DNA of 64,000 bases. It comes from Isoetes taiwanensis. Its lineage: Eukaryota > Streptophyta > Lycopodiopsida > Isoetales > Isoetaceae. The stretch's first letter is position 1; every line of letters starts with the position of its first letter. This document shows, one piece after another, positions 1 through 64,000 of this stretch. Below the pieces are notes generated by a model. It searched no databases and had not been told where the DNA came from. It saw nothing but the letters and a program-made list of their open reading frames with translations. A program made the translations under genes and the position numbers. Where the stretch lies: the NCBI GenBank assembly GCA_021234155.1, contig JAJEKV010000040.1, forward strand, positions 2,581,799-2,645,798. The letters are read 5' to 3'.

Positions 1-393
1 GCATTCGCCGTCTAGCTTGGTCGTCAAACTTGGTTGCAAAGGCGAGACAGCATAGCGGATCAAATAGAGGATCAAATAGAACTGGGTTTGGTAGTCTGCG
101 CTCTTTGGCAGTTGAATGATTTTTTCTTCTCCTTGTAGCAGGACCCAAAGCAGGATTCAAAGCTTGTATTCTAAAGCAGGGCAACCAGAGTAAATCTGTT
201 GAAAGTTTAATTTGGCGCCAAGCTTGATTCCACCGTGCTTGCTTCGAATCTGAAGCTTTCTTGCTTCGATGCCATGGCTTTCTTGCAGTCAAGGAGTTAA
301 AGTCTCAACTCTGAGATAAGACTTATTCTTAGTTCCTAAGTTGTTCCATAAGACTATGGAGAATATGGTAATCTAAAACAATTGGCTATAGAT
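1..393. other. Unassigned sequence upstream of PPR pseudogene copy 1
   Basis: No open frame of note and no recognised element. It leads into the PPR pseudogene but is not shared with the sequence upstream of the second PPR copy (10740 onward), so the homology between the two copies starts near the PPR start codon. Confidence 0.5.
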
Positions 394-2211
394 ATGACCC
401 AATTTGTTTCCGGAGGACATGCCAACGTTGTAACTTTACCAATTGAGAAGAATATCCAAACAGTGGCAACAGGTTTATCATTTTCTGCAACCAAGTTGGA
501 TATGGATCAGCTTGTTTCTCAACTGAGGCGGTGTGGTGATTCTAAAGCTTTGGGAGAAGGTAAGCTGACCCATGTTTTAGTTATAAAGAGTAGATTCAGC
601 CAAGATAGGTTTTTGGGTAATCTCCTTTTACAGATGTATGGCAAATGTTTGTGTGTAAATGAGGCAAGGGAGGTATTTGTTAAGATGTGTGAAACCAATG
701 TTTTTACTTGGAATATCATGATTTCAGTATATATCCAAAGTGGAAATATAGAGGATGCATTAGGGCTATTTTGGCAAATGCCACATAAGGATGTCGTTTC
801 ATGGAATATGTTGATTATGGCTTATACCAACTCACGGAAGGCTGCAGAGAGGCGGTCAATTGTTTGAACAAGCTCACGAGAAAGATGTATTTTTTGTGGA
901 ATAGTATGATTGGAGGATATACCGCCATGGACAACTAGAGACTGACAGTTCGACTTTTTGAAAACATGCCCACAAGAGATGTGGTCTCTTGGAATACAAT
1001 CATTGGACTTATATCCAATGTGGAAAAGCTGAAAAGAAAGCGCAAAAAGCTTTTTGAGGAGATGCCAAAGCAGAATATTGTTTCTTGGAATACCATGATC
1101 TCGGGTTTAGCCCTTCATGGGAAGCTAGAAGAGGCTGCACAACTATTTAATAAAATGCCCAAGAGGAATGTGGTTTCATGGACTACTATGGTCGACCTAT
1201 GTTCAAGATGGGCAACTAGACAAAGGACTTGAACTCTTTGACCAAATGTCGAAGCGAAATGTAGCCACATGGAATGCCATGATCACTGGTTCACAATATG
1301 CAAAACTTGAGGAAACCATCAAGTTCTTTAGAAAGATGCCAGAGAGGGATGTTATATCATGGGTGCAATGCTATCAGCTTACACCAAGAAAGGATACCTC
1401 AAAGATGCCCTAGCATTCTTCAAAAAGATGCCACATCGGAATATAGTTTCTTGGAATGTAATGCTTGGGGGATATGTTGAACATGGACGGCTTGAAGAAA
1501 CATTGGACTTTTTTCAAAAAATGAGACTATCAAATATAAAACCTGATAGAGCCACATTTCTTAATCTTCTAGAAGCATGTGGCCATCTTTGCTGCTCTTG
1601 TCGAAGGAAAACAAGTACATTCTCTTATTATCGGTAGTGTACACGAATCAAATATGGCAATAGGTAATGCTCTACTTAACATGTATAGCAGATGTGGAAG
1701 TTTAAATCATGCGCGCTCAGTATTCAACAAAATGTGTGAGAGAGATGTGATTACATGGAATGCTATGATTATAGCGTATGCTCAACATGGGCTTTCAGCA
1801 GAAGTGCTATATCTTTTCCAAAGGATGCAGAAAGAAGGGGTGAGACCAGACGAGTTCACGTTTGTTGGCCTTCTTTCAGCTTGTAGCTATGGCGGCTTAA
1901 TGGATGAGGGAGCTCATTTCTTGGTATCCATGGGTAAAGATCCTGGTGTCACACCCACATTGGAGCACTATACTTGCCGGATTGATTTTCTTGGACGGAT
2001 TGGATGCCTAGATGAAGCAGAAGATTTAATTACTAGCACACCATTTCGAGAGGACACTGCAGTATGGACGACATTTCTTGGTTCTTGTACTCTTTACATT
2101 GACATGAAAAGAGGGAGAAATGCTGCAGAGTGTGTTTTGAAACTTGACTCCACAAATGCTGCGGCCTATGTGTCATTATCAAACATATATGCAGCAGCTG
2201 GATTAAACTAA
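394..2211 (+). pseudogene. PLS-type PPR protein pseudogene, copy 1 (left arm)
   Basis: The first in-frame ATG (394) opens a peptide starting MTQFVSGGHANVV. Successive frames then carry about a dozen PPR units with the hallmarks of the PLS class: WNxMI, MPxRDVVSW, MPERDVISW and an L-type unit with KPDRATFLNLLEAC and GKQVHS. PPR proteins of this class bind organellar RNA and usually edit it. The reading frame changes near 850-960, 1020, 1190, 1360 and 1580, so no single protein can be read. The last open segment (about 1579-2211) ends in LSNIYAAAGLN and then a stop. The E and DYW extensions that normally follow are not seen. The same gene lies inverted at 6220-10723, which helps place the breaks. 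Some frameshifts may be sequence errors, because several fall at CAG/CTG sites. Confidence 0.85.
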
Positions 2212-2640
2212 GTACATTCGAGCCTTGGGAATTGGTTTAGCCACCAGCAAACTGCTTAATCATGGCCATACCCTCCAAATTGATTCATGCAATTATATAA
2301 GAGGGTTAATATCCTCGGCCAGAGCTGTGCTTGTGACATGAAACCGGCACATTCCTTTATTACAGGTGGTGTACATGATGAATCAAATGTATGGAATATG
2401 TGAAGTTAAAATCATGCATGCATGTTCAGTATTCGACAGAATGTGTGAGAGAGATGTAATTACATGGAATGCCTTGATTGTAGCATAATACCTATATTGT
2501 GAGCTGAAAACTGTTTTAGTGGCCAACAAATCGGTCAAGCGTTGCATACCCTCCAAATTTATTCACGTGATTATACTGGTCCTCGACCAAGGGCTGCGCT
2601 GCCTATGACCTGCCTGAGATGCTCATGAGCTCGTGAACTT
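2212..2640 (+). pseudogene. Decayed PPR tail between the PPR copy and the HUH element
   Basis: About 2330-2500 still reads, in fragments, like a second degraded copy of the preceding PPR unit (CERDVITWNALIVA-like, after an ITGGVHDESNV-like stretch). Two related stretches containing CATACCCTCCAAAT follow each other near 2270 and 2550. The whole stretch is repeated in inverse orientation at 5790-6215, so it belongs to the palindromic arm. Confidence 0.6.
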
Positions 2641-2644
2641 TCCT

Positions 2645-4580
2645 TATAATCATTTGAAGCAAATGTGGCATCAATCATTTTTTAAATGGTCCATTTTCCT
2701 GCAGAACACTGGATTCTACACTTGTCACCAGCCAAAAACAACGTTCCATTTTTTATATATAACAACAGTTTACATTGGGAAAACAGTTTACATTGGACGT
2801 TATTACTGTCATATATGTCACATATGAAGCCACATAATATATAACAGAACATAGAACAGACTACATTCGGCATTATGAACATCAATACAAGGAAGCTCTC
2901 TCATGCGCAGCTGCCGAAGCTTGGAAAGGAGCATTGCGCGAACATGGTTCACCTCTCCTCTAAAAATCCGACGCTCCCTCACAGTAATATGCATTGCTGG
3001 ATCATCCATTGCGGTAAGTGGCTCAATCAGATTACATTCAAGTTATGAACAATTCTTCATGTGTTCGTCTTCATCCACTCCACATCAAAGAACGGACTAG
3101 TAGGAGCAACTAGTCTACCCTCCACCCCCTCGTCACTGTCAGACTCCGGATCAAGTGCTATGAATGGAGTGAACGGCGGGGATGTAGGGGTCTCTTGCTC
3201 CTGCTCGCCGTCAACTGCACCTACAAAATATAACAATCAAGAATGCATCAGTCACTCTCTTTGTTTGCTCAAAGAATGCAACTGAATTGCTCACTAAGAG
3301 ATAGCTAACGTTCCATCGACTCCCGGGGGATTCACATGTTTTGGGCGTACAAACCATGTGAGTTATACTTGAGGGGTTTTTTTTTACCATTTTACGTAGG
3401 CATACGTACCATACTAGGGGTTTTTTAACCACTATTTGGGGTAAACCATATACTTAAAGGGGTTAAAATAGCTTTCATAAGTCAGTATACTAGGGGGTTT
3501 TTTACTACCCCCCAGATGGCATATCCCCTTTGTTATAAGTGAATCCCCCGGGCATCGACTACATCTAGGGGGATGGAGTCCTGGAAGGGGATCAACTTGT
3601 GATTTTTAGGAGGCTGGAAAGCCAGGGTCTCCTCAAAGCATTCTTCACCATCCATAAATCCCATGTTCACCTCTTCATCCCCATCGTCTACAGCCTCTTC
3701 CTCATCCAACATCGCATTCAGTTTGTCTAATTCCCTGAATGCTATTGCATCATCCCAAAATCATCTTCGCCTCTTTCCAACTTTCTCAATCGGATCTTCG
3801 CCAGGTTGCAGACTATAAATAACACACCTCATGTCCTTGATGGACGCATGCATTGGATCCAATGCAAGGCGCCACACCGCTTCAACTCTCTCATAACTGA
3901 TTTTGTTGCTATTAAATGGAGCACCCAAGCACTACAAAGCACAAAGCGTCTTGTCCGGAGCATTCTAGCAAGCGTGTAGCGTAGGCTAGCAGTTTTCTGC
4001 TTCCCGCCATGATAAAGTACAAAATGTTGTGCACGAGCAAGAATATTTCGATTGTCCAGAACCACACAATTCTTTATCTCCCCCGCTTCGTAAAGAGCAT
4101 AAAGGTTCTTGCCTCGTTCCAACTGCTCAGGCGTAACTGCTTTCATGTGATTCTTGAAGTGCATCTTGCCTATATCTTTAAGGTAGTAACTCAGCATGCC
4201 TTCAAAGCAGTGCAGGCGGGTGTCTTTAAGAGCTTTGCAAAGAATCACACCTCCTGGCGGCCTGTGATCCACCCAGTTCAGGGCATGTTTGAGGCGAATA
4301 TTCACAGTTGTAGGGGTGGTGATAGGCATCCTGAAGACACATTGCAGGTGCAAATAGTCCAATTCAGATCCACGCTCAATAGACACCATGCCAGCCAAGC
4401 ACTCACCCTCAAGAAACTCACACGTCATACAGATCCTCCCATATATCAGCTCCCCAATGCTAATTGTGACACTTAGATCAATCGGTTCTGATGGACTTCT
4501 CGTGATCTCGAGTCTTACGGCTGGTAAGGCCGTCCTTTTCACTAAATCTGCCTCTCTCTTTTCCTCCATCTCTCTTCTCT
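2645..4580 (-). pseudogene. HUH-endonuclease transposon, copy A (inverted, damaged)
   Basis: The main open frame, 4569 down to 3829, encodes 246 residues. A charged start (MEEKREADLVKR) runs in the same frame into the conserved IDLSVTIS stretch. The HUH position reads YLHLQ (residues 72-76), so the first histidine of the HLHLQ seen in copy B is a tyrosine. The downstream motif reads YYLKD. After about 3900 the frame shifts and the C-terminal part continues in other frames to about 3600. A 231-bp MITE is inserted at 3322-3552, and 2820-3250 holds the second coding segment. The 3' end (2645-2700) matches the end of copy B. Beyond it, copy A shares flank with copy C and not with B. It is probably inactive. 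Confidence 0.75.
3322..3552. mobile_element. MITE, 231 bp, hAT-like 8-bp target duplication
   Basis: The ends are CCCGGGGGATTCAC and GTGAATCCCCCGGG, perfect 14-bp inverted repeats. The element is flanked by CATCGACT at 3314-3321 and again at 3553-3560. The uninterrupted site is visible in copy B of the host element (reverse complement of 12248-12265), where CATCGACT occurs once, so the insertion and its 8-bp duplication are demonstrated inside the window. There is no coding capacity. A relative lies at 52483-52729. An 8-bp duplication is typical of hAT elements, but the family assignment is inferred. Confidence 0.85.
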
Positions 4581-4624
4581 CAATGTATTTTATTTTCCAA
4601 TTTCAAATCCCAAGGAGTATTATT

Positions 4625-5785
4625 AGCAGAAAACTGCTAGCCTATGCTACACGCTTGTTAGAATGCTCCGGACAGGACTCTTTGTGCTTTCCAATGCTTG
4701 GGTGCTCCCATCTAATAGCAACAAAATCAGTTATGAGAGAGTTGAAGCGGCGTGGTGCCTTGCATTGGATCCAATGCATGCGTCCATCAAGGACATGAGG
4801 TGTGTTATTTATGGTCTGCCACCTGGCAAAGATCCGATTGAGAAAGTTGGGAAGAGGCGAAGACAATTCTGGAATGATGCAATAGCATCCAGGCAATTAG
4901 ACAAACTGGATGCGATGTTGGACGAGGAAGTGGTTGTAGACGATGGGGATGAAGAGGTGAACATGGGGTTTATGGATGGTGAAGAATGCTTTGAGGAGAC
5001 CACGGCTTTCCAGCCTCCTGAAAATCACGAGTACATTCCCCTGGATGTAGTTAATGGAATATTAGTTATCTCTTAGTGAGTAATTCAGTTGCATTCTTTG
5101 AGCAAACAAACAGAGTGACTGATGCATTCTTGATTTGTTATGTTTTGTAGGTGCAGTTGATGGCGAGCAGGAGCAAGAGACCCCTACAGCCCCGCTGTTC
5201 ACTTCGTTCATAGCACTTGATCCGGAGTCTGACAGTGAGGTGGGGTGGAGGGTAGAGTAGTTGCTCCTGTTGGTCCGTTCTTTGATGTGGAGTGGATGAA
5301 GATGAACATATGGAGAATTGTTCATAACTTGAATGTAAATCTGATTGATGTTGTTGACATCTTAGAAGAAGCGCTTACCGCAATGGATGATCCAGCAGTG
5401 CATGTTACTGTGAGGGAGTGTCGGATCTTTAGAGGAGAGGTGAACCATGTTCGCGCAATGCTCCTTTCCAAGCTTCGGCAGCTTGAGCAGCTTGCTAGAG
5501 CTCACCCAGGGACCATGCGTGCATGAGGAGAGCTTCCTTGCATTGCTGTTCATAATGCCGAATGTAGTCTGTTCTATGTTCTGTTATGTATTATGCGGCT
5601 TCATATGTGACATATATGACAGCAATAAAGTCCAATTTAAATTGTTTTCCCAATGTAAATTGTTGTTGTATATAAAAAATGGAACGTTGTTTTTGGTGGG
5701 TAACAAGTGTAGAATCCAGTGTTCTGCAGGAAAATGAACCATTTAAAAAATGCTGCTACATTTGCTTCAAATGATTATAAGGAAA
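4625..5785 (+). pseudogene. HUH-endonuclease transposon, copy C (5'-truncated)
   Basis: It starts at the point corresponding to about 11818 of copy B (AGAAAACTGCTAGCCTA...), so the HUH and YxxK region is missing. The C-terminal half is open from 4663 to 5076 (with NKISYERVEAAW, KVGKRRRQFW and an acidic EEVVVDDGDEEV stretch). After a TTTTGTAG acceptor-like site at about 5150, the second segment reads to 5526, ending LARAHPGTMRA. It lies back to back with copy A, with about 45 bp of unrelated sequence at the centre. Its 3' flank is shared with copy A, so A and C come from one inverted duplication, not two insertions. Confidence 0.7.
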
Positions 5786-6219
5786 GTTCACGAGCTCATG
5801 AGCATCTCAGGCAGGTCATAGGCAGCGCAGCCCCTGGTCGAGGATATTAACCCTCTCATATAATCACGTGAATAAATTTGGAGGGTATGCCATGATTGAC
5901 CAATTTGTTGACCACTAAAACAGTTTTCAGAGTTCACAATGTAGGCATTATGCTACAATCAAGGCATTCCATGTAATTACATCTCTCTCACACATTCTGT
6001 TGAATACTGAGCATGCATGCATGATTTTAACTTCATATATGCCATATATTTGATTCATCATGTACACCATCTGTAATAAGGGAATGTGCCAGTTTCATGT
6101 GACAAGCACAGCCCTGGCCGAGAATATTAACCCTCTTAATCGCATGAAACAATTTGGAGGGTACGACCATGATTAAGCAGTTTGCTGGTGGTAAACTAAT
6201 TCCCAGGGCTCGAATGTGC
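5786..6219 (-). pseudogene. Decayed PPR tail, right arm
   Basis: Inverted counterpart of 2212-2640. It carries the CATACCCTCCAAAT-type stretch and the degraded CERDVITWNA-like PPR remnant on the minus strand (about 5940-6100). No open frame. Confidence 0.6.
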
Positions 6220-7346
6220 TTAGTTTAATCCAGCTGCAGCATATATGTTTGATAATGACACATAGGCCGCAGCATTTGCTCGGTCAAGTTTCAAAACACA
6301 CTCTGCAGCATTTCTCCCTCTTTTCATGTCAATGTAAAGAGTACAAGAACCAAGAAATGTCGTCCATACTGCAGTGTCCTCTCGAAACGGTGTGCTAGTA
6401 ATTAAATCTTCTGCTTCATCTAGGCATCCAATCCATCCAAGAAAATCAATCCAGCAAGTATAGTGCTCCAATGTGGATGTGACACCAGGATCTTTACCCA
6501 TGGATACCAAGAAATGAGCTCCCTCATCCATTAAGCCGCCATAGCTACAAGCTGAAAGAAGGCCAACAAACGTGAACTCGTCTGGTCTCACCCCTTCTTT
6601 CTGCATCCTTTGGAAAAGATATAGCACTTCTGCTGAAAGCCCATGTTGAGCATACGCTACAATCATGGCATTCCATGTAATCACATCTCTCTCACACATT
6701 TTGTTGAATACCGAGCGCGCATGATTTAAACTTCCACATCTGCTATACATGTTAAGTAGAGCATTTTCTATTGCCATATTTGATTCGTGTACACTACCGG
6801 TAAGAGAATGTACTTGTTTTCCTTCGACAAGAGCTGCAGCATGGCCACATGCTTCTAGAAGATTAAGAAATGTGGCTCTATCAGGTTTTATATTTGATAG
6901 TCTCATTTTTTGAAAAAAGTCCAATGTTTCTTCAAGCCGTCCATGTTCAACATATCCCCCAAGCATTACATTCCAAGAAACTATGTTCCGATGTGGCATC
7001 TTTTTGAAGAATGATAGGGCATCTTTGAGGTATCCGTTCTTGGTGTAAGCTAATAGCATTGCAGTCCATGATATAACATCCCTCTCTGGCATCTTTCTTT
7101 AGAACTTGATGGTTTCCTCAAGTTTTGCATATTGTGCATAACCTGTGATCATGGCATTCCATGTGGCTACATTTCGTTCTGGCATTTGGTCAAAGAGTTG
7201 AAGTCTTTATCTAGTTGTCCATCTTGAACATAGGCTGTGACCATAGTAGTCCATGAAACCACATTCCTCTTGGGCATTTCATTAAATAGTTATGCAGCCT
7301 CTTCCAGCTTCCCATGCAGGGCTAAACCTGAGATCATAGTATTCCT
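6220..7346 (-). pseudogene. PLS-type PPR pseudogene copy 2, C-terminal part
   Basis: On the minus strand an open stretch of about 290 residues (7092 to 6220) carries PPR units with MPERDVISWTAML, MPHRNIVSWNVML, KPDRATFLNLLEACG, a GKQVHS-containing L unit and CERDVITWNAMI, ending LSNIYAAAGLN as in copy 1. Between 7092 and 7346 the same gene continues in other frames (MPxRNVVSW units). At 7346 it is cut by a LINE and resumes at 10085. It is better preserved than copy 1 here and shows which frames of copy 1 were once joined. Confidence 0.85.
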
Positions 7347-10084
7347 TTTTTTTGATTGAAGGCTATATTTGTATTAATAAGTTATACATAGAAATACATA
7401 TGTATATATGAGTACAAAAAGTCAACTTTTTTATCTTGGGAAGTGATTAACCCATTCGATCTATCTTTTAGATTCTGGGAAAAATCTAAAACTTAGATAC
7501 TACATCCATAGTCATATAAGACTTAACAAAAACTTGAAACTGAGATGATCTAATATATAGTTCTATGATAAGTCCGATTCCGATTTACGGTTTTAGCGGA
7601 GATCGGATACTTCTCAACTTTTCTTTTTTATCCTTTACGCCCATGCCTTCGGTAGCGTAGAATGAATGAATGAGCAAACGAGCTGACCTACATGACATTT
7701 AGAAGGGTAAAAACGACTGGTGGTCTATTGCTTCACAAATGAGTCCTCTCCGGCATCCGGACTTTGAATGCACGAGCAGTCCTAGCGACAATGATCACCA
7801 TGGTAATTGTTGGTGTGGCTCGAATTAGTCGACCACATGGAATTTACCGAGATTAATCCGATTCCACTTCAGCTTCTTTTGTGCAATGAGAATATTACCT
7901 ACTGGTCGTAAAACGAAGCGAGTTAGTGAATTGAGAAAATCTCTCTTATCCAAGAGATATCATATTTGGTTTGCTTGATCTTTTACGTCGGCGGATAATC
8001 TCTTGGTAAAAAATGATTGAGTTCCCTTGCTTTCGGATCCTCGAGTAGAATGTAGATTCTCCGGTCGAGGATCATTAGGAAAAAGGATTTCAACGAGGGG
8101 GGTAGAGGAGACGGTTGGGAATTTGGAATTCCTCGGTGACTAGCTCAAGTACCCCTTTCAGCCCATAAAGCAGTTCTTGAACAAATGACTTTCATCTTGA
8201 CTTCACTGTAAACATCTCTCACATAAGTTAGAAGCACCATGTTCAATCTAAATCTTTTTACATTGGTGGCTAAAGCCTTATGCCGAGTTGCCACATAAAG
8301 GCTTTGATTTTGGGGTTGATAGGAGAGTTCCACATGAATTTTAAATTTGCCATACATCTCTCCTCGGTGATCTCCCATTTGGTATGAATGGAGATGGTGT
8401 AGCTCCTTGTCGAATTTGTAAGCATTTTAACCCTATAACTTTTGTGTTACCATGAACATGCCATTGGGTTTCTTGGTTATGCCACACTCCTTCATTAAGG
8501 CAACTCCTTATGGCTTGATAGAGTCTCTCATGATCTTCACCCATATGCGCAAGAACCTGAATTTTGAAATTCTATAAAGCCCACATCATTAAACAAATGA
8601 GAAAAGTGAGTGATGCCTCTATCGACCATTTTTTACCAGCGAATAGGAAAATGCATAGCCAAGCCGGATGTGGGGTTATTTAGAATTAGAGAGGGTTCCA
8701 AAAAATTGTTTGATCCTTAGAAAGGCCCTCCTTCCAAGAATACATCCCGCTAACCGCTTTCCATGCTCTAATCCACTTTTTAATGATTCCGTGAGTATTA
8801 TTAGGAACCTTGAAATCAAAGAATAAGCTTTAGGGGAGGTGCATGTTCACATTTCTCCACCGAAGGGTTTACACTTTAGCAAGGTAATGATTAATAAGCT
8901 TTGACACGGGGTGATTAATCTCATCATGGCCGACTCTGTAAATGTATTTGGTCGCCGGGGGCCAGCCCTTGTTTCTCAATATCCGGAGAACTCCAAGACC
9001 ACCATGCTTCCTTTTTCTTCATACATTCTTTCATGAAACGGAACCGGGTTCTCATTTGCTACCCCCACTAGCAATAAATCTACCTAAAATGCCCCGAGTT
9101 TAGAAGTGACCTTTTAGGAGCTAAGAGGATAGAAGACTGGGTAAACATGAGAAGAAGAAATAACCGAAGTTGGCTAAGATAGCTCTTCCATTTTTGGACG
9201 AGATATTTTACCCATTTAAGAGATCAACCTTTACATGGAATTTCTCAATAATATCCCCCCAAAGATTACTAGCATTAGTCCTTAAAAGCAAAAGGAATAC
9301 CCAAGATTTTAGATTTAATAATTGGGAGAGATACTCGACCAAGGGTTTGGGCGCTTTGTGCCCTTTTACTGATTTCTTGCAATGAGCTTGGATTTGAGAG
9401 GGTTGATCTTACATCCAGGAGAGCAATTTCAAAGTCTTCGAGAACAATTTGGGTGTTTGTGATGGATCTTTCTTCCATAGTGACAAAGAGAAAAGTGTCA
9501 TCAAGGAAGTGAGCATTAAGGAAAAAACATGCCTCTTGATTATCGGGAAGTTTGAGTCCCACAATTCTCTTCTCGGTCGACTTTTTTGAAAGCACAATTC
9601 AAGGCTTCCATGATTATAAGAAAAAGAAAAGGGGCGAGGGCAACCTTGCTTGGCGCCTCTCTTTATCTCAAAGAAAGGGTCAGATTCTCCATTGATCGTA
9701 ACAGGGATCTTGAGTTGTAGAGGATGGCTTGAAAAATACTTATCACTTCCGGGAGAACCCCATCTTTTGACAACATTTGAAAAGGAAACTCGGTGACCGC
9801 AGTGTCAAAAGCCTTAGTAATATCCGGTTTGAGCGGGGGCAATGTCCTCGTTTAGTTTCTTTAGCCCAATGCATGCCAATGATAGTCAGGGCAACATTAT
9901 CTAGAATGGACCTATCCTTTAGGTAAGCACTTTGGGTATTGGAGATGGTGAGATCGTAATAGGTTTTGATCTAGAGGCTAGTGGTAGCGAGATGATTTTA
10001 TAAATAACATTGGTGAGGGATATGGGTCATCAAATCGAGAAAGTTTCGTAGTTCATCTATTTTAGGGATCAAGGAGATGGGATT
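7347..10084 (-). mobile_element. 5'-truncated L1-type LINE inserted in the PPR pseudogene
   Basis: The insertion interrupts the PPR sequence exactly. Copy 1 has the uninterrupted site at 1075-1100, while here the same bases are split between 7346 and 10085. The low-coordinate end begins with a T8 run, the poly(A) tail of a minus-strand insertion. Minus-strand frames between 10070 and 9270 read as degenerate reverse transcriptase: RPISLTNVIYKII, GAKQGCP and a DDTFLF that replaces the usual xADD. The 8145-8544 frames are the conserved C-terminal part of ORF2 (HNQETQWHVHGN). ORF1 and the endonuclease are absent, as expected for 5' truncation. The target duplication is not clear. Confidence 0.8.
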
Positions 10085-10723
10085 GCCAAGAAACAATATT
10101 CTGCTTTGGCATCTCCTCAAAAAGCTTTTGCGCTTCTTTCAGTTTTCCACATTGGATATAAGCTCCAATGATTGTAGTCCAAGAGACCACATCCCTGGGC
10201 ATGTTTTCAAAAAGTTGAACTGTTGTGTCTAGTTGTCCATGGCAGGCATATCCTCCAATCATACTATTCCACAAAAATACATCTTTCTCAGGAGCTTGTT
10301 CAAACAATTGGACTGCCTCTTGCAGTCTTCCAGAGTTGGTATAAGCCATAATCAACATATTCCATGAAACGGCATCCTTATGTGGCATTTGCCAAAATAG
10401 CCCTAATGCATCCCCTATATTTCCACTTTGGATATATACTGAAATCATGCTATTCCAAGTAAAAACATTGGTTTCACACGTCTTAACAAAAGGAGATTAC
10501 CCAAAAACCTATCTTGGCTGAATCTACTCTTTATAACCAAAATATGGGTCAGCTTACCTTCTCCCAAAGCTTTAGAATCACCACACCGCCTAAGTTGAGA
10601 AACAGGCTGATCTATATCCAACTTGGTTGCAGAAAATAATAAACCTGTTGCCACTGTTTGGATATTCTTCTCAATTGGTAAAGTTACAACGTTAGCATGT
10701 CCTCCGGAAACAAATTGGGTCAT
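10085..10723 (-). pseudogene. PLS-type PPR pseudogene copy 2, N-terminal part
   Basis: It starts at the ATG of MTQFVSGGHANVV (minus strand, 10721-10723) and runs through the same N-terminal region and first PPR units as copy 1 (QSGNIGDALGLFWQMPHKDAVSWNM and following units; MPRDVVSWTTIIGAY). One frame change occurs near 10445, and it runs into the LINE at 10084. Together with 6220-7346 it makes the right arm of the palindrome. Confidence 0.85.
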
Positions 10724-10739
10724 ATCCAATTTGTTATAT

Positions 10740-11030
10740 CCAAATTGGTCTGCAGATGGTTTCCGGATTAAGTCCAGCAGGATGGCAAGTTCGGATTTGC
10801 AAGTGGGTGCTTCTACTTCTAGAAGAGGAGGCCAGCGATGGCAGAAAGCGCCTCATCAACATGGCCTATTGTAGGTACATTTTAATCGTTTTCATCATGT
10901 TGAAGCGTTTAGCTAGCAGGTTTTAGTTTAGAGGAGAGTAGCTCAGTTGCTGCATCTTGGTGTGTCAGGGATTCATTTAGGCTAGAGTGCGACATAGTTT
11001 TCCACAGAAGCAGCTTTGTTGAGTGCCATC
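10740..11030. other. Unassigned stretch between PPR copy 2 and HUH element copy B
   Basis: No open frame that I recognise. The 5' end of copy B must lie here or just downstream, but only one copy extends this far, so the boundary cannot be set from the window. Confidence 0.5.
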
Positions 11031-11039
11031 TGAGCCCTT

Positions 11040-11157
11040 AGAAATTCGTCAGGATAATAGGCTGCATCTTCTTGCAGATGTATGTGATGCCAGTGGTCAT
11101 GCTCCTAGGAAGAGAGGCAGGCCTAGGAAGGAAGTTGCTTTGAAAATCCGAGAGTAG
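11040..11157 (+). other. AT-hook-like peptide frame at the 5' end of HUH element copy B
   Basis: Reading from 11040 in the frame of 11101, about 39 codons are open and contain APRKRGRPRKEVALKIRE before a TAG at 11155. RGRP flanked by basic residues is the AT-hook core, a minor-groove DNA-binding motif. The frame has no clear start codon. It may be the former N-terminus of the element's protein, now broken by the stop. Single copy in the window, so constraint cannot be judged. Confidence 0.35.
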
Positions 11158-11158
11158 G

Positions 11159-11332
11159 ATGAGAAGGCGGAGACGAAGAGGTAGAGGCAGAGGGAGATGG
11201 AAGGAGAGGGCAAAAAAATGTGAGAGGGAGAGAAGAGAGATGGAGGAAAAGAGAGAGGCAGATTTAGTGAAAAGGGGGAAGCCTGCAAGCCAGAAGACTG
11301 AGACTGCTGAGAAGTCCACTGTAATTGATTGA
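11159..11332 (+). CDS. Basic N-terminal segment of the HUH protein (frame-shifted)
   Basis: ATG at 11159 opens 57 codons: an Arg/Gly-rich start (MRRRRRRGRGRGRW), a charged stretch containing the MEEKREADLVKR that also starts the copy A protein, then TGA at 11330. The following endonuclease frame begins at 11325 in a different phase. In copy A the MEEKREADLVKR stretch and the endonuclease are in one frame, so the two parts belong to one protein and copy B probably has a small indel or sequence error near 11300. The Arg-rich part would suit DNA binding or nuclear import. Confidence 0.45.
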   Translation: MRRRRRRGRGRGRWKERAKKCERERREMEEKREADLVKRGKPASQKTETAEKSTVID

Positions 11333-12284
11333 TCTGAGTGTCACAATTAGCATTGGGGGAGCTGATATATGGGAGGATCTGTATGTCAGGACGTGTGAGT
11401 TTCTTGAGGGTGAGTGCTTGGGTGGCATGCTGTCTATTGAGCGTGGATCTGAATTGGATCATTTGCACCTGCAATGTGTCTTCAGGATGCCAATCACCAA
11501 CCCTATAGCTGTGAATATTCACCTCAAACATGCCCTGGACTGGATGGATCACAGGCCGCCAGGAGGTGTAATTCTTTGCAAAGCTCCTAAAGACACCCGC
11601 CTGCACTGCTTTAAAGGCATGCTAGGTTACTGCCTTAAAGATATAGGCAAGATGCACTTCAAGAACCACATGAAAGCAGTTACGCCTGAGCAGTTGGAAC
11701 GAGGCAAGAACCTTTATGCTCTTTACGGGGAGGGGGAGATAAAGAATTGTGTGGTTCAGGACAATCGAAATATTCTTGCTCGTGCACGACATTTTGTACT
11801 TTATCATGGCAGGAAGCAGAAAACTGCTAGCCTACGCTACACGCTTGCTAGAATGCTCCGGACAGGACGCTTTGTGCTTTCCAGTGCTTGGGTGCTCCCA
11901 TTTAATAGCAACAAAATCAGTTATGAGAGAGTTGAAGCGGCGTGGCGCCTTGCATTGGATCCAATGCATGCGACCATCAAGGACATGAGGTGTGCTATTT
12001 ATGGTCTGCAACCTGGCGAAGATCCGATTGAGAAAGTTGGGAAGAGGCGAAGACGATTTTGGGATGATGCAATAGCATCCAGGAAATTAGACAAACTGAA
12101 TGCGATGTTGGATGAGGAAGAGGTTGTAGACGATGGGGATGAAGAGATGAACATGGGATTTATGGATGGTGAAGAATGTTTTGAGGAGACCCTGGCTTTC
12201 CAGCCTCCTGAAAATCACAAGTTGATCCCCTTCCAGGACTCCATCCCCCTGGATGTAGTCGATGTAACGTTAGCTATCTCTTAG
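11325..12284 (+). CDS. HUH (Rep-type) endonuclease of a Replitron-like transposon
   Basis: An open frame of 319 residues from a TTG codon; the true start is upstream (see 11159-11332). Residues 46-50 read HLHLQ, the two-histidine metal-binding HUH motif. Residues 102-106 read YCLKD, the YxxK motif with the nucleophilic tyrosine and supporting lysine. The order and the 52-residue spacing fit single-tyrosine Rep endonucleases, which nick DNA and stay attached by a 5'-phosphotyrosine. After this come conserved HFKNHMKAVTPEQLERGKNLY and KVGKRRRRFWDD stretches and an acidic EEEVVDDGDEEMN region (about 265-280). No Walker motifs are visible, which argues against Helitron RepHel and against a single-stranded DNA virus Rep. 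The stop at 12282 probably lies in an intron. Identification is by motif, not by search. Confidence 0.65.
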   Translation: MIDLSVTISIGGADIWEDLYVRTCEFLEGECLGGMLSIERGSELDHLHLQCVFRMPITNPIAVNIHLKHALDWMDHRPPGGVILCKAPKDTRLHCFKGMLGYCLKDIGKMHFKNHMKAVTPEQLERGKNLYALYGEGEIKNCVVQDNRNILARARHFVLYHGRKQKTASLRYTLARMLRTGRFVLSSAWVLPFNSNKISYERVEAAWRLALDPMHATIKDMRCAIYGLQPGEDPIEKVGKRRRRFWDDAIASRKLDKLNAMLDEEEVVDDGDEEMNMGFMDGEECFEETLAFQPPENHKLIPFQDSIPLDVVDVTLAIS

Positions 12285-12357
12285 TGAGCAATTCAGTTGC
12301 ATTCTTTGAGCAAACAAAGAGAGTGATTGATGCATTCTTGATTGTTATATTTTGTAG

Positions 12358-12713
12358 GTGCAGTTAACGGCGAGCAGGAGCAAGAGACCCCTACAGCCCT
12401 GCCGTTCACTCCGTTCATAGCACTTGATCCGGAGTCTGACAGTGACGATGGGGTGGAGGGTAGACTGGTTGCTCCTACTAGTCCATTCTTTGATGTGGAG
12501 TGGATGAAGACGAACACATGGAGAATTGTTCATAACTTGAATGTAATCTGATTGATGCGTTGATATCTTAGAAGAGCCACTTACCGCAATGGATGATCCA
12601 GCAATGCATGTTACTGTGAGGAAGCGTCGGATCTTTAGAGGAGAGGTGAACCATGTTCGCGCAATGCTCCTTTCCAAGCTTCGGCAGCTGCGCATGAGAG
12701 AGCTTCCTTGCAT
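12358..12713 (+). CDS. Second coding segment of the HUH element (C-terminal or second exon)
   Basis: It begins just after TTTTGTAG, a good 3' splice site, and reads AVNGEQEQETP..., then a serine/acidic DPESDSDDG stretch and FFDVEWMKTNTWRIVHNLN. The frame breaks near 12545 and resumes (MDDPAMHVTVRKRRIFRGEVNHVRAMLLSKLRQL). Copy C has this part in one frame to a stop at 5526, and copy A has it on the minus strand. Copy B keeps a GT at the likely donor (12265, GTAACG), while A and C have GG there. The phase of a GT-AG splice joining both segments does not work out cleanly, so it may be a separate protein. Function unknown; the end could form a coiled coil. Confidence 0.45.
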
Positions 12714-12952
12714 TGATGTTTATAATGTCGAATGTAGTCTGTTCTATGTTCTGTTATGTATTATGTGGCTTCATATGTGATATATATGACAGTAATAACG
12801 TCCAATGTAAACTGTTTTCCCAATGTAAACCGTTGTTATATATAAAAAATGGAACGTTTTTTTTGGCTGGTGACAAGTGTAGAATCCAGTGTTCTGCAGG
12901 AAAATGGACCATTTAAAAAATGATTGATGCTACATTTGCTTCAAATGATTAT

Positions 12953-14620
12953 TCTATCCTACTGAAGTTCGAATTCAGTGGGCTTGCCATGAAGGGGCCT
13001 AATTTTTGTCCTTTTTTCCCTTGAAACAGTCTGGTGTATACGGGCAGTCTGGTGGTATATCCAAGTTTTGAAGAAGATTTGCAACAGTGCTTGTGCTTGG
13101 CTTAATCAGATCGATTTGGTGCTTGGATTTTGGTCTGCGACAGTGGTATGTTCATGCTCTGTAAATCATTCAATGCATTCACAACAGTCCTTGGGTTGAT
13201 CAGATCAATTTAGAAGTTAGAACTTCAAAAGAAAACAGACAATGGAGCAGAAGCCGAACCCAGTTGCCACACAGCCCTGCTTAACGAAGTTCTAAGTCTG
13301 ATTATGATACCTTGATTGAATGAACCATGCCGCATCGCAGAGCCGATACCCTGATTGAATGAACTATGCCGCAGAGCAGAGCCACAGTTACAGAGATACA
13401 GCGTTGGAAGAAAGAAAGGCTTTTTATTTCCCTCCTTTTTGTTTGCATTAAATTTTTGAGCGGGAGATCGATGGGATGGATGGGTGATTGGATTTGTTAA
13501 ACACTTAGATTTGTTGCTACAGTAGGTACAAAAAATGAGTAGTAAGTGCCGGTTTACAAATTAGCTATCGGCAATATTCCGGATCTGATTATTTTTTGTG
13601 CGGAAGGTGTTCCGCCACTTTGCCACGATGGACGACGAGTTGGCAATTTAAAACGGCATATTTGCCTCTGCCCCGGAGTTTCCCCAACGCTGCTCACCAG
13701 CCACACTCACGCCCACGCCCACAGGCGACGCTGACGCCCATGGGCCAGGCCCATGCTCACGGCCCACGCTGTGACAAAGAAGTCCAGTCACGCTCTATTC
13801 CAGATATATTCAAGTTTTATATGGTTGATCACGGGGGATGCTTTTATGGTGCTTACGTTTTTGAAGGCCCCCTATAATAATTGTTTTTAAATGAAATTTT
13901 GGGCACTCTTTGTTACAATAGACTTACCCATGATATAAGGGGATGGTCTTCATATTTTTTCTTGCCCCAGTTTCTATGATACATGTGCTACATTGACATT
14001 CCTTCGGATCCTATTCGTCATCAACGCAGTCACGAAGATTTTTTTTGGGTGACACAACCCAACCATTACCATCATTTTCGCCCCTAACTTTTTTGGCACC
14101 ATGTTGTAATTGTCGGACTTATCTTATAAAAGTCTGTACATGTTTTTGTGCTAAAAACTTCTAGGGGGAGGCAATGTTAACCACCTATTGTGCACATGCT
14201 AGATGTCAGTGGTGGCAGACTACACTTGGTATGATTAGTTTAACATAAGTGTAGGGCTTAGATTTAGCTAGATGTAGGGCTCAAATTTGCGGTCTACACT
14301 ATATTAGACCAGAGCCTCTTCAGATGTACTCAGGTTTTATCTCAAGTTTGGAGAGCCTCATTTGGCTCACGTTTCCTTCACTCTTTGTACATATTTTGTT
14401 CTTCTTGTCCTTATTTTGTGATCATGAGCATGGCAGCCTTGTAGCATCCGGCAGTCATAGACTGCTGCTGCGGGGTGTATGTCAAGAACTCACAATTACA
14501 GTCCACCAGATTGAGAATTCAGGCTCTAGCAAATGAATCATGAGAATCTCTAGCATGTACTTGGCATGTGGCTCTATGCAATTGAAAACACTAATAAATG
14601 TACCATGATATAACTTACCA
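12953..14620. other. Non-coding stretch, nothing recognised
   Basis: Short frames at 13546-13877 are driven by a GC-rich CACGCCC repeat (13700-13740) and show no family resemblance. AT content varies sharply. I see no RNA gene or transposon end. Confidence 0.5.
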
Positions 14621-14623
14621 GTA

Positions 14624-14709
14624 GGACGAAGCAAATCTCTAAAAAGGAGGGAACCGTATATGAGTAGGATGGAGCAAATCTCCAAAAAGAAGGGAACTGT
14701 ATATGAGAA
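14624..14709. repeat. Two tandem copies of a 43-bp unit
   Basis: Unit 1 (14624-14666) and unit 2 (14667-14709) share GCAAATCTC-AAAAAG-GGGAAC-GTATATGAG with a few substitutions. A local duplication with no coding meaning. Confidence 0.8.
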
Positions 14710-14960
14710 TATCTAAACTGCATAACTGTGCCATTATGAACTGTGTCTATCAGATTGAGAATCCATGGTCTAGCAGTCAAATTAGTAAGAATATCTGGCA
14801 ATTAATATCCATCTATGTATAGACGCTAGGATTTCCAAATGATATATGCATATCATTTTCTCCAACTGTAGCCATACTTTCCCAAATGGTACGTACATAC
14901 TATTCTTTCCAACTGTAGCCATACTTGCTGGACTACTGTCACTTACTATATCATAGTTAA

Positions 14961-15020
14961 TGATCCAGTTGATATTCTGTCTTTGCAGAATGATCCAATT
15001 GATATTTTGCCTTTACAGAA
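14961..15020. repeat. Two tandem copies of a 30-bp unit
   Basis: TGATCCARTTGATATTYTG-CTTTRCAGAA occurs at 14961-14990 and 14991-15020. Just upstream (14830-14930) a longer unit containing TCCAACTGTAGCCATACTT also occurs twice. Confidence 0.85.
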
Positions 15021-16985
15021 TTAAGTATTTACATCATAATGGGCTGCAGGTGCTACTCTGTTGCAAACCATGGATATGAATATGTCTATATGCAGTTCAA
15101 GCATCTGCACTATGGATTTGCAGATTGGATTGTAAAATGCCAATGTGCTCGCTATTTAGGCATCTACACCATTCCAAGCTTTGTCGTGTCATTCCAGTTA
15201 AGCAAGAGAGCTCAAAACATTACTGCAGAAGCTTCCATAGTTATGTTTTTACATGGAGCCTAGTCTGAAGGAAATGCAACACATCCCAATGAAAGAGATC
15301 ATGTTTTAAAAGAAAACATTTAACTGTATCATTGCACCCGTGGACATGTTGCGCACATGTTCTGCAGGTATATTTTGTTCAAGTCAACCCTGAACAAAAT
15401 TTGAGAACGCACCTGTGTCATCATAGCTTGCTGCAAAATACTCTTTGTGGTTTGGCACATTCAATTTCAACCATATTAAAGCATGCTCAACATACATAAT
15501 ACATGTGAAAGACAACCTTAAAGTAGAATGTCTTACCAATATGGAGAAACAACCAAGAGTGTCTTACAAATATTGAGAAACAATCAAGAAAAACAATGAC
15601 CAAATAGGACGTTTGTTTGCAAGTCCATCTTCACTAATATCTTAGAAAAACTTGATGTAGTTGCAAATTGCTTTGCAATGCCTTGTATGTCAAGTAAGCA
15701 CTGTTTGCAGGAGGAGCTGCCAACAATGCTGAGTATCTGTCAACCATTTAGCATTATTCTTCCATGTCATGCTGCCACGTCTTTATGTATTGAGTCCCTC
15801 AATTCAAGCTCGTGTACCCCTAAAATCTAGATTTAAGAATACCAGGCCTAAGCCTAGAACTCGCATTCTTCTCAGAAGTGAAAATGGAGCAGAGTATGTG
15901 GAGTTCAAACTGCAAACGGCGACAAAAGATAAAGTTGCAAATATATGACCAAACAAAACTACATAGACATTAAACATGATTTTCTTAATTCAAAAATGGC
16001 CTTATGATCTTCCCCAAATATATGATGCAGAAATAACTATAATACACTGTCTGCAGCAAATCATCCTTGCAAGAGCCATTGAAAGATTGCATCGACGATT
16101 GTCCATAGTTTGTGACTAAGCAGCCATGATTTTGAGCAATTAAAACAATCTATGTTAACATGGACCCATGGAGTCATGCCTTAAGTCAGCCAATGATGAG
16201 ATATGCAGCATCCTCAAAATCTGCCTACAAAACGGCGCATACATTCTTCCATTGTGCACTGCCCTTCCAGATTTAAATTTTTTAAATCATCTCAGAAGAT
16301 CAAAGTAGAAGCAGATACATGGTTATTGCACTAATGTAGCAACCAAATCATTTTCAAATATGTCAATCAAGCAAGTAAAAATTCATTGCAGAAGTAGAAG
16401 AAGAACCTTAGATCAATAATCGAGAAGTTAACATCATAAGAACTCCTAGAATATACAAAGCTTAGGTGATACCTTGGACATGCTGCTGCATGCACCCCGC
16501 TATATTCTCCTAATAGGCACTGATTTCAATTTCCTCAATCATCTCTGCAGAGCAAAGTAAAAGTTACATTCATGGATATAATTTCACTAAGCTAGTATCC
16601 GGATCGTTCTCAAATATATCTTCAATCAAGTAAGTGAGAAGGACAATCCCGGATCAATAATATCAGAAGCTAACATAATAAAGACTACCGTACATGGAAA
16701 ACAAAGCTAGGGTAATACCTTGGACATGCTTTGAGCTTCATGCATACGGTCGAATGCATATGGTCAAAAAGAAAGGCCAGTACTCCAAAGGGCGTTCAAA
16801 TATAGTTTGAAAATGCTAATATAGCTATCGAGATAAACGCAACAAAAATGACCCACCTAGAAATTTTGTGGGCAGCGTGAAGCTAGATAGTATATCAGGG
16901 ATGAACGGGCCATTTTCTAGGCAGTTAATCAAAATTTAACAGAAGAAAGGCCTTTGATTCTTGTCGGGTTGGAAAGCACTATATG
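15021..16985. other. Non-coding stretch with a diverged ~200-bp tandem duplication
   Basis: 16287-16490 and 16540-16735 are diverged copies: both contain a CATCTC-GCAAAGTA-like start, TCAATCAAG, GGATCAATAAT-AGAAG-TAACAT and AATACCTTGGACATGCT. The rest shows no gene or transposon that I recognise. The whole 14.6-16.7 kb interval is rich in such short duplications. Confidence 0.6.
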
Positions 16986-18030
16986 CCATGCAGAACATCA
17001 GCCACAAGGCAGAGTTGTATGCTTGGGGCCACAGTCACACCTGTTTAGGGCCTTGGTCGAGCCGATCCTCCTGTACAGGACATAAGTGTGGGGTCCGGTG
17101 ATATCCCTCACCACCTGGAATGATCTCGAGCAGGTGTTAAAAGCCACCTTGGCATGAGCCCTTGGAGTAAAATCCATAGTTTCATACCAGATCCTGCTCC
17201 AGGAGACAGGGTTTCTACCCCTTCAAAGGGCTGCATTGGAACGCCATACTATTTACTTCCAGAGGTGGTCCCTATTAGTGATACACGTTTGCCCAACCTT
17301 GCTTTGGCCGTAGCAATCGATCCCCAATGCCTCAAAGCCTGCTAGAAGGACAAGCAAGCTCAGTGGTTCTCACATTGGGATGTGCAGGCAAAAAGATGCG
17401 TAAAGGTACGGACAAAGAAGGATCACAATGCACTAAAGCTGTACCTAGATGTTACTTTCCTTCGCAAGCTTTGGGACGCAGATGCTCTGACGCACATTAA
17501 GATGGCACACTATCAACGGCAAATCAATCCTATACTCACGAGAGGCCCACACCAGTACTTATACACTCATTTGCCCATGAAGAAGCTTCCATTCGCAGGG
17601 GCGCACATCGTCTCCGCATTGAGGCAGGACGTTGGACTTGGGAAGCACGGGAGGAGAGGCTATGTCAGTGTTGTCACCGGGGCGCCATTGAAGATGAATG
17701 TCATGCCCTCCAGATCTGCCCAGCGTTTGCCCATATCCGAGCGTAGTATGGTCAGTTAGTACTGCCTGACCAGCCGCTGCATGAGTTATTGAATACGGCG
17801 TTCGTGTACCTCCAAGAGGTTATGGATACACGGACGTAATTGTGTCCTCCGGGACAGTATTGAATTGTCCTGTACAATTGTACAGTGTACCAACATACTT
17901 ATTACTGCTAAGGTTTTTCCCTCAAAAACCCTTCAGGTGGGGGTGCTCTCTTTTTGTTTGGGTCCCATAGACCAATTGGTCTCCGTGGACGATAAAAAAT
18001 CTATTTTATTCTATTCTATTCTCATACCAT
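16985..18030 (+). mobile_element. LINE 3' end (degenerate ORF2 C-terminus and tail)
   Basis: 17045-17140 reads as the ALVEPILLY-VWGP motif that follows the reverse transcriptase in plant LINEs. 17590-17740, in another frame, reads HRLRIEAGRW followed by LCQCCHRGAIEDECHAL-CP, the zinc-binding C-terminal motif. Stops and frame changes break it. The 3' part ends with TCTCCGTGGACGATAAAA and a (TTCTA)n tail near 18000-18030. The same tail in inverse orientation lies at 19393-19442. This family is distinct from the poly(A)-tailed L1-type elements elsewhere in the window. Confidence 0.7.
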
Positions 18031-19240
18031 AAACTAGCTAAGAGAATCCGCCACTGCTAGAACTCAAAATGCCTGTACCTTTCAGCTAGATCAGTAAAGG
18101 TTTCGTAGGCTGCCATAATTTTTTGTCTCTTCAACTAGTGATGATCCTATAAGCATAGCCATGATCCTATTTCCATGCTTATCATCCTGCAAACCATCCA
18201 TTCAAAGCTCATAAGAGCTTTTTCACATTTTCTCTTATTGTCAAGCCGTCTACAAATCCAATTTGGCTTATTAAGATATGAACTGTTTAATATGACCTGA
18301 AAACAAATTGTGAAAAGGTTGTTTGAGATACATGTATGTTTAATAAATCATTATCATACTGTATTTTATATTTGTTTTAATGATTGGTGGGGTTCAACAA
18401 AATATCTTTGACTTAAAAGTGGCAGTTCATGAGCTTTCTCTGCTATGAGCAAATCCTAGCCAGTTTTGAGTACAGGGGAAGAGCGGATCCACACAATAGA
18501 TTTACGTGTAAAGAAGTTGTAAGATTCATCCAATGGCTTGGTCAGAGAAATGAGATCATGATTAGACGTTAATTATATGTGACACTGTCTCCACTTGGAT
18601 TCAGAGGTTTGCTTCCATATGATAGATGATGCAAACGTAAACCTTTAAAAGTAAGAGTATAGAGTTTCATAAATTAGTTATCCCGTTTTGTACAATAATG
18701 ACATAATAAAGAAATAGAATGACATGACGTTGCAGTGAGTGAAATTCCATGTATAAAAACATGTTTGGTAATGCACGTGAAATCTAAAACAACAATATTT
18801 TATAAGATCTGAATATCCTAAAAATGCAATCTTTGTAACTTTCCTCATCATTGTGAATGGAGGAACAAGTTAGTGACCTAATGTCACGCAACGTTAGGGA
18901 GAGCGAACATAAACTATTGAAATGGTTGAAAAGAAGACTAACAAGCAACAAATGTCTCCTTCATTTAGGCATATTTCATGAGCAACATACTAGGACAACC
19001 AACATTACTAGGACAATCACCGTATCCAGTCTTGCTAGCTTTTTGTTTTCTTAGATTTAGTCCTGCTAAACTTTATTGGTGAATAGAAATAATCTATTAA
19101 TATTAAGAGGGACCTATCTTAACTGCATTGCTGTGGCTCACAATATGAAGAGGTTATAGTTCCGACAAATTTGGAACAGACACAAATTGGAAATTAATAG
19201 TGGTGCAACCCCACATGTTTGGAATCAAAGAAAGCCGACG
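18031..19240. other. AT-rich non-coding stretch, nothing recognised
   Basis: No frame, RNA gene or repeat structure beyond simple AT richness was recognised. Confidence 0.5.
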
Positions 19241-19244
19241 CGAT

Positions 19245-19969
19245 AAATTTTAAATAAAAAATATGATACTTACTATATAAAGTTGCTTTCTAAATTAATT
19301 CTCAGTTTTATCTATTTAGAATTAAATTTTCATCTAAGATAACTATGTATAATTAAAATATTTTTTCTTTCAAAATATTTAAAAAAAGTTTTAGAATAGA
19401 ATAGAATAGAATATGATTTTATCGTCCACGGAGACCAACTGGTAATTAAATAATTACGTTTATGTTTAATAAAAAATAAATAGTTTATTATTGATTAAAT
19501 GTCATTATATTTTATTTCATCAATAATAAATTATGCAATAGTCATTATTAAACCAATAACTTTATATTATTTAATTAATTTCAACCTAAAACCTTTCTTA
19601 AAGTATTTTTAGAAGTGTAAAAGTTTGTAAATTATGAAATTCTCATAATAAGTTTAAGTCAATTGCTTATCAAACCATCAAAATTCATTTAAGGTTGTCA
19701 CGATTGCCAAATTTTGAATATGTTAAATCACTGAAAATTAAATTTTTTATATTCTTGAAATATCTAATTCTGAATAGATTCAAATAAAAATTACTTTGGA
19801 AATCAATTGTATTCTTTGATAACTATTATAGTTTCAATTTGAAGATAAACTTATATAATTAAAACTTATAAAAATTATAATAATCAAGAAGAATCAAATA
19901 ATACATATATTCTTATAATGGCGTGCTTGAAGCGCTATCTATTAAATTTGAATAAGTCCAAATTTTGTT
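19245..19969 (-). mobile_element. AT-rich terminal-inverted-repeat element E, truncated copy E'
   Basis: This is the reverse complement of the right part of element E at 47498-48065 plus the left end of E (33600-33704). It ends at 19969 with ATTTGAATAAGTCCAAATTTTGTT, the terminal repeat of E. The other end is lost near 19245. A LINE tail (19393-19442) is inserted in it. Non-coding and very AT-rich, so a non-autonomous element of unknown superfamily. Confidence 0.65.
19393..19442 (-). mobile_element. Solitary LINE 3' tail inserted in element E'
   Basis: AGAATAGAATAGAATAG followed by ATCGTCCACGGAGACCAACTGG is the reverse complement of the LINE tail at about 17980-18030. It interrupts sequence that is continuous in the copy at 47498-48065. 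About 50 bp, an extremely 5'-truncated insertion. Confidence 0.65.
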
Positions 19970-20480
19970 AAATATGTCATGCTTCTATTTTGGACTGGGG
20001 GCATCGCTGCCATTTAAATCAGAAGAATTCACAGGAGAATTCACAGGAACTCCTGGAGTCGAATCTGGCAATGTAAACCTAAAACGCTACGTGGTGAAAA
20101 TCCGGCAGCAGGTAGATATCCCTTTTGAAAAGGTCGGGGGCGCTACGAGGTGGAAATTCCATTTAGAAAAGGTCGGGAGCATGCCTGAACTCTAGAGCGC
20201 TCGACTTCGAAACTGGACTTCCAAACTCTGCACCTCCACTTCTAAACTTTGCAGGTTTGCAACTCGTCTAGTCGAATCTGACAACATAGCTCTTTGCTTC
20301 TCTGGAATCTGCCTCAATATAGCTCCCCACCTCCACCTCCATGCCATAATATAGCTCTCCACATCCATGCCATAATATAGTTCTCCAACTCTATGGGAAC
20401 TATATAGAGTGAGAACTATATTATAGCTCTCCACCTCCATGCCATAATATAGCTCTCTAACTCTATATCCCAATTGTAAA
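19970..20480 (+). repeat. Flank repeat R, copy 1 (matches 48182-48688)
   Basis: A direct, roughly 500-bp repeat of 48182-48688, including AATATGTCATGC, CTCCTGGAGTCGAATCTGGC-like sequence and a tandem array of about 26-bp units with GCCATAATATAGCTCTCCAC at 20341-20470. It follows the end of element E in both places. No convincing protein. Confidence 0.75.
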
Positions 20481-20995
20481 TACTAGTTTATACAAGGAGA
20501 GATGGCAAAGATTAAAAAATAAGTGCCCATGACCACTAACCTTTCTTCACGTCATAATTTATGTTATCTGGATTCGTCTACTTAAAACTTTCTTAAATCT
20601 TTCAAGCATTCAAAGGAAGAAAACAACAAGAAATTTATGATCGAGCATTCCCTATTCCTTGTCCTATCTTAAATTACACAAAAGAACACAAAATGAAGGT
20701 ATAGAAAAGAACACAAAATTATTTACCCTCTCTAAAGGCATTCTTGTAGTATCAAAATTTTCAATGTAGAACAGGTTACCTCTTCATCGGCATTTGATAC
20801 TTGTCCATATCCACGCCCCTCCCTTCCATGTCCATCTCCATGTCCCTCTCTTCCACGACCGCAGCCATCTCGGCCATGATTATTAACTCGAGCAGCCGGA
20901 GCTGGAGCTCGCATCGACATAAGGTTGACCGGCAGTAAAGGACGTTCAGGTGATTTATTTTTTGTTAACATTTATATTAATCTTTTTAAGGCCCG
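20481..20995. other. Unassigned stretch with a Gly/Arg/His-rich minus-strand frame
   Basis: A minus-strand frame at 20971-20732 (79 codons) is rich in repeated Gly-Arg-Gly and Gly-His-Gly pairs. It could be a low-complexity accident or a relic of a transposon-encoded protein. I do not recognise it. Confidence 0.3.
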
Positions 20996-22460
20996 TTAAT
21001 TTTGCGTTAACTGGATGTTAACTACGACGTCTTGTCTGAAATGATATGTTAGTTAGAGTTTTCCGTTTAAAAATTACTTAACAGCCATTAATCAAATACA
21101 TTAACAGAATATTAACTTAACTTGCAGTGTGAGGGTAGAATCAGTTAAATTCGCTAATTTAACCTAACCTAACCGCTTGTGTGAATAGACCCTAAGTATG
21201 TTAAACAAAAAGTGGTCAGGTGAAGATCAACATCTAAAAAAAAATGGTAGTTTAACGCGAGCAATGCCACAATAAATTAGACACTTCACAATTATAGCGA
21301 ATTGAAACCTATGAATTGGACAAGCAATTATGTATTGCTAGCACATGCACATTCTTTGTGTGTGCATTCATTGTTTCTGTTTGTATTGAAGTGCTTTTCT
21401 TTTTGTGTGTGCACCGACATTCATTCTTTGTGTGTGTATCAAGCATGGTTCTTTAATTTGCCCATTCCTGAAATTTTTTTACCATCCTGGAAATGTTCCG
21501 ACAATAAAATAAAAAATTCTTAGCAGAAAAAATACACTATCCCGCAGTCTCAAATGCCAGCGGCATTTATAAAAGAAAGTTCGAGCTATATATGGTCAGA
21601 TTTTAAAAGAAAGTTCGAGCCAGATTTCAGACGAGGTGATGAAGTTTTCTGAAAAGTATCAATTTTATATTCAACAAAATTTGGACTTATTCAAATTTAA
21701 TAGATAGCGCTTCAAGCACACCATTATAAGAATATATGTATTATTTGATTCTTCTTGATTGTTATAATTTTTATAAGTGAGGATGAAACGGGAATGGCGG
21801 GCGCGAGCGCTACCCTGATCTATCTTAACCCTAACTAGGGTTCTATCACGATCAGACTCGGTAATCGAGTTAAGCAGGTAAGGTAAATTGCATTTCAGCT
21901 TTAGATCTTGGATTTTTTGGGTCCCATAATCTTCCTGGAAAGGTATCTTCGACCCTGCCAAAATTCCATATTTCCTTCTTGCCATTCGCCATCCCTCAAC
22001 TTTTTCTGACTTCCAATCATCCTTCTTCCATATTTCCTTCTTGCCATTCGCCATCCCTCAACTTTTTCTGACTTCCAATCATCCTTCTCGTTCCACGTCC
22101 CTCTAATAGCTCTGCAACATCCTCGTACCATGGACCCACCGGATCTATCAGACGGATTATCTCCCCCAATGCACTCCATATTAAATACTTTCTGCTCCTT
22201 AAATCCTCATGAGCAGAAACAAATTTTAGCCCAACAACAGCTTCTGCTTCAGGGAGATCTTGCTCCGATTCAATTTGGGGAATTCACGACCTTCGTTTCT
22301 GTCACACAATGGCGCCTAAGAATGCTCTGCCCTCCTCTTTCCCAGATCGTCCCTTCTGGGATTGCTATGCTCCGCTAAATGCGAACTCAAGCAACACCTT
22401 CATCCGGAGGTCACAACCTTTCAAGGAGGATAACGCCATTAAACATCCATGGGGTCAACA
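20996..22460 (+). repeat. Segmental duplication copy 1 (matches 32924-34365)
   Basis: About 1.45 kb shared in direct orientation with 32924-34365. It holds a left-flank sequence (20996-21664), the left end of element E (21665-21777, ending TTATAAG) and the 5' region of the L1-type LINE (from 21778). Here the LINE stops at 22460-22477, where the TG tract begins. In the other copy it continues full length. Confidence 0.85.
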
Positions 22461-22474
22461 AGTCTATCAGATCC

Positions 22475-22477
<3 letters not shown>
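21778..22477 (+). mobile_element. L1-type LINE, 5' fragment
   Basis: It matches 33705-34365, the 5' end of the large nested LINE, from TGAGGATGAAACGGG onward. A 55-bp internal duplication of TTCCTTCTTGCCATTCGCCAT is present in both copies. Homology ends after AACGCCATTAAACA. Presumably cut by rearrangement or array expansion. Confidence 0.75.

Positions 22478-22529
<52 letters not shown>
22478..22529. repeat. (TG)26 microsatellite
   Basis: 52 bases of uninterrupted TG. It forms the right edge of the LINE fragment. Confidence 0.98.
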
Positions 22530-22530
<1 letters not shown>

Positions 22531-22548
22531 TTGCAAAAAGGCACGCAG

Positions 22549-22681
<133 letters not shown>

Positions 22682-22739
22682 CTTTTTTATGTCTCAAATC
22701 CATTTTTTGAGCATATGCACATGATCTTAGGTCCCAATC

Positions 22740-25700
22740 AGCTCAAATATGCCAAGGTGGCTCAAACATGCCACCAAGGTGGCTCAAACATACACAAGGT
22801 GCCTCAAACATGCCACAAAGGTGGCTCCAACATGCCAAGGTGGCTCCAACATGCCACGCGGGCTCTAACATGCCATGCAGGCTCCAATATGCCAATGTGG
22901 CGCAAACATGCCACGTGGGCTCCACCATGCCACCTAGGCTCCAACATGCCAAGGTGGCTCACAACATGTCACCTAGGCTTAAATATGCCAAGTTGGCTCA
23001 AACATGCCGCCTAGGCTCCAGCATGCCACCGTAGCTCTAACATGCCACCTAGGCTCAAACATGCAAAAGTGGCTCAAACATGCCACGTGGGCTCAAACAT
23101 GCCACCTGGGCTCCAACATGCCAAGGTGGCTCAAACATGCCACCTAGGCTCCAACATGACAAGGTGGCTCAAACATGCCACATGGGCTCCAACATGCCAC
23201 CTAGGCTCCAACATGCCAAGGTGGCTCAAACATGCCACGTGGGCTCCAACATGCCAAGGTGGCTCTAACATGCCACCTAGGCTCAAACATGCCAAGGTGG
23301 CTCCAACATGCCACCTAGGCTCCAACATGACAAAATGGCTCAACCATGCCACCTAGGCTCCAACGTGCTCAAACAATGGCTCAAACATGCCACCCAACTT
23401 GCCAAGGTAGCTCAAATATGCCACGGGCTCCAACATGCCACCTAGGCTCCAACATTCCTAAGGTGGCTCAAACATGCCACATGGGCTCAAACATGCCATG
23501 CCTCCTTAGGCTCCAACATGCCATTCAAACTGCCAAGGTGGCTCAAACATGCCACATAGGCTCCAAACATGCCACATAGGCTCAAACATGCCAAGGTGGC
23601 TCAAACATGCCACCTAGGCTCCAACATGCCACCTAGGCTCAAACATGCCAGGTGGCTCAAACATGCCAAGGTGGGCTCAAACATGCCACCTAGGCTCCAA
23701 CATGCCAAGGTGGCTCACAACATGCCACCTAGGCTTAAAGATGCCAAGTTGGCTCAAACATGCCACCTAGGCTCCAACATGTCACCATGGCTCTAACATG
23801 CCACCTAGGCTCAAACATGCCAAGGTGGCTCAAACATGCCACGTGGCCTCCAACATGCCACCTAGGCTCCAACATGCAAAGGTGGCTCAAACATGCCACC
23901 TAGGCTCCAACATGACAAGGTGGCTCAAACATGCCACATGGGCATCAACATGCCACCTAGGCTCAAACATGCCACCTAGGCTCCAACATGCCAAGGTGGC
24001 TCAAACATGCCACGTGGGCTCCACCTAGGCTCCAACATGACAAAATGGCTCAAACATGCCACCTAGGGCTCCAACGTGCTAAAACATGCCACGCGGGCTC
24101 CAACATGCCACCTATGCTCCAACATGCCAACGTGGCTCAAGCATGCCACGAAGGCTCCAACATGCCACCTAGGCTCTAACATGCCAAGGTGGCTCAAACA
24201 TGCCATGTGGTCTCCAACATGCCACCACCAACAGGCAAGGTCCAACATGCCAAGGTGGCTCAAACATGCCACCTAGGCTCCAACTTGCTCAAACAGGCCA
24301 AGGTGGCTCAAACATGCCACGTGGGCCCCAACATGCCACAAAGGCTCCAACATGTCATGTGGGCTCCAACATGCCAAGGTGGCTCAAACATGCCACCTAG
24401 GCTCAAACATGCCAAGGTGGCTCCCACATGCCAAGGTGGCTCCAACATGCCACCTAGGCTCAAACATGCAAAGGTGGCTCAAACATGCCACCTAGGCTCC
24501 AACATGACAAAATGCCTCAAACATGCCACCTAGGCTCCAACATGCTCAGACATGCCACGCGGGATCCAACATGCCACCTATGCTCCAACTTGCCAAGGTG
24601 GCTCAAATATGCCACCTAGGCTCCAACATTCCTAGGTGGCTCAAACATGCCACCTAGGCTCAAACATGCCAAGGTGGCTCCAACATGCCACCGAGGCTCC
24701 AACATGCCACCTAGGCTCAAACATGCCAGGTGGCTCAAACATGCCAAGGTGGCTCAAACATGCCATCTAGGCTCCAACATGCCACCTAGGCTCAAACATG
24801 CCACGTGGGCTCCAACATGCCACGTGGGCTCCAACATGCCAAGGTGGCTCAAACATGCCACCTAGGCTCAAGAATGCCAAGGTGGCTCCAACATGCCAAC
24901 TAGGCTCCAACATGCTCAAACATGCCACACGGGCTCTAACATGCCACCTATGCTCCAACTTGCCAAGGTGGCTCAAATATGCCACGTGGGCTCCAACATG
25001 CCAAGGTGGCTCAAGCATGCCACACGATGCTCCAACATGCAGGCTGCCACCTACCAAGGTGGCTCAAACATGCCACGTGGTCTCCAACATGCCACCTAGG
25101 CTCCAACATGCCAAGGTGGCTCAAACATGCCTAGGCTCCAGGCTCAAACATGCCAAGGTGGCTCAAACATGCGTGGGCTCCAAGGTGCCACATAGGCTCC
25201 AACATGCCATGTAGGCTCCAACATGCCAAGGTGGCTCAAACATGCCACCTAAGCTCAAACATACCAAGGTGGCTCCCACATGCCAAGGTGGCTCCAACAT
25301 GCCACCTAGGCTCAAACATGCCAAGGTGGCTCAAACATGCCACCTAGGCTCCAACATGACAAAATGGCTCAAACATGCCACCTAGGCTCCAACGTGCTCA
25401 AACATGCCACGCCAGGTGGCTCCAACATGCCACCTATGCTCCAACTTGCCAAGGTGGCTCAAATATGCCACGTGGGCTCCAACATGCCACCTAGGCTTTA
25501 ACATTCCTAGGTGGCTCAAACATGCCACCTAGGCTCAAACATGCCATGCAGGCTCACTTAGGCTCCAACATGACAAGGTGGCTCCAACATGCCACCTAGG
25601 CTCAAACATGCCAAGGTGGCTCAAACATGCCACCTAGGCTCCAACATGCCACCTAGGCTCAAACATGCCAAGGTGGCTCAAACATGCCACGTGGACTCCA

Positions 25701-25975
25701 TAATGCCCAACATGCCAAGGTGGCTCAAACATGCCACCTAGGCTCAAACATGCCAAGGTGGCTCCAACATGCCACCTAGGCTCAAACATGCCAAGGTGGC
25801 TCAAACGTGCCACGTGGACTCCATAATGCCACGTGGGCTCCAACATGCCAAGGTGGCTCAAACGTGCCACGTGGACTCCATAATGCCACGTGGGCTCCAA
25901 CATGCCAAGGTGGCTCAAACATGCCCCAAGGTGGCTCAGGCATGCCACCTAGGCTCAAGCATGCCACCTAGGCAC
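22740..25975 (+). repeat. 19-bp minisatellite array, block 1
   Basis: About 3.2 kb of head-to-tail 19-bp units on the plan ATGCCA-NNNN-GGCTC-MAAC. The four variable bases are mostly CCTA, AGGT or CGTG, with rarer CGCG, CATG, TGCA and CATA. AGGT is usually followed by GGCTCAAAC, CGTG usually by GGCTCCAAC. Occasional truncated units (CAACGTGCTCAAAC type near 23360, 24065, 24540, 24905, 25390) recur with similar neighbours, which points to higher-order repeat growth. The units lack stop codons in several frames and so give long meaningless frames with a 19-residue period. Confidence 0.95.
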
Positions 25976-28688
25976 CCCAAGTGGTGACATGGCATGCCAA
26001 GTAAGCAAGGACAAGTTTTGATTAGGCCAAAAATGAAAAGATGTCCATCTTTGGTCTTTTCATTGGGTGATGTTGGCAAATTTTAGGTGACATGGCTAGA
26101 TGATGATGACATGGATATGATGACTAGGACTTTATGCAAGAAATATGATAACCTTTGAAATTTTCGTAGAGGAGTTTGACAAGGGATAGAATAGAGGGAT
26201 CTTAGAGAACTTAAAGCGCTGACACCCTTCCCCAAATCGAACTAGGCCAGGACTTCGCACAGCTTTCTCACCAGAGAGGAGAGGCCAGACCCTCGGAGAT
26301 GGACCTCAGAAAGGTTGGCGAGGCAGCCTTTCCTATCAGCTTTGGGAGGGCAAATGCCAATATATATACCCCTCCCTCCCCTCCAGGGAGCTCAAATTTC
26401 CTATCCGGCCGTTTGAATCTGTCATTCAAGTAACCCCGCCTTGGCGGTGCTCAAAAAAGAATCCAAGATCCGTCAAGAGAACTTATCAAACCATCGGCGT
26501 TGCGTGGGTTGGCCGCGTGAGAAAACCAAGTGTTTTGTCGTTTCGGGCAGTACAAAGGCTCGGAATGGAGATTCGACCGCCATGTCGATGGAATGGGAAA
26601 TTACCCGGGGGGACCAAGTTACATGGTCATTTTTGGCAGCGAAACAAACACGAACCCTCTACATAGCGGTATTCATGACCACCTCCTAGGCCAATTGACT
26701 ACTGACGTGTTGGACATGAGCTACTTTGGTGCTTCTTGGAGAAGGGGTAGTCTTCTGCCCATGAAACTTGGCCCCCAAGGTAAAGTCAACATTTTGAGTC
26801 CATTGGCAGAGTCAGTTCACAGTTTTGGAGTGGGAGAGTTGCCCGTCCTTGGCAGGGGCCTTCAGGAGAGGACCTTTGAGGCAAACTGCTTCCGGAAGGT
26901 TTTAAAGGTCCCTCTTCTGGCATCAATACCCTCCCTCTATGTGATGAAATTGTGCAAGATCCTGGTCGAATCTGACTAGGATACGGCCTCCAAAATGTAA
27001 ACCACGGTATGTGTTGCTAGGTTATTGAAAGGTTTGCGTTATGGAGGTCGAGTTTTTTAAGTCGGTTGCACTTGGGACATGGTCAAAGAAGTCTGCAGAT
27101 TGAAAATGTGAAGCAATATGAGGCGGGGAATGGGATTTGGATTTATCTTCCTCCCGGTGTGGCAATTAGAAGTCAAGAGCACCTTTTGCGAAAGTAGCAA
27201 AATTGTTTGGGATCATTAGGGATGGCCAATAGATCAAACTTCAGTTATTTCGGTTGCCATGGCTCGCATGTGTGTTTAGCAAAGGTGCACCTAGCTATCC
27301 GAGAAAAGCGATCACATTTTGGCCTCCGAAACGTAAACCCTACAATAACCTACCAAAACGTGGTCGTTTTCTTGGATAGCTAGGTGCACCTTTGCTAAAC
27401 ATACATGCGGAGCCATGACAACTGAAATAACAGAGTTTGGATCTATTGGCCATCTCGAATGATCCCAAACAATTTTGCTACTGCAAAAGGCACTCTTGAC
27501 TTCTAATTGCCACACTAGGAGAAGGATAACTCCAAATCCGATTTCATCAGTTCCTATTGCTTCATGTTCTCAATTGCAGCTTCTCAACCATGACCCAAGT
27601 GCAACCGACTAAAACTCGACCCCCATAACGTAAACCCTTCAATAACTTAGTAACACACAGGGTTTACGTTTCAAAGGCTATATCCTAGTCAGATTCGACC
27701 AAAATCTTGCACAATGTCATCACGTAGAGGGAGGGTATTGAGGCCATAAGATGGAACTTTGAAACCTTTTGGAGGCAGTTCGCGCCAAAGGTCCTCTCCC
27801 AAAGAACCCCGCCACGGACGGCAACTTTCCCAATTCGAGGCGGTGGAACCGACTCGCCAATGGACTCAAAATGTCGACTTTACCCCTGGGAGCAAGTTTT
27901 TAGGCGTAAGACCACCCCTTCTCCAAGAAGCACCAAAGTAGCTCATGTCCAATACGTTCGTAGTCAATTGGCCTAGGAGGTGGCTGCGGAATACCACTAT
28001 GTAGAGGGTTCGTGTTTCTTTTGTTGCCCAAAATGACCATGTAACTTGGTCCCTGGGGTAATTTCGCCATTCCGGACGACATGGCGAAGTCGAATCTCCA
28101 TTCCAGAGCCTTTGTGCTACCCGAACGACAAAACACTTGGTTTTCTATGCGATCAACCCGCAGAACACTTCGTGGTGTGATAAGTTCTCCCGGACGGATC
28201 TTGGATTTTTTTGAGCCTGCTCGAAGTAGGTTACTTGAATGACGGATTCAACGGTTGGATAGGAAAATTGAGCTCCCGGAGGGGGGGAGGGGAATTGGCA
28301 TTTGCCCTCCCAGAGGAGCGTTGATAGGAAAGGCTGCCTCGACAACCTTTCTGAGGTCCATCTCCTGGGGTCTGGCCTCTCCCCTCTGGTGAGAAAGCTG
28401 TGCAAAGTCCTGGCCTAGTTCGAGTTGGGGAAGTGTGTCAGCGCTTTAAGTTCTTCAGATCCCTCCATTCTATTCCTTGCCAAACTCCTCTACCAAAAAT
28501 TTCAAAGGTTATCATATTTCTTGCATAAAGTCCTAGTCATCATGTCCATGTCACCACCATCTAGCCATGTCATCCAAAATTTGCCAACATCACCCAATGA
28601 AAAGACCAGAGATGGACATCTTTTCATTTTTGGCAACACTTGGCCTTGCTTTCTTGGCATGCCATGTCACCACTTGGAGTGCCACATG
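25976..28688. mobile_element. 2.7-kb foldback element with ~1.33-kb inverted arms
   Basis: The left arm 25976-27307 is the reverse complement, with many small differences, of the right arm 27365-28688. The termini are CACCCCAAGTGGTGACATGG and its counterpart CCATGTCACCACTTGGAGTG. The inner stem GTTTAGCAAAGGTGCACCTA is perfect. A 57-base loop (27308-27364) separates them. The satellite on both sides runs in the same direction, so the element sits inside the array and the array is not part of the palindrome. The arms carry short frames (26441-26979 and the mirror 27900-28405) with no recognised domain. A TATATATA at about 26361 is present only in the left arm. Target duplication is uncertain because the flanks are repetitive. 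Confidence 0.75.
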
Positions 28689-29630
28689 GGCTTCAACATG
28701 CCACCTAACATGCCAAGGCGGCTCAAACATGCCAGCGGCTCCAACATGCCACCTAGGCTCAAACATGCCAAGGTGGCTCAAACATGCCACCTATTCTCCA
28801 ACATGCCACATAGTCTCCAATATGCCACCTAGCCTTAAACATTCCAAGGTGGGTCAAACATGCCACCTAGGCTCCAACATGCCAAGGTGGCTCAAACATG
28901 CCAAGACCCAATATGGCGGGTTCCAACATGCCATCGAACATGCCAAGGTGGCTCAAACATGCCAAAACACTCCACCTAGGCTCAAACATCCCAAGGCCAC
29001 ATAGTCTCCAACATGCCACCTAGGGGTTCCAACATGCCAGGCCCAAACATGCCAAGGTGGCTCAAACATGCCACGCGGGCCCCAACACTCCACCTAGGCT
29101 CAAACATCCCAAGGCCACATAGTCTCCAACATGCCACATAGTCTCGAACATGCCACCTAGGCTCCAACATGCCACATAGTCTCCAACGTGCCACCTAGGC
29201 TCCAACATGCCACCTAGGCACAAAAATGCCAAGGTGGCTCAAATATGCCACCTAGGTTCCAACATGCTCAAACATGCCGTGGGCTCCAACATGCCACCTA
29301 GGCTAAAACATGCCAAGGTGGCCCAAACATATGCGTGCCATGGGTCCAACATGCCACCTAGGCCCAAATATGCCAAGGTGGTTGGCTCAAACATTCCAAG
29401 GTGGCCTCAAACATGGGTTCCAACATGCCACCTAGTTGGCTCAAACATTCCCAAGGTCCAGGGGCTCCAACATGCCACCTAGGCTCCAACATGCCACCTA
29501 AGATGCCAAGGTGCCTCAAACATGCCACGCGGGCTCCAACATGCCACCTAGGCTCCAACATGCCACCTAGGCTCCAACGTACCACCAAGGCTCCAACATG
29601 CCAAGGTGGCTCAAACATGCCACCACTCAA
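28689..29630 (+). repeat. 19-bp minisatellite array, block 2
   Basis: The same 19-bp plan and orientation as block 1, but more broken, with insertions such as CATCCCAAGGCCACATAGTC. Ends at about 29630. Confidence 0.93.
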
Positions 29631-32600
29631 TTAATGGTTTGGTCACACGTGAAAAGAAAATGATAGTTTTATGCAACGCGTGATAAAGCTGCATTATATA
29701 GAACGGTCGAGAAGAACGACCCAAAGTATGTTATGCAGTCTTTCGTTTCAGCCCTCCTTGAAAGGATGTTCGCATATACTCTGGTCAATCTTAGGGTATG
29801 AAGGTTCAGAAGCCACCAACTTAGATGGTTAGAGCCTTCATATCCCTCCTTGCCATAGGTTTAAGCCGAAATTTAAGATAAAAGTTGGCAAATAATGTTA
29901 CAATAACAAGGCTTGAGTGCCTACAACAACTCAATTGGAAACCATTGATCATGGGCGTTGCCATTATTTTGTCAAAGCTATTTTGATTGAAAGAAAAAGA
30001 GAAGCAATTAAACCATACATATGCCGAGGAATAAAACATGTTGATGAAAAAATGGTCTTATGGTGTGGTAAAACGATATATACTACCCAACGGCTAGGAT
30101 TAATAAGATAAATGGCCAAGATTGCGATCCTGGTCCTTTATTCTTATTGGCTCTAGAATTGACGGCCGAGATTAACGGGCAAATCATGATCCCGTTCTTC
30201 CCGCCTTGCCGACTTGCCGCCTTTGCCATGGCGCCCCTTTGGCATTCTTCCCGTTCTTCCCTCCTTGGGTGACTTGCCGCCTTTGCCATGGCATTGCTCA
30301 ATGGTATGATGGGCGAGGACGAGGTCGCGATTGGCATAGTTCTAGTGGGAGAGACTCTCGGGCCCATTTCCGCCATCAGGAACTAGATGTTCCTAGTTAG
30401 GGTGAAATCACGCCTCTGGCCGGCCAAGAATCAGGTTTTCGAGTATTGAAGATGTCTAAGAAACCAGTATCAGACTACCTGCCGAAGATCTTGAGCCACC
30501 GCCAGCTGTAAAAGATCTGTGTGCCACATTGCTTATGAATATGGAAAGTCTAAAGATTAGGGTTCTTACGGCAAAAAGAGTTGTTGTGCATGCGATTCAG
30601 AATCGTTTGGAGGCTTCAACATTAGATTCGCAAGCAGGAAAAACAAAGAAATCAATGCGATGCATTTTAAGAAGCGAAATCCGAACAGATTTGTGCCAGA
30701 TTGGCTTTGAAAAATCAAATATTTTTGCTCTGATCAGGAGTTTTTTTGTTTTGAAGAGGGCTTTTTTGGCTAGTATTGCAGACACAAGAACAAAAATCCG
30801 ACTGATCAGTAGCGGATTTTCTTCAGATGAAGCACCTAATCATAGTATTTTTCCCTAGAATAGGGCATCGCATAGCTCCAACAAGGCAGTATGATTCTGA
30901 CGTGGAAATTTAGGACGAGGTCGCATTGGTGGCATTCGAAAAATCCTAATCGAAGTTGCATGCCAGACGTGAATCGGTACAGCTGGTTGCATATCTGAAG
31001 GTAAACAGAAGCTTTCATTCCTGCTTTGCTATGCTGGTTAACTTCATTCCTGCTTTGCTATGCTGGAGCAACAGAAGATAAACAAGAGAAGATTCGTAGG
31101 CTTTCTGTTTCTTTTTTTGCTTTGATCATTTAGTATGCGAAGTTTGTTTTTGAGCTGAATCCAGGCTTTGATTCCCTGTTTGATATGAAACAAAGAGGGT
31201 TTTCTGACTGCATGCATTCAGGGTTGAATGCCCTTTATTGATTCATGCTTGCTTTGTGTGCTGGATTTCGCAACTCTTTTTTAGACTGTGTATTGCACAG
31301 ATAGCTTGCTTTGTCTGCATTTGGGTTTTTACTTATCTTAGCTTTCACATTGTTTCTGTTTCTGGCGTTTACTTTTTCTTATAAATGCTTGAAGCTTACT
31401 TGTGCAATGAAAGTTTGATTTGAGATTCAATGAATAGCTCTGAAAAGGAGCTAAGAGAGTTAATAACTGCATGTATCAATGCTTGCAGGGCTTTCAGGCA
31501 TCGTAAGTCTCAAAGGCATAACACAACACAACATCGTATGTTTTGGCTTTGGCTGCTTCGATTTGTGCAAAGACCCTACAAGGACAAATCATTTGGACGC
31601 TTAAGAACCTTGTTTGAGGGTGGTTCAGAAGCTTGGCTTTGGTAACGAGGCCATTTCCATACACTAGTTTATATGCATATAGATCTGCTGTTAACTAAAG
31701 AATTTGGCATCTAAAATGTGGTTTATTGTTTCTCAACTTTTCAAAAAGGCCGGTTTTAGAATGTTTTGAGTTATTTACAAGTTACTAACATGCATTCAAA
31801 TGTATTCAAATTGGTGCTAGGTGAACCCAACAGCATATCTTAAAGACAAGAAAATTCAAAATCATTTTAATGACTGAAGTGGTATGGAAAACGAAATGGA
31901 AATAACATTTAACAAAGATCTAATGTTTTGAACATTAACATTTATCAAATCTTTGAACCTTAAACATTGGTCTAATGTTTTGAACCTTAACCATCTAATG
32001 CTTTAATTTAATGTAAGAATTTGGATTTCAATTTAACAATATAATGCTTTATGGACTTGTTTGGGTTCGATTCCCAAAACGCTTTTAAATAAACAAATAT
32101 GCCTTCTTGATATTAATTAGTTAATAATAAATACCATTTTATTTTTTTTTAATGTGTGCCATGTGTCAATATTTGATTTGTTATTACATTTTAGACACAA
32201 TACCTTGTTTTTCCTATGTGTAATGATAATGCTTTTTTATTTCAAAAGTATGCCACGTGTCCATATTTGATTAGCTAGAATAATATTTTTTTTTTAAAGT
32301 ATGCCATGTGTCAATATCTCATTAGTTAAACAATTACATTAGAAACTCACGTTTTTTCTACATGTTATAATATTATTTTTTACATGTCCTTATTTTAGGA
32401 AAACAATAGCTAAATTTCAATAACACATGTAGTGTTTCATAAATTAAAAAAAAGCCATGCATGATTTCTTTTAATCTTGTAAAAACAACACTTGAAACGA
32501 TGTGTCCATATTGAGAAAAAGAACACTTGAAAACATCATTTTTCTATTTCCTACATGTTCTTTTCTTTGTAGTCCTTTATTTCTAGTGTTGTAATTTAGT

Positions 32601-32923
32601 TTTTCAGGTGTAGTAAAATTAAAACCTACACGTGCTATTTTAAAGATAAACATCGCATGGTTCCACAAAAAACAACAGTGAAGGAAAAAAGTACACGTTG
32701 ACAAAAATTCACAAAAACTATGTCAATTTTTTCTACGCGTAGATTTTTCTGCCAAAAGACCACCGTGGAAAATTTCTGCCAAAAACCACTGTCTCTTTGT
32801 GCAAATCCGGATAAACGGGCCACGTGGACTTTTGGGGCCATTTTGGTGTTGTTTTTGGCATAAAACAACACTTCCGTACAACTAAAAACAACTGTGGACC
32901 AAAAATTGGGGTCAGTGTGCGTT
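29631..32923. other. Non-coding stretch, no gene recognised
   Basis: A roughly 42-bp direct repeat (GACTTGCCGCCTTTGCCATGG at about 30208 and 30271) and a 26-bp tandem duplication (TTCATTCCTGCTTTGCTATG at 31015-31065) are the only clear structures. Short frames at 30529-30858 and 31430-31645 match nothing I know. From 31700 on it is AT-rich, with several related stretches containing ATGCCATGTGTCAATAT (about 32155, 32250, 32305). Confidence 0.5.
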
Positions 32924-34365
32924 AATTTTGCGTTAACTGGATGTTAACTACGACGTCTTGTCTGAAATGATATGTTAGTTAGAGTTTTCCGTTTAAAAAT
33001 TACTTAACAGCCATTAATCAAATACATTAACAGAATATTAACTTAACTTGCAGTGTGAGGGTAGAATCAGTTAAATTCGCTAATTTAACCTAACCTAACC
33101 GCTTGTGTGAATAGACCCTAAGTATGTTAAACAAAAAGTGGTCAGGTGAAGATCAACATCTAAAAAAAAATGGTAGTTTAACGCGAGCAATGCCACAATA
33201 AATTAGACACTTCACAATTATAGCGAATTGAAACCTATGAATTGGACAAGCAATTATGTATTGCTAGCACATGCACATTCTTTGTGTGTGCATTCATTGT
33301 TTCTGTTTGTATTGAAGTGCTTTTCTTTTTGTGTGTGCACCAACATTCATTCTTTGTGTGTGTATCAAGCATGGTTCTTTAATTTGCCCATTCCTGAAAT
33401 TTTTTTACCATCCCTGGAAATGTTCCGACAATAAAATAAAAAATTCTTAGCAGAAAAAATACACTATCCCGCAGTCTCAAATGCCAGCGGCATTTATAAA
33501 AGAAAGTTCGAGCTATATATGGTCAGATTTTAAAAGAAAGTTCGAGCCAGATTTCAGACGAGGTGATGAAGTTTTCTGAAAAGTATCAATTTTATATTCA
33601 ACAAAATTTGGACTTATTCAAATTTAATAGATAGCGCTTCAAGCACACCATTATAAGAATATATGTATTATTTGATTCTTCTTGATTGTTATAATTTTTA
33701 TAAGTGAGGATGAAACGGGAATGGCGGGCGCTGAAAGGCCACCGATCTATCTTAACCCTAACTAGGGTTCTATCACGATCGGACTTCATTAATCGAGTTA
33801 AGGTAAAGGTAAATTGCATTTCAGCTTTTAGATCTTGGATTTTTGGGTCCCATAATCTTCCCGGAAAGGTATCTTCGACCCTGCCAAAATTCCATATTTC
33901 CTTCTTGCCATCCGCCATCCCTCAACTTTTTCTGACTTCCAATCATCCTTCTTCCATATTTCCTTCTTGCCATTCGCCATCCCTCAACTTTTTCTGACTT
34001 CCAATCATCCTTCTCGTTCCCACGCCCCTCTAATAATACGCAACATCCCGTACCATGGACCCACCGGATCTATTTGTTGATTATCTCCCCAATGCACTCC
34101 ATATTAAATACTTTTCGCTCCTTAAATCCTCATGAGCGTAAACAAATTTTAGCCCAACAAATGCTTACGCCTGGGGAGATCTTGCTCGATTCAATTTGGG
34201 GAATTCACCTTCGTTTTCACGTCACATAATGGCCCTAAGAATGCTCTGCCCTCCTCTTTCCCAGATCGTCCCTTCTGGGATTGCTATGCTCCGCTAAATG
34301 CGAACTCAAGCAACACCTTCATCCGGAGGTCACAACCTTTCAAGGAGGATAACGCCATTAAACAA
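32924..34365 (+). repeat. Segmental duplication copy 2 (matches 20996-22460)
   Basis: A direct repeat of 20996-22460. It contains the same left flank, the element E left end (33600-33704) and the LINE 5' region. Differences between the copies are concentrated at CAG/CTG sites, for example CAG at 22213 against CGT at 34137-34139. Confidence 0.85.
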
Positions 34366-34371
34366 GACATA

Positions 34372-36419
34372 TTGACTATGAAGAAATACAACTCTCCGAC
34401 TTACCGCCATAGCAGAGGTATTGAATTGAACCCCGAACTCTGTCACTCAAGATTTCAATTCCTGTCTTCGCATGCTGTCATTTGTTGGACTGAAAAGGAG
34501 GGGATAATTTTGGGGAATGTTTCTAAACAAATTTGCGCTTTATCCAAGTCAATTCAAATCTCTTCCATCTATTGGACTCGCTTCCCCTACTTTGTGATTG
34601 AATTCTGCTCTGAGCAAGCAGCTGAGCACATCTTAAAACTGTGTCATCTTACCCATTTCGGATTCAGAATCAAATTTCAAAAATGGTCATATCAATTCAA
34701 CCCTCTTCGTCCCGCTACTCTCATGCATACTGCTTATGTTCATTTGCATGATCTTAATCTGGTATTCTGGGAGGATCAATGCCTTAAAGCAATATTTTCT
34801 TCAATTGGCTCCTTCATCTCCTCGGAACGCAGGCCTGATAGACCCCCTACTGTCTTCATGCAATTGGATCTCCTCAAGCCTATTCCTCTTGAAGTTACCT
34901 TCCAGGATATGTTTGGGACCGATCAATCCCTGCTTTTAAGGTGGAATGGATTGCCCCCTGTTTGTCCTGTTTGCAGGAAAAGATTGCATGGAGGACAGAA
35001 GTGTAGCCCGGTGCTTGATCAACATAGTACCTTAGAGACGGAGGAAGCTCATGTATTTCATCGCCATCAGGGTAATCTTAATGGTAGTTCGAAGAGAATC
35101 CGAAGAAAACAGATTATCAGAGAAAAATAGCTCTGGCTAATAAAGAGCTAGAACAGAAATTTAGAACTCAGGAAGTAGGGACCCAGAATAATAATGGAAC
35201 TGTTAAGGTTTTAAACAAGGGTATTATCACAAAAGGGGTGTCCTTCAACATCTCGGACATGGTTAAAACCTTTGACAAACATAAACCTCCTGGTCATGTC
35301 CAATTTGATGAAATCAAAGTAGTCAGGGCCAGAGAGGATACAGTTTGGGAGGATGACTACTCGACTTGGCAGATATCTAAATCGAATCAGACTAATTTAA
35401 AAGACTCTGCTGAAATGGAAGTGGGGCTCACTCATAATACAACTGAAGATAGGGACCCCAGTTCCCCCACACCATCTACAATAGACTCATCCCCCATCAT
35501 CTGCAACAACAAGTTCCAAGTGCTATAGGATATATCAAATATGTATGAAGAGGACCTTGCTGGACTCATTAGCCCAAAAGGAAAAGGAAGGATTCTTGAT
35601 ATGACTCAAGATCAACCATTTCTTGATATGACTCAAGATCAACTACTGATCAAAGATACAAGTGCTCTAGAATTTGATGCACTGAATGACCCTTCACTAG
35701 TCAACTCCACTTGCACGGGTGACCGAATTCTTGTTGACCTATCCGTTGACCCTGCCTCCAACCATACTCTCGTCAACTTTGATATTCCCTCCATCTTCCC
35801 CCCCTCCCATCACACTCCTTTACCTATGCTGTATGATAAGTATGGTAAATCCACTGTCGACCTAGTGAGCAAAATTGTCGCAGATGCTGTGGATGCAACA
35901 TGTCATCAACTGAAGGCTCCCCCCTTGAAAGCCAGCAAAGGAGATGGCCATTGTGATGCTCAAGAGGATGCTGAGCGAGTCCAGGTAAGTGACCACTCCC
36001 CTATCTGTCATAGCCCTCAAATTGATTTCCAGGCAACCCAAGGCTGTATTAGTGAGATGGAAATCCCATCCTCTCTGCAAGATGGTTGTGTTTCTGATGA
36101 TGATTGTGAGATGGTCAAATCCACCCCCCTGGGTACTGATAAACAGAATATTGAATTGGGGCTAATAGCTTTGCAGTCAAACCTTGACAGTATAGAGTCT
36201 TTGGGACTAAATCACTTTGACATAGTTATTCCTGACTCTGAGGAGGACCTCAGTTGTAGCCCTCTGCATGACATCTCTAATACTTCTCTGAGATCACTAA
36301 AAAAGAAAATGAAAAATAGGACTACACCTAAGTCCCCCATAGGCAGTGAGAACTACCCACATACTTACAACACCAGAAGCAGATCTTCACCTCATGGACT
36401 GAGGAAGCTCAATTATTGA
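34372..36419 (+). pseudogene. LINE ORF1 (nucleic-acid-binding protein), frame-broken
   Basis: The first open part, 34372-35130 (252 codons), has the plan of plant L1 ORF1 proteins: a DUF4283-like region of about 200 residues followed by a short cysteine motif (PPVCPVCRKRLHGGQKC). The frame breaks after 35130, resumes at 35238-35528 and again at 35541-36419. The last part is a long acidic, low-conservation tail ending YNTRSRSSPHGLRKLNY. ORF1 proteins coat LINE RNA. ORF2 starts 36 bases after the ORF1 stop, the usual close spacing. Confidence 0.65.
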
Positions 36420-36455
36420 GCTGTTGCCTTCCCAAATTCCCCCCTCCCTTCTTCC

Positions 36456-37452
36456 ATGAGGGTATTAACCTGGAACTTAAGAGGCATTAAGGGGCCTACC
36501 AAGAGAAGACGCTTCATTGCATCTGTGAGGGATTTCAGGGCTGATATTATAATGATCCAGGAGCATAGACTCCCCAAATTTGAGTCAGCTAATTTGGGGG
36601 AATGGATCAAGCCTGGTATGGCCTCCTGCTATATTCCTGCAGATGGAACCAAAGGAGGGATTGCTACCTTTTAGTACAATCAGAAACTCATAAATACTTA
36701 CATCAGCCCTTCCAATAGATGGTTGTGTGTTACCCTTTGTATTAAAGACTGTCAAGTGGCCTTCATAAACATCTATGCTTCTACTGATCCTTATGAGAGA
36801 GAACCAATGTGGACTGAGATCAACAACTGGATGAGTCAACAACAGAATATTGAGAACTGGATAATTACAGGTGATTTTAATAATACTCCTCACTGTGATA
36901 TGAAGCTTGGTAACAAAATCAATATGTCCAAGAATGAGAGGTATTCTTGGGAGAACTGGCTATCTGAGCAAGACCTGATTTATATCCCTTCTTCAAACAC
37001 GAAATTTTCCTGGAGCAATAAGAGAAAAGGGGACCAAAGAACCTTTTGTATGTTAGATAGGTTTTATATTCATAACTCTGCTACCTGGCTGGATAATTGC
37101 ATAGTCACAGGGATTATTGCCAGCACAATTTCTGATCACCAGCCTCATTTTTTGGATACCAAAAGTCTACCTCTTGGATCTAAAGGGAAGAATACCCCTT
37201 TTAAATTTAATACCTCCCTGCTTCAGATGAAATCATTCTGCCAGTATTTCACTTCCTTCTACCTTTCCCTTCCCAAAATTGGTCAGCATCAATCTATGAA
37301 AAGCTTCAATGAAAAGAAGAAAGTTAAGGATTGGGTGAAGAAATGGGGTAAGGATTTAGCTCAGAAAAGGAATGCTATTAGGATTAGTTTTATGGAACAG
37401 ATTAAAGAAGTTAGATCTCTCATTAAAGCAATCCCAATGAGGACTCTTTGCA
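36456..37452 (+). pseudogene. LINE ORF2, apurinic-type endonuclease domain
   Basis: It starts MRVLTWNLRGIKGPTKRRRF, the classic first motif of the EEP nuclease fold, then IIMIQEHRLPKF, and after an in-frame stop at 36672 continues with FINIYASTDP, TGDFNNTPHCDM and TISDHQPHF, the last catalytic motif. This domain nicks target DNA to prime reverse transcription. The stop at 36672 is also in the duplicate at 38301, so it predates the duplication. The protein runs into the copia target site at 37453. Confidence 0.8.
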
Positions 37453-37457
37453 TATGA

Positions 37458-37619
37458 TGTTGAAATTTAGCCTTTATGTTGAATAAAAAGAAAGGGAAAA
37501 CGTGTACACGTGGCCTAAAGTTGGAAAGCGGCGTGACATTCAGGGGAATGCAACAGTCGGTGTAGAGAAAGCTTTTAGGGGAGCGAGCAGACGGACTGAG
37601 GAAGCGCGGCAGTAAGGCG
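37458..37619 (+). repeat. Truncated copia LTR fragment
   Basis: It starts TGTTGAAATTTAGCC directly after TATGA (37453-37457), exactly like the intact 5' LTR at 39078, and stops near 37619 where sequence of element E begins. It is part of the duplicated junction and not an independent insertion. Confidence 0.8.
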
Positions 37620-37620
37620 C

Positions 37621-38149
37621 CAAAATTTGGCAATCATGACAACCTTAAATGAAATTTGATGGTTTGATAAGCAATTGACTTAAACTTATTATGAGAATTT
37701 CATAATTTACAAACTTTTACACTTCTAAAAATACTTTAAGAAAGGTTTTAGATTGAAATTAATTAAATAATATAAAGTTATTGGTTTAATAATGACTATT
37801 CCATAATTTATTATTGATGAAATAAAATATAATGACATTTAATCAATAACAAACTATTTATTTTTTATTAAACATAAACGTAATTATTTAATTAATTTCA
37901 ATCTAAAATTTCTTTTAAATATTTTGAAAAAAAAAAATATTTTAATTATACATTGTTATCTTAGATGAAAATTTAATTCTAAATAGATAAAACTGAGAAT
38001 TAATTTAGAAAGCAACTTTATATAGTAAGTATCATATTTTTTATCTAAAGATAAACCGAACAAATGATTAAAATCAATAAGAGCTAAAAATATATATAAT
38101 ATTATCATGGCATCCTTGAAGTACATTTATTAGATTTGAATAAGTCCAG
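37621..38149 (+). mobile_element. Stray fragment of element E inside the LINE
   Basis: It matches 47648-48170 in the same orientation, from CAAAATTTGGCAATC to AATAAGTCCA. It sits between the two copies of the LINE/LTR junction. A 17-base repeat (GATTTGAATAAGTCCAG) marks the junction at 38133-38166. Confidence 0.75.
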
Positions 38150-38163
38150 ATTTGAATAAGTCC

Positions 38164-39077
38164 AGGGCTGATATTATAATGATCCAGGAGCATAGACTCC
38201 CCAAATTTGAGTCAGCTAATTTGGGGGAATGGATCAAGCCTGGTATGGCCTCCTGCTATATTCCTGCAGATGGAACCAAAGGAGGGATTGCTACCTTTTA
38301 GTACAATCAGAAACTCATAAATACTTACATCAGCCCTTCCAATAGATGGTTGTGTGTTACCCTTTGTATTAAAGACTGTCAAGTGGCCTTCATAAACATC
38401 TATGCTTCTACTGATCCTTATGAGAGAGAACCAACTGAGATCAACAACTGGATGAGTCAACAATGTAATATTGAGAATCGATAATTACAGTGTGATTTTA
38501 ATAATACTCCTCACCGCGGATATGAAGCTTGGTAACAAAATCAATATGTCCAAGAATGAGAGGTATTCTTGGGAGAACTGGCTATCTGAGCAAGACCTGA
38601 TTTATATCCCTTCTTCAAACACGAAATTTTCCTGGAGCAATAAGAGAAAAGGGGACCAAAGAACCTTTTGTATGTTAGATAGGTTTTATATTCATAACTC
38701 GCACTGGGCCGATAAATTGCATAGTCATTGTGGATTATTGCCAGACAATTTCTGATCACCAAATTTCATTTTTGGATACCAAAAGTCTACCTCTTGGATC
38801 TAAAGGGAAGAATACCCCTTTAAATTTAATACCTCCTCGCCTCGATGAAATCATTCGCCAAGATTTCACCTCCTTCTACCTTTCCCTTCCCAAAATTGGT
38901 CAGCATCAATCTATGAAAAGCTTCAATGAAAAGATGAAGAAAGTTAAGGATTGGGTGAAGAAATGGGGTAAGGATTTAGCTCAGAAAAGGAATGCTATTA
39001 GGATTAGTTTTATGGAACAGATTAAAGAAGTTAGATCTCTCATTAAAGCAATCCCAATGAGGACTCTTTGCATATGA
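38164..39077 (+). repeat. Second copy of the LINE endonuclease segment
   Basis: It repeats 36537-37457, including the stop and the TATGA at its end, with scattered small differences concentrated at CAG/CTG sites. It is followed by the intact copia 5' LTR, so the copia element was already in place when the segment was duplicated, or the assembly has been joined wrongly. Confidence 0.85.
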
Positions 39078-39449
39078 TGTTGAAATTTAGCCTTTATGTT
39101 GAATAAAAAGAAAGGGAAAACGTGTACACGTGGCCTAAAGTTGGAAAGCGGCGTGACATTCAGGGGAATGCAACAGTCGGTGTAGAGAAAGCTTTTAGGG
39201 GAGCGCAGCGACTGACCGAGGAAGCGCTGGCAAAGAAGGCTCGAAGCCTGAACGATTCAAAGGGAGCAGCTTATGGATCGATAAGAAGACCAGAGAGTTG
39301 GATCGAGTGGGTAGAGCCGGAAGAATAAGACAAGAGGCAGTAAATCAGATTGGGCTGTCGGAAGTGACCCAAGACGAATCTGCAGGCTCAGAAATAATCA
39401 GTTTCGACAAGGGCAGATCTGGTGGGTTCTGTAAACTTGAAGATTATCA
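39078..39449 (+). repeat. Copia 5' LTR
   Basis: 372 bp, TGTTGAAATTTAGCC ... GATTATCA. The next bases are the primer binding site. Confidence 0.92.
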
Positions 39450-41073
39450 GTGGTATCAAAGCTTAGAAGATATGGCCAGCCGATTGGCATTGACCTATCT
39501 TAACAGTACTGAAGTATTCGATGGAGACATTGGCTTCCAGCTTTGGAAGGCCAAGATCATGCAGGCTCTTAAGGTAGACAAGCTTTGGGAGTTGGTTGAT
39601 CCAGCCAAAGAAAGGGAGATTCCACCCAAATCTAAAGTGAAGGCGGAAGCATCGGGGTCTGAGGAAACTAAAATTTCAGATGATGAAAGGGAGGAGATAG
39701 CAAAAGCTATTATCATGGCAAAGCTGGGCGGTGACATTGTGCTTGAAATTCAGCACAAACAGGCCAGAGAGATATGGAAGTATCTCCTAAAAAGATATGA
39801 AGAGAAGACATCAACACAGATTGATATCTTGGAAATGAAATTGCGCAACCTGCAATTCAAGAAAGGTGATGATCTAAGAGGTTTGATACGAAACCTTAGA
39901 TTGCTGTTGCACGATTTGGATGGAGCTCGAGCACGCTATAATGAGCAGCAGAAGGTATTGGCTTTGACCAGAGCATTTCAGGTTTCATTTAAAGATCTTG
40001 CTATGCTGGTGAGAAGGACTACATCCACTCTGGATGAAGCAATAGAAGCAATCAGAACAAAACTTGAGCAGGAGGTTTTGGTGAAACCAGCACCGGGGGA
40101 GATAGAAGAACACCCCATTACCTTGTATGCAGGAGAATCTAGCAGAGAAAGAGGTCGAGGACGCGGAAGAGGCAGAGGAAGGTGGAGAACAGAGATACAG
40201 TGCTACGGATGTGAAGAATTTGGTCACATCAAAGCAGAATGTCCGAATCGAGAGAAATGGAATCGAGGACGTGGTCGCAGCTCATTTGGTCGTGGAAGGG
40301 GACGCACTGTGGTGGCAGCAGTTGGAGAGACGCCTGAAGCGAAAACACCAACCGTGGGAGCTCTCACAGAGGAAGAAGTAAGTACTTGCAAATCATTTCT
40401 CAAAAATAAGCATCACATCTCAAAAATTAATATTGCAAAGAAAAATTTGGACAAAACTAATACCCTGATTGTAGATTCTGGAGCTGAAGTCTCCATAGTG
40501 AGCTCGCCTGACATGTTAAAATGCATTGAGCCGAGTGTGGATTGCAAGGCTGTTCAGATGGGCAATGGAGCAATGCAAAAGGTGCTTGGAAAGGGGAGTT
40601 TGCATTTTCTAGTTAAAGGCAAGAATGTTTTGAGTTTGCCAGATACATTGTTTGTGCCGGGAATGTTATTTAATTTAATTTCAGTTGCCAATTTGGTAGA
40701 TAATGGATATGATTTATTTTTTCATAAGTATGGATGCAAATTTATTAGAGGAGGCATTAAATTGTTTGAAGCTCAAAGAAGAGGAAATATGTTTGAATTG
40801 GATGTGAATGGTACCATCAATAGGGTATCTCCCCTCGATAGCTTAAGGCTTTGGCACTTGAGGTTAGGGCATGTCTGCTATAACAACATTAAAATAGCCA
40901 AAAGGCACAATATTTTGAATGAGCTTGATTACGAGGATTGCGAGGTTGATGATGTGTGTGAAGCTTGCATGTTGGGAAAACAAAATAGAGTGGCATTTAG
41001 AAATAAAGGGAGAAGGGCGCATGAATTACTTGAACTAGTGCATTCGATGTTTTATGGACCTATGCAGTGTTGA
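39298..41073 (+). CDS. Copia Gag-protease-pre-integrase polyprotein
   Basis: An open frame of 591 residues; its first 50 codons lie in the LTR. The real Gag start is probably near MASRLALTYLNS (about 39472). The Gag capsid-like region (FQLWKAKIMQALKVDKLWELVD onward) forms the particle. An Arg/Gly-rich stretch precedes the CCHC zinc knuckle (C302, C305, H310, C315) for RNA packaging. The aspartic protease has VDSGAEVSIV (residues 392-401). The GAG-pre-integrase zinc region starts at LWHLRLGH (about 518) and has CEACMLGKQ. The frame stops at 41071 in the integrase start. Confidence 0.88.
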   Translation: MDRVGRAGRIRQEAVNQIGLSEVTQDESAGSEIISFDKGRSGGFCKLEDYQWYQSLEDMASRLALTYLNSTEVFDGDIGFQLWKAKIMQALKVDKLWELVDPAKEREIPPKSKVKAEASGSEETKISDDEREEIAKAIIMAKLGGDIVLEIQHKQAREIWKYLLKRYEEKTSTQIDILEMKLRNLQFKKGDDLRGLIRNLRLLLHDLDGARARYNEQQKVLALTRAFQVSFKDLAMLVRRTTSTLDEAIEAIRTKLEQEVLVKPAPGEIEEHPITLYAGESSRERGRGRGRGRGRWRTEIQCYGCEEFGHIKAECPNREKWNRGRGRSSFGRGRGRTVVAAVGETPEAKTPTVGALTEEEVSTCKSFLKNKHHISKINIAKKNLDKTNTLIVDSGAEVSIVSSPDMLKCIEPSVDCKAVQMGNGAMQKVLGKGSLHFLVKGKNVLSLPDTLFVPGMLFNLISVANLVDNGYDLFFHKYGCKFIRGGIKLFEAQRRGNMFELDVNGTINRVSPLDSLRLWHLRLGHVCYNNIKIAKRHNILNELDYEDCEVDDVCEACMLGKQNRVAFRNKGRRAHELLELVHSMFYGPMQC

Positions 41074-43090
41074 GAGTAGAGGAGCGTAAATCCTACTTCG
41101 CTACCTTTATTGACGACAAAGAGACGTACTAAATGCTATTTTTAAGGACCGAGGACCAAGTATTTGATGCATTTAGATTATATGTTATGAAGTTGAAAGG
41201 GAAACATCACTAAAAGTTAAATGTCTAAGGTCCGACCTTGGTGGAGAGTATAGATCATCTGAATTTTCTAGGTATTGTCCGGCGCGAGGGATAATGGAGA
41301 CAATATACATGCAGTACACACCACGCCAAATGGAGTAGCGAACGCCAAAAATCGCACCATCATGAATGCAGCTAGATCCATGCTTAAGCATGCGGGTTTG
41401 TCAACAGCCTATGGGGAGAAGCTATCGCAAATGCTTGCTACATTCGTAATAGGTTGCCGACAGCTTGCCGTGAAAAGGAGGAGGGCCGTAAGAGTATTGG
41501 ACAAAGTGCAAAACAACTGCGGAAAAGATTCAAAGTCTATGGGTGTCTAGCTTATATGATGGTACCTAAGAGTTAAGGAGAAAACCGGATGATCTGAGCA
41601 TGTGTACCTTCCTAGTGGGTTACGATGAATCGCACAAATGGTTACGATTGTATGAACCGCCACACCTAAAATTGTATGTTAGTAGGGATGTTGTATTTAA
41701 TGAGAATGTTCTATACAAGGACAGAAAAATCTAAGCCAAAGATGAAGCGTATGAGTGGGTACCAACGTAATACTTGGAAACCGAAAGCAAAGCGATGATA
41801 AAGAGGAAACAAAGACCACAGCTTTTTAAAGGAAGATAAAATCGATGTGGAGTCGAGAGTGAAGAGGATACGAGACTCATGCCGAGGTTGAAGAAACAGA
41901 CGCGGAACCTGGGATGAGGTGTATGAGGTCGCTGAGTCCGATAGTGCACCTCGCGGAACCGTAAATCGAGCCGAGGAGGTGCATGAGGTCGCTGGACACC
42001 AATGGTGCACCAGAACCTGGACCTCGTGGGAGAAGGTAGTAGGAGAACTCGACGAGTGATGCGTAACGCTCCATTTGACACAAGTTTATACCTGGGCAGG
42101 CGTAAAGTGGGAAGACAACCGCACTCAAGGAAACCTAAAGTATTGTGTTGTACAAAGGAACCGTAAAACAAAGGGAAGAAGCCTTGGAAAGAAAGGATGC
42201 GATCGATGGAAAGAGGCCATGCAGAGTGAATTAGATTCATTTAAAAGGACAGCACCTATGAACTCGTGGTCGCGCCGGCAAGGACAAGAACGCTAGGGAA
42301 GCAAATGGCTTTTTAAAATTAAAAGAAAAGCAGATGGATCAAGAGAGCTGTTGGTTGCAAAAGGGTATACTCAAGAAGAAGGTGTAGATTATAAGGATAC
42401 ATTCTCACCTATTGTCAAAGTAATCACCGAGGACACTTGTAGCTTTTGCAAAGGCGTAATGACATGGAGATAAACCATATGGATATTAAGACCGCATTCT
42501 TGAATGGGGACTTAGACGAAGAAATATACATGGAGCAGCCACAAGGCTATGAACAAGGTCAACATGGTGTGTAAATTAAAAAAAAAGCTTTACATTTGAC
42601 TAAGGCAAGCTGCCAGTAAAGGGTATTTGTGCATAAACAAAGTTCCCCGATTTTCGCAGGATTCACAAAGTTGAGAACTGAGGGTAATCTGTACATGGCC
42701 CTCTACGTGGATGATTGCGTCATTGTGAGCAATGACAGGAGTTTATTAATGAATTGCAAAGCATTGCTGAATAATCGATTCCAGATGACGGACTTGGGAG
42801 ATTTGGAGAAATTACTAGGAATGGAGGTTCGAAGGGATAAAGAGCGAGGATTGCTCTATCTTACGCAGGAACAAAATATTAAGGGAGTATTGGCTAAATT
42901 TAGAATGCTTGAATGCAATCCAACAAAAACACTTATGGCTTCGGGAGTGAAGATTTGCGGAGATATGTGTCCTAAGACCCCAAAGGAAGCTAAGGAAATG
43001 AAGGCCAGACCTTACAGATCATTGGTTGGTTGGTTGCTTGCTATACATTGCAAATTGCACTCGGCCGGACATCACTTATGTGGTTAACTT
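41074..43090 (+). pseudogene. Copia integrase and reverse transcriptase, frame-broken
   Basis: Remnants in order: the integrase core end (NGVANAKNRTIMNAARSML, 41330-41400), the region before RT, then HMDIKTAFLNGDLDEEIYMEQP (42475-42540) and the YVDD polymerase motif at 42704-42715 in an intact stretch (42629-43087). Many single-base shifts separate these blocks, often at places where related elements have CAG or CTG. Part of the damage may therefore be sequencing error. Confidence 0.8.
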
Positions 43091-43126
43091 GCTAAGCAGG
43101 TTTTGTAATAATCCTGGAATACAACA

Positions 43127-43687
43127 TTGGGTAGCGGCGAAAAGAGTACTCAGATATTTAAAAGGGACACAGCAACACACGGAATTTGTTTTTCAAAGGG
43201 TACAGAGAACAAATTGGTTGGTTATGCAGACGCAGATTGGGGAGGAGATATCGATGACAGGAAATCCACATCTAGTTATTTGTGCAAACTTGGGGATGCA
43301 GCGATATCATGGGCAAGTAAAAAGCAAGAATGTGTTGCCAAATCCAGTGCGGAGGCAGAATATGTAGCAGTATCCATGGCGGCTTCAGAGATAATTTGGC
43401 TGCGTAGAATGCTTGAGGAGTTGGGGGATTCACCAAGCGAAGCTACCGTGCTATACTGTGATAATAAGAGCGGGGTGGCAATGACGAAGAATCCAGTTCA
43501 ACATTCTAGAACCAAGCACATTGACATACATCATCATTTTATACGAGATAAAGTGGAAAAGGGGGAGAAAAATGTGACATATATTCCCACCCATCTTCAA
43601 CAGGCAGATGTGTTAACAAAGGCTCTATCTGAGCCTAAACTAGTGGCCGCAAAGAATCTAATGGGGGTTGTAGACCATAAAGGCTAA
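43127..43687 (+). CDS. Copia RNase H domain, C-terminal end of Pol
   Basis: Open to the natural stop at 43685. It has YADADWGGDIDDRKSTSSY, a SWASKKQ-CVAKSSAEAEY stretch, and the terminal HIDIHHHFIRDKVEKG...QQADVLTKAL block, all standard for copia RNase H, which removes RNA from the RNA-DNA hybrid. Its first codons overlap the preceding RT segment in another phase, so it is separated from RT by a frameshift. The polypurine tract follows directly. Confidence 0.85.
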   Translation: MGSGEKSTQIFKRDTATHGICFSKGTENKLVGYADADWGGDIDDRKSTSSYLCKLGDAAISWASKKQECVAKSSAEAEYVAVSMAASEIIWLRRMLEELGDSPSEATVLYCDNKSGVAMTKNPVQHSRTKHIDIHHHFIRDKVEKGEKNVTYIPTHLQQADVLTKALSEPKLVAAKNLMGVVDHKG

Positions 43688-43697
43688 AGGGGGAGTT

Positions 43698-44086
43698 TGT
43701 TGAAATTTGGCCTTTATGTTGAATAAAAAGAAAGGGAAAACATGTACACGTGGCCTAAAGTTGAAAGCTGGGCGCGGATATCTGTGGAATGCAACAAATG
43801 GGTGTAGAGAAAGCTTTAGGGGGGGGAGCGCAGCAGACTGACCGAGGAAGGGCAAGAAGGTTTAGGATGAGATGAGATGAGATGAGATGAGATGAGATGA
43901 GATGAGATGAGATGAGATGAGATGAGATGAGACAGAGAGTTGGATCGAGTGGGTAGAGCCGGAAGAATAAGACAAGAGGCAGTAAATCAGAAGAAAGCTT
44001 GGTCGCCTGGTGACCCAAGACTAATCTGTGCTCGTAAATAATCGGGCCATGGGCAGATCCGTGGGTTCAGAACTTGAAGATTATCA
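43698..44086 (+). repeat. Copia 3' LTR with a GATGA expansion
   Basis: 389 bp, from TGTTGAAATTTGGCC to GATTATCA. It differs from the 5' LTR by small changes and by a run of 13 GATGA units (43866-43930) absent from the 5' LTR. The rest aligns along its length. Confidence 0.9.
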
Positions 44087-44091
44087 TATGA

Positions 44092-45569
44092 AAGAAGAGC
44101 AGCTGGAAATCCAGATCAAGACCTTGGAAGAGCACCAAGTTAGGGGTATAGCCCTTAGAAGCAAGATCAAAATGTATAATCAGTTGGACCATGAAAGTTC
44201 CAAAATGTTTTTTAGAATAGCAAGGAACAGATTAATCAACAATTCCATTATCCAACTGGAGACTGATCAGGGATTTACACACACTGATGAAAGTGAGATT
44301 GCTTCTGCATTCCACAAATTCTACACAGACCTCTTCAACGAGGAAATAATTGAGAAGAGCAAAATGCAGGAGGTCTTTGATGTTATAGAGCCCCCCAGTG
44401 AAGTGATGGAGGATGAATGGATTGAGGTCCCTGACCTCCCTGAAATTTTTGAAACCCTTAAAAAAAGGAAAAGTGGGAAAAGTCCAGGTATTGATGGTTT
44501 CCAACCAGAATTCTTTGTGGAGTTCTGGCCCATTATGAAGGATGACATTGTCCACTTCATCCAGGGGATTTGGAGAGCTAAATCTATTTATCCCACTTAC
44601 AATGTTGGAGTGATTTCCCTCATTCCTAAGACCGACTCTCCTTCCAAGACTAATGAATGGCGTCCTATTTCCTTAACCACCACCCTGTACAAATTGGTTG
44701 CTAAGATCGTTGCTGGTAGGATGGTAGTGCACCTTCAAAACCAAATAAATGCTTGCCAATCTGCCTTCTTACCTAACAGATCTATCTTGGACAACTATAT
44801 AGCTGCTAATGAAGCTCTCCACTGGAATAAGTTGTCCAAGCAGGGTTGTATTCTTCTTAAATTGGACTTTAGAAGGGCTTATGATTGTATTTCCTGGAAG
44901 TTCCTTGAGAAGTCCCTCAGTCATATAGGCATTCACCCCTACCTTATTAAGCTTATCATGGGTGTGAACCAGAATGCTTCCTCCTGTGTCCTCATTAATG
45001 GAGCTCCTACTGATTTCTTCCCAATTCAAAGAGGAGTGAGGCAAGGGTGCCCTCTGGCCCCTTACCTCTTTATCATTGCTGCTGAAATTCTTACCAAAAT
45101 GGTTTTCTCATATCAGGATAGGGGTTTGATACAAGGACTACAAATGCCTCAATCTGATAAACAATCGTCCATTCTCCAGTATGCTGATGATACTTTCATC
45201 ATGATTAAAGCTGATAACACTAGTCTGGACAATCTTACTAAGTTTGGAGCTGCCTCTGGGATCCATCTGAACTATGCCAAGTGTTCCATTCTTTCTGACA
45301 GCCCCTATCCTCATCTCAATACCCATGGCATTAATTTTGTTCCTGAGGGTCAATACCTGAACCTTTTGGGACTCCCCCTTGCTGCTCAAATGTCTCACAA
45401 GGTGGCTTGGCAACCTCTGATTAATAGGATCCGTAAAAAGCTTTTAATGCTTAAAGGATCTCTTTCCCCGGCCGGCGTAATTCTAAATTACACATTTGCT
45501 CGCCGCCAGCCATGTGTACTTCTCCTCCCTGCCTTGATTTTTCGACAAAGCCTCTTACAACAAGATTGA
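44092..45569 (+). CDS. LINE ORF2, reverse transcriptase domain (interrupted gene)
   Basis: The open frame resumes right after the copia target duplication (EEQLEIQIKTLEEHQ). It carries the RT blocks in order: SGKSPGIDGFQPEFF, SLIPKTDSP, WRPISLTTTLYKLVAKI, LLKLDFRRAYDCISW, GVRQGCPLAPYLFIIAAE and QYADDTFIM (the YADD catalytic site at 45180-45191), then a thumb-like region with LNLLGLPLA. It copies LINE RNA at the nicked target. The frame ends at 45567 by a shift near 45475. The 5' half of the gene is 36456-37452, split off by the copia insertion. Confidence 0.88.
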
Positions 45570-47300
45570 ACAGTGTATTAAAGAATACATTTGGCAAGGG
45601 ACCCATTTGTCTTTGGGATGAGCTCACTCATAGCAGAAAGCCGGAGGTCCGGGTCAAATCCCTTTTCCTTTGACTCGCATCCTAGGTGCTAAAAATGTGT
45701 GGAAAGCTATCTCTGGATTCCAACCCCCTCGCAATGGACTTCATTAGATTTTGGTTTAACAAGAGTAAACCTCTGGGGAGTCCCACTTTAATGCACCAAC
45801 TTTTTATGGATTCAAGTGTGCTGCTAATACTTCCTCTCTTCTCAGGAGCATTTTTAAAGCTTGGGAGAAATTGGCGAGTAAGTTCACTCATGATAAAGTC
45901 ACTAATTCTGTTAGAGATACCTCTATTTTTTGGTTTCCTATCCTAGCCCCACCTTCCTACTCTGCCATGGCTATTTGCCACCCTACATGTTACAAGAAGT
46001 GGCACAGGGCTAATATTTTACTTGTCAGAGACTTGATTGATGAGAATGACAGATGGATTCCTTGGGAGCTTGTTAAGAGGAAAGTTGGGGGAGGGGTAAC
46101 CAATAGGTCTATTTATAAACAGGTTGTCCAGACTCATTCTTCTGTTCTGGGAAAGGATGGCAAGGGTGACAACCATTCTCCTCTGAATTGGTTCTTCAAA
46201 GTTAAAAGAAGTTATAAGGTCTCCAAAATCTACCATGCCTGCCTTCCCCAGAAAAGGTTGAAGCATGCTTCTTTGCAGGGTCTCTCCAATAAAAACTTTA
46301 AGAAGGTCCTATTCTCCAACTGGAGTCCTATTCCTGTCCTAAAATCAAAGTGTTTGCCTGGCTGGTCCTCCACAATGCCTTGTTAAGTAACATAAATATG
46401 ATCAAGAGGCAGTTTAAGAATGTTCATAGCCCTCTATGTCCTCTTTGTAATAGTCAAGATGAGAAGGTTCTTCATATTTTTGCATGTTCTAGGATTCAGG
46501 AATTCTGGAGGTGGTTGTCTCGGATTGGTTCCAAGCTGAATATCCCTGATATGGACTCCATCTCCAATATGGCACAACTTTTTCATCTTCAGAATTCCAA
46601 AGTTAATACAACTATCTTGCAGTTAGCCTTATGGATTGTCTGGAAGCACATGAATAATGTGGCTCTGGCAAATAGGAAGTGTGATCTTAACTGGATGAAA
46701 CTCAATTTCCAATTTGAGCTTGTTAGGTGTGCTATGGCTCATAAGGCATCAAAATTGGAGAAATATGATACTGATTGGCTGCCTTGGGGGTCCTTCAAGT
46801 CTGACTTTTTTGTTGTTCGTTTTGAGTCCCTGATTGACCTGAATTCATTTGTGGACTGCAGCCTTTTTGAACAGTGTGGTACAGGTCTTCAGGGGAACCA
46901 CGCTGCCGGATGACGTCCCTGTTCATCACTCGGGGACTCCAAGACAAGCTGTAAGGGCGACTTTCTGGCTCAAATTCCTTCTCAAAGAGGCATACAATGC
47001 ACATATTCTGCACAAGTTTATTGGTGCTAATAACCGTCTACTCACAGAACAGCAATTCTCTTGCCTGAGATCTATGTACTATTATCATAAAGGCAGGTGT
47101 GAAGCAGCTGCTGGTGTCCTTCTAGACATAATCCAAGTTCCCCTTGATGAATTATTGCTGCTTACTCCATCTTGGTCTGAGATCAACTGGATTGCCCCCC
47201 CCCCTCCTTTGCTATGCCCCTCACTGCTTCTCACTCCTTCCCTAATTCAAACCACCACCTCCCCTTCTCAGAATTCTGCTCCCACAAGTGGTATTTGGCT
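45570..47300 (+). pseudogene. LINE ORF2 C-terminal region with zf-RVT zinc finger
   Basis: Several frames continue the ORF2 C-terminus. 46350-46913 has SPLCPLCNSQDEKVLHIFACS, the C-x2-C-x8-H-x4-C finger found after RT in plant L1 elements. 45871-46386 and 46849-47304 are further pieces in other frames. A T- and C-rich 3' UTR then leads to the poly(A) tail at 47477. Confidence 0.7.
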
Positions 47301-48181
47301 TTGAAGTTGAGGTCTTCACTGCAGAGATTACAGATCAGTTTGCCAGAAATGGCTTTTGGTTTTGGTTTAGACTACATTCAGCTACTCTCTATTTGGGCTC
47401 TGAGCCCTTTCTTATATGTATGTTTTTAAGTTATGATTAATATCAAATCCTTCCTTTTCCTCAAAAACATAAAATAAAAAAAAAAAAACATTATAAGTTT
47501 TAATTATATAAGTTTATCTTCAAATTGAAACTATAATAGTTATCAAAGAATACAATTGATTTCCAAAGTAATTTTTATTTGAATCTATTCAGAATTAGAC
47601 ATTTCAAGAATATAAAAAAATTAATTTTCAGTGATTTAACAGATTCAAAATTTGGCAATCATGACAACCTTAAATGAAATTTGATGGTTTGATAAGCAAT
47701 TGACTTAAACTTATTATGAGAATTTCATAATTTACAAACTTTTACACTTCTAAAAATACTTTAAGAAAGGTTTTAGGTTGAAATTAATTAAATAATATAA
47801 AGTTATTGGTTTAATAATGACTATTCCATAATTTATTATTGATGAAATAAAATATAATGACATTTAATCAATAACAAACTATTTATTTTTTATTAAACAT
47901 AAACGTAATTATTTAATTAATTTCAATCTAAAATTTCTTTTAAATATTTTGAAAAAAAAAATATTTTAATTATACATTGTTATCTTAGATGAAAATTTAA
48001 TTCTAAATAGATAAAACTGAGAATTAATTTAGAAAGCAACTTTATATAGTAAGTATCATATTTTTTATCTAAAGATAAACCGAACAAATGATTAAAATCA
48101 ATAAGAGCTAAAAATATATATAATATTATCATGGCATCCGTGAAGTACATTTATTAGATTTGAATAAGTCCAAATTTTGTT

Positions 48182-48688
48182 CAATATGTCATGCCTCTAT
48201 TTTGGACTGGGGGCATCGTTGCCATTTAAATCAGAAGAATTCACAGGAGAATTCAAAGGAACTTCTGGAGTCGAATCTGGCAATGTAAACCTAAAATGCT
48301 ACGTGGTGGAAATCCGACAGCAGGTAGATATCCCTTTTGAAAAGGCTGAGGCGCTACGAGGTGGAAATTTCGTTTAGAAAAGGTCAGGGGCATGCTTGAA
48401 CTCTAGAGCACTCGACTTCCAAACTGGACTTCCAAACTCTGCACCTCCACTTCTAAACTTTGCAGGTCTGCAACTCGTCTAGTCGAATGTGACAACATAG
48501 CTCTTTGCTTCTGCTGGAATCTGCCTCAATATAGCTCCCCACCTCCACCTCCATGCCATAATATAGCTCTCCACCTCCATGCCATAATATAGTTCTCCAA
48601 CTCTATGGGAACTATATACATTGAGAACTATATTATAGCTCTCCACATCCATGCCATAATATAGCTCTCTAACTCTATATCCCACATC
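48182..48688 (+). repeat. Flank repeat R, copy 2 (matches 19970-20480)
   Basis: Same content and direction as 19970-20480, including the roughly 26-bp GCCATAATATAGCTCTCCAC units. In copy 1 the neighbouring element E is in the opposite orientation. Confidence 0.75.
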
Positions 48689-49429
48689 AACATGTGGCGC
48701 AGAATACTTCGGCGCAAGCATCCCCACGGGGTTTTCACAAGAAGCAATGGGGCTAACCTCTCAAAGGCTCTTGGAGTTTTCCATCTCATTGCAATTGATA
48801 ACTTCGATCTCTAATTTTTTGGATCACGTGCATAGTGTTTTTGATAGTTAGTTATCAAAATAATAACCTAGCAAATCATGCTAACACTCATGCTCAATAG
48901 CTTCAATGATAACTTGGATAACTTGGTCCCACTATGAATCAAAATGATTTTTTTTTTCATAAAATGGTCCCACTTTGGACTTTTATACTTTTTTGTTTCG
49001 TAAAATAATATTTTGTAAGTATGACTTACTTATCTATAGATCTCTTAACCATGGGGCTTATGGTGCATAAACAAGTAGAGGGATTCAAAAAGCTTCGAAT
49101 TTGATTGCCTCATATAGTTTCAATGTTTAGGTAGGTTTAGGTGTTGCATTAGGGCAGTCAATTTCGCTTAGGATGTTGATGCTGCCCTATTCGGAGCTAT
49201 TCGGAGGGATTTTTTTAAAGGCTTGTAGACATTGGGATGCAACAATTTCATAAGCCTCTAGAATAAATAGGTCTAAGGGGGAGGTAAAACATTGGATGTA
49301 GGTTGAAGGGGATGTTTTCTTTAAGTTAATTGGGTTTAAGATTTTAATTGGGTTTAAGGATTTAAGGGGTTTAAGGGAATGTTTTGGTTAATGAGCTTGT
49401 AATTGTACAATGAGCTTGTAATTGTATAT
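48689..49429. other. Non-coding stretch, nothing recognised
   Basis: AT-rich, with a 16-bp tandem repeat AATGAGCTTGTAATTGTA at 49390-49427 just before the transporter relic. No gene or transposon end recognised. Confidence 0.5.
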
Positions 49430-49722
49430 GCGTGGGTGTCGGCACAACAATTGGACATGGTATTTTTGTCGTGGCTGGGACAGTTGCCCGGGAGAAAACA
49501 GGGCCTGCTTTGCCTATCTCATTCGTCATTGCAGGGTTAGCTGCAACGTTATTTAGACTTTCAAGTAAGGATACTTCTTTTTTTTATATTGCAGACTTGC
49601 ATGGATTGTTGGTTGGGCACTTCTACTTGAATATAATGTCACCGATGCAACTACAGCAAGGGGCATTTCTCCAAATTTGGTATACTTTAGCACATTCAAA
49701 CTAAACTACACTTCAGGTTTTT
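49430..49722 (+). pseudogene. Cationic amino acid transporter (CAT family) gene fragment
   Basis: Two blocks match plant CAT permeases. 49432-49565 reads GVGTTIGHGIFVVAGTVARE and TGPALPISFVIAGLAATLF, covering the start of the transporter core and its second membrane segment. 49601-49720 reads WIVGWALLLEY and then TTARGISPNLVYF, a later CAT segment. The piece normally between them (ELASRFP and following) is missing. In its place is a 30-base stretch with GTAAGG at one edge and ATATTGCAG at the other, perhaps remains of an intron. No other CAT part is nearby, so this is a fragment, not a working gene. Confidence 0.75.
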
Positions 49723-50064
49723 TATAGGACATTACTCAAGTTTACTTATGTGGTTGTAAAGCCATTAAGATCTTTTTTCCATTTACAAATTAGTATATTA
49801 TTGGTCTTCAAGCTGCAGTTCCTTCATTACCCTTGCCAATTACCTTCTCTTACGGCTGCCTATATCATCTATGGGAAGCATCAACAAAGAGTGGCCGTCC
49901 GTCTTTGTTTATAGAGCCTTGAACTCCTATATGAGAATACAAAGTCTTGTGACATCCAAGCACTTAATTGTTAGCTTTTTAATTGTGCCCAGCTGAGTGC
50001 TCCACATTAGTTTCTTTACCTTACTGACAACCTTCTTAATGCTAACAACAAAAATGGTGGAATA
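49723..50064. other. Non-coding stretch, nothing recognised
   Basis: No frame or repeat seen between the transporter relic and the LINE remnant. Confidence 0.5.
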
Positions 50065-50830
50065 TTATCCACTGACTAGAAAACCAGGATATCTTACCTT
50101 GATCACTGAAGAAACATATGCCCCCTTGCAATTTTGCAGATTGGAAGGCCACTTCAAGCCGTAATGGTTTAGCATTAAATTCAGCAAGTAAAATGTCATG
50201 CCGCATTGAATCCATTGATCCTTCTGCAAATCAACTCCCCATATCTGTGATCCATATAAGGCTGCAGGTTTTATTAGCATGCCAAAGAGAGAGAGCTTCA
50301 TGTAACATCTTGAAAATGTATTAAAACGGAAAATATTATCTTTTATTCCTGCGGAGGAAGTATTAAACCATCACTTTGGTCTTTTGCAAATTAACTTGCA
50401 GTTCCCTGTTTTGCAAAATGCCTCCAATGCTTAAGTGCGTTTGAAGACCTTGGGTGGAAGAAAATCAGGATCATATTCATCAGCAGACAACAAAATCGGA
50501 ATGCACTATTTTGCAAGCATGGAACCCTATAGTTGTGCACACTTCTTCGGGCCATTGCCCATCTATTTTCATATGGCCTGTAACATTTTCACTGCTAAAT
50601 TAGTTTATGAGTAGCACTTTTAGTCTTTAGAATTATCTTTTCCAGTTTTTGCCCCTTCAATAATTGCTCTTAGAATGAGGATATGGTCAATAGTTGAGAA
50701 ATTCTTCTTAAAACCAGCCTTTAACTCTAAGTGCATGCTTCTCTGTCTAATTGCCTACAATCATTTCTAGCGCAATCCCAATATATAGCAAAATAATAGA
50801 GGGTTCCAGGGGGATTTGATATGGATGTAA
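50065..50830 (-). mobile_element. Degenerate LINE ORF2 fragment
   Basis: On the minus strand, about 50690 down to 50640 reads like the IDHILILRAIIEGAKT block of the RT region. About 50301 down to 50065 reads MLIKPAALYGSQIWG, the segment that follows the RT thumb in plant LINEs. Stops and shifts are frequent. No poly(A) end or target duplication found. Confidence 0.65.
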
Positions 50831-50924
50831 AAATAACAATTCCTGAAACCAAGGCCATATATCCCTAAAACAATTGAATGGGTTGTTATAAAAAAAAAAC
50901 ATAGATTCAAGATAAAAAATAATC

Positions 50925-51120
50925 ACATTAGCTCACTGGGTACATTGGTTAAAGTAGTCTTATTAGGACATTGAGTTATTTTGGTAGAGGTTCAAGCCCT
51001 GTATTTCATATTCTAAAATCTTAGGCAAAGTCATATAGAGGTTCGATATTCCCTCAAAACCTTAGGCGAAATCGTATTTTATATTTTAAAATCATAGGCG
51101 CCTCCAATCATAAATGATTA
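50925..51120 (+). mobile_element. tRNA-derived SINE-like element
   Basis: TTAGCTCACTGGGTA at 50929-50943 fits the polymerase III A box with one mismatch, and GGTTCAAGCCC at 50989-50999 is a perfect B box. The 45-base gap is right for a tRNA-type promoter. The acceptor stem of a real tRNA is missing, and the sequence continues into an AT-rich body with repeated TTAGGC-AA-TCGTATTT-type pieces, as in a SINE. The 3' end and target duplication are unclear. Confidence 0.5.
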
Positions 51121-51630
51121 TATGCAAAACGAGAGGTGCCCAGAGGCCCCAACGTACGATCTGGGTCGTAGGATCGACGAATCCGACGATCGTGGTAGTT
51201 CATAATGCACCTCGTTTAGAATATATAGCCATGACATGACCCATTAATTAGTAGGATTCATAGAGTCCCCAGCTTATATGGTTTTCAACTCGCTCCTTCT
51301 CAAGTCAATCAGATGTTCTGTACCCCCTTGTTCAAGCTAAGCAGTGACTGTTGTACTCGTCATCAATGACATGTCAACAGGTTTCCATATAATTAGCATA
51401 TGGTTACAGTAATACGGACAATATTTTCACTAGTGTATGTGTTTAATAATGTGTTAGCATTTTGTTGAAGAATACGCTAGAGGTTATTTCATTGTGAATG
51501 ATACTGCTTTCTGCAGTTTTCAGCCATAGACGCCGGCTTTTAAAATTAGAGGGGAAAGGGGCCGCCGCGATAAATTTCTTGTAGATATAAATGTTTCCAT
51601 TCATGTTTAATGTTTGAAAGCCATGTTCCT
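51121..51630. other. Non-coding stretch, nothing recognised
   Basis: No coding frame or structural repeat recognised. Confidence 0.5.
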
Positions 51631-52345
51631 TTAAATGATTAGCAGGGCATACATATCATTGCTTGTTGTTTGTTTTAGACCATATACAACTCCATCAATC
51701 TCATACCTAGGACGTTGTTCCATATAAATTTCTTCCTCTAAATCTGCATTTAAAAATGATATACTAACATCCATATGATGTAATTCCAAATTGTATCTAT
51801 AAGAAATAGCCATAATAGCACTAGTACTTGCTAATTTAACAATAGGAGAGAAAGTTTTATCATAATTAATACCTTCTTTCTGAGTGAGTTCTCGAGCCAC
51901 TAACCTGGCTTTGAATTTCTGCATTCATCCATCTGGACCCTGTTTAATTGTAAAATCCAGGTGTTTCCAACAACATTCCTATTAGCAGGCCTATCTACGA
52001 GTTTATATGTTTTTATATGTCCCTATCCATTCAAAAGAACTCAATTCTGCATTCATTGCATCCTTCCACTTATCAACAAGACTATATTGGCTTAGGGGTT
52101 TGTTTTATTTATTTTTTCTGCAAAATTTGGAGCTCTTAAATGTATTATCGTTCCTTTTCTTGTTTGATACTGAGCACATGGGAATGTTTCTTTTGCTTAT
52201 GAGTGATCCTACCGTACGGCCAATCCCTGATTGTAGACTCAGGTATACTAGCCCTCCTAAAAGCCTCTTTAATAGAAATGCCAAATTCAATAATTCCTTT
52301 AAGATATCCAGCATTTGTTGTTTGATCTATTGGCCTCTCTTCGAC
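51631..52345 (-). mobile_element. Copia reverse transcriptase fragment
   Basis: The minus-strand frame 51924-51631 reads KFKARLVARELTQKEGINYD, KTFSPIVKLAST and HHMDVSISFLNADLEEEIYM, the N-terminal half of copia RT. Upstream on the same strand (about 52085-52000) the usual WKDAMNAELSSF block is present in another frame. No LTRs. A relic unrelated to the nested copia element. Confidence 0.82.
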
Positions 52346-52482
52346 GTAGGAATCATGCCCTGCGTTTTATCTGGTATATGCTCCACTCCTCTTCCTTTGA
52401 CGTTTTGCCTTAACTCCCTTGGTGATTGCAGGGGCTTGAATTGGATAAGGATTACTCTGTATTGAGTTTGATTCGTGTAAGT

Positions 52483-52729
52483 CAAGGGGGATTCACTCAT
52501 GTATAAGGGGGATATGCCATCTGCATGCATGGGGTGGCAAAAAACCCCCCTGTATACGGATTTTTAAAAGCAAATTTTGACCCCTTTCGAATTAAAATTA
52601 CCTAGGATAGTGCAAAAAATACCAGAAAAAGGACCCCCTGCCGACCGTATATGTACGAAAATGGGTCCAAAAAACCCCCTACCCGTGCATGCAGATGGGT
52701 TATACGCCCAAAACTGTGAACCCCCCTTG
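52483..52729. mobile_element. MITE, 247 bp, same family as 3322-3552
   Basis: Ends CAAGGGGGATTCAC and GTGAACCCCCCTTG (one mismatch in 14), flanked by GTGTAAGT at 52475-52482 and 52730-52737. The inside shares AAGGGGGATATGCCATCTG-like sequence with the first copy read in reverse. Non-coding. Confidence 0.85.
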
Positions 52730-52737
52730 GTGTAAGT

Positions 52738-53160
52738 GCCATCAAAATTGCTCTATTGCAAAATCTTCATGAAGGTCTTTGTATGGGATTAAAAGTTCAT
52801 GCACCAATTCAAACCAATTCAATTGATCGACCACCCCTGCATTGTAGGCGGGCTTTATGGAACGCTTTATGGAACGCAGTCGGAAGATCATCATTGGCGC
52901 TCGAAACCTAGGCTCGATCAAGGTCGACCGAGGGTGGCGACCTGGACGGGCCACACGCGACGTGGTACAACCAGAAGCCGCCAGCGGGGACGGGGATGGG
53001 CACCATAGCACCGCGGCTGCCAGCAAGTCGCGGTGGCGGGTGCCTTGCCTCCCCTATACCCTATTTCCTGACAGTTGTTGGTTACAGGTTACAAATGAGG
53101 CAAAACGTGGTGGACAAACTGATAAATAAAGCCACATGGACAATGAATCTGGCATTTCCC
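52738..53160. other. GC-rich stretch upstream of the intact PPR gene
   Basis: 52880-53050 is much richer in CG than its surroundings and contains several short frames on both strands, none recognised. It could be a CpG-rich promoter-proximal segment of the next gene or an old insertion. Confidence 0.4.
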
Positions 53161-53260
53161 GATTGGCTTAGGCGCGGGCATGGCATATTCTGAGCGGCAA
53201 AAGATCTTCCCCTTTATAAAAAAAATTTCTGCTGTGGAAGAGAAAATTTTGATCATAAGA
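53161..53260 (+). promoter_or_regulatory. Candidate promoter of the intact PPR gene
   Basis: GATTGG at 53161 (a CCAAT box in reverse) is followed 50 bases later by CCTTTATAAAAAAAAT with TATAAA at 53215-53220. That would place transcription start near 53245, giving a 5' leader of about 290 bases. Supported only by motifs and position. Confidence 0.35.
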
Positions 53261-53538
53261 CGTCGGAAATTGTGTGGAGTCTGCGCTTAGAAGATGGAGA
53301 TTGGATTCCGGTGTAATTGATAGAGTTGGAAATGGTTCTATCGGTATGATTTTCCTTATCAACATTGGTTGTTAAATATAGGTTTTTTCGGGAGTATTTT
53401 GCTGAATTTTGAAAGGCCAAACTAAGTTTTCGAGTTAGATGTAGCCATTTATCTATTGGGAGGCAATATCAGAGTTCCATCTGTCTTCATTTACGCAAGC
53501 TTCTTAATGAGTTTTCTTCATCAACGCTTCTGAAAATC

Positions 53539-54987
53539 ATGGAATTTTTTGCTTTAGATTTACCCCTTTGTGGGACGTCTGTATATTGCACATTTAGGTC
53601 CTTAAATTTTCGGAAAGATATAGTTTGGATACAGAAAAGGGGGCTTTTCCCTTCAAAAGAAAGGTTCAGTGTTTATTCTCGACTACCACCTTATTCTCAA
53701 AGATTGAAAGCTTATGCTTCACGAGACGATTGTCTCATACCAGAGAATGGATCAAAGCGAGGAGACGCATTAAAAGAAACTATATTTGAATTAGAATACA
53801 TGATGAAAGATCCTCATGAAGTTTTAGGAAGAATGCAGGGAAGGTTATCATCCCAAGACTTGCAGGTGGTGCTGAATTATTTTGCCCAAGAAGGCAGAGA
53901 TTCATGGTTTGCCCTTGAAGTTTATGATTGGATGCAAAAGGTTAACAAGGTAGAAGATGACACACATGAACTGATGATGACTATTATGTTCAACTGGATT
54001 ATGAAGCTGTTGAAACAAGATAGTTCAGTGGAGGAAGTTATCAGTCTTCTTGAAGAGATGTATTTCGTGGGCCTAAAACCTGAACCTGAGGTCATGCAAT
54101 CGATCATCTTAGTTTACTGGGAGCAGGATAAGCAGGAAGATGCGTCATTATTCTTAAAACAACTTCTTAGTTCCAAAGTGGAGGTCCAAATGAGCGATTT
54201 GGTAGCATTTTTTATATTGAAAATGGTAAAAGATGGACAATCTAAACGAGCTTTGGATCTTATGGTATATTTGAAAGAATCCGGCTTCAAGTTTGGTGAA
54301 TCTGCTTATAATGCTGCAATGCTTGCAGCTGTAGCAGAGCAGAGCAAATTTACCCGCATGATTCGGATGTTATTGTCATTGCAGCAGAATGGTACAGTAG
54401 CAAATTTGGTTGATAAAGACTTCAAAGTCATTGAAGCCTATGAATCTTCATTGCACGATTGTGCTGAGGAGATTGGGAAGTGGGCAGAAGCAGAGGTACC
54501 AGAGTCGGTTTCTTTCATATATGAAAGACTTCTGGCCATGTACTGTATTGCAGGAAAAGGTTTGGAAGCTGAGCGTAGCTTATGGCGACTGAAATTATCA
54601 GGGCGGGAACCAATACCTGAAATGTACAATACCATAATTGGAATCTGTGGATACAGGAACCAAGCTCAAGCAGCCTATCAATTACTTGGGAGAATGGAGG
54701 GATTTGGATTACCAGCTTCAAAAAAAACATTTTCTGTGTTACTCGGTGGGTTAGTTAAGGGTGGTAATGTTGAGGATGCAGCCGTTGCAATGCAGCATAT
54801 GTTAGACAGGGGCTTTTACCCTGACGCACATGAAATGCTAGTTGTATTGAGAGCTCTTCAGAATGCTGGACTTTCTGCATTATATTTGAAGCTTTGTAAA
54901 TGTCTTACACAGAAGGGGCTTATTGAGCCTTGTCTTATGTATTTCTATTTTGATGCATATAAACTTTGTATAATAAGAATGGCCTAG
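53539..54987 (+). CDS. P-type PPR protein, At2g30100-like
   Basis: An uninterrupted single-exon frame of 482 residues from the first ATG. The N-terminus is uncharged to basic and hydroxyl-rich (to about residue 60), as in an organellar transit peptide. A conserved block around residues 88-130 (MKDPHEVLGRMQGRLSSQDL then YFAQEGRDSWFALEVYDWM) precedes loosely spaced PPR-like helices. Later blocks include YERLLAMYCIAGKGLEAE (about 328-345) with WRLKLSGREP, a GGNVEDAAVAMQHMLDRGFYPD repeat, and a C-terminus ending YFYFDAYKLCIIRM. From memory these match the conserved regions of Arabidopsis At2g30100, of similar length and an annotated PPR protein of poorly known function. Likely an organellar RNA-binding protein. 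It is the only intact host gene here, and its base composition differs from that of the surrounding repeats. Confidence 0.87.
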   Translation: MEFFALDLPLCGTSVYCTFRSLNFRKDIVWIQKRGLFPSKERFSVYSRLPPYSQRLKAYASRDDCLIPENGSKRGDALKETIFELEYMMKDPHEVLGRMQGRLSSQDLQVVLNYFAQEGRDSWFALEVYDWMQKVNKVEDDTHELMMTIMFNWIMKLLKQDSSVEEVISLLEEMYFVGLKPEPEVMQSIILVYWEQDKQEDASLFLKQLLSSKVEVQMSDLVAFFILKMVKDGQSKRALDLMVYLKESGFKFGESAYNAAMLAAVAEQSKFTRMIRMLLSLQQNGTVANLVDKDFKVIEAYESSLHDCAEEIGKWAEAEVPESVSFIYERLLAMYCIAGKGLEAERSLWRLKLSGREPIPEMYNTIIGICGYRNQAQAAYQLLGRMEGFGLPASKKTFSVLLGGLVKGGNVEDAAVAMQHMLDRGFYPDAHEMLVVLRALQNAGLSALYLKLCKCLTQKGLIEPCLMYFYFDAYKLCIIRMA

Positions 54988-55088
54988 AAGGAAGTGCTTA
55001 CAGATGAGAAGTGCCCAGCAATGTACAGATTGTTTGACAACCTTGGCAGAGTCTAGAACTGTACAATGTGCAAGGTTGTAATAGCATA

Positions 55089-55094
55089 AATAAA
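55089..55094 (+). terminator. Polyadenylation signal of the PPR gene
   Basis: AATAAA about 100 bases after the stop codon, preceded by TGTA- and TTGTA-rich sequence typical of plant upstream elements. Confidence 0.5.
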
Positions 55095-55109
55095 AGTCAT
55101 TGATCATCA

Positions 55110-57085
55110 CTTGCTTGTTGTTTTTGTTGAATTCAACTAAACATCAGCCATAGATATTGAAAATGTGGCTGTCGCTAATCGCACTGAATGGCACAATTGG
55201 CTTTGAGTTCATGACTGTCAAAGAAGAAAGATTTAGTGACGTCTACAGAAGACCTATAGGGTCTATGAGACCAAGAACATACAAATATGTGGATCTGCAA
55301 GAGAGTGGTAGCCTCCAAGACACTAACATATTGTATGACTAAAAACATCAATCTAAATTTCAACAAAATTTTTAAGGAAGATGATCCAATGCCCATCTTA
55401 GCTGCTCCAAGGAATGCTCTGATATCAGCATTTGACCTCTTTTTCCCCATTATGACTCCTCTTCTGAAAGGTTGATTGTGTTTCTGTTTTGCAGCCTGTT
55501 TTAGTTCGAAGTTATTTCTTTGGAGAGCTGTCCAACTCTGTTTCAAGAAGAAAAAATGAAGAAATCTCTGTTTGCTTTAGGTCATTTCTTTGGAGAGCTA
55601 TCCAACTCTGTTTCAAGAAGAAAAAATGAAGAAATCTCTGTTCGCTTTAGGTCATTTGGGCTGATGCTGTTTCTATTTTTTAGGACAATCTCTTTCTGAG
55701 CAAGCTCATAAACAAATGAAGATACACATTTGTGGTCATAGTACATAAGCTGCACTAAGGATGTTGGGTGTCTAAAAAGGCAGTGTTATCTTCCTCTAAA
55801 GATATAGCAGGTAAAGATGAAATGTTCCTCAAGACTCCACCATATCCAAATCATACAAAGTGCATGCACAACCCAGCTCAATTTCCAGCTGATGAGAGGA
55901 CACCCTGAATTGCACTGTTGAGAATCTTCGGGGGTCAATATGAAGATAACCAAGTCTAATAATGATGCGCATCAGCTGAAATGTTGGAAAATTCTGTGTT
56001 TCTGGAGATGGCTCAGAAAAGGCATAGAGAGGTATTTGCCATGATGATGGTGGGAAGGATAATCTAGTGAATAATTAGACTTGTCATTGAGGTTTGCCTC
56101 CTTAAGCTAAACTCTTTTAATCTCAACTGCTTTTCGATCTGTAACAATCTGGAGCCCCTTAAACTGGTTCTCAAATGCATCCAAGTTCGTATGCGGAACA
56201 TTGAATTGGGAACTTGACACAAGGGTAAACCTACAGTTTTGTGGTTGTTTTTGCTTGCTCGGTGTTGCTTATGGTTTATTGGCAGCAACAATGGTACTGC
56301 AGAGAATTTGGCAGCGGCTTTATCATATTTTAACAAAGTGAGAATTGGCAAAGGTTAGACTACTTTCATATAACATCTGCAGTGCAGTATGAGGATAATT
56401 TGTTGCAGTCTGAAATACACAGATGCATTGTGCCAACCATTTTTTTTCATGTTGGTAGATCGATGGTAATAGGAAACAGATTTCATTGGAGGTTGGTATT
56501 AGAGGTTGGCATTAGACATTGTTTCTTTGAAATCGTGTCTTTTGCATCAATGAGCATAATATCACTGTTGGGTGGTCAAATGAGGAAAGAGGAGCCATTT
56601 ATTTTTAGCATGTCATGCTTGGATTGTACACTTCTTGGAAGATTTTCTTTTTGACAGGAATACATAGTCGAAGATTTGTATCGAGAATATGCTATCCCTG
56701 TACTATCTCCCGAACACGAGGCGAGGTTGAAGTCACTAAAAGCTTCATAAAAAACTTTGATGTCATTTATACCTTAATGGACCAAATAATTGACAACCGA
56801 TTGAAATCTCCTAAATGCATCCATTAGGTTGCGTTGGCCAGTTCAGAAGCACTAGTATCAGAGCTCAGGTTGCGTTGGTCAGTTCGTTCTCGGTGAAAAG
56901 GTTCTTGAGCTTGCAAAAAAGGCATGATGTTGGAGAATGTAAATTAAAACAAAGTGTGATCTAGGCTAGAACGAGTTGCATCAAAACTGGCGATTGAATT
57001 CAAGACCTATCAAGCGGCCAAGGATGATGCATATGACGAGGTTTTATGGCTTGGGGGCTTAAACTCATATTTCGAGTTAGAAACT
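55110..57085. other. Non-coding stretch with a 70-bp tandem duplication
   Basis: A 70-bp unit containing TTTCTTTGGAGAGCT-TCCAAC and AAGAAGAAAAAATGAAG occurs at 55512-55581 and 55582-55651, differing at few positions. Short frames elsewhere (55157-55546, 56382-56827) resemble nothing I know. No transposon ends recognised up to the Helitron end. Confidence 0.55.
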
Positions 57086-57087
57086 CA

Positions 57088-57117
57088 CTAGTATACGTGT
57101 GCCCGGCGTTGCCGGGC
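57088..57117 (-). mobile_element. Helitron 3' terminus
   Basis: On the minus strand: a perfect 7-bp stem with a 3-base loop (GCCCGGC AAC GCCGGGC, 57117-57101), nine bases, then CTAG (57091-57088) followed by T. Hairpin, short spacer and CTRR before a T is the Helitron 3' signature. The body would extend to higher coordinates. Its 5' TC end was not located and no RepHel gene is visible, so a non-autonomous copy. Confidence 0.6.
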
Positions 57118-59005
57118 TAACGTCTTGCGATATATTTTTATTTGGCATTTAATGTCCAATTGAATCAGTAATGCTTGAGCTTGAAGCTTTTGGTAATTGA
57201 ACCAGTAATGCTAGAGCTTGATCATATAAGAACTCAGAAAGTGGAGAAATCAGAAAATGGAAAACATGTAGCCTAAGCAATGGGTGAGCTTACATGTAAC
57301 CAGCTCCAAAACTGTACAATTATTTCGAATGATGACCATATAAATATTGCATAGACCTCATAATGGAACGATATATCTCCTTGCGGTAATCAAAAAATTA
57401 GCTGAGCTTAAACAGCAAAGTGTGACAAATTTGCCCATGTACTCATACTTCCTTAAGACTCAAGCCAGAAGGTTTGAGTAGTCTCCCCCGGTCGAGGTCG
57501 ACGTGGCATATATTTCAGCCTTGATTTGCATGTTGAATGGTCTAGATCTGTGCCATGTCAAGGGCTGTAAAATGAAGGTGTCTCAAAGGTTTGTTTGAGG
57601 TCAGGCCACAATCTAGCGCGTTCTCGTGAAGACCTTCAGAACCTGGACAAGATTTAATTTATATATCAGCATTTTTTATTAGGATTTTTTATTTTGAGCG
57701 CTCAAGTTTTGTGGACTTGATTTTCTTGTTTTGAGCGCTCAGGTTTTGTGGGACTCTGATTTTCTTATTTCATTTGTCCATCGCCTCATATTTGCATTGT
57801 AGCATTCGTTTGTGCTTAGATCGGCTCAGACTGGTTCTACGTTCGGGTTTTCATGGATATGAAGCGAGTCTATGGATGAGGTAGACCTTGCACGAAACTT
57901 TCAGGTCTACAGTTCCATGGGAAGCCACCTTAAGGATGATGATAATGACATGCAACTTTATTTTGCTGATCTAGAATAAGTTCCCTATTCTACGAGCTGA
58001 TGATCTATTTCCAACGGAGAAGTGAAAAAATGGGACGCTCCAAATATGCACCTATTTTCTCGAATTTTTTATCATTACCTCCCCTTTTCTTTTTCAGTTT
58101 GAACTTGTTTCTTGATTGAAACAAGGGAGAAACCTCACTTTCAATTGAATATGACCCTAGATTTCTCTGAATTGCTTGCTAGCCTTGTAGAGGCTAGCAA
58201 TCCACATGAATCCAGATCTTGAGAGCTTTGGATGGATTACTAAAATCTTTACAATTCTGAAGCATAATAACAAATTGACATGTGGTTTTCTAATGTGATC
58301 ATCTTCCCAATACTGGCATTCTCTCATCAAGCAATTCTTTCCTTGAAAGCTTTTTCATCCCGAATATACTGTTTTAGTGCCAAGTAATGAAAATTTTTAG
58401 ATAGAAATTGTGGAAACTTGGCTGAGGATTTTGTGGGATTTAGGATCTCTGGGGCTACAGGTGTTTTTCATGTATTCTATAACTAGACACACACTAAGAT
58501 CACTGTCAAGTTATATTCAAAAATTGAACTTGGAGAAGTTGAGAGCATTTACTGGTAAAGAATTGCAATTTGACACTGAGATTGGTTCTTGATCTCTTGA
58601 TTATAGATAGGTTCTCGACTTTCTCTTTATTTCCAACTCCCAGCTTCTTTTTCAATTTAAATGTGTATTTTGTTGCTATCTATCTATCTAATGGGAAACA
58701 AAAAAAACCAATTAGGCCTAACTTCCTTACACTTCTTCACGAATTTTCTGAATGGGCATCCAAGGATCGTCCTACCCTTCTTGGCCAGTTAAGATTTTTC
58801 CAAGACAATTCAAAAGATTTTCATTTTGTTTGGTAATTTTGCTAACTCGTCAGCAGAGTACCAAATGACTAAAGACATGAATCTAAAACCAAAGGACTTG
58901 TACAATCAAGCTAATAATCATAAGGACATCCCAGCCTTCTCAATGGCATTGAACAATAGCAATTCCAAAAGTTCAAGTTTTGAGTGTTTTATTAGAAAAT
59001 AGGGA
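57118..59005. other. Putative Helitron body and unassigned sequence
   Basis: No coding frame recognised. Short frames at 58410-58836 are unremarkable. Part of this must be the body of the Helitron ending at 57088, but its other end is not defined. Confidence 0.45.
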
Positions 59006-59009
59006 AAAA

Positions 59010-59193
59010 CTACAATATACCCCTAACTTTTTGCAAAATTCACAGTATACCCCTAACTTTCTAAAAATTCACAAAATGCCCCTAAAAATTCACAAAATGC
59101 CCCTAAAAACCTATACGTTAAGGGCATTTCATAAATTTTTAGAAAGTTAGGGGTATATTGTGAATTTTGCAAAAAGTTAGGGGTATATTGTAG
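59010..59193. mobile_element. Small foldback MITE
   Basis: CTACAATATACCCCTAACTT at the left is mirrored by AAGTTAGGGGTATATTGTAG at the right. Each arm of about 85 bases contains the CCCCTAACTTT motif twice, and the centre has AAAATGCCCCTAAAAA repeated. The whole could fold into one hairpin. Flanks are A-rich, so no target duplication can be stated. Confidence 0.75.
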
Positions 59194-59753
59194 AAAATAA
59201 CAATAACTCTCAGGCTCCAGTTGGACAAGAGTAAATAGAAGTCATAAGAGAATTCATAAACACAGAACACAAACCACCTGATAAAGGTAAAACTCTTATG
59301 CAAAAGTGCTAAACTGATGATCTTCATCAAGCTCCTAACACCAACTGAAGATACATAGTTGCAGCCAACTAACATATCCAAACAGCCAAGGAAAAAAAAA
59401 TCTCAAATCTGAAAATATCGACAACTCAAACAATATACCCTCATTGAACTTCCCCAACACTACATCACCAAAAGTTAGTATCATTACGCCACCAATACCA
59501 AGCTCAGCACGTGAAACTTCAACAAGGAGATAAAGGCCCAAAATAGAGAAGAAACCTTAGAAAGCTCATGCCAGTTTCAGGTCTTGGGTGAAAGTCGCAA
59601 GGTTGTTTAAAATAACATGCAAAACTTTAAATAAATTGTAATCAAGAACTTCAATAGCAATTCGATACACGAGATATGCCAAAACTTCAACAAAAGAAAC
59701 AAAGGAGAAAAGGCATCGAGAGTTAACTCCACAACTCAAGCAAACGAAAAGGC
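59194..59753. other. Non-coding stretch, nothing recognised
   Basis: Only short frames. No repeat structure seen. Confidence 0.5.
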
Positions 59754-59767
59754 AAGAGACTAGTCCT

Positions 59768-60944
59768 GGGGTTTTTTTGAAAAGAACATGTTGAAAAATG
59801 TGTTTCTTGGTGCTTAGCGGCTAGGGCGGCCGTGAGAGAAGGGCCGCCCCTCTCTCTCTCCTTCCGGCACTGCCGCATCAAATTAGAAGCTTACTAGGGA
59901 CATTTTCGGAGGCAGGCTTATGGAGGAAATCTTGCAATTTGTCTCATGTTTTTTCCTTGGAGTAGCTTTGTGGCGGATCCTTCCAGGTTTTGCGTTATGC
60001 CACTAACGTGGCTTTTCTTCTCTTTGCTTCCATCGAAGCATAATATTATCTGTTCCGGATTGGAAAGAGCAAATCCGACAGGGGAGGCAGATTCTTTTCC
60101 TTTTATGCAGAGGCACACCGAAATGGCGAATCTTGGCCTATAAGGTGGAGTAGATCTGATGCTAACCTGGTAAGATAAGCTGCTTCTGGTTTTAGCATCG
60201 AAATTCTTAGTTTTGAGGTTTTGTCCTACGAGGCTACTATTTCCTTCTCCTGTACTTTCTTACTAGCAGAAGATTCAGGTTTTCCAAGATTGATCAGAAT
60301 TTTCTTTCAAATCAGAAGGTTTCTTGTGTGATTTTTAGAAGTATTAAGGACAGGGCAGAATACTGTGGTAGAATACTGTATGACAGGGCAGAAAATTTCT
60401 TCAAGTGCTGATACTTGATTTAAATTCCAAAAAAACCTGGTGCTTTCTCAAGTAATTCATGCTTGGATAGCCGCTCAAATACTGATGTTTGAGTGTACAT
60501 TTTGGTACTGATAAGCCAAATTATAGGTTTCCATTCCAAGTACTGATAAGCTTGGAATAGGTTCACTCGATACTGCTATGTCGAGATACTTGGAATTTCA
60601 TGCTATACTGATGCAGTTATACATATATCCAGAGCTCAGCATCGAGCAATACCATATAACTTCCTCCATTTCTTATTACTTTTGGATCTTATGCTGTGAG
60701 TCTTCAGATATTGAAAGATTTTTCGGGAGCCTTCTTTCCTAGCATCATCTTGGCTACTCTGGTTACCATATGGGAGGATTCTATGCGCTTAATTTATATC
60801 AGCTTATAGAGTAGAATAAGTTTGGTGCACATAAAGGACGAAGATGTTGAGATTACTCCTATAGTAATCCTTTATGTGTTTCTAAAACAATGTACTTCTT
60901 ATTTCATATAATAAAAAATTTCTCGTTCTCTCAAAAAAAAAAAA
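59768..60944 (+). mobile_element. Non-autonomous LINE-like retroinsertion with poly(A)
   Basis: About 1.18 kb ending in a run of A (60933-60946) and flanked by AAGAGACTAGTCCT at 59754-59767 and 60945-60958, a 14-bp target duplication. The start is T-rich, then GC-rich with a CTCTCTCTCTCC stretch (59850-59865) like LINE 5' leaders. The end (ATATAATAAAAAATTTCTCG) is like an L1 3' UTR. No ORF1 or ORF2 is visible, so it may be an internally deleted LINE or a retroposed transcript. Confidence 0.75.
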
Positions 60945-60958
60945 AAGAGACTAGTCCT

Positions 60959-61325
60959 TGAGTTAGCAAAGCCAGAAAAAGATAATAAAATGCTAATCAC
61001 ATGCAAGGCATAAAATGTCAACCTTTAGATGCTTAAAAAATAAAAGGAAGGCACATCTATCAGAATGAAATCCAAGTAAAGGTTCACTTCCATAAACACC
61101 AACTCTGATATAGGCAATGTATCCCTGTTTAGCCGATGTAATTGACCATTGAGAAGTAACTTGGGCATAAAATTCTGAAACGTACACACCAATACACCTA
61201 ACTTGGCCAAGGAGCAAACTTGGAATGCAAAAGGAAAGATCTGCTAGACACAACAAGAAATTGACAAATCGATAATTTGAAACCATGTCCAAAGCACAAG
61301 AACCAAGAAGCCACAAATTACAAAC
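60959..61325. other. Non-coding stretch, nothing recognised
   Basis: A minus-strand frame of 107 codons (61316-60993) has no recognisable domain. It is probably chance. Confidence 0.45.
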
Positions 61326-61327
61326 TT

Positions 61328-61428
61328 GATAAAACTTTCAAATAAAACATAAAACAAGACAGATAACAACAAGAAACTACCGATAAAACTTTCAAATAAA
61401 ACAAGACAGATAACAACAAGAAACTACC
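61328..61428. repeat. Tandem duplication of a ~50-bp unit
   Basis: GATAAAACTTTCAAATAAAAC and AAGACAGATAACAACAAGAA occur twice in order. The first copy has an extra ATAAAAC. Confidence 0.85.
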
Positions 61429-61429
61429 G

Positions 61430-61640
61430 ACACCTAGCATTCACTGTTCGGATTTGATTTTGTTGCAAAATGCGGTTAAAGTGAAGCCTTATCTCCTTTT
61501 ATTTATCTAGTACGGAGCAGATGGTGTCGCAGGCTGTCTTCCAGTGGCACCCTCTTGTGCTCACACAATTAGATGAGAAATATTCATTTTGTACTTATTC
61601 TTGTTGATTAATAAACTTTTGTTCATCCTTCAAAAAGAAA
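61430..61640 (+). mobile_element. Possible short retroposon with A-rich tail
   Basis: A roughly 200-bp stretch with a GC-richer centre ends with AATAAACTTTTGTTCATCC and an A-rich tail. ACAAGAAA lies on both sides, but in A-rich context this is weak evidence for a target duplication. Confidence 0.3.
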
Positions 61641-64000
61641 AACAAGAAAAAACTGTTCATATAGGCTCCTCGTAACCTCATTATCATTTGACCATATCAA
61701 TAAGCAAATTAATATGACTTAACTTCTTGCCGAATATCCTTAAAACCTTGAATGCAAAAACGACATCATTTATCAGCAAACTACTTTCATATACCTTTTA
61801 GAGCTCACTTGCTATCCTTATTTTATAAACGTTACTGAACTTTACGGCGCCATGCTATATAAAAATGATTACCGGTTGGGTCTCAAGCCAAATGATTAAA
61901 ACAATGGACAATTTATTCCAGCCTATAATAAGGCATTTCTTATGTCCAATCAGAATCTATGTGGGGTGTAGCATTTGAAGAAGCATCATAAACAGTACGC
62001 AACTACATAGGTCTACAGGATTGTGACAAGAACAAGAATAATAGCAAAATCTGCCTTCCTCAATAGCCCATCCTAAATCTCTTGATATTCATGACTTAAT
62101 TGATCTTATAGTTGGGCTACCGTGGATACCTTGCCTCCATAATGAGTACTGATTCTTAGCAGCAATGTTGAACTAGCTAGGCTTTGCAATCACCATAATA
62201 CATTAGCTTTAAATTGGATTGAAAACAACAGGTGAACTTGATTAAGGAAGTAGAATTTGAACTGCCATTGTTGCTCTTTTATGTCACCAAGAGGAGCTTC
62301 AAATGGGTTGAACTGCAGGTCATCCTCCTGAACCAACAAAGTGAACATCCAAAACACATGAAAAATGACTGAATTATCCGAAAGCTAGGACTATGTGTAC
62401 AAAGTATATGAAGCTGGACTTTATATCCAACATATAAAGGTGCAGGAAACTCAGATTTAATGAATATGAATCTGGGAAACATCAATTAGACAAGAATATG
62501 GTAATATTAAAATTAATTACAAGGCTTGGGGACTAAAACCCAATGGAGATGGACGAAAAAATTGAACACATCAGGATACATCTTATGCTACTAATATTGT
62601 GCTCTAAGGTTTACAAGTAGTTAATCAAATTGCATAGCAGACCATCCCACAGCTGGCATATCACAATCGGAGTAGAATGCAGGCATATAGATGTCAATTT
62701 GGCCCCCAAGGTCTAATAAAAGACTTGCTATCAAGGAATTGAAGGATATTAGAAAAATAAGCTCATAAGAAAATGATCAAATCATATTCAGTCCTGCAAC
62801 ATTCTAGAAAGCCCTAGCCTTGAGATAAACTATATATAGCAAAATTGGAAACATAAAAATACAGGCAGTCACCTGTAACTTAAGGAAAGATTGCCTATAT
62901 AGTTGCACCCGCAAAAGACTAGTCAGTTGGAAACACAATCTGCCTGACAACCAACTCCATAACGAACTCCAGCCAAATTTCTCATATAGTTGTACTCAAA
63001 GACCTATAGTTTCCAATAAATTTAGAGAAGAGTCAAGAATTACAAGAATAGCGATTAAATTGTGTGTTTAGAGGACAGTTTAACTAAGAGAATGAGCTTA
63101 TGGCAAGGCAAAGAACTGTGCGCCAACCTAATTGAGCTGAAGTAACCAACTGATAATGAACCACACAAAAGGCAACTAATAAACAAACAAACAAAAGGGA
63201 AATTTTGGGAATTGTAAGTTAATCAATTTGTCTAGACGTGATTTTGCCTAAAACTTGTTCATCTGCTACTAAAAATTGATGTTCGACTTTGATAAAGGTT
63301 TTGAATAAAACTTGTCCACCTGGTATCAAAACTGCTTTTTGAATCTGCTCTTGCATGTGCCTCAAGGTTAACAGAGTCCGTACACAACATCTAAGCATTA
63401 GAATGTAGGGATACAAGACAACAACTCAGAGGCAGAAAGGGCCATCTGAAAAAGATTGTATGCAGAACACACGAGCCTAGTAGTGTCTATGCAAAACACA
63501 AGAGATTCTTGTCAGGTTACAGGTCGACATAAGATAGTATCAAGACATCGACATAATGGAGTATCAACATGTTGTTTATCTAATGTGAGAATGCCCTAAA
63601 AGTTTTGAGGTCCTTGAATCATAAGATCCAAGATGCATAAGTCAACCTTGGACAGTGTAGTAATAAACATCGCTTTTACGATAACTGATCTGTAGGGACT
63701 ACATACTGCAGTAACTAAGGCATTTATGGCAAATATATTTTGAATTCTATAACATTTCAAAACTGTCTTCTAAATATGAGGATCCTGAATGGAAATCCAG
63801 ATAGAGTAGATCATCAACCATCCGCTGGAGAATACGTGGCCTTGTAACATTATGGGAGATAAAGAATAGAACGTGAAAGACTAACACCTTGACAAGGCCT
63901 ACAATAACCTGAGCTTGTGCACTCCAAAGCACCAAAGTACAGTCAGAAAATATATAAGTAGCTCAGCATGCTAATAGAGTTTCTAGATCCAAACACATCC
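61641..64000. other. Non-coding stretch, nothing recognised
   Basis: AT-rich, only short frames on both strands, no RNA gene, no repeat boundaries recognised. It could be intron or intergenic sequence of a gene outside the window. Confidence 0.5.

Follow-up and report, generated by a model that had tools for sequence, protein, structure and literature searches.

Replitrons, which were reportedly described by Craig in PNAS in 2023, are transposons that combine a single catalytic tyrosine with an HUH motif, lack a helicase domain by definition, and move by copy-and-paste transposition. A role in oligomerization is attributed to their C-terminal domain (Pfam model PF21860, Replitron_C). Helitrons, likewise HUH-nuclease transposons of eukaryotes, possess two tyrosines and a fused helicase, and the Rep proteins of CRESS-DNA viruses carry an SF3 helicase domain following the HUH domain. 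In a review (PMC10741241), Replitrons are given direct terminal repeats of 5–11 bp, an element length of 0.9–4 kb, and a target site duplication of 2–8 bp, and Helitrons are stated to make no target duplication.

Three related copies (A, B, and C; Table 1) lie in the window, the term used here for the whole 64,000-nucleotide stretch of Isoetes taiwanensis DNA that was analysed. These copies are almost certainly old insertions of a Replitron, in which a single-tyrosine HUH (Rep-type) nuclease is the sole recognised enzyme. In a 319-aa open frame of copy C (11325–12284, forward strand), the HLHLQ and YCLKD motifs occur at the residues given for them in the preliminary description. The frame scores 60.8 bits with PF21859 (Replitron_HUH), a model whose cut-off is 28.5 bits, and this score and its E value (Table 1) indicate that the frame is not a product of chance. 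As to the family that the protein would match best, a question posed at the outset, the best model was Replitron_HUH, and no helicase or Helitron model was matched in Pfam at E ≤ 10, under filters that drop most weak matches. The original placement among or near the Replitrons is thus supported by a dedicated Pfam model, by missing helicase models, and by direct terminal repeats within the same family (see below). Both profile and fold comparisons had been proposed; the former returned Replitron_HUH, and the latter yielded a model of low confidence (mean pLDDT 46.1), with circovirus Rep tied with unrelated folds and no PDB match at E ≤ 0.001. This weak fold model detracts from the assignment to Replitrons, as does PF21860, whose cut-off the window protein fails to reach and which was matched by five of 29 aligned family members at E up to 1.

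Table 1. Features of the Replitron copies and their immediate surroundings in the window
Feature	Position	Strand	Basis or remark
Replitron copy A, frameshifted	2646..4581	-	PF21859, E 1.8e-13; 231-bp insert
Replitron copy B, without the HUH domain (catalytic part)	4625..5778	+	second arm of inverted duplication
Host PPR-gene flank	10077..10726	-	three paralogous places unbroken past the point matching 10726
19 bp	10727-10745		between host PPR flank and start of copy C
Replitron copy C, 5'-truncated, with non-standard 3' end	10746..12952	+	genome matches; edge common with A and B
Decayed N-terminal coding part, AT-hook-like KRGRPRK	10782..11324	+	three in-frame stops, frame changes; open in relatives
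HUH endonuclease domain	11337..11717	+	PF21859 positions 1-127 of 128, E 2.1e-16
HUH motif HLHLQ	11460..11474	+	residues 46-50
YCLKD motif, presumed catalytic Tyr102	11628..11642	+	residues 102-106
Weak PF21860 (Replitron_C) match	11844..11990	+	16.5 bits, under the cut-off of 27
Further coding-like frames downstream	12360..12739	+	beyond the end of the 319-aa frame

The genome-wide copy search suggested in the preliminary description recovered at least 128 protein-level matches in the 1.66 Gb assembly, a lower bound (125 of 4302 first-look candidates scored), as well as 59 DNA-level matches to window positions 10500–13100 (40 of 281 candidates scored), and the ends of the element could be mapped in relatives. 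Forty genome stretches were taken, which together with the window hold 56 copies, three of them the window's own; genome loci carrying related copies are labelled L009, L010, and so forth. Sufficient open frame around the HUH region was retained in 28 of the 53 non-window copies, giving an alignment of 29 proteins once the window was included. PF21859 matched every one of the 29, in all of which E39, H46, Y102, K105, and D106 are invariant, and H48 is present in 25; because the 28 relatives were picked by their open frames, intact motifs and low dN/dS values are favoured in this set. As judged from the alignment, the window protein and its relatives appear to share the HUH motif and single catalytic tyrosine of Replitrons. 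Purifying selection acts between the open copies, which, it should be noted, were those selected from the sequence for being open: among 36 of the 406 pairs, falling in five listed dS bins, median dN/dS was 0.156 at dS 0.2–0.4 (15 pairs), 0.139 at 0.4–0.8 (eight pairs), and 0.079 at 0.8–1.5 (seven pairs), with values of 0.15–0.64 for the six closest pairs and 0.95 for a single pair at dS 0.2. Both these higher values and the way the copies were picked tell against the main reading.

Open frames in the relatives extend up to 580 aa, and a KRGRPRK-like motif occurs in seven of the nine that were listed. PF21859 was the sole model to reach its cut-off in six longer frames (442–580 aa), two of which also matched the Pfam AT-hook below cut-off, and no helicase, Helitron, viral Rep, or SF3 model was found in these six in Pfam at E ≤ 0.1, so that at these thresholds the earlier claim of a helicase-free protein holds for the window protein and for the six longer relatives alike. 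These findings bear on two other origins for the nuclease. The first is a Helitron, or a derivative of one after helicase loss, since HUH nucleases are common to both groups and tandem arrays are possible in both; it is rendered highly improbable by the lack of any Helitron or helicase model at the above thresholds, by the one tyrosine in the motif, and by a best model that is Replitron_HUH. Neither the fused helicase nor the paired tyrosines of Helitrons were found in the window protein and its relatives. The second, which we regard as scarcely credible, is the endogenisation of viral replication genes (CRESS-type Rep, from a virus with single-stranded DNA), an origin with which the motif order is compatible, being like that of Rep proteins, and toward which the circovirus Rep domains among the weak fold matches also point. 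Against it stand the absence of viral Rep and SF3 helicase models from the listed matches, a high copy number with common terminal repeats and defined ends, as in a transposon, and an IMG/VR scan with six peptide patterns, a search that reaches close relatives only, in which no relative was confirmed. An SF3 helicase following the HUH domain was found neither in the window protein nor in the six relatives.

As Replitron insertions, the window copies are most likely dead. In copy A, a tyrosine replaces the first histidine of the HUH motif. The 319-aa frame of copy C begins at TTG, a mechanical start assigned by a bacterial rule, and is preceded from an ATG at 10782 by coding-like sequence with stops, which indicates that the frame is the open remnant of a longer, decayed protein. 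Copy C also extends beyond the 5' limit of 11030 first proposed for it, which found no support: 12 of the 59 DNA-level matches start at 10746–10751 (10 end at 12689), and, by comparison with L009, L029, and L036, related elements continue upstream for another ~140–210 bp until their 5' repeat. On the host side, this 5' junction is sharp, with three paralogous flanks continuing beyond it (Table 1). The proposed 3' limit of 12952 proved to be a real edge, common to A, B, and C, and yet not the family's own terminus, as the final ~70 bp, shared by all three copies, stand in place of the 3' end of other family members.

All three of the copies counted in the preliminary description are present, but they derive from just two independent insertions. 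Copies A and B lie head to head in opposite arms of one inverted duplication, in which 1087–3316 pairs with 7345–5054 and 3587–4001 with 5040–4625, and both have the same 3' flank, whereas the flanks of copy C differ; A and B therefore represent one insertion that was duplicated in inverted orientation. The large inverted duplication (1087–7345) shows 91% identity across 2.3 kb and contains PPR-gene frames in addition to copies A and B, and PPR-gene flanks akin to those of the window were found on two other contigs. The best among the named matches to the window's PPR protein are proteins of Calypogeia, Marchantia, Diphasiastrum, Selaginella, and Physcomitrium, at 50–57% identity, which points to a non-seed plant as the probable host. 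Copy A is further interrupted by a 231-bp insert (3322–3552), the ends of which are inverted over 14 nt (CCCGGGGGATTCAC) and flanked by an 8-bp repeat (3314–3321 and 3553–3560); this insert, which is absent from B and C, resembles a small hAT-type element and may be one. Elsewhere in the window, a long array of mutually similar repeats occupies 22741–25976 and 28680–29624, with open frames rich in similar short phrases, and 25971–28683 forms a large palindrome with an 84% match to its own reverse complement. Finally, 34372–47304 holds retrotransposon pieces, namely a gag of the copia type and an apparently LINE-type reverse transcriptase.

Terminal repeats are evident in several families of these elements. 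Elements of two related families start at their 5' end with AGTAGGTTTCCCAATGA or a near variant, present with three or fewer substitutions in 21 of the 56 copies; at the 3' end, many of them have GACCGATTAGG or GAGCGATTAGG, which occur two or three times in some copies. A third family has ATAAGG at both ends. The 3' ends of L028, L024, and L041 contain a short unit, with ATTAGG as its last bases, that is present two or three times, with termination seemingly possible at each. In the window's own family, L029 and one of the two L036 copies carry the nonamer ATTAGAGTT at their mapped 5' ends. At the 3' end, it is found in both L036 copies and in the three L009 units, where it occurs twice with a spacing of 17 nt, such that one L036 copy has it at both mapped ends, as direct terminal repeats. 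By comparison, a single occurrence was found in 136,545 bases from 27 copies of other families. The short direct terminal repeats of Replitrons are thus seen in relatives of the window family and not in the window copies, all three of which are without ATTAGAGTT, as are L045 and the 3' end of L029, and its absence from the window copies also weakens their assignment to Replitrons. From mapped end to mapped end, L034, L024, and L028 measure ~2.65, 2.85, and 3.14 kb, inside the Replitron range of 0.9–4 kb.

Target duplications were sought at 21 elements whose 5' end had been mapped, using 420 swapped flank pairs as a control. Direct repeats of 18–26 bp, the least expected of the observations, were detected at the flanks of three elements. 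The repeat at L028 (score 38) is 19 bp and exact, and that at L034 (score 36) is 18 bp and exact, although two of its base pairs possibly belong to the element; at L024 (score 32), the alignment covers 26 columns, including a 3-nt gap and a single mismatch, and is the least secure, since swapped pairs reach a score of 27. Three swapped pairs score 53 or higher, which is due to the second L015 copy having the 3' end of a Replitron as its flank, 27 being the next highest. The other 18 elements show no recognisable target duplication (scores ≤ 19) in a test where the shortest duplications are indistinguishable from chance. Placement among the Replitrons is weakened by these 18 elements, and likewise by three repeats that are far longer than the review describes.

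Arrays of the element are also found, with head-to-tail neighbours at L009, L010, L013, L014, L015, and L025 and convergent pairs at L016, L036, L043, and L048; several of these loci were chosen for their neighbouring matches, and so the counts give no frequency. An alternative to transposition, whose probability we place a little short of even, is that the tandem arrays arose by ordinary unequal exchange or segmental duplication, and the possibility of such later duplication in turn weakens the arrays as support for a Replitron. The genome has clear segmental duplications, such as that of the PPR locus; at L010, where two repeats are separated by a 6-nt linker, the units have a common junction and were therefore amplified together; and the junction at L025 consists of two truncated ends joined. 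The L015 junction argues otherwise, as the 3' end is joined directly onto the 5' end through one hexamer, with host DNA absent between them, and the two units are merely 87.8% identical; the 5' hexamer at this junction, AGTAGG, is in the position of the ATTAGG of L041. L009 can be read both ways: each of its junctions passes from the 3' ATTAGAGTT into element sequence at once, and yet its two junctions are alike, and a unit lacks ~70 bp that L029 has immediately internal to the repeat, which means that the join is possibly to a truncated end. Rolling-circle read-through would explain the origin of the L015 array and perhaps that of L009, and later duplication explains part of the remaining arrays.

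If these elements are mobilized as Replitrons, their HUH enzyme would use Tyr102 to nick single-stranded DNA at the terminal repeat, host factors would displace and copy the strand, and the ends would be rejoined at a new site; read-through beyond the 3' end, or circle-like intermediates, may then give rise to arrays. The elements resemble known Replitrons in an HUH domain recognised by profile, one catalytic tyrosine, the lack of a helicase model, direct terminal repeats, and lengths of ~2.7–3.1 kb in the three measured elements, and they differ in a C-terminal domain that is weakly matched, flanking repeats of 18–26 bp (three elements) rather than 2–8 bp, a short unit present two or three times at some 3' ends, and possibly head-to-tail arrays. 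It seems unlikely, albeit worth stating, that Replitrons of the Isoetes lineage have staggered target cleavage with 18–26 bp duplications, 3' ends of variable repeats, and rolling-circle arrays; if they do, their mode of insertion would be unlike the strand-transfer picture of other HUH transposases.

Replitrons are already known as a kind from non-seed plants, and the window elements are further members of this kind. The array junctions and the long repeats that flank some of the relatives merit checking. Replitrons are recent and little studied, and the I. taiwanensis genome, with more than a hundred matches in several families, some of them with well-defined ends, open reading frames, and a low dN/dS ratio, is well suited to defining their termini, array junctions, and target duplications, and to testing how a helicase-less HUH nuclease moves in a plant.
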